This document shows positions 1 through 64,000 of a stretch of DNA of 64,000 bases, piece after piece. Position 1 is the stretch's first letter. Each line of letters begins with the position of its first letter. Under the pieces are notes generated by a model. The model did no database searches, was not told the DNA's origin, and saw only the letters and a program-made list of their open reading frames with translations. Source of the stretch: Mesorhabditis belari (taxonomy: Eukaryota; Nematoda; Chromadorea; Rhabditida; Rhabditidae); contig CAUEEP010000866.1 of assembly GCA_958450365.1 (NCBI GenBank), forward strand, positions 62,001-126,000, written 5' to 3'. A program made the translations under genes and the position numbers.

Positions 1-443
1 AGCAAAGGAAGATGAGAATACTGATCTAAACACGTTGTTCATACGTCTGATTAACGACTTTTTTAATTTTACGACAACACATTGATCAGTAGGTGGCCCG
101 CAGAAGACAAATTGCCGTATCTAAATATCCTATCTAAATTCAAATGCCAATGAAAAGTTAATCTTTCAAGTTTTTAGTTCATAGTTAACTTACCGATTTA
201 TGAGAAAAAATTGCTTTGTTTCTAGCACCAACTTCCCACCATCTTCCAGTTTAAAGATTGCCCGTTATATAAATATATCTGTCACTGTCATTCCGAGAAT
301 TTACCGAAAATTCTGCGTCTCGACCTCAAAAAACGACTATTGAACGAGTTGGGAATTCTTATGACCTTGGTAAGCTGAATAAGTCAAGATCATCAAAATC
401 TTCATAAAATCACTAAGCCAGATATTTTAGTAGCAAACCCTAC

Positions 444-850
444 GCTTTTTAAGGTCACATTCTCGCAGAGTTCAATGTGATCACAGTCCGTCAAAAATTG
501 ATTGAAATTGAAGCAGCGATCAATGGAATTGAAAGCATTAGCCAAAGCGACTCTTTCTTGAATAACTCAAAACATAGCTTTCTTTCAAAATCTCACTTTC
601 GCACTGGTATTGGTTCTCCGTAGTTACAATTGCAATACTCTGCTAGGATTGATAAATCCCGACAATCCTTTGGCAAATCTGGGTCTAATTCCCTTAGCCA
701 TGAGTTTCCGAGAGTATCTTGAAGGAAATTTAATCTTACTCCTACCATTGATACGGAAAAACGATTGATCTTCGAAGTCAGCAATGGGTCGATGCTAAAA
801 ACACAAGCACTGAAGTCTTGAGTCTCAGGGCAAAGAGTTCGAAAGAACAC
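444..850 (-). CDS. Two exons of an unrecognised Cys-rich gene (partial)
   Basis: Two consecutive minus-strand exons fit together. The first runs from about 850 to 597 and ends at a GTGAG donor; the second runs 552-444, follows an AAG acceptor in matching phase and ends at a GTAGG donor. The joined reading contains regularly spaced cysteines, including CNCNYGEP near the end of exon one and CFNFNQFLTDC...ELC in exon two. Such spacing is common in secreted nematode proteins, but I cannot assign a family with confidence; a DUF19/T20D4.11-like protein is one possibility. No signal peptide exon and no stop were identified, so both ends are open; the first ATG in the first exon need not be the true start. 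The gene lies head-to-head with the small Cys-rich peptide gene at 1138. Confidence 0.35.
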
Positions 851-1066
851 ACAAACACTGAACCGTTCAAACCTCGTTCTTTTGTCTTCCTTATCACCGC
901 TTTTGAATTAACAACAAGGTTTTGCCTACGCTTTCACAAAAAACCTAACTGACAACTCAAGTAATTACTTTGAAGGGGTCAAAAACTAGTCAGAGTTGTC
1001 AGCGGAAATGAAATCAGCAATGTTTGATTAGCATCTTTAGACTTGATATCACCAAATAAATCTTAG

Positions 1067-1074
1067 TATAAATA
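1067..1074 (+). promoter_or_regulatory. TATA box of the Cys-rich peptide gene
   Basis: TATAAATA lies 71 bp upstream of the ATG at 1138. The same octamer sits 64 bp upstream of the Gly-rich peptide gene at 26488, so two small secreted-protein genes in this window share the same core promoter layout. Confidence 0.6.
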
Positions 1075-1137
1075 CTCAACTTGAAGTCCCAACTACATCA
1101 CAAACCCAATTTTTATTTCTCCTTTCACCAAACCAAA

Positions 1138-1428
1138 ATGAAAGTCGCTGTGGTGGCCCTTATTTGCTTCTTCTTCTTGGTCGATCCACTCGTTTCAGCC
1201 ACCGAAGAAAAGGAAAATGCTACGTTGAGTGAGTTTTTAAATCTGTAGTTAGATGGAGATCTTAACATTGTCTTTCATATATCAATTCATATTTTAGTTT
1301 TCCAAAACGACTTTCTTCATCGTGCTGATCGTCATCGTCCGCGCGATTGTTGCCCCGACTCGTGCATTGGAAATTGTTACTCCGGGAAGTGCCCGTATTG
1401 GTGTGGCCTTCCAAACAACTGCTGCTAA
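1138..1428 (+). CDS. Small secreted Cys-rich peptide (73 aa, two exons)
   Basis: Exon 1 is 1138-1228 and exon 2 is 1298-1428, separated by a 69-bp intron with a GTGAG donor and ATTTTAG acceptor; the phases join cleanly to an open 73-residue product ending in TAA. Residues 1-20 (MKVAVVALICFFFLVDPLVS) are a clear signal peptide. An acidic stretch and a basic HR-rich stretch follow. The last 27 residues hold eight cysteines: CC, four single Cys, then a terminal CC. The length, secretion signal and dense cysteines resemble nematode antimicrobial or venom-like knottin peptides, but no family is recognised and the activity is unknown. A TATA box lies upstream and an AATAAA downstream, so this looks like a complete, expressed gene that is too short for ordinary ORF screens. 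The precursor-like middle (about 21-46) might be cleaved off; this is inference. Confidence 0.8.
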
Positions 1429-1511
1429 TCAAAATTCAGTTTCGAAGCATTTCTCCTGTAACAACTCTTTTGTAACATTGCATTTCTCTTTCCAATAATC
1501 TTTTCCTTTTA

Positions 1512-1517
1512 AATAAA
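1512..1517 (+). terminator. Polyadenylation signal for the Cys-rich peptide gene
   Basis: AATAAA is found 84 bp after the stop codon at 1426-1428, in a T-rich stretch. Confidence 0.5.
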
Positions 1518-1639
1518 CATCTGATTTCAGATCCATACAGAAAATTTCACGTTTACCGTACACAAAGCAACAAAAACTCAAGTTGAATCAGTCCCCTTAG
1601 GTGCTAGTTCATCTTAAGATAGATGAAAGACATCTGTGA

Positions 1640-2150
1640 TCTGTGATCAATATCGCTAACCAGAACGTTCGCTCGCGGCCTAGCATACAGCCCGGGCAAA
1701 GGATGCTTTCCTTTTGGAACCCGTAAAGGAAAAGGAGCAGTGAGCAATTGAGCCGCTTCCTTGACTTGACTTCTATATATTTCTTGGGTTCTTATGGGTT
1801 ATTTAACAATTTGTATCCAAAATAAGAAAAAAAGGCTTCAGATCAGCAAAAATTAGAGATTTTACTTGGAGATACAACAAACGAACCCCTCCGATCGCTT
1901 CCCCGACCCAGAAAACCCCTGGGTACAACCTTTTGCAACTGAGCTTTCCCGCTTTCTAGGCGTCACTATGCCCAAATTTTTGGGATTAATTTTTGCATTA
2001 ATTTGACTGTAATTTTGCCACAAATTCTACACCCTTCTAAACCAAAACAGCTAAAATACAAGGACCTGCAAAGCTGATTTCATCTTCTAATATACACTAA
2101 TAATGAGAACCGGTCCCAATTCGGGCCCCTGCTTTAATAAAAAACAAATT
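1640..2150. repeat. Dispersed non-coding repeat shared with 6510-6600, 38650-38960 and 48940-49330
   Basis: Stretches such as GTCACTATGCCCAAAT followed by a degenerate tract, CTAAACCAAAACAGC-like motifs and TTTAATAAAAAACAAATTA recur at the other positions. I see no reading frame and no terminal repeats. It may be the body of a degraded element, or sequence carried along by the duplication that also brought the glycosyltransferase fragment at 2152-2488. Confidence 0.4.
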
Positions 2151-2151
2151 A

Positions 2152-2488
2152 TGAAACCTTTATCGTCATATTCCAATATGCATCCACCTAGTCAAACTGC
2201 AGCAAATCTCCATTCAGATTGGCTTCTTCTATAGTACTCTTCTCCACAGTTTCATCTGTTGTTCGACCAACAACGAAAAGTGTTTGGTAGGAGAACTTAA
2301 ACATTAAACTTATTAATGACTAGCTAAATTTTTTTTATTGAAATCAGTTTTTCAGAACTTACATTCATTTCCCAGGCGCCGTCAGCATAAGTGACTTGGA
2401 TTGCGTCTCTCCGGCTTTGATTCCCGATAATTTTTATTTGAATGGACTTCTTGAAGCATTGTTTACAAAGAAAGCGTTGCTCAAACAT
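2152..2488 (-). pseudogene. Inverted fragment of a family 31 glycosyltransferase gene
   Basis: On the minus strand the reading from 2488 to 2363 contains RRDAIQVTYADGAWE, the RRxAIRxTW hallmark at the start of the GT31 (Galactosyl_T) catalytic domain. It is followed at about 2306-2152 by FVVGRTTDET and an LLQxDxxDxYxNMTIK block, also typical of GT31. The same two blocks occur on the plus strand at 52640-52927. Here the second block has an in-frame TAG where the other copy reads Tyr, and both copies share one extra T just before the KFSYQT motif. The rest of the enzyme, including the DDD motif, is absent. This is therefore a decayed, inverted partial copy rather than a gene. Confidence 0.75.
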
Positions 2489-2992
2489 AATTTTTATGAT
2501 CTTTGATGCTCAATTTGCATATCATAATTAGCTCGACTGGAAAATAGTTAAAAACGAGAAAAGGGGCCGAGAGCGAGATAATGAGTGACTAACGCGGACA
2601 CAATTCAGCGAAATTACACCTGTTATTGAAATGGGAGCATTTCGAGTTTTGTTTAAAGTTAATTTTGATGGAAGTGTTTTCGGAAAAATATTTTGTTGGT
2701 GTCGATCTTCTTCCATATCGAATTGAATTATCGATAATTTTTCTTATTTTAACCGTGATGTCAATATTATTTGTAATCTTTATCGCATTTCGGAGTACTC
2801 CGAAGAAAATGGTTAGATATCGAGTTCACATAATCGATAGCTTGGTGAGGTTTTTGGGAGAAAATGGCAAGTGAATAAGTTCGCAAATAAGATTGAGCAT
2901 AAGCTCTGAAAGCTCTCGAGTTAATGAAGCAAGGATTTTTCAAGAAACAGTTGTGACTGAAGTTTAAGGTCCCCCCGTTCGGCCACACATTC

Positions 2993-3170
2993 ACCTGAAT
3001 AACAACAAGGAAAGCGTTCTTTGCCGATTGTTGCTTAGCGACAACTCGATTCAAATATAATAGACCGTAAGTCACACAAATATAAAATGGCGTCAAAATG
3101 CCACATGTGAGAAAGGCAGCTATTTGGAGGATTTTCAGCCATAAGTTTAGATCGAGAACAAGGGGTGGCT
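2993..3170 (-). repeat. Inverted copy of the receptor exon at 4041-4237
   Basis: Read on the minus strand this segment encodes PLVLDLNLWLKILQIAAF, the same as the plus-strand exon at about 4041, with a few substitutions and a short deletion near its 3' end. The two form an inverted pair about 0.9 kb apart inside the same decayed receptor gene. Confidence 0.8.
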
Positions 3171-3214
3171 GGTTTGGGGAGGGGAAAGGTTCTGTTTGTA
3201 TCGACAGCAAACAA

Positions 3215-3425
3215 AGCTACAATAACTTACAAGAGCTGAAAGATACAGTGGCCCACAGTAGTACAAGCTACAATAGCCTACAACAGTACAATCTATAGTC
3301 TGTAGCAAAATAAACCTACGGTAACATTAGTACAATGCCACAGCAGCATACAACAGCCTAAAGCTACGGTAGCCAACAATAGCATGAGGCTACAGGAACC
3401 TACGCCTACAGCAAACTACAGTCAG
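3215..3425 (+). repeat. Degenerate CTACAATAGC-type tandem repeat
   Basis: Roughly ten-base units based on CTACA(A/G)TAGC and its variants (CTACAACAG, CTACGGTAGC) follow each other with many substitutions. It lies in a would-be intron of the decayed receptor and has no coding meaning. Confidence 0.7.
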
Positions 3426-4772
3426 GATTTTGCAAGTCATCTAAACCTCTTCCATTTTCAGATTGCCAGCGGTATCTTCAGCTTCACTTTCATAATATTC
3501 TACACTCCTTATGTTTTCCATAAAAACGGCGATCCGCAGATTTATTTCCTCTCAACAGCTCTTCTAAACTATGCCATTAAAAAAATTCCATTGCATCTTT
3601 TATTGGCAAGTTTACTATTCACTTCTGAATCTTGGCAAGTTTACTATTCACTCCCACTTCTAGATTGGTTGCTATTTCGCAGCTTTCAACACGGCTCGAG
3701 CTGTCATTCTCTGTTTCAAATATCGTTTTGATGCGGTGATCTATGGACGATTCAGGGATCAATATTTACGATGGGATAAATATCTCGTTTATCCATTAAT
3801 CATTTTTCCGTTTATTGCTACGATATTTATTGTTCCAAATGCCACCCATTCGACGGGTTTTCGAGCAGTTGTTGTGGGTTAAGAATGGCTGATTTAACTA
3901 CATTTTGAACCACTAAAAACTTGAACAAGTTTTAAACTTTGGTTCCAAACCGTGTTTTTTTCTGATTAATATATCGATTCCTTTTTTTTATCCTTTCAGA
4001 AATCCATAACCTTATCCACTTCAAATCTCGAAATCGAAGTCGAACCCCTTGTTCTCGATCTAAACTTATGGCTGAAAATCCTCCAAATAGCTGCCTTTCT
4101 CCCATGTGGCATTTTGACGACATTTTATATTTGTGTGACTTATGTTCTACTATATTTGAATCGAGTTGTCGCTAAGCAACAATCGAAAAAGATTCTTTCG
4201 ACACAAAGAACAGCTTTCACTATGTTGTTAATTCAGGTAAGAAAGAAGTAACAAAAAAGACCAAACCAGTTACAACTGATATCTTGAAATAATTCTCTTC
4301 AACGGAGCTTTCAGGCTACCAACCCCTGGCGCAGTTCCTGTAATTGTAATGATCATTGGTTTTCTTATCAACAGTGAGATGAGCATGTCGGGTAAAAGAC
4401 TTGGAATTACAAAAGAAACTCCATCTTTCAGTCTTCAATCTCACCACAAGTGTCATTATGATTTCATATGGATTCTTCTATCCATTTGTTGTCTTGATTA
4501 CGACAAAACCCTACTTTTTATATACAAAGAGCTTGCTATTCAAAGCATTTTCTAGACCACATGCCGTTTCGATCAAACAGTTCCCTGGTGCAGCAAAACC
4601 TTGACCTCTGCTACATATTGTATCACTGCAAAGAATTCACCAGACTCACCAGACAAAGAATTCACCAGACCAGAATTCACCATAATGCTTGTTGAAACGA
4701 AAGCAAAACAGTCCACGTTCTGCAATTTCAAATTATTCTACACGACGGCGACAATATGTATTTAAAATATAA

Positions 4773-5545
4773 ATGATCTGGGTGGCTTACAATAAAAACT
4801 TCATCGATGAAGAGAGCTATTATGTGAGCCAAGGAGCACATCTTGCCTCAATCTACAGTGAGGCTGAAAATGACTTTATTATGGGTAAGTTGAAATTCTT
4901 TCAAACTGGTAGACTTTCAAAGTGTTTTTCAATGTAATCATGCACTTGAGTACCCATGGCATAGGGTACCTTGTTAGTCCTGTTATTAAACCTAAAGAAG
5001 CTGTAACCCAACTTTTGCTGGCCGGGTTCAATACCCCAGATGTTTTCCTAATCTTTTCGCAATTATCGAGTCTTACAAGCAGGTGTTACTGTATTCGTAA
5101 CAGTTTATGCGGTAACAAACCTTGTCATTTAGATCTATGCTGTCCACCTGCCTGTTTTGATTTAACAGTTTATTTAGAAGTAAATAGCAAATAACAGATA
5201 ATAGCAAAACCATGAAATTACGCAAAACGTGGTGTGTAAGAATTGTTTTGAGCGCTATTCTATGTTATTGATAGAAATTTCAGAGAAACGGCACCCTCAA
5301 ATGGACTGGTGGATCTGCGTTTGACTATCAAAAGGTCCCGTGCTTTGATACAAATCAGGATTAAGATTTGGTTAAGATTGGTGGTCAGTGTGGCTAATTT
5401 TTGGTGTGTTTGAAAATTCGAGGGATCCCAAATCTCAGATCTCAAACTATCACGCTGTGATGTTTATGGCACTCCATGGCAATGGAATTGGCATACCATT
5501 GGCGTGCAGCCAACCGTCCCTAATTCTGTCTGCAAAAGCAGATAA
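4773..5545 (+). pseudogene. C-type lectin domain fragment (three exons)
   Basis: Three plus-strand exons fit a C-type lectin-like domain. The block 4773-4884 ends in SQGAHLASIYSEAENDFI (the GAHLASIHSxxEN signature) with a GTAAGT donor. The block from 5284 gives NGTLKWTGGSAFDYQ, equivalent to the WxDGxxxDY motif. The block 5439-5545 gives CDVYGTPWQWNW and ends PNSVCKSR then TAA, the usual terminal CK. The 5' part with signal peptide is missing, and the conserved Cys before GAHL is replaced (ESYYVSQ where AExxCxxQ is expected). These losses suggest a pseudogene or a fragment, although the three preserved exons are still clean. Confidence 0.65.
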
Positions 5546-5669
5546 ATTCAGCCACAAAATATCAATAAATTTTGTACCCTGTTAAGTAACAAATTTTTAT
5601 CTCTGCTCACAATTTTCTGAAGAAACTATTTATACAGAAAATGATAAAGAAAGATTACACAAACATGTA

Positions 5670-6180
5670 TTAGGTTGAACTGAATGAAACCGCCGTTTCA
5701 TTCAGTTTCTACATAGAAATTTTATTGTTAAAATACTGCGAAAAACAACAATTATTCCAATAAGAAATGCGCCATTATCTTCAATAATCTTTCTTCGCTT
5801 TTCTTTCGAAAAGCTAAGGTGTTTGACCATGAAAGTATTGGCACTTCGAAATCCTCATTCCCTTCGTGAAATCGTTGGAACCAAGCTCGACATTGTCTTT
5901 CGGAGATTAGTGATTGGCCAAATACACTTGCAGTGACTTTATAGCAATCGGCTGCCACTTTTCCTTGCTTGAAGTCATACAGCATACAAACTCGAATTCG
6001 ATACTTCAAATCGTTCATCCTAAAAAGTTAAAAGTAGCAGGGGGAAGACAAATGGAGAACCAAGAAAACAAATAAGAAAACAGATTTTAAGTAACATAAA
6101 AATATATTGATTAAATAGTCAGCAATTAACATTTAACGACAAAAGATTAAGCGGCGGCGACTTCATTTGGTTTAACCTAA
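5670..6180 (-). mobile_element. Internally deleted mariner element
   Basis: Inverted ends match: TTAGGTTGAACTGAATGAA at the left, and the complement of TTCATTTGGTTTAACCTAA at the right. Between them the minus strand encodes the first part of a mariner transposase (MNDLKYRIRVCMLYDFKQGK, then RQCRAWFQRFHEGNEDFE, the helix-turn-helix region), which jumps straight to a C-terminal tail ending MAHFLLE. The whole catalytic core is missing. It is a non-autonomous remnant. Confidence 0.75.
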
Positions 6181-6640
6181 GATTTTTAGTGTCATCTTTC
6201 CTTCAGACTTTGTTTGCTTTACTGGATGTTGATTCCATTCAATTAGAGTTTCATTGAACTCATAATTAAGTAAATCAAACTACAAGAATGGTTACAGTAG
6301 TTTTTCCAAACTATCCATTTTTTAGAAAACATTGTGATAAAATACGACTCTTCTTTACTGTTAAAAAGCTGAATTAAAATTTTTAGCAATTTCTTTTTCT
6401 TTTTTTTTCAATTTGTTCTGAAGTTAATCGGTCAAATTCTAAAGTTCATAACAACCAGAAATCAATCCAGAAACGCTTTTATTTTCTCAATTTTTTTGTT
6501 TCAAAAGTGATCTTCGGCGTCACTATGCTCAAGTTTTTGAGATCAATTTTTGCCTTAAATTTGTTTATAGTTTTGCTAGAAATTCTACATCCCGTTAAAC
6601 CAAAATAATTTGGTTTTATTGAGAATAGGTATTAAACTGT
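6180..6640. other. Non-coding stretch
   Basis: No exon or transposon end is recognised here. Part of 6510-6600 belongs to the dispersed repeat seen at 1640-2150. Confidence 0.5.
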
Positions 6641-6647
6641 CCAGAAA

Positions 6648-6959
6648 GTCTTCAAAGCACTGTCCTGAAGGTTTAAATTTACATTTGAAAATCGTAAACC
6701 TTATTTCCTTATTGTGTGTAAGTATTTCTAGACAAACCATTTACAGTCGAACCTCTCTATAACGAACCTCGATATAACGTAAACCTCTCTATAACGTAAG
6801 GCGTGACCGGTCCCGGCCGACGTTAAGCTATATAAAACGGCACTCTATATAACGTAAACCTCTATATAACGTAAGCTATAGCCGTCCCGTGAGTTACGTT
6901 ATAGAGAGGTTCGACTGTATTTCCAAATACAGCAGAGAAAGTGGTAGCAAAAACATCAT
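6648..6959 (-). pseudogene. 5' stub of a third CUB-receptor copy
   Basis: The interval matches the first exon and the start of the second exon of the CUB genes A and B. The signal peptide exon begins at 6959 (MMFLLPLSLLYLEI) and is cut by the pogo-like element at 6744-6917; homology resumes at about 6743 and stops at 6648, where a transposon end abuts. The rest of the gene is not present to the left. It marks an earlier member of the tandem array. Upstream sequence to about 7200 also matches the 5' flanks of copies A and B. Confidence 0.7.
6744..6917. mobile_element. Pogo-like palindromic MITE (174 bp)
   Basis: The ends are CAGTCGAACCTCTCTATAAC and its complement, flanked by TA on both sides (6742-6743 and 6918-6919). 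The interior is built from repeated CTCTATATAACGTAA units and is largely self-complementary. Ends of the CAGTxGAACC type with TA duplications are known from pogo/Tigger elements. A copy of the same length and nearly the same sequence is at 11604-11777. There is no coding capacity. Confidence 0.8.
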
Positions 6960-7200
6960 CGCTATGAATGTTTGATCAAAATTTTGAAATAAATTCTTGT
7001 ATTATAATCGATTTGCTTTCATAAAGAATAGCAAAACTCCAAAAATCTTTGAGTATAAACAATCGAGTCCGATTTCTAAAAAGAACGGCTCTTTTTTGTT
7101 TGGCTTTAAAAATAATCCATGATTCATGGAAGTTTAAAGTATCGCTCGTTTCCGATAAATGAGAGCTGATACTCATCGGCAGTTTCTTTTGCACCACCCT

Positions 7201-7687
7201 AATACTTCCGTTTAAAACCAACCAATTCACCAATTAACGTATGGTTTGCTCTAAATAAAAAATGTTTCTTCTTCAATTTCCCATCCTTTTAAGCCAATTT
7301 TGGTTCACTTTCAAGAAAATTTGAGAGTGAAAAGTGAAGCAAATTGGAGTTTCTCGTAAAAATCGATAAAAAACCTAAACGAAAAAATTGGCTGAATGTA
7401 TTTCTCTGAAAATTTGGCTATATACCAAACTTTTTGTGCTCTATCTTTTATCTATTGACATCAAGATAGGTTTCCTTAGCTAAAGTGTCATCACATCATC
7501 AATTTTTGACTACCCGACTTCGCGCTCCCAAAAAAATGCAGACATAAGATATTTTAAACCCGTTTTAATATTATTTTGCAGAAAAATGATTAGCCTTTTT
7601 AATGAAAAAAGCCGTCGTCAATTCATGCATTTGTTGGTTTTAAACGAAAGTAAGAAAAAAAACGAAAAGACTTTCTGGACAGCCTAA
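7201..7687. mobile_element. Mariner-derived MITE, one end visible
   Basis: The right end (GACTTTCTGGACAGCCTAA) matches the inverted end of the 55510-56133 element, and the body is the same sequence family. The left end near 7201 (CAATTCACCAATTAA) is truncated. It has no open transposase frame. Confidence 0.65.
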
Positions 7688-7732
7688 TGATTCCAAATCC
7701 GGATCACTCCAATTTCTCAGTCTCAATAACCG

Positions 7733-8014
7733 ATGCTCTATAGTACCCCTGGTGTTTTGACCTCAATCATGTTCACTCTTCAGATGATCACAAGCTCTTT
7801 TGTCGTTTTTGCCAATATAGTACTCGTTGGTTTGATCGGCATTGGAATGCCTGCACTTTTTGGTCTATGGGCTCAACAAATGTTGGCACCAATACTCAAA
7901 GTTCTCGAATGTTTTCTATCCTATTTCTTATCCGGGTCAGCCATTTATATTCTTAAGAAGCATGAAAAAGTATTAGTTGGCTTTAGTTCAATGTTTTTAG
8001 AATCATCACAATAG
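7733..8014 (+). CDS. Hydrophobic ORF of unknown function, copy A
   Basis: An open frame of 93 codons is dominated by hydrophobic helices (SSFVVFANIVLVGLIGIGMP and neighbours). The start MLYSTPGVLTSIMFTLQ is followed by CAG, which could be a splice acceptor, so the ATG may be internal to an exon of a longer membrane protein. The related ORF at 16818 keeps the first 60 residues and then diverges by a frameshift. Both lie just downstream of, and convergent with, a CUB-receptor gene. It could be a leftover of a serpentine receptor. I do not recognise it and expect many such ORFs to be non-functional. Confidence 0.3.
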   Translation: MLYSTPGVLTSIMFTLQMITSSFVVFANIVLVGLIGIGMPALFGLWAQQMLAPILKVLECFLSYFLSGSAIYILKKHEKVLVGFSSMFLESSQ

Positions 8015-8212
8015 TTTGCCTCCAAGAATGAAAGGAAACAAAAGAATTCAGCACGATCACTGGAAGATCGACGGATTCGAAATTGTCAACAACCAGAGTC
8101 AAAACAACAACTACTAAAACTCAATTTTTTTTTGTCTAAAATAGGTATTATGGGTGAATTTTAATGCTTAAACACTTTATTTCAACAACAACATAAACTC
8201 GTTTATCCGATC

Positions 8213-11200
8213 AAATTCGAAACTCTTTCAACAGCTGAATCGTAATAAAGACTAATGCTGTTTGGAGCCATTGAATCCCTTCTTGTTCTTCGATCATACA
8301 AAATATAAATCATAATAAAGATGACAACTATTCCCAATAAAGAGAACAAAATCCATGTCATTGTGTGACTTTGTGGCTTACCGTTTAACCAATCTAAAAC
8401 CTTGTTTCATTTGACAAATTTCATTTAACTTACATGTTTCTAGTTTCAATTGAAATCCTTTAGATGTGTCCGATCCGTCACTCACAAATCGGAGAAGCAG
8501 CTGATTGCTTTCAGTTGTTCGGACTTCTCCAATTCGGTCAAATCTGAATGAATTTGTATTAGAGCCTACTGACAATGAGCTTGAAAGACGTTGATTAGAC
8601 CAACAATTGCTACACTGCTAAATTGGGTTTTTCAACCCTTGCAACAACAAGCAACAATTGCAGCAACAATCAACAATTGCAACAACCATCAACAACTGCA
8701 GCAACAATCAACAATTGCAACAACAATCAAAAATTGCAATAACATTCAACAATTGCAGCAACAAGCAACAATTGCTAGTACACTGCAAGAATATCAGTAA
8801 AGTTGGTTCGCTAAAGATTAGCGAGACAAGTGTATTGTAAAGTAAAGTATTTCAACAACTATACTTTTTCGTTATCCCATGTTCCTCATATGTCAGTCGA
8901 TCATTGTAGAAAATAGAAAGGGCAATGACAACGATCCGAATTTTAGCCCCATCAGCAGCCGTTATTGAATAAGAACAATTCATATTGTTGCAATAACTAA
9001 AAATCATCCTGAACAAAGTTAACAACGTGCTTAAATCATTAGCAAGTTGCTTTAAGCAAGCCAAATAAAGTCAGATGCCTTACTTTGCTGGATAATATGG
9101 TGATAAAACCCAAATCGGCAAATCATCAAGTGTGTATTCTGTTTGCTCGCATTGACAGGCTAAAAGCAAATATTTATTTACTATCTAAACCAGTCTTTAA
9201 AGTCTTTAAGCCTTACAATCCGCCTGTTAAATGAATCTCCAAAGCCACATGACCAAGCATTGATAAAGGAACATTTCCTCACCTCCTTTCCACTCCAAAT
9301 TGATGCTTACATTAATCTCTGTCTCGACATTATCCGGCCTTGTTCCAAAGTGCAAATAAATGAAGTCAGCTCTATTTAATCTTATCAAAATCTCAGCTCG
9401 ATAACTAACGTGTTTGCTGAAGTGAGGTAGTCACCAGTGCTGAAACTTCGAGACGGATTGTCATTAGGAATAAAGGAGCTAAAATGAGAAGGAATTTGTG
9501 AACATAGGGATTAGCATTAGAAACCTCTTTATATTTTCATCTATCGCCATAGTGAGCAGCCATGCATAAAGAGTGGTTTTCTCAAATTCCCATGTTATTA
9601 TAAGGCGATTTTTTGGGTTATTTTTGATCCTTATAAAGCAATCCAATTGAGGGCATTCCTTTTTGATGTTGAACTTGATATTTTTTGTTTCGAAAATATT
9701 CAGATCAAGAAAAGGCTCGATGGAACCGGGGAAACATGTGCATTCTAAAACTATCGTGAGTTTTTCACTTCAATTTCTAGCTGTGAGGCTTCCCTATGAA
9801 TTCTGTCTTGATTTTGTCGATGGGATGTCGGTGTATTTTATTTTCAAGCGCTAAGCCAGAGGTCACGAAGGTTAAATCCAGACACCAACCTTGTTTTCAT
9901 ATTCATACCCGTAAAAGGACTACCTACCTAGCTTGTAGACTTGCTATCTGATCGAAATTCTGTTGAATCCGATCCGATTCTATCCGATAGAAGGGTTGAC
10001 CGGATCCGATCGGATTTGATTTATTTCAATAGAGGCTTTTATCAGATCGAATCCAATGGATGAGATCCGATAAAAGCCTCTAATGAAATCCTATAAAAGC
10101 CTCAGATTATAGGATCCCGCATTCAATGGATGGGATCATCGATCATCCGATCCGATCCGGAAGATGTGAAGATGTAATCCGGATTCGATCCATCCGATGG
10201 CAAGTCTACTAGCTTGTCCAACTCAGATTATAGGATTAAAATCAAGTAATGTAGATGAACCAAGGCTTTGACTGTGTAAGACAATATTGTCAAGGCTTGA
10301 CGAGTTTCTTAACTTGAGAGAGATCAAGGCTAGTATACTCTGAGCATATCTTTTACAAACTTCTCGAAACGTGCATCAACGTGAAGTTGAGCGCATGCAC
10401 ATTTCGATGGTATGAAATATTAAATGAAGTTGGCAGCATCCAGATTTGTCTGTAGTCGTGCCTTGTCCGAACCAATGAGCTGAAAGATGTCAAGTAAACT
10501 ATGTTCCAGAGTCAAAACCTGGCAATTCTCGAGTTATTTGTCGTAACGCCCTTCATTTTGAGTGTGAATGGCGTTTTGTAGGATTCAAAACGCTAAACAA
10601 ATGTTGTTGAGTTATAAATTTTACAAACATTTGCTTCTAATAAGATTCGTTCATAGTGAGTTGAATTCTCTTCAGTGGCGGCAATGCTGACTTCTGATTC
10701 ACATGTGGCAAGATCACAAACGCCGGATGGAAAATCGGGAAGAGTAATATTGGTATCATGCGATAAAACAATTTTCTCCATAGAACAAATGCAACCTGAG
10801 ATTGATTTGGATTCTGGGTTCAGCCTAGTTGACTGATATTGTATTAGGCTGGCAAGTTATAAACGATCGTTTTTGGGTAATGTGTTTTCTGAAAAAACGG
10901 CTTATCCAATCAAAAAACGGTTTGCTTGATTCAAAAGCCCTTATCCTTAATCCACAAAATGGCTTTTTTGAATTTTTGAAAAATGTTTTATTTTATGTTA
11001 AGCGAAATTATTCTAGGAGCAGCACATCTTGAGCAGATTGAATTCAAATGGAAGATCAACGATTCTACTCGTTCGCCCAATCCGAAAGATGATTTGTTTC
11101 TTGGACAAAGGTGAACGGAAAACAACGATGCATGGACCAATGATTGTTTTGCCAAGTCCAACCTCTGGAACAGTGGAACATGTCGTCGACACACTTCCAA

Positions 11201-14200
11201 GTGATTGTTGGAAAAACAGGTTGGAAAGGCAAGCTCAGAGTTTGAAAGTTTTTTGACAATTTTTATTTGGATACAGTCAAATTTGAAAAATGTTTTATTT
11301 TAGAACTTTTTTAGGCATTTTAATGTAAGAGTTCAAAATCCTGGTTTCTAGCATTCATGAGCTATTATATTTTTGAGTGATTGCATACTTTTTAAAATAA
11401 AACGCTTCATTGATTACATAGTTTCCCAAAATTTCAGAACAATCCAATCGATCGAACCGTTTTCTTTCTTTTAATTTTTTTAAAAAATCATGCTTAAATT
11501 CAAACAAAAATGGATTAAACTAGCACAAAAGTGCATTTTGAGCCTAATTTGAAAATTAACCTTCCGAAGATTTGATTGTTCTGAAATTTTGGGAAACTAA
11601 GTACAGTCGAACCTCTCTATAACGAACCTCGATATAACGTAAACCTCTCTATAACGTAAGGCGTGACCGGTCTCGGCCGACGTTAAGCTATATAAAACGG
11701 CACTCTATATAACGTAAACCTCTATATAACGTAAGCTATAGCCGTCCCGTGAGTTACGTTATAGAGAGGTTCGACTGTAATCGATGAAGCGTTTTATGTT
11801 AAAAAGTATGCAATCACTCAAAAATATAATAGCTCATGAATGCTAGAAACCAGAATTTTGAACTCTTACATTAAAATGCCTAAAAAAGTTCTAAAATAGA
11901 ACATTTTTCAAAAATTCAAAAAAGTCATTTTGTAGATTAAGAATAGGGCTTTTGAATCAAGCAAACCGTTTTTTGATTGGATAAGCCGTTTTTTCAGAAA
12001 ACACATTACCCAAAAACGATCGTTTATAACTTGCCAACCTAATAGTTTAACAAACTTTGGAGGTTATTTTTTAAAACAACAACGTGAAACCCAATCCGAC
12101 TCACGATTCGGTCCTGTTTGAACGGAGAATTCAACAAATTTTTGCTCTGATCGGCATATTTTCAACAAGACTCTATTTCCAAATGACTGAGAATTGCGCA
12201 ACGAAGACTTTTGGTCTAAGTAACTAAATTCATAATCGGTTTAAGCAGAATGAGGTTCAACAGTACCTCATTTTGTCATTGCAAGCTGTCATTGCAAACA
12301 TTCCCATGAACATTATTGAGTGTGGCAGCTCGATAGCATGTTTGTATTCTTTACCTAGAAGAGTCTTCATCAAAATTATTTCCATAGATAAACCAAAATC
12401 AGAAGAAAATTGGAGTGAATTTCCCTCAGCCGCATGAAAGATCGCCGTGCATTCGGAATCGAAAAAAATCGTTTTAAATTAAGGTTAGCTTTAATTTTCT
12501 GTGAATGGATGGCTTTCAAGGGCTAGTTGACAATCAGTTTATGGTGATTTACAATCTTTAAACCTTCAAGATCAGAGATATTTGAAAGCCTTGGGCTAAA
12601 GTGTTGAACACTTTGATTAACAATAATAACCCGATCCAGACCACAATTGCTTTCCTTTGCCGTGTTTTCTGAAAATGTTAAAATTTGTATAAAACCTTAA
12701 AAAGTTCGACCTTCAACCATGCGAATTAAGAATTTTAAAGAAAAAATAAATCAACCTTTAACTTTGCGAATCGTTATATGAAATTTGAGACCACTTTCTG
12801 GTGTTAGACCATAGATGTAAGGATAGAGGAGTAAGCGAATCCTGAAAGCTTGTCCAAGAAAAGTTGCTGTTTCGTCATCTTCATCATCACGGTCCGTTCT
12901 AAAGTTTTTATGAAGCTGTTAACATATTTTGGATAAAATCCGGCAATTGCCGCCATTGCTGACTGGCTAAGAGGCCTGTATCTTACAAGGAAATGGTCAG
13001 AAGTGATCGTGAAACGAAGAGGTGCAAACACAAGTCGAGTCCGGCGAGTACGATATCGCTTTTAATTTTTGCGAACGGGCAATGGTTTTCGAGAAAAACG
13101 CTTTGCAAATTTAGGCTTTCTGAAAACGGAGCCTAGAGGTTAAAAAGAAAATCATCTCGCATCTCACTTCTTAACCTCTAGGCTCCGTTTTCCGAGTAGA
13201 AAACCTAAATTTGCAACGCGTTTTTCTCGAAAACCATTACCCGTTCGCAAAAACTAAAGTTTGGGGTGCGACCCGCTTTAACCTTATCATCGAGGATGAT
13301 TCTGCTTAAGAATGGCCGAATAGCACAAAAGGTTAAAAGGGTTTCCCCAAAGCACTTACAACATAACAAGAACGTGCAGCACCCAACACAAGATTAATAC
13401 TCGTCAGTGGTGGCACAAATGTTAATAAGCTCTTTCTACAATGTTAAACCAGTTATCTAAACAGGATTTAAAACCTGAAGAGTAGCATAAAGTAAGTTGA
13501 ATTTATAATTTTACTGTTTATTAGTACAAAACCAAAATGCAACAATACCCATCACAAAGACAGCATGCGCATCAAAAGAAACAACCAAGTCCCCCCAGAA
13601 AGAAAGCAAAAGCAACCCGCAGAACCAAAAAAAACTTCCGGGGAGGGAGAAAAAAGACGAGAAAAATGCGACGCGAATAATTGCAAAATAGGAACGCAAA
13701 TAGGAAGGAAACGGACGCGACCCTAAAAGCGCTATCGTATTCGCCGTACTCGACTTGTGTTTGTCATTTTCACCTCCTTTTTGGCCCGAAATCTCACGAT
13801 CACTTCTGAACATTCCCTTGTTAGTCGAGAGGTCACGGGTTCAATCCCGCTGGCTAGATTATTAGTCCTTTTTTCCCATATCTATCAGCTTTTTTCTTTC
13901 CTACATTTAGTGCTTAGGAATTGTGCTTGTGTATTGTGTGTACCACATTATTCGTGTGAATAAATGCATTTTTAAAAATAAAATCTGACCGTCCTATTGG
14001 GATTTGCACTTCACTGCCGTTTACTGACAAAATTTCGAAGACGTGCATGTAGCCGCTGTAACGACTATTACGTAGCTGAAAATCGTCGATAGTCAGCGTC
14101 AATTGATGATTTGGCGGTGGTTTAATCTGCAATTGTTTGGTGATATATCTGTAAATGTAGCTTCAGCAGTGTAGCTTGAGAAAAGCTCAATAATCTCACA

Positions 14201-14952
14201 ATCCAATTGCAATCAATGCTGCCCAGGTGTTTTTCTGGGTATCCAGGACTCTTGAGAATCATCGGTTCATCATCGGTTTCATTCATTGTTTTCTTTTCTT
14301 CTTTATCAAAGCACTGTCCTGAAGGTTTAAGTTTACATTTGAAGATTGTAAACCTTATTTCCTTGTTGTGTGTAAGTATTTCTATTGGGTTGGTGAATTG
14401 AAAACTGCGGGCTATTGTCATATGTGACAGTTTGAGGACCTTCTTCAAAAGAAACCCATTTTGGTGTCAATGGAAAAGTTGTAGAGAATCAAAAATCAAG
14501 CTTATATCCAAATTTTCAGAACGATTCAAAAACTGGTTTTCAAGAAATGCCAAATTTACGAATTTTCACAAAACTTGTATTTTAAGCGAAACTACTAAGT
14601 GTATCTTTTTGGAAATTTGGATATAAGCTTAATTTTTGATTCTCTACAACTTTTCTATTGACACCAAAATGGGTTTCTTTTGAAGAAAGTGCTCAAACTG
14701 GGACATCTCCAGTCCTCCATTTTTGAGGCTCACACTTGTCTCACACACAAGCCAAAATCCTACTACGAAAGAGGAATCCGCAAATTTCCTGTAAAATGGG
14801 CCAGTCGTCAATAATAATGAAAATTATTTGGAATAAATTGATGGCTTTATGTTGAATAAATTTGAGTTCAAAGTCCCGCAGTTTTCAATTCACCAACCCA
14901 ATAGACCATTTATTTCCAAATACAGCAGAGAAAGTAGTAGCAAAAGCATCAT
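8213..14952 (-). CDS. Multi-CUB transmembrane receptor, copy A
   Basis: Minus-strand exons in order: signal peptide at 14952 (MMLLLLLSLLYLEING); first CUB half about 14366-14200 with ILKSPGYPEKH and CNWI; exon 14126-13990 continuing IKPPPNHQLTLTIDDF; the end of that domain from about 13025 (LRFTITSDHFLV); a second and third CUB-like block around 12850-12350 (YGLTPESGLKFHITIRK, FFDSECTAIF); another around 10780-10600 (LPDFPSGVCDLATC); and a last CUB at 9010-8440 (CSYSITAADGAKI then LLLRFVSDGSDTSKGFQ). A final exon (about 8388-8213) carries one membrane helix (MTWILFS...IVVIFIMIYI) and a short cytoplasmic tail ending NLIG. CUB domains bind proteins outside the cell; several CUBs plus one helix recall nematode synaptic or surface receptors, but the ligand is unknown. 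Introns hold several transposons. The full splicing is not proven, so a pseudogene is possible. Confidence 0.6.
8605..8790 (+). repeat. CAACAATTGCAG-type microsatellite in an intron of CUB copy A
   Basis: About twelve imperfect units of CAACAATTGCAGCAACAA follow each other. The orthologous place in copy B (about 17570-17660) has only two or three units, so the tract changed length after the duplication. The flank from 8770 to 8845 (GCTAAAGATTAGCGAGACAA) recurs at 53590-53670. Confidence 0.75.
9936..10208. mobile_element. hAT-like MITE in CUB copy A
   Basis: The ends are TAGACTTGC at the left and GCAAGTCTA at the right. They are flanked by a perfect 8-bp direct duplication CTAGCTTG (9928-9935 and 10209-10216), the duplication length of hAT elements. 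The body is rich in GATCCGAT units and partly palindromic. The same insertion with the same flanks sits in copy B (18811-19087), so it predates the gene duplication. Confidence 0.75.
10844..12042. mobile_element. 1.2-kb fold-back element with an asymmetric cargo, copy A only
   Basis: The ends are TTAGGCTGGCAAGTTATAAA and the complement of TTTATAACTTGCCAACCTAA, with TA on each side. Arms of about 290 bp are inverted repeats of each other. The left arm is interrupted by about 300 bp (10998-11304) bounded by the direct repeat TTGAAAAATGTTTTATTTTA. The right arm is interrupted by the pogo-like MITE at 11604-11777. CUB copy B lacks the whole element at the matching site (around 19715), giving a clean empty-site comparison. 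The TA target and ends resemble Tc1/mariner-type non-autonomous elements. Confidence 0.8.
11604..11777. mobile_element. Pogo-like MITE nested in the fold-back element
   Basis: It has the same ends, length (174 bp) and interior as the copy at 6744-6917, differing at very few positions, with TA at 11602-11603 and 11778-11779. It splits the right arm of the 10844-12042 element, so it inserted later. Confidence 0.8.
13040..13755. repeat. Fold-back segment at the CUB exon 4 boundary, copy A
   Basis: Outer arms begin at CAAGTCGAGTCCGGCGAG near 13032 and end with the complement near 13757. Inner arms (GCGAACGGGCAATGGTTTTC and complement, 13060-13255) form a tight hairpin. About 480 bp of extra DNA without recognised content (13260-13740) lies between inner and outer right arms and is missing from copy B (21945-22178). 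Beyond the outer arms a short stretch of exon 4 (CACGATCACTTCTGA) also recurs in inverted order. Confidence 0.65.
13823..13875 (+). other. tRNA 3'-half-like relic
   Basis: GTCACGGGTTCAATCCCGCT has a perfect T-stem and T-loop (CGGG..TTCAATC..CCCG), and a run of six T follows at about 13869-13874. No D-arm or anticodon arm is present, so this is not a tRNA gene; it may be the B-box part of an old tRNA-derived repeat. The same relic is at about 22230-22285. Confidence 0.4.
14385..14901. mobile_element. Mariner-type MITE in the first intron of CUB copy A
   Basis: The ends are TTGGGTTGGTGAATTGAAAA and the complement of TTTTCAATTCACCAACCCAA, flanked by TA. A related element of 534 bp lies at 37609-38142 in the opposite internal orientation. 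There is no transposase frame. Copy B lacks it and has another element at the same intron. Confidence 0.8.
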
Positions 14953-15800
14953 CGCTATGAATGTTTGATCAAAATTTTGAAATAAATTCTTGTATTATAA
15001 TCGATTTGCTTTCATAAAGAATAGCAAAACTCCAAAAAGCGTTGAGTATAAACAATCGAGTCCGATTTGTAAAAAGAACGGCTCTTTTTTGTTGGGCTTT
15101 AAAAATAATCCATGATTCATGGAAGTTTAAAGTCTTATGGATCAGTTTGCAAACATTCAATTGTTGATTATTGTAATAAGTAAGAAACAAAGACAGTATT
15201 CCTTTTAAATTCACTTTTTTCTTTTCGCTTTTCAAAAAGTCACTTTGTTAAAGCCATTTACTGCTAATTCTGTTAAAAAATTCATCCGAAAATCAATTTT
15301 TTCGTAGCCAGTAGTCCCCGATTTTTGTGATTTTTTAGAAAAAACCTTTCCTAAATGTTTTTCTAAAAAACTTTCTAGAAATTGACATACTCTCGGATGC
15401 AGTTTCAGTTTTGTTACTATGAAATCATTTGTTTCACTGACGCAAGCCCAGTTTTCTGCTTTCTGCGCGGTACTTTTTCTTTCAAAAATATGAACCCAGC
15501 TACTGGTCACTTTTCTTTGAACTTTTTAAATACAAAAACCAAGAACACATGCTTTTTTGTAAGTTCTATTTGAACGGTGATGGCAGAAATGTTTGCAGAG
15601 ATTCTCTTCTCTTCACAACATCTCGAGAAGTCATTTTTGAGTGAAATACACAAATGAAAGCACAAAACGTGCAAATGAATTGCAACTGCTCAATGAAACT
15701 TGTTGGATTAAAGCAGTTCAGCCTGAGATATCTAACTCCAATGCTGTGGTAAGGAATTGATGTCTGTAATGCGAGTATAATAATAGATTGGAACGGTTAA
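14953..15800. other. 5' flank of CUB copy A, non-coding
   Basis: The stretch is highly similar to 23375-24115 (flank of copy B), and its first 250 bp also match 6960-7140. No exon is evident. It presumably holds the promoter; no clear TATA box stands out. Confidence 0.4.
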
Positions 15801-15848
15801 AGTGAGAATTTTTTGCACTATATTTTTCTAAAAAACCAAATCACACAT

Positions 15849-16575
15849 TTATTCAAGGTAATCGCCATTATTATCTATTATTTGTTGCCATTTATTGGGT
15901 AGAGCAAGGGATCCCCTTTTCCCAGAAATTCTTGGGCTGCATGTCAAAGAAGTCGCGTAGCCGCGTACCTCGACGCGATCTCCGAAGTGCTCCCCATCGA
16001 GCTCTGCAGCCAGCTTCCGGAAAAGATGAAAATCAGAGGGTGCTAGGTCGGGGCTATACGATGGACGAGGGAGAACTTCCCAGCTCCTTCAATTTTTGTT
16101 GAGTCAAATTTGCAACATGAAGTCTTGCATTGTCATGCAAGAGAAGGAGCTTTCCATGATTTGGCCAATTTTTTGTGATTTGTTCGGTGACCTGATTCAG
16201 CTGTACTGAATAGAAGGAAGCTACGACAATCGTGCCTTCAGGTAGCAACTCCCAATAAACTACCCCGCTCAGATCCCACCAAATGCACAACATAATCTTC
16301 TTCTGGTGCAATTCTGGCCTGGACTCAGGCTTGGTTGCTCGCCAGACCGATCCACTGCTTCTGTCTCCGATAGTTGATATAGAGTACCCACTTCTTATCA
16401 CCAGCAATCACGTGTGGAAGAAAGGAATATCTTTTGTACCGGGAGAGTAGGGCGGCAGAAACTGTGAGGCGCTGCAATCTCATCACATCTCTCTTATCAC
16501 ATCTATTATCTCTAAAAAGGTACTCCCAGAAAAACCCATAGAAACCGCATTTTTGCCTTAGTTCGCGCCGATGTG
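15849..16575 (-). pseudogene. Broken mariner transposase (5'-truncated)
   Basis: The minus strand encodes the catalytic half of a mariner transposase: CDVMRxQRLTV-like and VIAGDKKW (first Asp region), a LHQKKIMLCIWWDLSGVVYW block, LLLHDNARLHVA with the second Asp, then YSPDLAPSDFHLF with the third. Near the C-terminus the frame changes inside the region that should read FWEKG. The end, NNGDYLE then TAA at 15849, is intact. The WDxxGVVYWELLP motif suggests an irritans-type relative. It sits in the spacer between CUB copies A and B. Confidence 0.8.
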
Positions 16576-16817
16576 CGTCGCCTTTTTTGACTACCCGACT
16601 TCGCGCTCCCAAAAAAATGCAAAAAAAGATATTTTAAACCCGTTTTAATATTATTTTGCAGAAAAATTATTAGCCTTTTTAAGGAAACAAACCGTAGTGA
16701 ATTGATGCATCTGTTGGTTTTAAACGGAAGTTTGGAAAAAAACGACAGCCTAATAGCCGACAGCCTTCTGGACAGTTCCAAATCCGGATCACTCCAATGT
16801 CTCAGTCTCAATAACCG

Positions 16818-17009
16818 ATGCTCTACAGTACCCCTGGTGTTTTGACTTCAATCATGTTCACTTTTCAGATCATCACAAGCTCTCTCGTCGTTTTTGGCAA
16901 TACAGTACTCGTTAGTTTGATCAGCATTGGAATACCTGCACTTTTTGGTCTATGGGCTCAACAAATGTTGGCACCAATACTCAGAGTTGTCCAATGTTTT
17001 CTATCCTAA
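16818..17009 (+). pseudogene. Hydrophobic ORF, copy B (truncated)
   Basis: It matches the ORF at 7733 for about 60 residues (LFGLWAQQMLAPIL is identical), then ends after LECFLS-equivalent VQCFLS because sequence present in copy A is missing. Function is unknown; the shorter copy is probably dead. Confidence 0.35.
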
Positions 17010-17181
17010 CGAAAGGAAACAAAAGAATTCAACACGATCTCTGGACGATCGACGGATTCGAAATTGTCAACAACGAGAGTCAAAAAAACAACTACAAAAA
17101 CGCAATTTTTTTGTCTAAAATAGGTAGTATGGGTGAATTTTAATGCTTAAACACTTTATTTCAACGACAGAAAAAGCGCGT

Positions 17182-20100
17182 TTATCCGATCAAATTCGAA
17201 ACTCTTTCAACAGCTGAATTGTAATAAAGACTAATGCTGTTTGGAGCCATTGAATCGCTTCTTGTTCTTTGATCATACACAATATAAATCATAATAAAGA
17301 TGACAACTATTCCTAATGAAGAGAACAAAATCCATGTCATTGTGTGACTTTGTGGTTTACCATTTAACCAATCTGAAACCTTGTTTCATTTGGCAAGTTT
17401 CTTTTAACTTACATGTTTCTAGTTTCAATTGAAATCCTTTAGATGTGTCCGATCCGTCACTCACAAATCGGAGAAACAGCTGATTGCTTTCAGTTGTTCG
17501 GACTTCTCCAATTCGGTCAAATCTGAATGAATTTATATTACAGCCTACTGACAATGAGCTTCAAAGAAGCTGATTAGATCAACAATTGCTACGCTGCTAA
17601 ATTGGCTTTTTCAACCCTTATAAAAACAAGCAACAATTGCAACAAGAATCAACAATTGCTAGTACACTGCAAGAGTTATCAGTAAAGTTGGTTCGCTAAA
17701 GATTAGCGAGACAAGTGTATTGTAAAGTAAAGTATTTCAACAACTATACTCTTTCGTTATCCCATGTTCCTCATATGTCAGTTGATCATTGTAGTACATA
17801 GAAAGGGCAATGACAGCCAGCCGAATTTTAGCCCCATCAGCAGCCGTTATTGAATAAGAGCAATTCATATTGTTGCAATAACTAAAAATCATCCTGAACA
17901 AAGTTAACAACGTGCTTAAATCTTTAGCAAGTTGCTTTAAGCAAGCAAATAAAGTCAGATGCCTTACTTTGATGGATAATATGGCGATGAAACCCAAATC
18001 GGCAAATCATCAAGTCTGTATTCTGTTTGCTCGCATTGACAGGCTAAAAGCAAATACTTATTTACTATCTTTAAGTCTTTAAGCCTTACAATCAGCCTGT
18101 TAAATGAATCTCCAAAGCCACATGACTAAGCATTGATAAGGGAACCTTTCCTCACCTCCTTTCCACTCCAAATTGATGCTTATATTAATCTCTGTCTCGA
18201 CATTATCCGGTCTTGTTCCAAAGTGCAAATAAATGAAGTCAGCTCTATTTAATCTTATCGAAATCTCAGCTCGATAACTAACGTGTTTTCTGAAGTGAGG
18301 TAATCACCAGTGCTGAAACTTCGAGACGGATTTTCGGCTTTGGGAATAAAGGAGCTAAAATCAGAAGAAATTTGTGAACATAGGGATTAGCATTAGAAAC
18401 CTCTTTATATTTTCATCTATCGCCATAGTGAGCAGCCATGCATAAAGAGTGTTTTTCTCAAATTCCCATGTTATTATAAGGCGATTTTTTGGTTTATTTT
18501 TGATCCTTATAAAGCAATCCAATTGAGGGCATTCCTTTTTGATGTTGAACTTGATATTTTTTGTTTCGAAAACATTCAGATCAAGAAAAGGCTCGATGGA
18601 ATCGGGGAAACATGTACATTCTAAAACTAACTTGAGTTTTTCACTTCAATCTCTAGCTGTGAGGCTTCTCTATGAATTCTGTCTTGATTTTGTCGATGGG
18701 ATGTCGGTGTAGTTCATTTTAAAGCGCTAAGCCAGAGGTCACGGGTTTAAATCCAGACACTAACCTAATTTTCATATTCATACCCGCAAAAGGACTACCT
18801 ACCTAGCTTGTAGACTTGCTATCTGATCGAAATTCTGTTGGATCCGATCCGATTCGATCCGATAAAAGGGTTGACCGGATCCGATCGGATTGGATTCATT
18901 TCAGTCGAGGCTTTTATCGGATCGAATCCAATGAATGAGATCCGACAAAAGCCTCTAATGAAATCCTATAAAAGCCTCAGATTATAGGATTAAAGCCGCA
19001 TCCAATGGATGGGATCATCGATCATCCGAACCGATCCGGAAGATTTGAAGATGTAATCCGGATTCGATCCATCGGATGGCAAGTCTACTAGCTTGTCCAA
19101 CTCAGCTTATAGGATTAAAGTCAAGTAATGTAGATGAACCAAGGTTTTAACTGCGTAAGACAAGATTGTCAAGGTTAGGCGAGTTTCTTAACTTGAGAGA
19201 TCAAGGCTAGTATACTCTGAGCATATCTTTTACAAACTTCTCGAAACGTGCATCAACGTGAAGTTGAGCGCATGCACATTTCGATAGTATGAAATATTAA
19301 ATGAAGTTGGCAGCATCCAGACTTGTCTGTAGTCGTGCCTTGTCCGAACCAATGAGCTGAAAGTTGTCAAGTAAACTATATTCCATAGTCAAAACCTGGC
19401 AATTCTCGAGTTATTTGTCGCAATGCCCTTCATTCTGAGTGTGAATGGCGTTTGGTAAGATTGAAAACGCTAAACAAATGTTATTCAGTTATAAATCTTA
19501 GAAACCTTTGCTTCTAATAAGATTCGTTCATAGTGAGTTGAATTCTCTTTAGTGGCGGCAATGCTGACTTCTGATTCACATGTGGCAAGATCACAAACGC
19601 CGGGTGGAAAATCGGGAAGAGTAATATTGGTATCATGCGATAAAACGATTTTCTCCATGGAACATATGCAACCTGAGATTGATTTGGATTTTGGGTTCAG
19701 CCTAGTTGACTCATATTTTAGTTTAACAAACTTTGAAGGCAATTTTTTAAAACAACAACGCGAAACCCAAACCGACTCACGATTCGGTCCTGTTTGAACG
19801 GAGAATTCGACAAATTTTTGCTCTGATCGGCATATTTTCAACAAGACTTCATTTCCAAATGACTGAGAATTGTGCAACAAAAACTTTTGGTCTAAGTCAC
19901 TAAATTCATAATCGGTTTAAGCAGAAAGAGATCTATTAGGTACTTGCACAGGAAACTGCGGATTACTTCCGAGGACGAAAGTTTTTTTATTTGAAAGTGT
20001 GATGGTCCGGTTTAAATTGTATTATATTGTATTACTATTGTTTAATTATTTTCACAACTCTTGCTATCATTAAATATTATATAATCTTCGGTAGAAGATG

Positions 20101-23100
20101 ACGGATCAAAAACTCATGTTGCAAGCGTGCCTTCTCTATGACCCCAAAATGAAGAAATCAGCATCGAAGTCGCACCGAGTCTTTGTGAAACATTCGGAGA
20201 AAACATTTTGAGTGAAAGGACTTGCCAGGAATGGTTTCGACGTTTTTGTGAAGGGGATGGCAGCTTGGAAGATGGATATTGTCCAGTTGTCTTCGATAAT
20301 GCGGAGTTGCTGGAGTTGGATCCAACTCAAACTTTGCCCGAATTAGCCGAACACTTTAAATGGGATTCGAGCACAATTTCTCGACGCCTTGCGCTTATTG
20401 AAAAAAGGAATCGTTGTGGCCAATGGGTCCCACATGAATTATCCCCTGAAAACAAAGCCAATCGAGTTTTATGGTCTCGGTTTCTATTGAAAAAGGCTAT
20501 GGGCAGTGCTTTTTTGAAAACATGTTGATGATGGACGAAAAGTGGACATATTTCAATAATGCAACACGCAAAAGACAATAGTTGAGCAAAGGAGAAAGGC
20601 CTGTTCCGAAATCACATCCAGAACTTCACGGAAAGAAAGTTATGCTGTCGGTCTTTTGGAATATGAAAGTAATCGTTGATTTTGAATTAAGAAAATCTTC
20701 AAAAACTATAACTTCTCAAATCTACGCCGAACAGCTGAAGAAAGTTGATGAAATTCTACGAGAAAGAGGTGCTGATCCAAGGACAATCCATTTACTCGCT
20801 CACAATTTCCGGGTACACACATCAAACCTGGCTCAAAAAAATCATAGAAGAATTTGTGACTTGTGCCTCATCCGCCCTATTCGCCTGATCTCGCTCCCGC
20901 AGATTTCCACTTGTTCCTGTCTATGCAACACTCTCATGCAAATCTAAAGTTTAACAATCCTGAAGAAGTCGAAATTTGGGTGCAAGACTACTTTGTATCG
21001 CGGGACCCCGAATTTTTCGAATCAGACATCCGAAGTCTACGCAAAAAATGAAAGAAAATAGTTGGTAATAACGGCGAATATCTTTTGGAATAAAGTTGTT
21101 TTCTTATTGATTTTTGGCTTGTTCAAATGTTGGTTATATAATCCGCAGTTTCTTTTGCAAGTACCTAATAACAGTACCTCATTTTGTCATTGCAAGCTTG
21201 ATACGTTCCCATCAACATTGCTACGTCAGGCAGCTCGATAGCATGTTTGTATTCTTTACCTAGAAAAGACTTCATCAAAATGATTTCCATAGATAAACCA
21301 AAATCAGAAGAAAATTGGAGTGAATTTCCCTCAGCTGCATGAAAGATCGCCGTGCATTCGGAATCGAAAAAAATCGTGTTAAATTTAGGTTAGCTTTAAT
21401 TTTCTGTGAATGGATAGCTTTCAAGGGATAGTTGACAATCAGTTTATGGTAATTTACGACTTTTAAACCTTCAAGATCAGAGATATTTGAAAGCCTTGGG
21501 CTAAAGTGTTGAACGTTTTGATTAACAATAATAACCCGATCCAGACCACAATTGCTTTCCTTTGCCATGTTTTCTGAAAATGTTCAAATTTGTATAAAAC
21601 CTTAAAAAGTTTGACCTTCAAACATGCGAATTAAGAATTTTAAAGAAGAAATAAAAAAATCCAACCTTCAACTTTGCGAATCGTTATATGAAATTTGAGA
21701 CCACTTTCTGGTGTTAGACCATATGGGCTTGGATAGATGAGTAAGCGAATCCTGAAAGCTTGTCCAAGAAAAGTTGCTGCTTCGGCATCTTCATCATCAC
21801 GGTCCGTTCTATAGTTTTCATGAAGCTGTTAACATATTTTGGATAAAATCCGGCAATTGCCGCCATTGCTGACTGGCTAAGAGGCCTGTATCTTACAAGG
21901 AAATGGTCAGAAGTGATCGTGAGACGAAGAGGTGCAAACACAAGTCGAGTCCGGCGAGAACGGGCAATGGTTTTCGAGAAAAACGCTTTGCAAATTTAGG
22001 CTTTCTGAAAACGGAGCCTAGAGGTTAAAAAGAAAATCATCTCGCATCTCACTTCTTAACCTCTAGGCTCCGTTTTCCGAGTAGAAAGCCTAAATTTGCA
22101 ACGCGTTTTTCTCGAAAAACATTGCCCGTTCGCAAAAACTAAAAGCACTATCGTACTCGCCGGACTCGACTTGTGTTTGCTGCTCATTTTCGTCCCGAAA
22201 TCTCACGATCACTTCTGACCATTCCCTTGTTATTCGAGAGGTCACGGGTTCAATCCCGCTGGCTAGATTATTGGTTCTTTTTTCCCATATCTATAGGTTT
22301 TTTTCTTTCCTACATTTAGTGCTTAGGAATTGTGCTTGTGTATTGCTTGTACCACATTATTTGTGTGAATAAATGCATTTTTTTAAATAAAATCTCACCG
22401 TCCTATTGGGATTTGTACTTCACTGCCGTTTACTGACAAAATTTCGAAGAGGTACATGTAGCCGCTGTAACGACTATTACGTGGCTGAAAATCGTCGATA
22501 GTCAGCGTCAATTGATGATTTGGCGGTGGTTTAATCTGTAATTGTTTGGTGATATATCTGTAAATGTAACTTCAGCAATGTAGCTTGAGAAAAGCTCAAT
22601 AATCTCACAATCCAATTGCAATCAATGCTCTCCTGGTGTTTTTCTGGGTACCCAGGATTCTTGAGAATCATCGGTTCATCGTCGGTTTCATTCATTGTTT
22701 TCTTTTCTTTTTTATCGAAGCACTGTCCTAAAGGTTTAAATTTACATTTGAATTTGAAAATTGTAAATCTTCTTTCCTTATTTTGTTTAAGTATTAGGTT
22801 GATGCATAAGTCTTTTTGTTCCTTTTCGTCTGCCGTTTCAAGCCAACAAATGCACCAATTAAACTACGGTTGATTTCATTAGAAAAACCAATTATTTTTC
22901 TGCAAAATAACATTAAAACGGGTTTAAAAATATTTTATGCCTGGATTTTCTTGAGAGTATGAAGTCGGGTAGTCAAAAAGGGCTAACTCGATGATGCGGT
23001 TTAGACACCTTAGCTAAAGAAAACCTATCTTCGTGTCAATAGATAAAAGATAGAGAAAAAAAAGTTTGATATTTCGCCAAAATTTCAGAGAAATTCATTC

Positions 23101-23374
23101 AGCCAATTTTTCCGTAGAGTTTTTTATAGATTTTTGCGAAAAAGGCGTTATTCACTCTCGAATTTGCTTGAAAGTGAACCGAAATTGATTTAAAAAGATG
23201 GAAATTGAACAAAAAAACACTTTTTTTATAGAGCAAACTATAGATTAATTGGTGAATTTGTTACTTTTTAACAGAAGCACGAAAAAAACGAAAAGACTTA
23301 TGCATCAACCTATTATTTCTAGACAAACCATTTATTTCCAAATACAGCAGAAAAAGTAGTAACAAAAATAGCAT
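17182..23374 (-). CDS. Multi-CUB transmembrane receptor, copy B
   Basis: It has the same architecture and order as copy A. The signal peptide is at 23374 (MLFLLLLFLLYLEING). The first CUB is at about 22750-22609 (NPGYPEKHQESIDCNWI), continued at 22530-22395 and about 21935-21830. Middle blocks lie at 21568-21440 (SNCGLDRVIIVNQN) and 19850-19500 (CICSMEKIVL, LPDFPPGVCDLATC). The last CUB is at 17960-17740 (CSYSITAADGAKIRL) and 17554-17400 (LFLRFVSDGSDTSKGF). The final exon to 17182 carries a single helix and a tail ending VERVSNLIG. Exon sequences are close to copy A, with scattered amino-acid changes. A 1.2-kb mariner (19936-21167) lies in an apparent intron, and another element fills intron 1. 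Whether both copies are expressed cannot be judged. Confidence 0.6.
18811..19087. mobile_element. hAT-like MITE in CUB copy B
   Basis: It has the same ends (TAGACTTGC...GCAAGTCTA) and the same 8-bp CTAGCTTG duplication (18803-18810 and 19088-19095) as 9936-10208. It is an orthologous insertion inherited through the tandem duplication. Confidence 0.75.
19936..21167 (+). mobile_element. Full-length but dead mariner element in CUB copy B
   Basis: The element is 1232 bp with ends TTAGGTACTTGCACAGGAAA and the complement of TCTTTTGCAAGTACCTAA, flanked by TA. CUB copy A has no insertion here (around 12255), so it arrived after the duplication. It contains one plus-strand transposase pseudogene. Confidence 0.85.
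20098..21093 (+). pseudogene. Mariner transposase pseudogene
   Basis: The start is MTDQKLMLQACLLYDPKMKK. A frameshift near 20170 moves the frame to ILSERTCQEWFRRFCEGDGS. Another break follows LLKKAMGSAF, then MMDEKW holds the first catalytic Asp. A TAG replaces a Trp codon after RKRQ at about 20579. The second catalytic motif, normally HDNAR, reads AHNFR, so the second Asp of the D,D34D triad is gone. YSPDLAPADFHLF keeps the third. The end is NNGEYLLE then TAA. Several independent lesions show an old inactive copy. Confidence 0.85.
21945..22178. repeat. Fold-back segment at the CUB exon 4 boundary, copy B
   Basis: The inner hairpin arms (GAACGGGCAATGGTTTTC and complement) and outer arms (CAAGTCGAGTCCGGCGAG) match 13040-13755, without the extra 480 bp seen in copy A. 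Confidence 0.65.
22794..23312. mobile_element. MITE in the first intron of CUB copy B
   Basis: The ends are TTAGGTTGATGCATAAGTC and the complement of GACTTATGCATCAACCTA, flanked by TA. The body is related to the elements at 7201-7687 and 55510-56133 (shared GGGTAGTCAAAAAG and TTTAAACCCGTTTTAAT-type blocks) although the tips differ. There is no transposase. Confidence 0.75.
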
Positions 23375-24119
23375 TGCTATGAATGTTTGATCAAAATTTT
23401 GAAATAAATTCTTGTCTTATAATCGATTTGCTTTCAGAAAGAATAGCCAAACTCCAAAAAGCGTTGAGTATAAACAATCGAGTCCGATTTGTAAAAAGGA
23501 CGGCTCTTTTTGTTTGGTTTTAAAAATAATCCATGATTCATGGAAGTTTAAAGTCTTATCGATTAGTTTACAAACATTCAATTGTTGATTATTGTAATAA
23601 GTAAGAAATAAAGACAGTATTCCTTTTAAATTCACTTTTTTCGAATAGCTTTTTAAAAAGTCACTTTGTTAAAGCCATTTACTGCTAATTCTGTTAAAAA
23701 GTTCAGCCGAAAATCAATTTTTTCGTAGACAGTAGTTAGTCCCTGATTTTTGTGAGTTTTTAGAAATTGACATACTCTCAGATGCAGTTTCAGTTTTGTT
23801 ACTATGAAATCATTTGTTTCACTGACGCAAGCCCAGTTTTCTGCTTTCTGCGCCGTACTTTTTCTTTTAAAAACATGAACCCAGCTACTCGTCACTTTTC
23901 TTTGAACTTTTTAAATACAGAAACCAAGAACACATGCTTTTTTGTAAGTTCTATTTGAACGGTGATGGCAGAGATGTTTGCAGAGATTCTCTTCTCTTCA
24001 CAACATCTCGAGAAGTCATTTTTGAGTGAAATACACAAATGAAAGCACAAAACGTGCAAATGAATTGCAACTGCTCAATGAAACTTGTTGGATTAAAGCA
24101 GTTCGGCCTGAGATATCTC

Positions 24120-24480
24120 TCATCACAAGTAATCACGTGTGGAAGAAAGGAATATCTGTAGTCCCGGGAGAGTAGGGCGGCAGAAACTGTGTGGCGCTGC
24201 AATCTCATCACATCTCTGATCACATGGGGAACCCACACGCCAAATTTCGAAACAAATCCCATTGAATGGAGATCGGCATGATAGGCCTTTAGTTGTTCTC
24301 CCAGAGCACTGGTTGATTGTTTGTTGTCGATCGAGCTCAGTTAGAGCTGTTTCATTGAAGTCATTCACGCTTCCACCCCTCGCCTTTTCCTCTAGGGAAA
24401 AGTCGCCTTTCTCGAAACGATGAAACCATCTGTGAGCGGTTGTTAGACTAAGTGAACCTTGCCCATAAACATTATTAATG
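24120..24480 (-). pseudogene. Mariner transposase N-terminal relic
   Basis: The minus-strand reading INNVYGQGSLSLTTAHRWFH, then FEKGDFSLEEKARGG, is the DNA-binding part of an irritans-type mariner transposase. It continues to CDQRCDEIAAPHSF and is then cut. The catalytic half is absent. It lies at the same place relative to CUB copy B as the 15849-16575 relic does to copy A, so the two may be differently deleted remains of one ancestral insertion. Confidence 0.7.
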
Positions 24481-26420
24481 CCCCATAAGCACGGATGGTA
24501 GTGGAATTTTCTTTGAAGCGAAACAAAAGGACATGCCGAAGATAGCCTTTCGGTAGAGTATCGGATGCCTTCAAAAGAAAGACAAAAATAAAACAGAAAA
24601 TACCAATATTCCATTTGGATTTTTTAGTAATTAATAGTTGAAGAGTGGCGTAAACAAACTCCTTTTTATCTGAATGCTTTTGGCGCTGGGGAATACTGAT
24701 AAGAGAAGAAAAAAATCATCATTTTGATCTTTCCAACCTAATATAAGACTGCTTTCAAAGTCTTAGCTAAAGCCTTATGTAAGGCCTAATTATTGTAAGC
24801 TTTCTCGCGCGATTGGAGTCTAGTTTGAACTGTTTTTGTAACTTTGTTAAGTGCATTGCTGACTGCGGGGGCGATTTGGTGTTTACATTTGATCTTTGTC
24901 GAGAGACGTCAAATGAATGCCAATGAATTGCCCGGCTGGACCTGAAAAGGAGTAAACCCAATGAACTCCTCAAAAATTTTTTTACTCTTCAATGTTTGAA
25001 CTGCAATATTTGACCACAAGTATGCGAGGAAATGGTTTTCCGGGATCAAGTAAAACGTAGTATTTGCGGATACAGAAAAACTGGCAAAGACTTTCAAAGT
25101 AATGCTTACAATAAGCTGCATTAGAGCAGAAATATTTTAATACTGATTGTTTCTAAATGAAAACATTATATTCAATTGACCGTTTTTGACTCAGACACAG
25201 AAAAAAGCTAACAATTCAGCCAACAGTTTTCTCACAGTTTAAAAATCGAGTTCTTCTGTGAATACAGGGTCAATATTTATGGAAACCAATAGATCACCAG
25301 GTTTCAAGCTTGTTTTATACAAATCTAATATTTAAAAAGAAATAAACATATCAAAAACATAGATTTTAAGAAGTTTAAGTCATTCTTTTTCAAGATTATT
25401 GCCTTTCACGTTGTGTTTGTTCAGAAATTCCGGTGGAAAGTGCTCACTGTGCTCACTGTGGTAAGGAAATCGTATGATTTGAGTTTGTCACAAACTTACG
25501 TTAAGTTTTCTTGAGAGAATCAAAACTGGAATATGTTTCGAACATTTTTAATGTCCCATAAATTTGAAAACTCGTAAATAGTGAAGAATTTCTTATTATT
25601 AAAGAAGAATAGCTAGGTCTGATCCCTGTAATTTAGTAACCGCGTTCCAATAAATCAGTTTTTCGCATAACAAATTGAGTAAACAGTAAAAGTGTGGATG
25701 CCATGTTTGTCCTAACTTTGTAATTCAGTGCTTTCTTCAATGATTTTTTGCAGAAACTGATTTTGGAAGCGCTAAACAACCTTCAAACTCAAAAGTTCCC
25801 ATAAATATTGAAGTATTTCAAAAAGTAATAGAAGTAATATGTACTCTACTCGTATTTCGAACAAGAAACAAGCCTTATAACTCGTTAACTTTAACTTCTC
25901 TGGTTTTAACTTGTCCATACACAGTTAAAACCTAAAGTTAGCTACTTTACTTGATCAAGAATTATGTCTAGTCTGAATGCAATTCATCCAATTCGTCCTG
26001 AGTGCGGCTAACGGGAATATTTTTGGGCATAGTACTAACTATACCTTTACCTTATACATTTTATATTGTTTTTATAAAACCGATAGTCTTAATCAATTTA
26101 AGCAGCTTTTCTGTGCCTTTTTGACTAAATTAGTCAAAAAATCGCTTCCTACGTAATCACAAGACCATCGCCAGACCAAAGAATTCGAAGAAGTTTGGAA
26201 ATCATTAGAAGAGAAAAAGTTAACTAGTCTTTTCTAAAAAACTACATATTTGACCACATGAACTGTGAAAGAAATTAACCTGTGAAATTGGGAGAAAAGC
26301 AAACAAATCACTTGAACTCTGGTAAAAAGAAGTAACATGTGAATGGCGTTGTTCAAATAGAACTGAAAGTGGTCAATTGGGCGGGGGACAGCAAGGAAAC
26401 AAATTTTAGACGAATAGTTT
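24480..26420. other. Intergenic stretch without a supported gene
   Basis: The only ORF of note is on the minus strand at 25121-24909 (start MQLIVSITLKVFASFSVSAN, signal-peptide-like, followed by a TTTCAG/GTCCAG context). No partner exons or conserved motif were found, so it is not called a gene. The rest is AT-rich with no recognised repeat. Confidence 0.4.
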
Positions 26421-26423
26421 GAG

Positions 26424-26431
26424 TATAAATA
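26424..26431 (+). promoter_or_regulatory. TATA box of the Gly-rich gene
   Basis: TATAAATA lies 64 bp upstream of the ATG at 26488, the same octamer and nearly the same spacing as at 1067. Confidence 0.6.
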
Positions 26432-26487
26432 TCGGTGGGGAAGTTGGAGAAATCATTCGGCTCTCATTTGAATCTTCTCTAGTCAAG

Positions 26488-27177
26488 ATGAAAACTCTCT
26501 GCTTGATCGCTCTCGGCTTGGCCGTCATGTAAGTCTTTTCAAGTTTAGAATCAAGATTCAAGTCAAGTAGACAAGTTTCTAGATAAACTCATAAGACTAA
26601 GTCTTAAACATTAAAAGAAAAACCTTCAGAAGATAATTCTTATAGTGTAACATCAGACTAGGATCTGTTCGGTATTAGAGCTAGTTGAATCTAGGCCTCA
26701 AATGAGTCCAGGCTTTCAAATCATTGAGCAATGACCTTATGAACTCTTGCGGTGTTGGAAAGATATATCAATTTCAGGGTTGTGGCTCAAGGACCTGGAG
26801 GTGGTGGCCGAGGAGGCGGTCAGCAAGGTGGCCAAATGGGAGGACAACAAGGAGGCCAAATGGGAGGACAGCAAGGAGGACAGATGGGAGGACAACAAGG
26901 AGGACAGCGAACTGGTCAACAAGGAGGATTTGGAGGACAACAGGGCGGTCAGATGGGAGGCCAACAAGGTGGACAGATGGGAGGACAACGTGGTGGACAG
27001 ATGGGAGGACAACAGGGCGGACAACAGGGCGGACAACAGGGCGGACAACAGGGCGGACAACAGGGTGGACAAATGGGCGGACAACGTGGTGGACAGATGG
27101 GAGGACAACAAGGAGGCCAAATGGGCGGACAAGGAGGTCAGATGGGCGGACAAGGAGGACGCCCTGGAGGAAGATAA
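26488..27177 (+). CDS. Secreted Gly/Gln-rich repeat protein (146 aa, two exons)
   Basis: Exon 1 (26488-26528) encodes a signal peptide, MKTLCLIALGLAV. Exon 2 (26778-27177) follows a TTTCAG acceptor and completes a Met codon split by the intron. The mature part starts VAQGPGGGGRGGG and is then a run of GGQQGGQM units (with GGQRGGQM variants), ending in GRPGGR before TAA. There is no cysteine after the signal peptide and almost no hydrophobic residue. Short, secreted Gly-rich proteins of nematodes are often antimicrobial-type or cuticle-associated; the Gln/Gly repeat fits that class but has no specific assignment. TATA box and AATAAA are both present, so this looks like an active gene. The repetitive DNA keeps several other frames open on both strands; only this frame has a promoter, signal peptide and splice sites. 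Confidence 0.8.
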
Positions 27178-27220
27178 GCTTTCCATCCATAAACATAAGA
27201 GATGTGAATACTATGTATTT

Positions 27221-27226
27221 AATAAA
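27221..27226 (+). terminator. Polyadenylation signal of the Gly-rich gene
   Basis: AATAAA occurs 44 bp after the stop codon. Confidence 0.55.
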
Positions 27227-27447
27227 ACTTGCATTCAATGATCTTTATTTGAAAGAACGACACCAAGACGGTAAAGAAAATGTTCCAGTAAAAAGAAGTC
27301 AAGAAAATGTTCAAGAGTCAAAAACATGAGAAAAGTCAAACATTTTATTGAGCCAACAAGTTACGGTTTGAAAAATGAAAGTTTTTACAAAGCTATTTTG
27401 ATTTTTGAGGTACAAATTGACAAACTCTTGAAGTTTTAAAGCAAGTT

Positions 27448-29811
27448 CTATCCGCTATTTTCACAGCCCGGGACATTGTAGGGCCAATCACAAACAGTGA
27501 GATTCGGATTCCATACAGTACCAGGACCACAAGGCATACGGGTCCAGCCAGCGGGAGCACACTGGAAACAATCAATATTTCAATATTGCCATTTCAATAT
27601 TCCAAATCAATCAATATTTCCATTTCAAATGCATTATTCGTTTTCAATTTGAACTTTGAGAACCAAGACTTCAATGGAACTCTGTTTGACTAAATTACCT
27701 GGTAGAAATAATTACAAGAAGTTGGATCAGCTCGATAGTTAGCAGCACCAGCTTGTTGCTGAAAGATTATTAAATGTCTAGATAAATAATCAGCCAGACT
27801 TGACAAGGCATTCCGGGATAAATTGATGGCACTGTTGACATTGAAGCCTTAGTTGTTTGAGACTTGGTTGTAGCTTTGGTGGTTGGAGTTCCTAAGGTTC
27901 ATTTTTAAACAGCTAACTATTATTGCTCACCAATGATGTATGGCCGTTTGCAGATTGCCGTTTGAAAGCTGAAAGTACACTGGAGATCATCCCATTTCTG
28001 GTATTGATACCACCACGGGACGTTGAGGCCAAAGGGAGAGCTGAGCACCTGGAAATGTACAAGATCCTTTTGACAATGCAACTTGAAATAAAGCCGACAT
28101 TTGACTTTGGCCATTCAACAGCTTGAACAAAAGGCATAAAAGGTGAAATCCTTTCTGCTAATTTCATTTCCAAATCTCTGACTTCATCAAGGAATTGATT
28201 CATATTGACGAATAAATTTTGACAAAATCTGATCCGATTCACCAAAAACCAAAGAGATTTCTCGGGGAATTCGTAGGATTTCTGTTGAATTTCAATAGTT
28301 TTCAGAGAGATTTCCGAGGAATTTCTAAGTCAATCTAACTTTGACTACCGAACTCACTTGTATACAACTCTGCCCGCCATCATTATTCGGGCCGACAGGC
28401 ACCCAATTGGTGTAATCCCATGGGGTATTGTCAATCCATTTCCAGTCCCCTGGGTTTGATCCCGTCTAAATGTTAGAAGTGTCTCTTAAAATTGCAATCA
28501 AGCAGTATTTGGAGCACAGGTAGCTGCAATTCTGGTTAGTTGTGGTAAGTTCTCAAATCTTTGCTGCAAAAACTAACCCTCTGTCCACCAATCAACGTCT
28601 GGCCATTTCCAATCGCTTTGTGCTGACAAGAGATTTCTAAAATGAAAATGAGGTGCTAGCATGAGATAAGCAATGAGATGCGCTTTTTGCGCCAAAATCT
28701 TTTGCGCCAATTTCATTTGCACTAAATGAGCTTTTTTTCAAAAACACTCACAAGAATTAGTTGATTTTGTACTTGATTGACAAAAATTAGATGATTTTGA
28801 CGAATAGACTACAGAAAAAGATATTTTTGTGTGTGTTTTTCTCGCTTTATCGATTTCAAGTAGTATTCAGAGTTAGGAGAAGCGGCAATATGGCTCTCAA
28901 TCGCCACAAGATCTTGCAGCATTTTCAACAAACGGCAAACTGATAACAGCTTCATTTCTAATATTTCTATAGCCTCTAAAACTTCTAAAGATCAAGTCTG
29001 GTAATTTATTGACCTTTACCAGTTTAATGAATCAAAAAACTTTTCGATTTGAAACTTGTGCTAGGTAGAATGCTCAAAAATTGAGGTGCGCCAAATTATT
29101 TGCGCTACGTATCGTTTGCGCCAATTTTCATTATCAATTAACAAAATCACTGTAACAAATTACTTTTTCCCAACTTTTTTTCAGTTTACTACTTCACAAT
29201 TTTAATTCAAACTGTTTTCAATTAGAAAACACGTTTAAATACCTACACACACCCCAAAAACAGCATTTTTGTGTCACCGATTGGGATTTTTGCTCTTTAT
29301 ATCGATTTTATGTTATTTTCCGGCAAAGGCGTCAAAGTAGCGAGCATCGCCGACGAAAAAAAGTAGTAAAAGAATAAAAATAAACAATCAAAGCTGGTAG
29401 GAAAGAGTATTGAAAAGCGCAAATTTGGCGCAAATGATACGTGGCGGAAATAATTTGGCACTTTTGCTAGCACCTCATGTAAATTTCTACGTTAAAGTGA
29501 CTTCACAAGAATAGCTTTTGAGATAACATAAAAATCTAACCATTAATCAACATGTCTTCTTCGTAAGAGTGAATCGAGGCAAGCGTTCCGTTGATTTCCT
29601 TGCATTTAGAGACACCCTGTGTAAAGGTGAATCCACCAATGATCACCTATACTTGTTAGTTTATTATCAAAACTATTTTATATGGACTTACCTTATAACA
29701 GCTCTTAAACCTGACATCTAGAAGCCAACCCGGCGGACAACTGACAACAACAATATGAGCGGTCACCGTGTACAATGCAAAAAAAGCACCAATGCAAAGT
29801 GGTCTGAGCAT
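27448..29811 (-). CDS. Secreted C-type lectin with C-terminal chitin-binding domain (269 aa, eight exons)
   Basis: Eight minus-strand exons join in phase: 29811-29692, 29646-29541, 28636-28578, 28465-28358, 28081-27931, 27891-27800, 27758-27699 and 27561-27448 (810 nt including stop). Residues 1-22 are a signal peptide ([20 protein letters not shown]...). The C-type lectin domain spans about 25-180: [62 protein letters not shown]. The sugar-site WND triplet is not obvious, so calcium-dependent sugar binding is uncertain. A Thr/Ser-rich linker (about 183-205) leads to a peritrophin-A/CBM14 domain with the standard six cysteines (...[10 protein letters not shown]..., [12 protein letters not shown]). 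The lectin plus chitin binder suggests a role at chitinous surfaces such as pharynx lining, eggshell or fungal walls. It is the most complete multi-exon gene in the window. A transposon sits in intron 2. Confidence 0.88.
28650..29476. mobile_element. Element with GAGGTGCTAGCA ends in intron 2 of the lectin gene
   Basis: The left end is TGAGGTGCTAGCA and the right end is its complement. Subterminal motifs TTTGCGCCAA and TTGGCGCAAA also mirror each other. The 0.8-kb body has no coding frame. The target duplication is unclear, so the superfamily is not assigned. Confidence 0.65.
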
Positions 29812-30440
29812 CTCCTTTTCAGAAAAATCTCAGAAAAATGAGATTTTCAAGTTTTCTGTTCCTTATAAATAACTTCAGCGGCTGGTCAAATAACCATTGA
29901 AGCTTGTGTTTTTAAACCAAATACCGCAAATGGACGAAATACTGAATTTTGAAAGAAATACCGCTATTGTTTGCACAATAGCCAATGGTTTCGAACACTC
30001 AATTTAGAACCGTTATTCGAAATAACACTTTTCAAGAAAAGGTTCAGGCTTTTAAAGCACTTACTTAATTTTTTACCAAAATTCTTTTACTAATTCGCTT
30101 GTACCTAAAGACACAAAACAAAGACCTAGAGCTTAAACATACAAAAGGGGTAGCGACATAGAAGTAAAATGCATTTGCGGACAAACAATTACATTTTGGG
30201 GAAAAAATTGTACGGAAAACCCTGAACATGGATAATCTTTCATCAGATTAACTCTTGTAAGATGAAAAAATAGCGGTGATTTGGTTGATTTTAGAAGAAA
30301 ATCGTCATTGAGATCATTGAGATCATTAATCAGATCATTGAACTGAATATGTTCCTTTGAATTTGATTCTGATTATCGAGGCCTTGGGTAAATTTGTATT
30401 TCTATAAAATAATCTCAACTTATCAACACTTCTCATTAAA

Positions 30441-30632
30441 ATGGTAGATCCAGTGCTATTTGAAAAAGTCATCATCTATCTTAACAGCATCTTGGCCTAT
30501 TTGATGAATGGAATCCTCATCTATTTCATTCTCTTTCACAGTCGGAAAGAAATGGGCAACTATCGATATTTGATGTTATCATTTGCAGTTTTTAATCGAT
30601 TCTATCCGACAGTTCATTTGCCGGTGATGCCG
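30441..30632 (+). pseudogene. str-type chemoreceptor, orphan first exon (unit X, gene 1)
   Basis: The exon encodes 64 residues, starting MVDPVLFEKVIIYLNSILAY, with TM1 and the EMGNYRYLMLSFAVF motif (GxYxYLM) typical of Str-family 7TM receptors, and ends at a GTGAG donor. No exon 2-8 of this gene follows before the next receptor starts at 31145. The counterpart in unit Y (42355) still has its downstream exons, so X has suffered an internal deletion. Confidence 0.75.
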
Positions 30633-31379
30633 GTGAGTTGTTTTCTACTGATCCGGTGTTGCCAACGTACAGAGTGGCGCACAATTATGGAGACTCGGTT
30701 TTTCGACTGTAACTCGACGCCCAATTCTTCGATTCCAAAGGAAATGATTTCGAAAGTACAAAATATCAAACTTGCCAATTACACTGAATTGTTGACTGTT
30801 TTGGGTAATTCTTTAAACCAGCTACGTTCTGGAATTTGATGAGCTTAATAAACTTTTATTTTAGATTAGATATTTCAAAGAACGCACAAGATGAACACAC
30901 TGAAGTAAAGTTCAAAACTAGAAAGAGCCGGTGATAAAAATTAAGACTAAAATTGCGCACTTGTAATTCAATTAGATAAAAAGACGCAAAAAGGAAAGAA
31001 TTTGGTTGTTCTTTGGAGGAAATAATCGTTCTTTTAGGCTGAAAATTCAAGAAGTAATGAGTTTTGGAGCATTGTAAGCATTGTAAAATTCGGTGACGAT
31101 TCAACTTCCCAAAAAGCTCATAGCACATTTTGACAAGTTTCAAAATGACAGATCTGACCATTGTTGGGCAATCGATCATCTATTTCAACAGTACATTAGC
31201 ATATTTAATGAATGAAATCCTCATCTATTTCATCCTTTTTCATAGCAGGAAAGATATGGGCAACTATCGATATTTCATGTTATCATTTGCGGTTTTCAAT
31301 CTTTTCTATCCAACAGTTCATTTGGCAGTGATGTCGGTGAGTTATCTTCTACTGATGTAGCCGGTATATTTAACGCAAA

Positions 31380-31620
31380 TAACATTTCCAAAAGAAAGCT
31401 TTAGAGCTGGACCAAGACCCCATTTTCCAGGTCAAGACACGTCAAAGCCAAGGCAAACTAAAGCTGCGAAGTAATGCATCAAACATAAATATTGAATGCA
31501 AATGAAGGGAAAGAAGGATAAGAAGGAAATTGGCTAGGATAGGATTCAAACTCAAGCCGAAAGACTTCATGGGTTCCATAGACTAGCACACTATCCACTA
31601 GACCGGAAAAGCCGATGGGA
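31380..31620 (-). repeat. tRNA-headed (SINE-like) repeat
   Basis: Read on the minus strand from about 31618, the first 80 bases resemble a tRNA: GGTCTAGTGGATAG (D-arm/A-box) and GAGTTTGAATCCT (B-box) at suitable spacing. A unique tail follows, ending near 31385 with GGTCCAGCTCTAAAGC. A paralogous copy is at 46940-47172 with a better B-box, GGTTCGAAAC. The tail alone recurs at about 44700-44770. The copies at 31380 and 46940 lie in the same intron of duplicated genes and may be one insertion. Confidence 0.45.
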
Positions 31621-31721
31621 AGTTGTGATTGGGAAATAAAAAAATATCAGGTTGGCAACTAAATAATGGCCCTTTTCAGTAAAAACAAAAAATTTATTAA
31701 CAAGATGAACAAATATCAACA

Positions 31722-32741
31722 TCAATCCAAAAGGTATTCTCCGTCATTCTTTATTACTTCTTTCCACTTTTGACGGAGCAACTGGATTCCTCTCTTGAAA
31801 AATTCTTCTGGTTGATCGTCAAAGAACTTCTGCACTGAAATTCGGACTTCGTCAAGGTCATTGAACTTTTTCTCGGCTAGAAAGTGTTGCATCGATCGAA
31901 AAAGATGGTAATCACTAGGCCCCATATCCGGGCTGTATGGCGCATGAGGAAGAACATTCCAGCCCAACTCCTCGATTTTCTCCATTGTAAGTTTTGCAGT
32001 GTGTGGTTTTGCGTTATCATGGAGAAAATGAATTGAAGAGGGTTCGAGTCCTTGAGAGCGAATTGCTTGATCTACACGAAGTAGTTGAGACGAATAGAGT
32101 TCTGAATTAACCGTTTGCCGGCTTTTGAGAACCTCGAAATGCACCAACCCACGAGAACTCCACCACACACAGAGGAGAGTTTTCTTTGAGTGAATATCCG
32201 GCTTCGGAGTTGGTTTTGGGTCTTCGTTTGTGCTAAGCCACTGTCGTTTTCGCGTTCGATTATCATAAAAGATCTATTTTTCATCAGAAGTGACAATGGA
32301 ATCCAAGAAGCTTCCCTTTTTCGCAAGTTTTAGTAGTATTCCAGCTGTGATAACACGGGTAGCCCTATTTTCTTCGCTCAATTCATGCGGAATCCACTTT
32401 CCACTGCGGTTACTTTTCCCCAATGCATGAAGTCGCTTTTCGATTGCAGTATGCAAAAAGCCCAATCGATCCCCTAGCTCGCTTGATGTTTGACTTGGAT
32501 CCTCCTTTAAAGCTGCTTCCAAAATATCGTTCTGCAGAAGTTTGGGTCGTCCTTGGCGAGGCTCATCTTCAAGACTTTCATCCCCTTCCTTGAACCGTCG
32601 ATACCATCTCTTACATTGTGTTTCGGAAAGAGCTTCATCACCAAAAACTCGCAATAAATCTCTGTGAGATTCGGCAGCTGTTTTGTCTTGTTTGTAGTCG
32701 TACCAGAGACAGACACGCATTCGATATTTGAGATCTTCCAT
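31722..32741 (-). pseudogene. Mariner 1 transposase with a single nonsense codon
   Basis: The frame from ATG at 32741 to TGA/TAA-type stop at 31722 spans 340 codons with no frameshift. It shows the start MEDLKYRMRVCLWYDYKQDK, the helix-turn-helix region (RWYRRFKEGDESLEDEPRQG), the linker WIPHELSEENR and the triad: SDEK, FLHDNAKPHT and MGPSDYHLF, with 34 residues between the second and third Asp (D,D34D). Codon 156 is TAG where mariners have Trp right after DEK. This is the only obvious lesion, so the copy is young compared with the other mariners here. The ends are interrupted by mariner 2 as well. Confidence 0.85.
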
Positions 32742-32900
32742 TTCTAAACAAAATTATTTGAAAAGTATCAAATCAAGGAAAGTAAAAAACGTATAATAAT
32801 GCACCAGAAATTCAGTAATATTCAATTAACAACAAGCGAGGGTAGATTAAACGCAAAGATTAAAAGATTTTATCAAAAAAGGGCGAGGGCCATTATTTAC

Positions 32901-34167
32901 TAGGTTGGTGCAAATGAAATTTTGTTTTTTTACAAACATTAAAGTCATCCAAAATTTTTTTAGATAACAATTTATTTAAAACAATAAGCACCATTATTAT
33001 CTATGACATCCCTCCAACGTTGCTTCAGATTGCGGATCCCCTTCTCAAAGAACGCTTGATTCTGTAATGCAAAGTAGTTGGTCACCCAATTTTCGACTTC
33101 TTTTGCATTCTTAAACTGGCAATTCTCAAGGGAATGTTGCATCGATTTGAAAAGGTGAAAATCGAAGGGTGCTAAGTCTGGACTATACGGCGCATGTGGT
33201 AAGACCTTCCATCCTAGCTTCTCTAGTTCCTTACAAGAGGTTTTTGCCGTGTGAGCTGGAGCATTATCACGGAGAAAGTTGATAGTTTAGGGATTTAGGC
33301 CTTTTTCACGCAAAATTTCGTCAACCTTTTTGAGTTGTTGAATAAAATAAGATGAATCGACTGTTTTTCCGGGCTCTAATAATTCAAAATGAACAAGTCC
33401 ATTGATATTCCACCAGCAAGACAACATCACTTTGCGCCCATGATAATCCGGCTTTGGAGTTGGAATTGGCGCTTGACCTTTGCTCAGCCATTGTCTTTTT
33501 CGAGAAGTATTATCAAAGTGAATCCACTTCTCATCCATCGTCAAGATATTCTCAAAAAAATGGCTTCTTTTCGACTTATGGAGCAGGATATGGCTGATCG
33601 AAACGCGTGCTCCCAGATTCTCAACACTCAATTGATGTGGAACCCATTGTCCATTACGATTTGTCTTTCCAATTATTTCCAAATGGCGTACAATTGTTGA
33701 ATGATCACATTGGAGATGTTTGGCAAGTTCTCGTGTTGTTTGCATTGGATCAGCTTCAAGCTTCAATTAATTGTTCCAATTCATTGTTGTCGATGGCTGT
33801 GGCACGATGTCCATGTGATTCGTCTTCAAGGGATTCATTACCATCTCGGAATTGGGCAAACCAGAGCTGGCATGATCTTTCGGTGATAACCTGTTCTCCA
33901 AAGGCGGAACAGAGATCACGATGTGAATCAGCAGCGTTTTTGCCCATTTTGAAGTCATAGAGAAGACACGTGCGCAGAACATACTTTTGATCCACCATGA
34001 TCTAAAGCAAAAATCAAATAAAAAGTGAAAGCTCTGACTTTGAAAAAATGCGAAAATAAAGTAAATATCCAAGAGTACAGATGCACAAAAGAACACCAAA
34101 TAAGTTCTTCAGATTAAAAAAATAAGAACATTTTATATCGACCGAAATTTCTTTTGCACCAACCTAA
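32901..34167 (-). mobile_element. Mariner 2 nested in mariner 1
   Basis: The ends are TAGGTTGGTGCAAATGAAAT and the complement of ATTTCTTTTGCACCAACCTAA, with TA on both sides (32901 region and 34168-34169). It inserted at a TA inside the right terminal repeat of mariner 1. Confidence 0.85.
32972..33998 (-). pseudogene. Mariner 2 transposase with a 7-bp duplication and a nonsense codon
   Basis: It starts MVDQKYVLRTCLLYDFKMGK and ends NNGAYCFK with TAA at 32972. Total length is 1027 nt, that is 1020 (the length of mariner 1 transposase) plus 7. The excess is a tandem GAAGCTT-type duplication near 33765 that shifts the frame. A TAA follows GLNP at about 33287-33289. The catalytic motifs are otherwise intact: MDEKW, FLRDNAPAHT and LAPFDFHLF. 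It resembles mariner 1 in layout but differs at many residues, so they are different subfamilies. Confidence 0.85.
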
Positions 34168-35473
34168 TAGTTGCCAACCTAATAAAGACAAGGAATGTTC
34201 TCTAAATTCAGGCAGATCGAGAACAATCACTCAACTTTTGGGCTTAACCACGATTGGGAAATAAAGACAAGGAATGTCGCTAGATTCAGGCAGATCGAGA
34301 ACAATCATTCAACTTTTGAGCTTAGCCACTAAAATGCACTACAATAAGCACTAATATATCGAAATTAACCTAAAATCCTTACTAGAAAATGCACGCCTAC
34401 GGCTACGGCTATGCTCTGATGCCGACATCATTCTTGATGAACACCATCATACCAGCGCATTTGGGATTGTGCATATATGGAGCACTCTTCTCACAGGTTC
34501 GATTCTAGCTTGACTCTATCAAAAACTCTTCAGAGCCTATCCCTTCTCGAGTATCATTTTATCTATCGATATCTCGCCATTTGCAAGTAAACTGATCTTT
34601 AAGGACTAGCTCTATTCCCTTTCAGAAGCCACTGCTTATATGTGTTCAACTCGTGGAAATATTTCATCATTCATCTCTTACTGATGGGCCTTGTTTGGGG
34701 ACTGACTACACATTTGTTCTTAAGCTCGCAGACTCTGGCAGTATGAATTTTCAGTGATCCGCCTAGTGCAGTATTTTAGGACCACTTCCGGGAACCACTT
34801 TGGGAAATCTATGTGAACAAGACGGCAATTGTTGGGCCATTGTACAAGATTTCTATTTTATTTTTCGATGTTGCTTTCCTATGTTTGAGACTGTTAACGA
34901 ACGATAGAGGTTTTTGGCGCGAAAACAAACTCGGTGAAGTGGTTTCGGATTGGACGAATCTCTTTGCGCTGGCAGTTGTTGAGCTAATACTTGGAGCATC
35001 GTTCGCTGTAATCATCTTTTGCACTTGGCAAATTCAAAAGACTTTGAAAGTGAGATTTCACTGAGTGAATCACTTTAAAACAATCTTAGACCACAGCAAT
35101 GAGCGAAAAATCGATCAGGTTGCAACATGAGCTCTTCAGAGCGCTATTAGTTTAGGTAAAACAACATTAAAAGAGCAAACTTTAACAAATTTAGCCTTGC
35201 AAAAACTTCAAGAAGCTTTAGACAATTGTTCCGGGAATTTTTGCGTACACCCCTGGAGCTATCGCTTCATTTTGTCCGCTCTTTGGTGTCCCTCTTGGCC
35301 AATGGTGCACTCTGATTCCAATTCTCATTTCATTCTATCCATTTGTTGATCCAATCTGCATGCTATATTTTATTAAGGATTACCGGAATGTTTTGATTGC
35401 CAAGTTTGGTACAAGGTGGGTACTGAAGTTTGATATAAAAGGGCCTTAACTTATCTAAGATTATCTAACAATA

Positions 35474-36018
35474 CAGGGTGGCCGGAAAGTTCTATTACTT
35501 TTGAAAGCGACGCCGCGAAATTCAGGTTCAGAAAAGGAGAAGTGAAAACAATAGTAAAATAAATATTTACCTTTTCTTATTAAAATTAAGCGTTTTTCAT
35601 AAAGACTTATCAAAAAGATGGGTTTTATTATCCTTTCAAGCAAGGCTCTCTGTTCTCCAGACTGGTCGCACAATCGAGCTGAAAAGTCCAGTGATTAAAA
35701 AAGTTGGAACACAAATAAAGCTTACCCAGTTTTATATTCAAAAAGAGGAGATATTTTTCTTTAAAACTAGCCGCTCTATAACTAAATTGAGCTAGAAATA
35801 ACAAATCTACAGTCATTTTGCGAATTTCAAAATTAGAATTGAGAGCTTCTGAAAAAGATTCTTTATTGAAACCGTTAAGAGAGTCGAAATTTTCTCAAAA
35901 CTTGATTTCATATAATAAAAATAGTTAACTTTTAAAAAAATTAAGTTTATTACCTTTGATCTTTTGTCAATCGAATTTTATGGTGTTTCTTTTAAAAGTA
36001 ACAGAACTTTTCGGGCAC
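35474..36018. mobile_element. MITE with GGAAAGTTCTATTACTTTT ends
   Basis: The left tip CAGGGTGGCCGGAAAGTTCT and the complement of the right tip GAACTTTTCGGGCAC match over the AAGTTCT(A/G)TTACTTTT core. Both sides carry TA. It lies in the last intron of str gene 2 and directly abuts the next element across one shared TA. Confidence 0.65.
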
Positions 36019-36020
36019 TA

Positions 36021-37185
36021 TTGGGTTTGGGAGTTTGAAATGGCAACGTTTTCGGATAGAATTTTGAAAAAAAACTAAACCATACCCTTTTTTCAAATTT
36101 ATTTCTAATAACAATTGAAGTTTTGTTCATTATACGCCAAAATTTCATTCCGATCTGGTGTAGTGTTTTCGAGAAATGAGGATGGATGTGTCAAAGGTCG
36201 ATTTTTGACTATCACTTAACGTGACGATTTTTGTAACAAAAATACTCGACTAGCATCCAGTTAAAACGGCTATTTTATAAGATAATAAATCAAATTCGAT
36301 AATAAAAGTTAGTAATTGAAAAAGACGTGTTTGAGTCCTGAAAATAGTAACCTCAAAGATCTCTCATGTTCCCAAAAAGTGACAAGTTCTTATTCGAAAA
36401 TTTTTGATTAACGAAAATTTTAAATTTTATGTTTATTTTGGTTAATAATTTTATACAAACATATTGGTTCAAACAGTTTTTGAGTCTAGTAAGTTGCAAA
36501 TTTTTAGCGGTCTTAATTTTAAGGGAAATTTAGGCAAAAATCGACTTTTTAACTCTCATTTCTCAAAAACTCTGCATCAGATCGGGATGAAATTTTGGCG
36601 TATTTACTATATATAATTGAAGGTTGTTCGTCCGTCCGTCAGTCCGTCCGTGCGCACGAAAATTTTTCGAAACGTCGAGGAGCAGGTGTGGCCGAGGGGA
36701 TAGCGCGCCAGTTTCCAGATCGGATCCAGCCCGCGGGATATTGTTTTGCTTTTTTGTTATTCAATGAAAGAATTTGTCTTTGCTATGAATTATATGATTG
36801 TGACATATTCGTCTGTCAGAAAAAAAAACAAGAAATGGGTTTCTCGGGCTGGAAATTGATACCCGGACACTTTCGACTATGCTGATGCCAAATTTAAAGT
36901 CAGATTCGAGGCCTATGTGCAAGTTAGTAAACGGGTTTGGCCAAACGGAGTGTGGCGTAGTCGCTACTCAGGGCTCGGCCCCAGTTGACCAATTTCGATG
37001 TGTGCTATATTTTTTGATACGACAATTTATATATGGACAATTTCTCGGCCGCCGCGTGGCGGACGCCCAGCTGGTAATCAACAAAGCTTCAATTGTTATT
37101 AGAAAAAATTTGAGAAAAAGTTATGGTTTAGTTTTTCTTCAAAAGCTCGATCGAAGACGCCGCCATTTCATATTCCCCAACCCAA
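36021..37185. mobile_element. 1.2-kb mariner-type non-autonomous element
   Basis: The ends are TTGGGTTTGGGAGTTTGAAA and the complement of TTTCATATTCCCCAACCCAA, flanked by TA. Inside is an inner fold-back (ATACGCCAAAATTTCAT and complement, 36130-36230 and 36530-36605), a short TCCG repeat and a leucine-tRNA-like D-arm (GTGTGGCCGAGGGGATAGCG at about 36687). No transposase frame. Confidence 0.7.
36619..36650 (+). repeat. TCCG microsatellite
   Basis: Seven or so tandem GTCC/TCCG units with one substitution. Confidence 0.8.
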
Positions 37186-37608
37186 TAAGAGTTATCTAAG
37201 AAGCGAACTTGATTTTAGAATCAGAGTCTTGGGCGGAAATGAACATGAAAGAGTGACATCTCTAAAGCTTTCAGCATTCGAAATCTCAACCCCGCAAAAG
37301 AAAGGATTCAATTTATAATCAAAAGACTGAAGCTCATTCTTGATGTTTCTTGAACAGAGAATTCTATTTACCGAGACCCGATTTGTGAACAACATTTTTT
37401 TCCTCTTTCTCAGCCTTTTCCTATTCGTGACCTTTAACTTTTTTTTACACAGGTGGATTCACGAAAATCTCTAAAACCATACTTGTTAATAAAAAGTACG
37501 CACATCAGTAAGTCTATTACATTTGCTAAACCCCAAGAACTACACAAAAGAATTCAATGAATTCAAAGAAAATGTGACACTAAAGCACCTGTTTCATTAA
37601 TTATTCTA

Positions 37609-38142
37609 TTGGGTTGATGAATTGAAAAATGCGGGACTCTGAACTAAAATTTATTCAACATAAAACCATAAATTCATTCCAAACAATTTCCATTATTATT
37701 GACGACTTCTGCCCATTTTACAGGCAATTTGCGGATTCCCCTTTCGTGGTAGGATTTTGGTTTGTGTGTGAGAGAAGTGTGAGACTCAAGAATGGAGGAC
37801 TGGAGACTCAAAAATAGAGGAATGTCCCAGTTTGAGCACTTTCTTCAAAAGAAACCCCTTTTGGTGTCAATAGAAAAGTTGTAGAGAATCAAAAATTAAA
37901 CTTATATCCAAATTTCCAAAAGATACACTTAGTAGTTTCGCTTAAAATACAAGTTTTGTGAAAATTCGTAAATTTGGCATTTCTTGAAAACCAGTTTTTG
38001 AATCGTTCTGAAAATTTGGATATCAGCTTAATTTTTGTTTCTCTACAACTTTTCTATTGACACCAATAGGGGTTTCTTTTGAAGAAAGTGCTCAAACTGT
38101 GACATATGCCAATAGCCCGCAGTTTTCAATTCACCAATCCAA
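37609..38142. mobile_element. Mariner-type MITE, relative of 14385-14901
   Basis: The ends are TTGGGTTGATGAATTGAAAA and the complement of TTTTCAATTCACCAATCCAA, with TA flanks. Unit Y lacks it at the matching site (about 48505), so it inserted in X after the duplication. Confidence 0.8.
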
Positions 38143-38205
38143 TATTTTGTTCAGACAAATAGTCAACCTATGCAAGAAACAATCAATTTCATTGGTCATT
38201 GAACA

Positions 38206-40145
38206 ATGTTTATTCCAAGTGTATCGACAGAACAATGGATTTCAACAATATTTAATTGCACTTGGTTTCTCGCAACTTTTCTTGTACTTGTTACATTATA
38301 TTTTCTCATAAAGCAAAAGACTTTTGCTACGCGTGCTCATCGGATTTTGCAGATCAACTTGCTAGTGAGTGGCTTACAATAGTAACAGGGTTGATTTATG
38401 TAAAGCTGCGTCTCCTCTTCAAGACAGGCTAATAAGTTTTCGGGCTTCTCTAAAATTTTAGATCAATTAAAACCTCATTCTAATTGGTAAACTCAATAAA
38501 ATGAATAGCATCAATCAATTCCCCGATTCTGTAAACTCCTAGGCACAAGTTTACAGCTGAATATCTTCTTTTTGTAGCATCTACAAAGCAAAAGAGGAAT
38601 CTCTGTGTAAATGACTGGCGAGGTGTTCTTTATGCGCGCGCACAATCGCTCTTCATCAGGCAAAACGTCCTGGTATAGGACACTTCCGACGCCCTCTTGG
38701 AATCCTTGAGGGGAAGGAGAGGTGAGCAAACTGCTCAGTCTCTTCAGTTTGGTTGTTGCTATGCCCGAATCTGCCGATCAATTCCCGCCCCAATTCTGAT
38801 TGCATTTTTGCGACCATTCCACATCCTCCCAAGCCAAAACTAGTTGCAATACTCAAGGTTAAAATTACCTAGACTGTTAAATTACCTTTGATACCTCATA
38901 AATTATTGATAAACCGATTTATTTGAGTCATTTCTACATAAAACTTCATTAAGAAATTATAACTTACTTAGAATTCAGTTGAAGCATCTCAGTTCAAAGT
39001 GAACTACTACAATCTGGAAGAGATTTCTTTGGCAGATTGCCCCAAAGTATCAAAAGAGCTTTAGCTAGCTGCTCAAATCACTGACACCAGCACTTTCCTA
39101 TGGAAACCATTGTACATAGCAGACCAATGGGCTATGATTTTATTGGATGGCACTGACTCAGCGAATCCGTTGACTATCTCGGCCCTAGTGGTTGGTGTTT
39201 TTATGCGAAATCTGATCAGTCCTAGTTCTCTATAAAAAAAGTCCCTTCTTGGGTTAAATTGCACAAGTATCATTCCAGCTCATGAATTTCCTTGGCAATC
39301 TTTATTTCGTTGGAACTTTCTGTTTCAATGGAATCTATCGAACCGAACAAATTCACACAGAATGGAAAAAGATTATGAGATTTTTCTTCTACTTGACTAT
39401 CATTACGCTAACTTATGGTGGTGTTTGTATCATTGTCGTATGCTTCAGTTTCTATTTGGACGATTATGTGATTTTTGATCCGATTACGGTAGATAGTTCA
39501 CGAATTAGCTCATCAACTTTTTCAGATTTGCAAACTAAAACCTCCGATCTGCAATGTGAAGGATGTGGTGGTCGTGAATCTATCACCAGCTGGGGTGATG
39601 ATGTTTGAAATTCAACTACCGTGTCATGCCCTATTCTTCGTTCTTGTCTCGGTACTCTCAACCTCAGCTATAGTTGATTTTGCGCAAAAATCAAAGATGG
39701 CTTTGAGTCAAAAGACAAGAGAAATGCATTTATATTTTACGGTTATCTTTTTGTGTCAGGTATGCCTTCGCCGATAGCTTTCATGCCACTTTTTAGCTTT
39801 CTCTAACTTCTATATTCACTGTTTTTCCTTATTGTTTAGCCTCACTAGTTTTATTGGATTTTGTTGATGGAGAGATCTGGTTAATAAGTGAGTTGAACTA
39901 CTTAACGAAAGCAGAGAGATCGTCAAAGAATAAAGATCAATCTTTTAGTCTCTTCAATGGCAACTCTCTACTCAAGCCTTCATTCAATCTCCAATTCACT
40001 CACCATCCTTTTCGCCACAAAATCTTATCGATCGATCATCTTTGGATGGATTCGGATGCCATTGTTCTTAATGTCAGGAACAAAAACCACTCTTGAAACC
40101 GTTAGAGACTCGACCATTGTTGTTCAACGACGACCGAATAAATAG
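38206..40145 (+). pseudogene. Second-type serpentine receptor (unit X)
   Basis: Exon 38206-38364 encodes MFIPSVSTEQWISTIFNCTW plus a TM helix and KTFATRAHRILQINLL. Exon from about 39279 encodes LGNLYFVGTFCFNGIYRTEQ and a further helix. The next exon, from about 39524, encodes VVVVNLSPAGVMMFEIQL, a helix and MALSQKTREMHLYFTVIFLC, the TM5-loop-TM6 region. The last block (to 40145) encodes LHSISNSLTILFATKSYR, a typical chemoreceptor TM7. The LSxKTxxMH and SYR motifs fit the Srh/Sri/Str superfamily, but I cannot fix the class. Between the first two blocks an in-frame stretch (KEL, stop, AAQITDTSTFLWKPLYIADQ) has a TAG shared with unit Y. TM6 is also hard to place. Likely a pseudogene. Confidence 0.55.
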
Positions 40146-40179
40146 TACTTGTTGTTAGTACTTTTTGTACTTTTTGAGT

Positions 40180-41399
40180 CCAGTCGACTCTCTCTATAAA
40201 AATTTTTCTGTTATATAGAGCTTTCCGTTAAATGGGACTTCCGTTATGTAGAGAGAGGATTTCAAGTCCAAAAATTTTCTCCGTCATACAGAGTTTTTCA
40301 CTGCATTTTCATTTACTTAAGTGTTTTATTCATTTCTAAAAATAAATTCATAAGAAAAACAATGCAATCGTACCAATTTTGTTAAACTCAACTTTTAAAG
40401 ACTTATAAAAAAATTCGTTATCTTGTTGAGAACCGTGAAGGCGAATAGCTTTAAAACATTCTTTTATTTTTTTCCACAAGCTCTTTTGATTGTTGGCGAT
40501 GAAATCGAGGCTTCTTCAAATATTGATTCGCTTTGTGCTAAAATCGCATAAAAAGCGGCCTTCTTCAATCCATACTTTCCATAAGTTGAGCCTTCTGAGA
40601 ATTATTCGTTTGTTCATCACCTTTATTGCATTTGTGCAAATGGATTTCTCACCCAGAGCAGCTTTGTAAATAGTCAAATTTGCAAAAATCCAAAAAAAAT
40701 AAGCCGAGGAATGCGAGCTCCAGACTCCATAAAAACTTTAAATTCACGAACGCTTTTTTCAGGTTTTTTAGAAAACATGAAACGATTTAAAGTCTTGGCT
40801 TTAAGCACTTCGCTTTTCTTTTTGTTAGCACACTTTTCAGACTCTTATATAACAAGTTTCTCATTTAATATTGTTAAAAAAAAAGTAAACGAATGAAACT
40901 TTAAACTTTTGAACATTGAATATTCACAGTTAAAACGCAGCTGAAACGATTTTTTGTTCGTTTGGCATGATAAAAGCCAAGGTTGTGATTTATTTATCTT
41001 GTCACTGAATTAAATGGCAGCGGGGATAAAAATCTTTTACATAATTACGTTTACATAATTCCTTTACGTTCTTCTGGGTTGTGCAAATTGATTGATTGTT
41101 TTTGCAGAAATTTTTAAATTACAGTCTATTAATGGGACAAATTTGAGTAAAACTTGGCTTTTTTAACAGACTCTTTCTATAACAAAAGAAAAATGATCGT
41201 ATTTGTGCGCTCTGTAATCATTTTACTGTAATAATTGTTATTTTGGTGTTTTCCTTTCCATTTGAACTCGAAAACCAGTTCAAAAACAGGTTTTTAACAT
41301 AACCAAGCAGGTACTTTGGTTTCGGTTTTCAAATAACGAGAGATTTTCTTTTTCATTTGCATTTAACAAGTTGTAATTTAGAATTCTTCACTGTTTAGA
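40180..41399. other. Non-coding stretch with a pogo-like fragment
   Basis: CAGTCGACTCTCTCTATAAA at 40181 and a partly mirrored TTATGTAGAGAGAGGAT near 40240 resemble the pogo-like MITEs elsewhere. The first 450 bp have no counterpart in unit Y; from about 40630 the sequence again matches Y (50875 onward). No gene is visible. Confidence 0.45.
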
Positions 41400-41848
41400 A
41401 TGCAACCACGAAGATATATCAATGCTTGGATTCTTGTGGTAGGAGTTCTCATTGTTCTTGCCGTTATGGAGTTGAACAATCGACGGGTTTTCGTTGATCT
41501 CCTCACTACAACAATTAGACTAATCTCACCAACAACCACCACAACTTCAATGTCAATTGAAACAAGTTCAACCACGAAAAGTTTAGAGCCCAGTAAAGTC
41601 AGTTTTTCAATCAATATTTTATCTTTTACTTGAAAACAGCTTTAGCAATTTGACGAGTTTGACACATTCTTGATGATCAAAATATCTTGAATGACCGATC
41701 TTTAGCCATAACCAGTCTTAGAACTATAGTTTTACAAAATAAGTCTCATTTGCCCATCTTATGTTTCATTTTTCAGACTATGACACCAGTTCTTCAATCT
41801 AAACCTCCGCCTACGAGCGCTTCACCGGTTAACACGAAGTCAACATAG
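41400..41848 (+). pseudogene. Truncated 5' end of the GT31 glycosyltransferase (unit X)
   Basis: Exon 1 (41400-41597) encodes a type II membrane anchor (INAWILVVGVLIVLAVMEL) and a Thr/Ser-rich stem. Exon 2 (41777-41848) gives TMTPVLQSKPPPTSASPVNT and then TAG. Unit Y has nearly the same exon 1 (51914) followed by the rest of a GT31 gene. In X homology stops inside exon 2, at the edge of the duplicated unit, leaving an 89-codon stub. It could still make a small Thr-rich membrane protein, but it is best read as a truncated copy. Confidence 0.65.
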
Positions 41849-42624
41849 TCATATTGATACTCAAGGAATTGTTTTAGGCGTTACAAACATGGTATTCTGG
41901 CATTGGCTATTGTTTGCACAATAGCCAATGGTTTCGAACACTCAAATTAGAACCGTTATTTAAAATAACACTTTTTAAGAAAAGGTGGAGGATTTTGATG
42001 CACTCACTTAATTTTTTACCAAAATTCTTTTACTAATTCGCTTGTACCTAAAAGCACAAGACAAAGAACAGGAGTCCAAACATAGAAAAGAGGTAGCGAC
42101 ATAGAAGTAAAATGGACAGATTTCATTTTGGAGAAAAAATTGTACGGAAAACACTGAACATGGATAATCTCTAATCAGCTTAACTCTCGTAAGATGAAAA
42201 AATAGCGGTGATTTGGTTGGTTTTAAGGGAAAATCGTCATTCTCCAGCTCATTGAGCTGAATATGTTCCTCTAAATTTGATTCTGATTATCGAGGCCTTG
42301 GGTAAATCTGTATCTCTATAAAATAAGCTCAACTTATCAACACTTCTCATTGAAATGGTAGATCCAGTGAAATATTTCCAGCTATTTGAAAAAGTCATCA
42401 TCTATATTAACAGCATCGTGGCCTATTTGATGAATGGAATCCTCATCTATTTCATTCTCTTTCACAGTCGGAAAGAAATGGGCAACTATCGATATTTGAT
42501 GTTATCATTTGCAGTTTTTAATCGATTCTATCCGACAGTTCATTTGGCGGTGATGCCGGTGAGTTGTTTTCTACTGATCTGGTGTAGCCAACGTACAGAG
42601 TAGTGCACAATTATGGACACTCGA

Positions 42625-43335
42625 TTTTTCGACTGTAACTCGACGCCCAATTCTTCAATTCCCCTAATTTCATATTTATATGAAATTTTCAATAAATAAA
42701 TTTCAATTTCAATTTTTAGCTTAGAAATATAGTGTTACGCTTTTACTTCGAAGTTCAGAGGTGTCAATCTTTCGACAGAATCAGCGTTTTCGATAGTTTC
42801 CAACTCTCAAGAATTGCCCACAAATCAACCAATTTTTTTTTATTCTTTTAGTTTTTAGTTAAATTTAAACGACTATCCCAAAATAAATGCATTAACTTTG
42901 CAAGACAGCAAATCAGGAATGATTTGGGAGTTAGCATGCAGCTCTGCTCAGTTCTCAAGAAATCAACTATTGGCTCTCAAAATTCTGAAATTATTGAAAA
43001 TCTTCTGATGTGAAATGCTCCAGATGATTCTATTTCTTAATAAAAAGCAAAAGTGAGTAAATATGAAGCGGGAAATTCTTCAAAATATGTGCAAATCCTG
43101 CCAAAGAACGTTTCTGCCGAGAGGTTGGCGTCTCTGAACTTCAAAGCACTATAAAAAGCGTAAAACTGTGCTTCTGAACTAACAATTGAAATTGACCACA
43201 GAAATTAACTTGAAATTTCATATAAATATTCCCTTAATTTCATATTTATATGAAATATTTATATTCCGAAATTCATATAAATCTGAAATGAAGGAGAATT
43301 GCAAGATTGGGCGTCGAGTTACAGTCGAAAAACCG
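42625..43335. repeat. Fold-back region, inverted ends of about 80 bp
   Basis: TTTCGACTGTAACTCGACGC near 42627 recurs as its complement near 43315, followed inward on both sides by ATTTCATATTTATATGAAA-like sequence. Sequence just outside the right arm (complement of GTGGCGCACAATTATGGA) also derives from the str exon 1 flank. Confidence 0.65.
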
Positions 43336-43375
43336 AGTTTCCATAATGGTGCGCCACCCTGTAGGCTGGTCTCTA

Positions 43376-43553
43376 CTAGACATGGGAAACTTCCAACCGC
43401 GAACCTAATTCCACCTTGGCCGATTGCTCTGAAATTCTGTCTACAAATAGAAATCGATATTTTCAGCTTGTAGACAAAATTTCAGAGCAATCGGTCAAGA
43501 AACGGCAAAACGAAGGTGGAATTCGGTTCGGGTTGAAATTTGCCCATGTCTAG
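43376..43553. mobile_element. Palindromic MITE, CTAGACATGGG ends
   Basis: The left tip CTAGACATGGGAAACTTCCA and the complement of the right tip AAATTTGCCCATGTCTAG match, and the arms (GATTGCTCTGAAATT.TGTCTAC) are complementary over about 80 bp. No coding. Confidence 0.7.
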
Positions 43554-43925
43554 TCTCTACCGAACCAGTTTTACCTTCAAAACAAAGTTTTGTTGACAAT
43601 AACGGAATTTAAAGATAGAAAGGGGCTATAAGAAAGTTTCTACTTAATTCTTAGTAGTTTGAATTCATTCTTGTGTCATTGAGTTTACCAAAGCTGAAAG
43701 TGACGTCATGTTTATCTTTAAGAACAACAATTAATCATAAAATCTACGCGTAATTTTACATGGAGTAGAAGAAACGTAACATTTTTAATGACTTTAACAA
43801 CCCTAGCCGAGCAATACAAAAAATGTTATGCGGCATGATGCTGAAAAACAGTTAAACTCGAGTTTGGGACCTCTAAAGACCGTCTTTTTCCATCTGTTTC
43901 TGCATTAATATGTTTTAGAGTTAAT

Positions 43926-44413
43926 GGGAGTGGGACAAATGCGACCTTTTTTTTTGCGCACCCGGACATTTGCGCACCTTTTTTTCCGCACCTTGCCCAT
44001 TAGCGCACCTTTTTCGCGTTTTAAAAAGCTCTAAAAAGCTAATATTAACCAATTTCTATTCCAAAAGTTATTTTTCTAGGTAATTTTAGGGCGTAGAATC
44101 GAAATTTTGACATATCAGAGCCTGTGGAAGCGAACGGACGGAGTTATACAAAGAGAAAAATCAACAATTTTCTGTAATTTGACCTACCCGTTTTGTTTTT
44201 CAAATTGGTTCCACAGGCTCTGATATGTCAAAATTTCGATTCTACACCCTAAAATTACCTAGAAAAACAACATTTGGAATAGAAATTGGTTAATATTAGC
44301 TTTTTAGAGCTTTTTTAAAACGCGAAAAAAGGTGCGCTAATGGGCAAGGTGCGGAAAAAAAGGTGCGCAAATGTCCGGGTGCGCAAAAAAAAGGTCGCAT
44401 TTGTCCCACTCCC
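43926..44413. mobile_element. hAT-like fold-back MITE with 8-bp target duplication
   Basis: The ends are GGGAGTGGGACAAATGCGAC and its complement. The arms of about 220 bp are near-perfect inverted repeats (shared GTGCGCTAATGGGCAAGGTG and CACAGGCTCTGATATGTC blocks). The flanks carry a perfect direct duplication GAGTTAAT (43918-43925 and 44414-44421). Confidence 0.8.
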
Positions 44414-46009
44414 GAGTTAATTACTATAAAAGTAGTGCTTTTGAGTGTTTTTGTAGTAGTGTTTTTGAGCTCCATTATTACAAATTCAAGGTTATCTTGG
44501 CTAACAAAAATGGGCACATTTTTTCAATCAAAATCACGTTTAAAGTCTTATATGAAACAAATTAAGTTTTAAATTTTTACCCAAACTCATGAATCTAGTG
44601 AAAAAATTTCCGTAGATTTTAAATATCTAGAGGAAAAACTATCAACTTTTTTGGTTTTTGAGAAAATCATCTTTTTGTAGAGTGCAATATATGCCGCACC
44701 CTGTACATGTCTTTTCCATAAGAAAGCTTCAGAGCTGGACCAAAACAAGACCAAATTCGCCAGGCCAGGATACAAATTTACTAGCCAAGCCAAGCATTGG
44801 TTTAGGCCTAACTGGCTAGCCTTGTCCTTTCTGTATAGCCTTATTTTCCGCTCAGTTGTTCTAACGTGTGAAAAATTCTTTCCCAGACTATGTATGTGTA
44901 CGAATACGGTTCTGTAATGATGCCGAAATCGTTTTTAATGAACACAATCATGTCAGCTCATTTGGGATTGTGTTTGTTTATAACTCTTTATGCACAGGTC
45001 AGTTAGGCCAGTTAGGCCAAAACTACACCATTAGTCAAAAAACCAACTAGTTTTAGAGCTTGGCCCTTCTCGAGTATCACTTTTTCTATCGATATCTCGC
45101 GATATGCAAGTAAGAACTTTGGTGAAAGCTCTATTTAAGATGCAATCCTAATTCTAGGACTCTGATTCTTTGTATATCTTTCAATCATGCAAGTACATCA
45201 CAGTCCTTGTCACTATTTGGCTAATGGAGAGCCTTATTTGGGCACTAATTGTACACTTCTTATTAAGCTCACAGGCTTTGGTGGTAGAACAAGTCTTATT
45301 GCAAATTAAGTCTATCATTTAGGATCACTTCCGGGAACCACTGAGGCAAATTTATGGCTTTGATGTAAACAAAACAGCCATTGCTGGCCCGTTATAAGTG
45401 GTGAATTGACTAAAGAGACTTTATCAAAAATGTTTCAGCGCCAAGATGAATCGGGGCAGACAGTTTGGGATCTGTCAAACCTCTTTGTTCTGGTTCTTAT
45501 TCAATTAACCCTCGCAGCTTCATTTGGGATAATTTCTTTCTGCACTTGGCAAATTCGAAAGACGTAAATGATTTGAAATTTGATCAAAGAAAGTTATTTT
45601 AGACCACAGCGATGAGCGAAAAGTCGATTAAGCTGCAATACGAGCTTCTCAGAGCGCTGCTAGTTCAGGTAACATGTCATATGGATATTTAAGGGTTTCA
45701 TCATCAACGCCAATCTAGAAAGTAAAACACAAAAAAAAAAAAAAAAACCTAAACCTTCAATCTTCAGACTCTTATCCCCGGGATTTTTGAGTACATCCCT
45801 GGAGCCATTGCCTGGGCCTGTCGTCTACTCGATGTCTCACTCGATGAATCTTTTATCACAATTCTCATTTCATTCTATTTTCATTTTGTTGACCCAATCT
45901 GCATGTTATTTTTTATTAAAGACTATCGGAATGCCTTGCTTATGAAGCTTGGATGCAGGCGAGGTTTTCGAATAAAGGCTAAGAGCTTGTGCTTTTGTGA
46001 GCAGTTGCT

Positions 46010-46232
46010 TACCGTATTCTCTCTAATAGTAGTGCACCCCGCCGAGCCGAGTTGATGACTATTTTACGGTTTCCAAGTCTTTGCAGAAGCTCAACACTCT
46101 AATCCCCCACTAGATCTCATCGTCAGCTACATTTTCTGGCCCTACATCGATAGGTTCTGATAAGCGGTTCTCGAGATTTCGAGCAATTTAGGCGACACGC
46201 AAGGGTGCGCTACTATTAGAGAAAATACGGTA
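46010..46232. mobile_element. MITE with TACCGTATT ends after the str gene
   Basis: TACCGTATTCTCTCTAATAG at the left and CTATTAGAGAAAATACGGTA at the right are inverted repeats of about 30 bp, extended by GTGCACCC/GGGTGCGC. The element at 62486-63076 has related ends. Confidence 0.75.
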
Positions 46233-46700
46233 TCTGATTGGTTAGTTGAAAAAGTTGTGAAAAACAAATTTATCCCTAGTTACCTTGAATGAAAAATATT
46301 TTAGAACGAGAGTTTCAAAATATCCAATTTGCCAATTACACTGGGTTGGTTGTTGACTGTTTTGGATAATTATTCAAACCAGTTACGTTCTGTAATTTGA
46401 TGAGCTTAATAAACTTTTGTTTTAGATTAGATTTTTCAAAGAACGCACAAGATGAACACACAGAAGTAAAGTTCAAAACTAGAAACGGCGGTGATAAAAA
46501 TTAAGACCAAAATTGCGCATTTGTAATTCAATTGGATAAAATGACGCAAAAAGGAAAGAATTTGGTTGTTCTTTGGAGGAAATGATCGCTCTTTTAGGCT
46601 GAAAATTCAAGAGGTAATGAGTTTTTGCGGGAACATTGTAAACTTCGGTGACGATTCAACTTCCCAAAAGGGAGAAAAGCTCATTTTGACAAATTTCAAA

Positions 46701-48194
46701 ATGACAGATCTGACCATCGTTGGGCAATCGATCATCTATTTCAATAGTACATTAGCATATTTAATGAATGGAATCCTCATCTATTTCATCCTCTTTCATA
46801 GCAGGAAAGATATGGGCATATCGATACTTGATGTTATCGTTTGCCGTTTTCAATCTTTTCGATCCAACAGTTCATTTAGCAGTGATGCCGGTGAGTTATC
46901 TTCTACTGGTATAGCCGGTATTTTTAACGCAAATTACATTTCCACAAGAAAGCTTTAGAGCTGGACCAAGACCCAATTTTCCAGGTCAAAACAAAGCCAA
47001 GGCAAACCAAAGCTGTAAAACAATGCATAAAACATAAATATTTAATGCAAATGCATCAAGAAAGCAAGGAAGTTGGTTAGGGGAAGTTTCGAACCCAAGC
47101 CGAAAACACTTCATACGTTCCATAAACTAGCAAACTATCCGTTAGACCACAGAAACCGCTGGAACTCCTTGTGGGAATGTTCACGAGATTCAGCGTAGAT
47201 TGACTCACTTTTGAGCCTATTCACTAAAGTGCACTACAATCAGCACTAATATATCGTTGCAAAATCCTCACTACCCATTTCCTAGACAATGCACGCCTAC
47301 GGATACGGCTATGCTCTGATGCCTACATCATTCTTGATGAACACCATCATACCAGCGCATTTGGGATTGTGCATATATGGAGCACTCTTCTCACAGGTTT
47401 TCGACTCTAATTTGCTTCTATAAAAACTCTTCAGAGCCTAGTGCAGTATTTCAGGACCACTTCCGGGAACCACTTTGGGAAATCTATGGCTTTGATGTGA
47501 ACAAGACGGCAATTGTCGGGCCATTGTACAAGGTTTCTATTTTATTTTTCGATGTAATAGATATTTTAGCGTCAAAACGAACTTGGCGAAGTGGTTTGGG
47601 ATTGGACGAATCTTTTTGCACTGGGAGTTGTTGAGCTAATACTTGGAGCATCGTTTGCTGTAACCATCTTTTGTACTTGGCAAATTCAAAAGACTTTGAA
47701 AGTGAGATTTCACCGAGTGAATCTCTTTAAAACAATCTTAAACCACGGCAATGAGCGAAAAGTCGATCAGGTTGCAACACGAGCCCTTCAGAGCACTATT
47801 GGTTCAGGTAAAGCAACAGTAAAAGAGCAATCTTTAGCAATTTTGACCTTACAAAAACTTCAAGAAGCTTTAGACTATTGTTCCGGGGATTTTTGAGTAC
47901 ACTCCTGGAGTTATTGCTTCATTCTGTCCGCTCTTTGGTGTCCCTCTTGGCCAATGGTGTACTCTGATTCCAATTCTCATTTCATTCTATCCATTTGTTG
48001 ACCCAATCTGCATGCTATATTTTATTAAGGATTATCGAAATGCGTTGATTACCAAGTTTGGTACAAGGTAGGTACTGGAAGTTTATCTGAAAAAGCTTGA
48101 TTTTAGAATCAGAGTCTTGGGTGCAAATGAACGTAAGAGATCACCATCTCCAAAGCTTTCAGTCCTCGAAATCTCAACTCCACAGAAGAAATGA
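46701..48194 (+). pseudogene. str-type chemoreceptor (unit Y, gene 2)
   Basis: It is the counterpart of 31145-37318. Exon 1 from 46701 (MTDLTIVGQSIIYFNSTLAY) has lost two bases in the GNYRY codons, shifting the frame. Exon 2 is 47286-47396. Exons 3 and 4 (TM3 and TM4) are deleted: the start of exon 3 runs straight into the intron before exon 5. Exon 5 is 47454-47531, followed by a functional-looking 37-bp intron (GTTTCT...TTTTAG), then TM5 from 47569, SEKSIRLQHEPFRALLVQ to 47807, and YPFVDPICMLYFIKDYRNAL from about 47889. The last exon ends at TGA (48192). With two exons missing it cannot make a receptor. Confidence 0.75.
46940..47172 (-). repeat. tRNA-headed (SINE-like) repeat, unit Y copy
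   Basis: The minus strand from about 47172 carries GTGGTCTAACGGATAG and, 45 bp on, GGCTTGGGTTCGAAAC, the two internal pol III promoter boxes of a tRNA. It is followed by a tail shared with 31380-31620. The anticodon arm is not clear, so it is not called as a tRNA gene. Confidence 0.45.
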
Positions 48195-48570
48195 TGAATT
48201 TGTAATTAAAAGACTGAAATTAAAAGACGAAAAGACATTCTTGACCTTTCTTGAATAGAGTATTGTATTTGTTAAAATCTGGTTTGTGAGCAACTAACTT
48301 TTTCTTTTTTTCTCTCTCTTTTGCCCTATTCATATTCTTTTTCCTTTTTTTACACAGGTGGATTTGCCAAGTTTTATAAAACTAATACTTGTTACTAAAA
48401 AGTACAAACCTTAATGAAAAATTAATACATTTGCTAAACCCCGAGAACTACACGAAAGCTGAATTTAAAGAAAATGTGACACCAAAGCACCTGTTTACAT
48501 CAGTAATACTTTTTTCAGACAAATACTCAATCTATGCAAGAAAAAAATTAATTTTATTTGTCATAAAACA

Positions 48571-50508
48571 ATGTTTATTCCAAGTTTATCGACACAACAA
48601 TCGATTTCAACAATATTTGATTGCACTTGGTTTCTCTCAACTTTTCTTTTACTTGTTACATTATATTTTCTCATAAGGCAAAAGACTTTTGCTACTCGTG
48701 CTCATCGCATTTTGCAGATCAACTTGCTGGTGAGTGGCTTACAATAGTAACAAGATTGGTTTTTCTAAAGTTGCGTCTCCTCTCCAAAAAAGGCTAATGA
48801 GTTTCCGGGTTTCTCTAAAATTTTAGACCAATTAAAACCTCGTTCCAATTGGTAAACTCAATAAAATGAATAGCTTCAATTAATAGCTGAAAACTGGCGT
48901 AAATGAATGTAAATGACTGGCAAGGTGTTCTTTATGCGCGCGCACAATTGCTCTCCATCTGGAAAACCGTCCGGGTATAAGATCCTTTTCTTTTGGAAGC
49001 GTCGAAGGAGAAAGGGTGGTAAGTGACCGGGCTCACTTTAGTCAGTCACTATGCCCAAATCCCCCGGATCAATTCCTGCTCCAATTCTGGCTGCATTGTT
49101 GCTACACATTGTTGTGCATTGTTGTGCATTGTTGCCACATCCTCCCAAGCCAAAACCAGCTGAAAAACTCAAGGTTGAAACTGACCTGAAAAACGGATTT
49201 TATCTTCTAATCCCTGATAAATTATTGATAAATCGATTTACTTTAGTCATTTTTACATAAAACTTGATCGAAATTTGTACAATAGTAATGAGAATCGGTC
49301 CTTTTTTAATAAAAAACAAATTATCGAACCTGGTTGAACCATCTCAGTTCAAAATGAACCAGTGCAATCTGGAAGACATTCCTCTGGCAGATTGCCTCAA
49401 AATATCAAAAGAGCTTTAGGTAGCTGCTCAAATCACTGACACAAGCACTTTCCTATGGAAACCATTGTACATAGCAGACCAATCGGCTATGATTTTGTTG
49501 GATGGCATTGACTCAGCGAATCCGTTGAGTATCTCGGCCCTAGTAGTTGGTGTTTTTATGCGAAATCTCAGCCCTAATCCTCCATAAAAAAGCCTCTTCT
49601 TGGGCTAAATTGTACAAGTGTCATTCTAGCTTATGAATCTCCTTGGCAACCTTTATTTCGTTGGTACTTTCTGCTTTAATGGAATCTATCGAACTGAACA
49701 AATTCACACAGAATGGAAAAAGATTATGAGATTTTTCTTCTACTTGACTATCATTACGCTAACTTATGGTGGTGTTTGTATCGTTGTCGCATGCTTCAAT
49801 TTCTATTTGGACGATTGTGTGATTTTCGATCCGATTACGGTAGATAGTTCACGAATTAGCTCATCAACTTTTTAAGATTTGTAAATTAAAACCTCCGATC
49901 TGCAATGTGAAGGATGTGGTAATCGTGAATCTATCACCAGCTGGGGTGATGATGTTTGAAATTCAACTACCATGTCATGCCTTATTCTTTGTCCTTGTTA
50001 CCGTACTCTCAACCTCGGCGATAGTTGACTTTGCGCAAAAATCGAAGATGGCTTTGAGTCGAAAGACAAGAGAAATGCATTTATATTTTACTGTTATCTT
50101 TTTGTGTCAGGTATGCCTTCGACGATGGCTTTCACGATAGCTTTCATACTATTATTTAGCTTTCTCTGACTTCTATATTCACTGTTTTTCCTTATTTTCT
50201 CACCACACTGGTTTTATTGCATTTTGCTGATAGACAGATCTGGTTGATAAGTGAGTTGAACTACTTAACGAAAGCAGAGAGATCGTCAAAGAATAAAGAT
50301 CAATCTTTTAGTCTCTTCAATGGCAACTCTCTACTCGAGCCTTCATTCAATCTCCAATTCACTCACCATCCTTTTCGCCACAAAATCTTATCGATCGATC
50401 ATCTTTGGATGGATTCGCATGGCATTTTTCTTAATACCAGGAACAAAGCCCCCTCTTGAAACCGTTAGAGAGTCGACCATTGTTGTTCAACGACGACCGA
50501 ATAAATAG
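48571..50508 (+). pseudogene. Second-type serpentine receptor (unit Y)
   Basis: Copy of 38206-40145. Exon 1 from 48571 reads MFIPSLSTQQSISTIFDCTW plus TM helix and KTFATRAHRILQINLL. The following blocks are LLGNLYFVGTFCFNGIYRTE at about 49636, VIVNLSPAGVMMFEIQLPCH at about 49919, and LHSISNSLTILFATKSYR at about 50335 to the stop at 50508. The TAG after KEL (about 49418) is shared with unit X. The acceptor before the ICKLKPP exon is TTTTTAAG here against TTTTTCAG in X. The two copies differ by scattered substitutions only, so both decay states are similar. Confidence 0.55.
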
Positions 50509-51913
50509 TACTTGTTGTTAGTACTTTTTGTACTTTTTGAGTAATTTTTGTTAAACAAGAATTGTAGAAGTCTTTCTTGAAATTTTTAACAAATACACCA
50601 AGCACTAGAAAAGTTGAACAGCTTACACAAAAGCCTACAACAACTGCATGCAAGTCTTCTTGCAAGATTTCAATTTGCATTCTAAATGATGATTTAGTTT
50701 GATTCAAAGGTAATTTTTGAGCATTCTACCCAGCAGTTTTAACTCGAAAAGTTTTTTGATTCATTAAACCGGTAAAGGACAATAAATTCCCTGATCAAAG
50801 AAATCAACAATCCGCAACAAATCAAAAGAAACAATTGCACAAATGCGGGGTTTTGACATTTCTTGCATTTATGCAAATGCATTTCTCACCCAGAGCAGCT
50901 TTGTAAATAGTCAAACTCGCAAAAGTTCAAAAAAATGAGCCGAGGAATGCGAACTCCAGACTCCATAAAAACTTTAAATTCACGAACGCTTTTTTCAGGT
51001 TTTTTAGAAAAGATAAAACGATTTAAAGTCTTGGTGTCGTGACGATCTCGTGATCGAGATCGCCACGTATGGAAATGGCCAGCTAGACACCTATGTGGAC
51101 GAACGCCTATTGTGCGAGATTTGATATGCGTCGCTATCCGTTCAACTCCATTGTGTGTAAGACGAGACCAACGCCTGAGTTCCGTATAAAAGCGATGTGA
51201 ACGAGCTGCCGACGTGTGCCGTGGAGTGTCTCTACTCTCCCAATCTCAAACCACTGAACCAACCATTATCGCTGTAATAAAGATTATATCTAAACCAACA
51301 ATAATCACCACACTTGGCTTTAAACTCTTCGCTTTTCTTTCTGTTAGCACACTTTTCAGACTCTTATATAACAAGTTTCTCATCTAACATTGTTAAAACA
51401 AAAAGTAAACCAATGACACTTTAAACTTTTGAATTTTGAATATACACAGTTAAAAAGCAGCTGAAACGATTTTTTGCTTGTTTGGCATCATAAAAGCCAA
51501 GGTTATGATTTAGCTCTCTTGTCACTGAATTAATTGGCGGCGCGGATACAAATTTTTTACATAATTATAGAGTTCTTCTAGGTTGTCCAAATTGATTGGC
51601 TGTTTTTGCAGAAATTTTTGAATTGAGAGTCTATTAATGAGACAAATTTGAGTAAAACTTGGCTTTTTAGCAGAATCGAAACATTTTATCTTTCTATAAC
51701 AAAAAAATGATCGTATTTGTGACCTCTGTAATCAGTCTGCTGTAATAATTGTTATTTTGGTGTATTCCTTTCCATTTGAACTCGAAAACCAGTTCAAAAA
51801 CAGGTTTTTAACATAACCAAGCAGGTACTTTGGTTTCGGTTTTCAAATAACAAGGGATTTTCTTTTTCATTTGCATTTAACAAGTTGTCATTTAGAATTC
51901 TTCACTGTTTAGA
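50509..51913. other. Intergenic stretch between the 7TM gene and the GT31 gene (unit Y)
   Basis: Apart from the solo LTR at 51035-51312, nothing coding is seen. From about 50875 it parallels X 40630-41399. Confidence 0.5.
51035..51312. mobile_element. Solo LTR (278 bp)
   Basis: It begins TGTCGTGACG and ends ATCACCACA (TG...CA), with a perfect 5-bp duplication CTTGG (51030-51034 and 51313-51317). Unit X has the empty site with a single CTTGG at about 40796. The interior contains GTATAAAAGC (TATA box) and AATAAAG (polyadenylation signal), as expected in an LTR, and is clearly more GC-rich than its surroundings. No internal retroelement genes remain. Confidence 0.88.
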
Positions 51914-54579
51914 ATGCAACCACGAAGATATATCAATGCTTGGATTCTTGTTGTAGGAATTCTCATTGTTCTTGCCGTTATGGAGTTGAACAATCGACGA
52001 GTCTTCGTTGATCTCCTCACTACAACAATTAGACTAATCTCACCAACAACCACCACAACTTCAATGCCAATTGAAACAAGTTCAACCACGAAAAGTCTAG
52101 AGCCCAGTAAAGTCAGTTTTTCAATCAATATTTTATCTTTTACTTGAAAACAGCTTTAGCAATTTGACGAGTTTGACAGATTCTTGATGATCAAAATATC
52201 TTGAATGACCGATCTTTAGCCATAACCAGTCTTAGAACTATAGTTTTACAAAATAAGTCTCATTTGCCCATCTTATGTTTCATTTTTCAGACTATGACAC
52301 CAGTTCTACAATCTAAACCTACTAGCCAAGCGAAAATTCCCTCGAAAAACACCCCCATTGTCAGCTTTAGAGATTTTAGAAGGAGCCCGATCAAATGGAA
52401 CACATCCGGTAACATTATTTTAAAGTTATTAGCCAATAAAGTGGAAAATTTTACTTCACTTTTCTGATTTAATCTCACAGTTTTAGTTCTTTCAACCTTT
52501 CCCATTCACGAGGGATTTTTGTCCGCCCGAAGTCAAGGTAGAGTGCGTTTCTTCAATACTAGCTAGCAAAGGAAAGCTAAGGAAAGCTAATTTCCAATTA
52601 AAATTTGATGGGTTTTGATTCAAATCCGAGTTTAGACTCTATTTGTGGTTCAATCTTGGGTCATGAATCGTGGCCGGAGAGACGCAATCCGAGCTACTTA
52701 TGCTAACGGTGTCTGGGAAAAGCATGTAAGTTCTGAATTGATTTCAAGTAAAAAAATTCAGTTAGCCATTGATAAGATAAATGTTTAAGTTCTCCTATCA
52801 AACACTTTTCGTTGTTGGTCGAACAACAGATGAAACTGTGGAGAGGAGTACTATAGAAGAAGCCAATCTGAATGGAGATTTGCTGCAGATTGACTATGCG
52901 GATACATATCGGAATATGACGATAAAGGTCTGATAATTTGTTTTCTAATAAAGGAGGATCGATTCTCATTATCATTGTACAAATTTTGATAAAGTTTTAT
53001 ATAGAAATTAGTCAAGTAAATGGGTTTATCAATAATTTATCAAGTATTAGAAGATAAAATTGGCTTTGCAGACCATTTGAGTATTTCAGCTGGCTTTGCT
53101 TTAACACGATCCAGAATTTCTAACAAAAATACAATCAAATTTAAGTCAAAAATTGATTTGGGTGATTTGAGCATAGTGACGCTGCAGAATTTGAGCATAG
53201 TGAAAGAAGATATTCGGCTGTAAATTTCTTTCCCGGGTTTTCGGGGTCAGGGGGAGTCGATTGGAGCTATTCATTTTGTTGAGTCTACTAATTGAAACTC
53301 AGGTTTTATAGATTTATGGTTTTGTAGATATATAGATTTATGCATTTTATAAAAGTATATGAGAATCAGTGCCAATTCGAAGCCTTTCTTTAAATGGTAA
53401 TTTCAGTATCTCAATTGGATGCGATTTGTTCGAGACAATTGTCCGAACGTGACGCTTGTCATCAAAATTGATGGTAGGTTAACGGAAAACTACAGATGTT
53501 CACTGAAAACTGGCTCTTGCAGCATTTTAAGCCTTGGATTTGAAATGTTTCCAACTTACACTGCTAAAGTGACTCTTTCAACAATTGCAGGAGCACTCAA
53601 CAATTGCTAGTAACTCTATCACTAAGGTTTATCATTAAAGTTGACTTGCTAAAGATTGGTGCGACAAGTGAAAGTAAAGTAAAGCCTTGAACTGTGAAGT
53701 AAAGCCTTGAATTTCAAAGATTGAATCCATTCTTAGACGACATCCTTCCACATATCTTTTGGCTCTTCGAAGATCTCAATAGCGGAAAAATCGGCAAAGA
53801 AAACACGATCACTTGTATGCAATATCGGGATCGAGTGAGCCGAGATCGAAATTCACCATAGTTTGTCAAAGTTTGTCAAACAACCATTCAAATGACGGTA
53901 ATTTCAGCTATGTCTCAGTCGATCACACCCTGATTCCCAATTGGGGAACATACTGCCTGGGATTGGCTCAAATTTTAGTCAGCTTCTTTTTTCCAAAAGC
54001 TAAACAGATATTTTAGTCGATCGACTTGCTTCCCGAAATGATTGCAAGTGTTGAGAAACGTCGATATTATAATTCTGTGAGTTAAACCCGTTAAATCGTT
54101 TTTTAAAACCCGTTGCTCAATTGATTGTCGATTTCAGGTAGATGATGCTTTTTTGACTGGGGAAATTGCTTGAAATTGGTGCTAAACATGATTTCACTCA
54201 ATATGCAAATAAGTGAGTCTCAGAGTCAATAATGGCTTTGATTTGAGCTGCAAGTCTGGCTAGATCTATCAATTGGGAAATTCCGATTGTTGATCGATAA
54301 TTCAAAGTCTTTAGATGGACTTTAACGGCTGATATCACACGGCTAATGCTCAATAGAGAGGTCTTATTTGGTAAGCTTTCTTACGAAAAACTTTTTCTAG
54401 ATATTATCAAACCTTCTGATTCTGATTTTTTTATCAAACCTTCCTATTCAGGAGCTTATGGGCCAACCGCTAGAATGAAACGGGTATTTCACGATTTGGA
54501 GCTTTTGAGCGGTCTTGTCACTGATCCACCAGATAACTTTGCTCCAGTGCGTAAAGCTGGCCCGGGTATTGGGAAATGA
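51914..54579 (+). pseudogene. Family 31 glycosyltransferase (beta-1,3-galactosyltransferase-like), probably broken
   Basis: Exons: 51914-52111 (type II anchor and Thr-rich stem), 52291-52408, 52481-52537, about 52640-52725 (TLFVVQSWVMNRGRRDAIRA, the RRxAIRxTW motif), to 52927 (FVVGRTTDET, DTYRNMTIK), 53407-53473 and 53737-53860. The last junction forms IDDD, the metal-binding DxD motif, followed by FWLFEDLNSGKIG and RDRVSRDRNSP. Then 53908-53977 (YVSVDHTLIPNWGTYCLGLA), 54017-54076 (SIDLLPEMI), 54138-54212 (VDDAFLTG, the EDVxxTG motif), 54315-54370 and 54452-54579. Such enzymes sit in the Golgi and extend O-linked or glycolipid sugars. One extra T before KFSYQT (about 52790) and one in ATTGCTTGAA (about 54167) break the frame. 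The rest is well preserved, so the decay is recent, or these are sequence errors. Confidence 0.7.
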
Positions 54580-54787
54580 ATCATTTCGTTATGTGAATTA
54601 CACAAAAATCTCTGTATTTACCAATGATAAATGCTTGGTCTTGCTCAAAGTGTTCGTTGCATTGCAAACAGTTAAATTGAGTAAAAAGGTGCACAAATAC
54701 TTTCACTCTAACTCTCCATTTGTTGATTTAAGTCCCAGCTTTGATTGATGATAAAAGACAATGGAGGCGGTATTTAAACGCTAGAAA

Positions 54788-54891
54788 ATGATCAGCCAAA
54801 ACGTAAGCAAAATACATGATCAAGCTCTAGAATTGCTATCTTATCCTGTTCCGCACAACGAACATACAGATCATTGGAATCATTTGAAAAG
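54788..54891 (+). CDS. Isolated exon-like ORF of unknown gene
   Basis: ATG at 54788 opens MISQNVSKIHDQALELLSYP and runs to a GTAACA donor at about 54892. A second exon-like stretch at about 55125-55245 gives FMHFSLTLLYRFRYCFFEIP and DDETGAQIMSSKS then stop. No family is recognised, and the connection between the two is a guess. They could be the 3' remnant of a gene linked to the GT31 locus. Confidence 0.25.
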
Positions 54892-55249
54892 GTAACACAA
54901 AGTGTGAATTGGCTACAAAAACAAAAATGTCTAATTACCGAGATTGCCTAGATTGGAGTTTCTTACTTTTGAGCCGTTCCTGAGCCATGTCACAGACTGT
55001 CCATCAAGAAAAACCTTGAAAAAGTTATCGTCATATGCTGATTGTTTGTGAAATCATCATTGAATTGGTAGATATTCAATTGTAGTTGATAATAAGAAAC
55101 CTTTTGTTAACTAATTAGAACTAATTCTCGATTTTATGCATTTCTCTTTGACACTTCTCTATCGATTTCGTTATTGCTTTTTCGAAATTCCACCGGACAT
55201 TGATGATGAGACAGGGGCTCAAATCATGTCTTCTAAGAGTTGATGATTG

Positions 55250-55509
55250 GGTGAGAGTTCTTGCTTTATATTCATTTTTGGCCTAACAGCACAAAAGAAG
55301 CAAATCAGATTATAAAAGTCTATAAAAACAATGACTTAGGTTGTCCAGAAAATCTTTTCGTTCTTTTTCATACTCCGTTTAAAACCAACAAATACACTAA
55401 TTGAACTAGGATTTGTTTTGGGTGAGAGTTCTTGGTTTATAGTCATTTTTGGCCTAACAGCACAAAAAAAGCAAATCATATTATAAAAGTCTATAAAAAC
55501 AATGATTTA
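55250..55509 (+). repeat. Tandem duplication of about 165 bp with a MITE tip
   Basis: GGGTGAGAGTTCTTG..TTTATA, CATTTTTGGCCTAACAGCAC and the tip TTAGGTTGTCCAGAAA occur twice in a row (from 55249 and from 55420). The second copy leads into the full MITE at 55510; the first ends after about 80 bp of it. Confidence 0.7.
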
Positions 55510-56133
55510 TTAGGTTGTCCAGAAAGTCTTTTTGTTCCTTTTCATACTTCTGTTGAAAAATAAGAAATTCACCAATTAATCCATGGTTTGCTCTAAATAA
55601 TAAGTGTTTCTTCTTCAATTTCCAATCTTTTTAAGTCAATTTTGGCTCTCTTTCAAGAAAATTCGAGAGTGAAAAACGTGTTTTTCGTAAAAATCCAGAA
55701 GAACCTCTACGAAGAAATTGACTGAATGAATTTCTCTGAAAACTTGGCTATATACCAAACTTTTTGTGCTCTATCTTTTGTCTATTGACAACAAGCTAGG
55801 TTTCCTTAGTTAAAGTGTCTAAACCGTCATCGAGCCCGCATCATCGAGCCGTCGCTCTTTTTGACTACCCGACTTCACGTTCCCAAAAAATGCAGCCATA
55901 AGACATTTTAAACCCGTTTTAATGTTATTTTGTAGAAAAATGAGTTGCCAAACCGTCGTTCAATCTGTGCATTTGTTGGCTTTAAAAAGAATTTCAAGCA
56001 TTTAAAAGAATTTCAAATTTGAAAATGAAAAATAATTGGCCTTTTTAATGAAACAAATCCTAGTTCAATTAGTGTATTTGTTGGTTTTAAACGGAGTACG
56101 AAGAGGAAAGAAAAGACTTTCTGAACAGCCTAA
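55510..56133. mobile_element. MITE with TTAGGTTGTCCAGAAAGTC ends (624 bp)
   Basis: The left end is TTAGGTTGTCCAGAAAGTC and the right end is the complement, GACTTTCTGAACAGCCTAA, with TA on each side. Relatives are at 7201-7687, 22794-23312 and, as a tip only, 60236-60292. No transposase frame. Confidence 0.8.
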
Positions 56134-56380
56134 TAGCCAGAGTCAAACTTTTAATCCGGTCATTTCTATAGGCAATTTTACGCGATTTCAATTTTTAAAG
56201 AGCAGAATTTCACTGTGCAAATAACCACACAGTTGACTTTTCATAATTTCCCAAAATAAGCTTTTCTGATCATAGCTGAGCAAATGACTTTGACTTTTCG
56301 TTCAAAAAAGTGTGACGGGTTCTAGATTGGTCAGACTTCTATTAAAGTCATGAATTAGACGGAAAAATATCGAAAGCACC

Positions 56381-57035
56381 ATGCTCTTGACTTTACTTTT
56401 CTTCTCGATATTCCTGTTTGGAAAAGCTTTTTGTGACACTTGTCTTGATGTTCATTGTCCGGCGAAATGGGCTTACTTGGCAAAGACGAAGAGTTGCTAT
56501 TTTGTGCAGGTAATCACGAAAGATACCAGGATTAAGAATTCTTTTTTCCAGGATTTCACCTATCCGGATGCAGAAAATTGGCAGCTATACAACTGGACAA
56601 CGGCTGAATTGAATTGTAAAAGAATGGGCGCACACTTGGTGTCGATTCACTCGGTCGAGGAAGACAACTTTGTTTATGGTTGGTTATTGGGATAAAACCA
56701 TTTGATCGTAAGATGCTTAGAGTTGATTCTTTCTCGTGTTGGTCGCTACTTGAATGACCAGCCATGTTACAATGACCTAGCTGCCTGGATTGGGTATTTC
56801 GGATCTGGAATTGTGGGAACTGGCAATTGGACTGATGGAACACCAGTGGATTATATCGGCAGAACGCCATGGACTCCATGGGTTGTTGGTGCTAAGGCAA
56901 GCCCTAATATTGTTGAAAAGCTCACAAAATTTGTAGATGCTCAACGATCCAACTTGTCACTTCCATCAATGGGCTTGGAGTCAAGTGGAAGAAAAGCTCT
57001 CGCGATATGTCTGCAAGAAAGCAGCAACTGGATGA
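56381..57035 (+). CDS. Secreted C-type lectin domain protein (four exons)
   Basis: Exon 1, 56381-56509, encodes a signal peptide (MLLTLLFFSIFLFGKAFC) and the start of the domain (CPAKWAYLAKTKSCYFVQ). Exon 2, 56552-56678, has AELNCKRMGAHLVSIHSVEE. Exon 3 from 56721 has AAWIGYFGSGIVGTGNWTDG and TPVDY. Exon 4, 56937-57035, has NDPTCHFHQWAWSQ and ends RYVCKKAATG before TGA. All phases agree. The last intron is either GC-AG (56897-56936, 40 bp) or GT-AG (56882-56936, 55 bp); both keep the frame. It is a single-domain nematode lectin-like protein; the region that should bind calcium (EPN/WND) is not conserved in an obvious way, so ligand type is unknown. AATAAA follows at 57053. It appears intact, unlike the lectin fragment at 4773. 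Confidence 0.82.
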
Positions 57036-57052
57036 CCTGTTGAGCCAATGCA

Positions 57053-57058
57053 AATAAA
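57053..57058 (+). terminator. Polyadenylation signal of the C-type lectin
   Basis: AATAAA lies 18 bp after the stop codon. Confidence 0.55.
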
Positions 57059-58080
57059 ACTATCAAACGTTCCCTCAAAGTATACATCAAAAACTTTCCT
57101 TACTTTGAGTAAAAAGCTTATTCTTCTCAAAACTTCTCAGCAACTCGTTTGCTAAATAACACAGCAACTTGAATATTGTGTTTCTTTTTGAATAAAGAAC
57201 AAATTATTTGCCAATTTGGAAAATACCTCTGTTCTCTTCATCTATTGTCATAGATGAAGCTGATGAAGTTTTATCGGAAACCTAATTATTGAGTCAAAAA
57301 AATTTGTGAAAAGGAGTTGGAATTTTTTTCTTGGTTTTTTTGTTCTTATCTCTTTTAATAGGATTGCAAGAAGAGTGATTTCAAAGAATGGTTTCAAATT
57401 GAGAGTAGCTGAGTTTAGTACAAAAAAATGTCGACAAAATAATGGAGATACCCGTTGATCTATCTGGAGTCAACTTAGAGTGGATTGGGCATGGCGCTTC
57501 GGGATCAATATTTCTTATTGACTCTTTCGAACCGTGAGTTTTGTTGTCTAAAGGTATTTTTGATTGTTTATTAGAATTCTGACTTTGAAATTTTAGAGAT
57601 TTGAAGCAATTAAAACTTTAGAGCAATTTCATTAAAACACATCATCACCAGAGCCGATACTCGCCGAAATGAGTTCCTTATTGAAGTGGAAACTCTCAAA
57701 CGATTAAATCACCCTAATATTGTGAAATATCTCGGAATCGGAAAATTCAAACAAAAACGGACAAACATTTGGGCTGAAGGGATCTTGATGGAATATTGTG
57801 GGCGAGGCGCTCTGTGCCACTGTAAGCATTTAATTTTAGCAAAAGGAAACAAATTAATATTTAGTAATTGACAATCCGGCCATAATTTACACAATTTACA
57901 ACGTAGTTTCATGGACGCGTCAACTGATTAAGGCTTTGGGATATTTAGCCGAGAATAGAGCGGTTCACCGAGACATCAAGCCAGCCAAGTATTATGTTTA
58001 GAACGCCAAAGTTCATATAAATTTTTTTAGTGTTTTTGTTAGCACATACTTTGAGCTAAAGTTAGGAGATTTTGGATCAA

Positions 58081-58475
58081 TTAAAGAAATCACTCGGTCA
58101 TGCTCATCATTCACGCCAGCGGTGGGCACGAGGCGATACATGAGCCCAGAACAGTCAAAAAGCATCTCTGGAAAGAGGGTTGGACATGAAACTTATGCTT
58201 ATTATTATATTGGGTTGGTGGGTATGACGTGGCACGTTTTTTCCAATGAAACCCTAAAGATGTAAACAAATACGAGAGAGAGGGACCTGTGAAAAATAGA
58301 TAAGGGAACATTAACTCTCGCGAAAACTAGGGACTTTCACTTTCGACATTCAGTCGACTCTCTTTAAAACGAAATGGATGGACCAAGAAATTCTTTCGTT
58401 ATATATGTAGAGTGCCGTTGTATACAGCTTAGCGTCGGTTGGGACCAAAATCCCATTCTGTTATATAGAGTTTTC
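58081..58475 (+). repeat. Left arm of a perfect 395-bp inverted repeat
   Basis: It begins TTAAAGAAATCACTCGGTCA inside the kinase activation-loop exon and ends inside the pogo-like MITE at GTTATATAGAGTTTTC. The right arm (59378-59772) is the exact complement with no length difference that I can see. Confidence 0.85.
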
Positions 58476-58511
58476 CACTATATAGAGGTCCGTTTTAAAG
58501 AAAGTCGACTG
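58351..58511. mobile_element. Pogo-like MITE in the left arm
   Basis: CAGTCGACTCTCTTTAAAAC and its near complement GTTTTAAAGAAAGTCGACTG bound a 161-bp palindromic element containing TTATATAGAG-type units. The copy in the right arm is cut at 59378, inside the element. Confidence 0.75.
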
Positions 58512-59377
58512 TATTTGGTTTTTGGGATTTTACTTTACTTTGTTCTAACTATTGAAAATCTACCACCTGAAGCTCTGCGACAAGTTATACTGTGCGAATT
58601 CCTGCAAGGACATAAGGGCCTCTAGTGCTCAGCTAATATTGAGAATGTTTATGTGGAAGGATCAGCTCCACTACGGACATGTGCAAACTGATTTGTTAAA
58701 TTCCGTTCTGGGGATGAATCTTCGAAAACAAAGTGAGGGGTCTAGCTGGATAATGCGAAGTTGATCAAAATTTTCCAAACCAATAAAAGGCTTTTTTTTT
58801 GCGAAATAGCAGCAGAATTATCATTTGATCATACCATAATACTCGAACATTGCAGACACCTGGGTTTAAACCGCTACCAATAAAATGAGCACAAATTTTA
58901 CAAAATAATGGCAAAGATCTCGCATGATTTGAAGTTGTTGAAGAAATTTCATTTCAAAACATGTTCCAAGTCATCAACACCAACACAATATAATTGAGCA
59001 ATAAGTTGAGCTCAGCATTTAAAAATGATTCTTAGAATGCATTTAAATATAAATGAAATATTTGAAATAAACATTTGACATCTACCAATAAAATGGGCAC
59101 AAATTTTACAAAATAATGGTAAAGTCGGCATTTTAAGTTGTCGCATCGAAGTGACGTCTACAGCATGGGCTTAGTCATTTGGGAAATGATCGAACGGAGG
59201 TTGTGTTTCATTTTATTTTGAGTCAAATAAAAGTAACGCTTTAGGAAAGTCTTTGCTCGATTTGGCAGCCACTATGACTACGGGCTATTCGCTACCGAAG
59301 ACAGGCAACTCATCGACGTTGAGGTGCTTGAATGTGAACCTGAAATTCGTTTCACTGTTGAAAAGTGAGAAAAGTGA

Positions 59378-59772
59378 GAAAACTCTATATAACAGAATGG
59401 GATTTTGGTCCCAACCGACGCTAAGCTGTATACAACGGCACTCTACATATATAACGAAAGAATTTCTTGGTCCATCCATTTCGTTTTAAAGAGAGTCGAC
59501 TGAATGTCGAAAGTGAAAGTCCCTAGTTTTCGCGAGAGTTAATGTTCCCTTATCTATTTTTCACAGGTCCCTCTCTCTCGTATTTGTTTACATCTTTAGG
59601 GTTTCATTGGAAAAAACGTGCCACGTCATACCCACCAACCCAATATAATAATAAGCATAAGTTTCATGTCCAACCCTCTTTCCAGAGATGCTTTTTGACT
59701 GTTCTGGGCTCATGTATCGCCTCGTGCCCACCGCTGGCGTGAATGATGAGCATGACCGAGTGATTTCTTTAA
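59378..59772 (-). repeat. Right arm of the 395-bp inverted repeat
   Basis: Complement of 58081-58475. Just outside it the minus strand continues with a different sequence, reading KPYLISFGLKEI where the left arm reads LKLGDFGSIKEI, so the right arm appears to be joined to a diverged kinase paralogue. Confidence 0.85.
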
Positions 59773-59977
59773 GGCCAAAACTAATTAAATATGGTTTGAG
59801 GAATTGAAAGGAAACAACGGAAGCAAAGTTCATTTCCGGATCGTTACAAAACTGGGGGGTGTGTTTGAGTTTTTTTTAAGAAATAGTTTTGATCAAAAAT
59901 CAATCAATTATTTTATTTACACCCTGATATGTCCATGAATAGAAAATTCAAAGAAACTTCTTTGACGAAAGTTTGAA

Positions 59978-60010
<33 letters not shown>

Positions 60011-60175
60011 GGGTTGTTTAAAAATTTTTTTTTAAATAATATTTTTTAAAATTTTTTTTTTTTTTATTTTTAGAGGGGTTTGGTTTTTTTTTTTATAAGG
60101 GGGGGGGTTTTAAATTTTTTTTTTTTTTTTTTTTAAGGGGGGGGTTTTTTTTTTATTTTAAAAGGATTAATTTTT

Positions 60176-60209
<34 letters not shown>

Positions 60210-60237
60210 GTTTTTTTTTTTTTACTGGGGGGGGGGG
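59978..60237 (+). repeat. Poly-T / poly-G homopolymer block
   Basis: About 260 bp consists almost only of long T runs with short G8-G10 and A runs. It ends in the tip of a MITE (TTTTAAACGGAAGTACGAAA to about 60292, then CAGCCTAATA). It encodes nothing. Confidence 0.8.
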
Positions 60238-60453
60238 TTGGTTTTAAACGGAAGTACGAAAAAGAACGAAAAGACTTTGACAGCCTAATAAATTTTCATT
60301 TGAACACAAAAGATACACAAAACTTTAATTACAGCATTGTACAAGATACATTGTACGGTACAAGACTACAACATTGAACCTACATATTAACTTGACAAAA
60401 GAATTCGAGATCCAAAAAGGTAACTTCACCGTTCTTGCATCATTTAGAGTTTT

Positions 60454-63400
60454 TCAAGTAGTGTCTCTGCAAGCCGCGTTGAATCCATTGTTGATGCATC
60501 GTTTGTACGCCCAAAGTGCTCCCTAAAGATTGAACTCAATTAAGCCAGTAGTTAATTTTATTGTATTGCTTACCGATGTTTTATAGTAATTCACATTATC
60601 TCTAGTAGCTGGCATTGTATCACAGCTGATTGGAAGCTCGTTTGCATTCTTATCCCGACTGCAATATGATGAGTTTGCAATGAGGTTTCCATTCTGAAAA
60701 CAATGGTCAAAACCTATGAGAAAGATTAGATATCAGAATTTCTCTGCACTTAATGTATGAATAAATTTTGATAGCAAACCTCATTCCAAGCCAAAAGAGT
60801 CATCCAATCGGTGAGTGTTGTACTCGAACAAGTGTATGTCGTGAAAAGCGGTCGACAACCACTGAAAAGTATTTAAATTTTAAAGAAAATAAAGCTCACC
60901 CGGTTCCTGGTGGCAAGTTTAAATACGGCGGACTTGGAGCAGGATTAACATTAATGGCAACTGTAGGACAATTACACGCAGGAACTAAAAACTTACCTGG
61001 TACTTGTAATAGTTTACCGTGCTACTAGAAACAGCAATCGTGTTACGAGTGATCAACAGTGCCTTTCTAGCATAATATTTGCTGCAGTACGAGATTTCTA
61101 TTAGCAAGCAGCTCACCGCATTTAATAGTATGACATGCCCAGAGGAGCATCGCTTAGTCATCGTTTTTCCGCATCATTTTTTCTCGCGAATCTCTGGGCA
61201 GTTTTGTTCAGGTTTTTTCTAGAAAATGGCTACCCCATTTCTCTATTTTTTGGAAAAACCCCGTAGAAAATCGGTCCAGTGGTTCGCGAGAAAAAATGAT
61301 TTAGTGCGAAAAAAACAACGACTACGCGACGCTCCTCTGGGCAAGTCATAATATTAGATATACGGTTTGTTATTGGAATAGTTGCACTAACGAGTTTTTG
61401 TTGAATTTGGAGAACAATTGACATTGTATCCATTGTTGAAGCACTTCTTATATGCCCACAATGCACCCTAAAAGCAGACTATGGCCAATCTAAGAATCAG
61501 AAACCTACCTGGTACTTGTAATAGTTCACCGTGCTACTAGAAACAGCAATCGTGTTACAAGTGATCAGCAGTGCGTTTCTCGCATAATCTTTGCTGCAGT
61601 ACGAAATATTCTTGAGAAGGTTTCCTTGCTGAAATACCGGATTTCTACACACTTCTTTATCTCACATCATCCCAAGAAATTTGTGTAATCCAATCATATG
61701 GGCTGGTGCTGTTACAGGTGTAAACTGTTGAGAAAGAGTTGCAAGTGCTGAAATTGTCGTTTAAAAGAAAAACTGGTTAGTCAACTCTGCTTCTGTTAGT
61801 TGAACAGGATACGGTGGGCTTGGCGCTTGAGAAACATCAACCGCTACGGTAGGACAGACACATTGTGGAACTAAATCAAGAAACTGCTAATACACTTCAG
61901 TATTCATTATTTAAGGTCTAAAACTCACGGGTTGCCGTTGTTGTTGTGATTATTGATGTCGTTGTTGGATTTGAATCACAAGTTACATCATAGCCAAGAC
62001 TTAGACATCTTCTATAGACCCATAGTCTTCCCTGAACGTTTTTAGAACTCGAAAAAGATATTCACCTACTTGATATTTATAGTAGTTCACTTTATCATAA
62101 GGGTTAGCATTAGTGTCACAAGTAAGAGTGCTGCCATGACCCTCATAATCCTTGCTACAGAATGTTTTGTTCCATAAAACGATCCCTTTCTGAAATTTTG
62201 ATCAAATTACTTATCTTTCTAGTCAACTTCATCCCAAGCTAAGAAGCTCATCATATCCGTGGAAGTTGTACTATGGCAAGTGGTGGGGATATCAAAGGGT
62301 TGACAGTTACTTGAAAAAAAGCTTTGACTACAAGTCATAGAAGTTATTACCTGACTCCAGTTGGCTGAACAGAATACGGTGGACCTGGAGCAGAACTGAC
62401 GTTCGAAGCTACTGTTGAGCAAACGCATTGAGCTACTTAACTTTTGAGTTCAATTTTGTCATTTTTCACTTTAAATAAAGTACAATACCGTAATTATTCT
62501 AATAGAAGCTCGGGGCTTTTATTTTTCAACCTTCATCCAACGGGGGCTTCTAATAGAGAGGGGACTTCTATTTTTCAATGCAAAAATTAGAAATTGAACA
62601 AATTTTTGTGATAGACTCCTTGTTCTCCAGCTCAATCGACGTCAAGTGTTGCCCGCCTCCTTTTAAACATTTTGCTTGGCTTTCCTGCTGTATAAGCTTT
62701 TTTTTCTTGTCCGATCTATCGTCAAAGCATTGCACAATCAACTCGATACTTCTTTGCGATCGCATGCATAGAAAAATCATTAGAGTATTTGACAGCTTCC
62801 AATTTGAGCTTTTTTTGAATAGGCCTTGCGCTTTCGGGAAGAGCTGAGTGGTTCTCCTTTCCTTGAACAATCGTTCTCCGAACATTGAGCAATCGTTTTC
62901 TCTTTAGTTCCTTCATCCACCTTGTTCTATGGACAGACCTAATCGTAGAGGCCTCGCATGTGCTGATGTTCCTCTCCTAATAAAAGTATAAAAACCTATT
63001 TTTGGTTGTGGTAATTTTTGGGTTACGATATAAAAAACCCAAAAAAAAAGGAACTTCTATTAGAGTTTTTACGGTAGATTGATTAAAGTTTTACTTTGCT
63101 TCAGTAGAGTTTCTTATATTAAAGTTTTCTTATATCAAAAGGCTTTACAAACTTTTCGTGGTGGTTGTGGGCGATGTCGCTGTGGTTGTGGTTGAATTTG
63201 GATCACACTTCACATCATATCCATAGGTGACGCACAATTCAAACGCCCACAGGCTACCCTATATTCAAAAAGTTCTTTAAACGATTTTAGAGAGATTTAC
63301 CTGGTATTTGTAAAAATTGTCTGTATCCCCTGGGGCAGGAATTGTATCGCATGTAAGAATGATCTCATAGGCTACGTAGTTACTGCTACAGAACGTATTG

Positions 63401-63883
63401 TTCCAAAGAAGCATCCCACTCTAAACTTTGTTCTATGTTGAAAAAGTTGTCAGTTTACCTCATCCCATCCCAAACTACCCAAACGATTTGTGCTGTTTAG
63501 ACTTTTGCAGACATAGCTAGCTGTGTAAGGCTGACAGTTGCTAAAATTTGAATAAAAGGATGGAAAAATTCATTTCCTAGAAGTTGAAATGAGACAAATT
63601 ATTAATTTTAGAAGAGACAAACTATTGATTTTAGAAAAAAAACCTACCTAACACCGATTGATTCAATTGAATAAGGAGGACTTGGAGCTGGATTCACAGC
63701 AGTGGCTATCGTTGGACAAGAACAGTTAACGGCTGGGAACTAGTTTTTCAAATAGCAACGGTAACCACTCACGAGCAGTTGATGTAGCTGTAGTAGCAAG
63801 AATTCGAGTATTTTTAGTTGTAATCGAAGTCAAAGATGTACCCGTAGTTTCGCCTGTTTTTACTTGTCCGATAATCTCTAAAC
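60454..63883 (-). CDS. Secreted protein of four tandem Cys-rich modules (17 exons seen, 5' end outside or unclear)
   Basis: Each module of about 110 residues is encoded by four exons with the same boundaries: (a) CPTxAxxxNPAPSPPYSxxxxG; (b) NCxPYxxxYxCxSxxxxWxxxLxWDE; (c) GxLLWNxxFCSxDYxxxxxxLTCDT...NYYKYQ; (d) GxLWAYxxCxxxGYxVxC. Modules lie at 63740-63150, 62440-61929, 61872-61387 and 60989-60454, joined by Thr-rich linkers such as STTTTATSPTTTTK. The most 5' exon seen (63883-63773) is Thr/Ser-rich; no signal peptide exon is certain. The stop is TGA at 60454. A partial extra copy of exon (c), with a lost Cys, is at 61105-61000. Eight Cys per module and conserved Trp suggest an extracellular disulphide-bonded domain. 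I do not recognise the family. Confidence 0.7.
61129..61351. mobile_element. MITE with GACATGCCCAGAGGAGC ends
   Basis: GACATGCCCAGAGGAGCATC and the complement of GCGTCGCGTAG..GCTCCTCTGGGCAAGTC are inverted, and TTTTTTCTCGCGAA/TTCGCGAGAAAAAA extend the pairing. It lies between the third and fourth modules, next to the extra exon (c) copy. Confidence 0.65.
62486..63076 (-). mobile_element. Pogo-like element with a relic DNA-binding domain
   Basis: The ends are TACCGTAATTATTCTAATAG and the complement of CTAATAGAG..TTTTTACGGTA (TACCGTAAAAACTCTAATAG). The minus strand at about 62850-62760 reads LKLEAVKYSNDFSMHAIAKK and YRVDCAML, resembling the N-terminal helix-turn-helix of pogo/CENP-B-type transposases, then degenerates through stops. 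The catalytic region is missing. It sits in the intron between modules one and two of the Cys-rich module gene. Confidence 0.65.
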
Positions 63884-64000
63884 CTAAAACAGTAGAAGCT
63901 ATTAAAAGAAACTAATGGTAAAAGCCGGATTACTTTAAACTTTCCCAACAACAGTGCATCATTTAGAAAATGCTACAAATTAATAACTAACCAGCCAAAA

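What the first reader, a model, noticed from the sequence alone, without database searches (positions are those of the whole stretch)
57442..59772. Kinase exons are in permuted order and carry a perfect 395-bp inverted repeat
The order is N-lobe to activation loop, then the extreme C-terminal piece, then subdomain IX and the middle of the C-lobe. The activation-loop exon plus half a pogo-like MITE is repeated exactly in inverse orientation at 59378-59772. The right arm continues into sequence reading LISFGLKEI, which looks like a diverged kinase paralogue lacking DFG. This suggests a duplication-inversion with gene conversion between two kinase copies, or a hairpin-type assembly error; equal arm lengths with no mismatch point to a very recent event.
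Basis: partly seen in the sequence, partly recalled or inferred. Interest (0 to 1): 0.75.

Follow-up and report, generated by a model that had tools for sequence, protein, structure and literature searches.

The report
Truncated kinase allele with inverted copy
In one assembled copy of a nematode kinase gene, the gene's end is missing and a perfect 395-base backwards copy of an upstream piece stands in its place, most likely the scar of a DNA repair or replication mistake; the gene's pieces are in normal order, not shuffled.

Summary
The 395-bp inverted repeat is exact (58081-58475 / 59378-59772). The kinase exons are not permuted: six exons with GT-AG introns lie in order, equal in length to those of contig C273 (six of six) and paralogue C542 (five of six). 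What I take to be the 'extreme C-terminal piece' lies in intron 4, in a dispersed mariner-like repeat with a Mos1-type transposase HTH. The 'diverged paralogue' (LISFGL) is not kinase: C273 carries that flank at 99% with no kinase beside it. Protein records on contigs of the same lengths name the species Mesorhabditis belari, asexual and heterozygous. C273, probably the other haplotype, has no right arm; its exon 6 runs on into exon 7 (subdomain XI) and a tail. In the window these 3.3 kb are replaced by the inverted copy. Both joints carry microhomology, the left one a 9-bp filler. Best reading: a haplotype-specific four-point template switch (MMBIR-like) that removed the kinase's 3' end. A chimeric molecule or assembly error is not excluded: no reads were available, and a homopolymer-rich, apparently corrupt island starts 205 bp beyond the right arm. 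A known kind of scar, unusually long.

The parts
57442..57533 (+). kinase exon 1 (N-lobe, glycine-rich loop)
   Evidence: open frame, gtgagt donor; same length in C273 and C542; deposited protein P0001 matches Pkinase, E 2.9e-37
57622..57821 (+). kinase exon 2
57865..57988 (+). kinase exon 3 (HRDIKPA; in this model the TAG at 57998 is intronic)
58043..58178 (+). kinase exon 4 (DFG, activation loop, subdomain VIII). The deposited protein P0001 starts this exon slightly earlier (adds VFVS)
59138..59199 (+). kinase exon 5 (subdomain IX, SDVYSMGLVIWEM)
59245..59364 (+). kinase exon 6 (subdomain X region), last kinase exon present in the window; an in-frame TGA overlaps the donor
58081..58475 (+). 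left arm of the inverted repeat: last 98 nt of exon 4, start of intron 4, 5' end of a mariner-like element, first 125 nt of a MITE
59378..59772 (-). right arm: exact reverse complement of the left arm, absent from C273
58210..58988 (+). mariner-like element in intron 4, TIRs TTGGGTTGG.../TTGTGTTGG..., flanked by TA; interior differs between window and C273
58351..58511 (+). MITE (CAGTCGACTCTCTTTAAAACG-type ends) nested in the mariner-like element and shared with C273; TA on both sides in C273, on the right side only in the window (left reads TT)
   Evidence: Pfam HTH_48; stop seen; repeat at 36 other listed places
59360..59383 (+). left junction: GAAAAGTGAG (kinase), 9-bp filler repeating AAAAGTGAG, then GAAAAC of the arm source
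59771..59772 (+). right junction: AA shared between the end of the arm source and the C273 sequence rejoined at C273:649
59773..59977 (+). flank rejoined after the event; 1 mismatch in 205 and 1 gap against C273; begins with a dispersed repeat, not kinase
59978..60240 (.). homopolymer-rich island, apparently corrupt consensus (59978-60242: 67% T, 17% G, 0.4% C); C273 has about 425 ordinary bases here; right edge good to a few bases

Best explanation
The locus is a collinear protein-kinase gene of Mesorhabditis belari with a nested mariner-like element and MITE in intron 4. In the window's version the 3' part (exon 7 with subdomain XI and the tail; about 3.3 kb relative to C273) is gone, and a 395-bp reverse-complement copy of the exon 4/intron 4 stretch about 0.9 kb upstream stands in its place. 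The likeliest mechanism is one germline break-repair or replication event with template switching, in four points. The growing strand left its template at about 59369, re-copied 9 bp, re-primed at GAAAA on the opposite strand at about 58475, copied back to 58081, and rejoined the original direction at C273:649 through AA. Shown: the structure, the collinear exons, a C273 state without the arm, microhomology at both joints. Inferred: that C273 is the allele, that the window state is derived throughout, that the event happened in the animal, and the polymerase path.
For: Arms 395 of 395. C273 is homologous over much of the window and lacks the right arm; its exon 6 leads to exon 7, which C542 also has in the same place and length of 73 nt. 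No third locus comes near: next best is C542 at 60-67% and a few pieces of 25-28 residues, or up to about 40, at 65-76% (143 of 1092 candidates scored). Deposited proteins: P0001 (425,247-bp contig) ends at ...RFTVEK; P0002 (31,340-bp contig) goes from exon 6 into exon 7 and a tail. Arm ends match no exon or element boundary. Joints share only GAAAA and AA, with a 9-bp filler copied from next door, which I judge too little for an overlap-based assembly join. Arms have 0 differences where kinase-region divergence from C273 (3.0-8.2%) would give 12-32. Sequence next to the arm is sound: 1 mismatch and 1 gap in 205 against C273. Inverted templated insertions with microhomology are described for MMBIR (PMC8421209, passages), and four-switch-point events make perfect inverted repeats (PMC8794818, passages).
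Against: No reads were available. An apparently corrupt island starts 205 bp past the right arm, and C273 ends at its far side with only 17 shared bases, part of repeat-like sequence, so collinearity beyond the island is weakly supported. The 395-bp insert is far longer than the insertions described in the passages seen. C273 could be a close paralogue rather than the allele, and its deposited protein P0002 skips most of the kinase exons that I predict. The right flank differs from C273 by only 0.5%; at that rate 2 differences between arms would be expected and 0 is unremarkable (P = 0.14), so youth rests on the kinase-region or genome-mean rate. AA at the right joint could be chance.
Confidence: 0.62

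Rival explanations
1. Artefact: a chimeric molecule (library preparation or amplification) or a faulty local consensus put an inverted copy into contig C647; the animal has an intact kinase at both alleles.
For: Homopolymer-rich island 205 bp away. A pattern of this kind hits 18 other places; the 10 that were read are all homopolymer-rich. A published M. belari assembly (217 contigs, so not this version) had regions split by allele divergence and indels (PMC10456839, passages). Whole-genome amplification often makes chimeric, in particular palindromic, fragments (PMC6218980, search listing only).
Against: A fold-back read maps the second segment to about the same location, within 200 bp, on the other strand (PMC12870357, passages); here 902 bp of unpaired sequence and two joints would be needed. 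Of four other islands traced, two (C546, C687) have another contig with ordinary sequence of similar length there, so an island can mean bad bases without a bad join. Five islands held with 1.5 kb on each side show no inverted repeat of 60 nt at 80%; of four held in 4-kb stretches two show none and two weak ones (76 columns at 80%; 238 at 82%).
Confidence: 0.25
2. Real, but made in two or more steps: an inverted duplication first, then a separate deletion joining it to C273:649, possibly with later homogenising of the arms.
For: The structure does not fix the order of events; the region holds several mobile elements and decayed copies.
Against: No intermediate is seen in C273 or in the listed matches (a capped list); one event explains both joints.
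Confidence: 0.13
3. One reading: shuffled kinase exons plus gene conversion between two inverted kinase copies.
For: None beyond the exact repeat.
Against: Exons collinear in three loci; the piece between exons 4 and 5 is a mariner-like repeat; no kinase sequence beyond the right arm.
Confidence: 0

Closest known systems
Four-point template switch mutations (PMC8794818; passages seen)
   Same: Reverse-complement copy of a nearby stretch, made by leaving and re-entering the template; yields a perfect inverted repeat able to form a hairpin
   Different: 395 bp and a 3.3-kb skip; the largest pattern mentioned in the passages seen, in rRNA genes, is up to 59 bp
MMBIR templated insertions (PMC8421209; passages seen)
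   Same: Insertion inverted relative to a nearby template with microhomology at the joints
   Different: That study's search tool looks for templates within 100 bp; here the template is about 0.9 kb away and a large deletion accompanies it
Polymerase-theta deletion-insertions in C. elegans (PMC5068794; passages seen)
   Same: Deletion plus templated insert, very short priming homology, repeated priming (compare the 9-bp filler)
   Different: There 37-44% of inserts map within 20 bp of the break, 47-50% are too short to place, and 2-3% come from inter- or intrachromosomal places more than 1 kb away; about 30% of templated inserts are perfect. Here 395 bp, exact, from about 0.9 kb
Mos1-type mariner element and TA-type MITE
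   Same: HTH_48 transposase fragment, TIRs, TA flanks in intron 4
   Different: Passengers only: the repeat-arm ends do not coincide with their ends

Membership tests
Template-switch (MMBIR-like) inverted templated insertion | Insert is the reverse complement of a nearby template | tested here: met
   395 of 395
Template-switch (MMBIR-like) inverted templated insertion | Microhomology at both joints | tested here: met
   GAAAA (plus 9-bp filler) and AA; AA alone could be chance
Template-switch (MMBIR-like) inverted templated insertion | A state without the insert is known | tested here: met
   C273 lacks it; C542 supports exon 7 as ancestral
Template-switch (MMBIR-like) inverted templated insertion | Event present in independent DNA molecules | not testable with these tools
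   no reads held
Polymerase-theta end joining | Insert templated close to the break | tested here: inconclusive
   template about 0.9 kb away and 395 bp long; unusual, but 2-3% of inserts in PMC5068794 come from far away (passages)
Fold-back read artefact | Second segment maps to the same place (within 200 bp) on the other strand | tested here: not met
   902 bp between the arms and a second joint into new sequence; definition
Permuted kinase gene | Exons out of order relative to relatives | tested here: not met
Mos1-type mariner insertion in intron 4 | Transposase signature | tested here: met
   HTH_48 just above its cut-off, with one in-frame stop dropped from the query; C273's different interior gave no Pfam match
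Mos1-type mariner insertion in intron 4 | TIRs with TA target duplication | tested here: met
Hairpin siRNA locus | Transcript spanning both arms and arm-matching small RNAs | not testable with these tools
   no RNA data; of four hexamers sought between 59365 and 60000 the only hit is ATTAAA at 59784, past the right arm

The most novel reading that the evidence does not exclude
The event turned one allele into a natural RNAi construct. Transcripts from the kinase promoter run through exon 6 into the right arm (first polyA-like signal at 59784), fold into a perfect 395-bp double strand, and feed siRNAs that silence the intact allele (C273) and close paralogues in trans. It would be a dominant silencing allele born in a single template switch in an asexual, permanently heterozygous animal.
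Probability: 0.06. Interest if true: 0.65.

Novelty: new member of a known kind. Interest (0 to 1): 0.3.

Why it matters
If real, it is an unusually long single-event template-switch scar with a version without it at hand on another contig, in a nematode whose asexual females keep heterozygosity. It shows a gene losing its catalytic-domain end while a perfect hairpin is created. As a caution, it shows how sequence of a mobile element in an intron can pass for a displaced kinase exon, and that homopolymer-rich islands in this assembly should be checked before such readings.

Tried and rejected
Permuted exons: rejected. Diverged kinase beyond the right arm: rejected. Transposition as cause of the repeat: rejected, since arm ends fall inside exon 4 and inside the MITE. 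Structural RNA: no Rfam match in the window at gathering scores.

Islands as a sign of misjoins: weakened. Of four islands searched two had a contig with ordinary sequence of similar length in place of the island, one (C550:1,664,780) had a contig lacking the stretch, and one (C690) had no second contig matching its flanks. Against calling all islands corrupt: the C550 island sits in a G/T-rich minisatellite and a related locus at C550:492,883-496,118 matches straight through it at 94%, so that one may be genuine sequence. The reversed-pattern control (23 and 8 against 25 and 9) is uninformative because the pattern reads nearly the same backwards. Islands as a mark of hairpin DNA (nanopore base calling fails at inverted duplicates, PMC7229812, passages): inconclusive. 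Of the two intact counterparts read, C86 holds an inverted repeat (194 columns, 80%) and C50 none; the sequencing technology of this assembly is not known to me.

Kinase family: by sequence the closest solved structures to a first exon model were STE20-like and other STE/MAP3K-type kinases (best 60 of 487 shown); no finer placement was made. Literature: titles and abstract starts of the listings (20 of 72; 17 of 17 papers naming M. belari; 5 of 3,225) show no report of this allele; not exhaustive.

Full report
What is there. The window is C647:62001-126000 of a 207.6-Mb, 714-contig assembly. Proteins from contigs of exactly the lengths of C647 (425,247) and C273 (31,340) are recorded as Mesorhabditis belari. 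The inverted repeat is in the sequence as described: 58081-58475 against 59378-59772, 395 of 395, 902 bp between; one gap extends it to about 400 columns.

The kinase is collinear. Predicted exons of 92, 200, 124, 136, 62 and 120 nt, all with GT-AG introns, read through as 244 residues of a kinase domain lacking its end. C273 has the same six lengths plus a seventh exon of 73 nt, which I read as subdomain XI. The paralogue C542 has 92, 200, 124, 126, 62, 120 and 73, with an exon 4 ten nt shorter that shifts its frame (pieces also by tblastx). The deposited protein P0001 agrees except for a slightly earlier start of exon 4 and matches Pkinase at 2.9e-37. The deposited C273 protein P0002 skips most of exons 2-5 but goes from exon 6 to exon 7 and a tail. 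Between exons 4 and 5 lies a mariner-like element, 58210-58988, with TIRs and TA flanks, containing a Mos1-type transposase HTH just above Pfam's cut-off. A MITE (58351-58511) sits within it. The element family is listed at 36 other places (capped list). C273 has the same element ends and MITE but a different interior, which gave no Pfam match; I recall it as resembling a mariner transposase C-terminus.

The version without the arm. C273 aligns in reverse to much of 12.7-60.0 kb of the window, with rearrangements, and in part to sequence beyond the window. It has one copy of the arm only. Its exon 6 is followed by an intron, exon 7, a tail, a decayed second transposase (weak Pfam DDE_3 and Transposase_1, below cut-off), and at C273:649 the same sequence that follows the right arm in the window. 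So relative to C273 the window lacks about 3.34 kb and holds 395-400 bp of inverted sequence there. Exon 7 in C542 argues that its presence is ancestral; parts of the 3.34 kb may instead be gains of C273. A search with the kinase protein finds no third locus near these two: C542 is next at 60-67%, with a few short pieces elsewhere (25 to about 67 residues) at 65-76%. That is as expected of two haplotypes. The published account of M. belari reports about 1.3% heterozygosity, and regions where divergence and indels between alleles prevented a unique assembly (PMC10456839, passages; an assembly of 217 contigs). The kinase region here differs by 3.0-8.2%, the right flank by 0.5%, a block near 51-53 kb by 1.0%. 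Allelism of C273 is therefore likely, not shown.

Junctions. Left: GTTGAAAAGTGAGAAAAGTGAGAAAACTC, with kinase sequence to GAAAAGTGAG (59369), a 9-bp repeat of it, then the arm source entered at GAAAAC. Right: arm source ...TTTAA meets C273 ...TAAAGGCC as TTTAAGGCC, sharing AA. In my judgement such short overlaps do not arise from overlap-based joining of contigs; they arise in a molecule, in the animal or in the tube.

Age. Arms with 0 of 395 differences are younger than the C647/C273 split if that split is measured in the kinase region (12-32 expected) or by the published mean (5.1 expected, P = 0.006). The right-flank rate would allow 2 (P = 0.14). 'Very recent' cannot be made more precise.

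Artefact question. From 59978 to about 60240 the sequence is 67% T, 17% G and 0.4% C, where C273 has about 425 ordinary bases. A pattern search found such signatures at 18 other places; ten were read and are homopolymer-rich. In two of four traced, another contig carries ordinary sequence of similar length, which points to base-level failures; one, in C550, may be genuine G/T-rich sequence. Inverted repeats near other islands were absent in five of five 3-kb loci, and absent in two and weak in two of four 4-kb loci. Inverted duplicates are known to spoil nanopore base calls (PMC7229812, passages), so the island beside this repeat could even be a consequence of a real hairpin, but one of two counterparts read is no proof. 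I hold the event real with moderate confidence.

Function. The window allele runs into TGA at the exon 6 splice donor, without subdomain XI; a truncated, probably inactive kinase is the default expectation (inference). Whether the 395-bp hairpin is transcribed is unknown; the only polyA-like hexamer of the four sought between 59365 and 60000 is at 59784, just past the right arm, which by chance alone would not be surprising in AT-rich DNA.

Noticed in passing
59978-60240 and 18 other places in G000: Homopolymer-rich islands (T/G, A/C, T/C or A/T) of up to several hundred bases. For two of four traced, ordinary sequence of similar length exists on another contig; one (C550) may be genuine.
   Followed up: partly
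C273:13,975-18,326 against C647:about 129,600-136,000: This block of C273 aligns in the opposite orientation to the rest of the contig, so the two copies differ by an inversion or a rearranged join.
   Followed up: no
47437-52950: 98.7% identical to C273:11744-6244, while most other aligned blocks over 500 bp are about 84-95%; a patch of low divergence between the two copies.
   Followed up: no
8127-14066 / 17106-22475 and 38177-41483 / 48542-51997: Large direct duplications about 8.4-9.0 kb and 10.4-10.5 kb apart, pieces 90-97% identical.
   Followed up: no
26791-27165: Degenerate 12-bp tandem array, 18 registers found.
   Followed up: no
L052:1367-1891 (C687): A roughly 525-bp element with inverted ends, 98-100% identical at 38 other listed places besides C50 (capped list), which suggests a very recent burst.
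   Followed up: no
C542:2807059-2807184: The kinase paralogue has a 10-nt shorter exon 4 that shifts its frame.
   Followed up: partly
56354-57043: Open frames resembling a secreted C-type lectin-like protein (recalled, not tested) next to the kinase.
   Followed up: no
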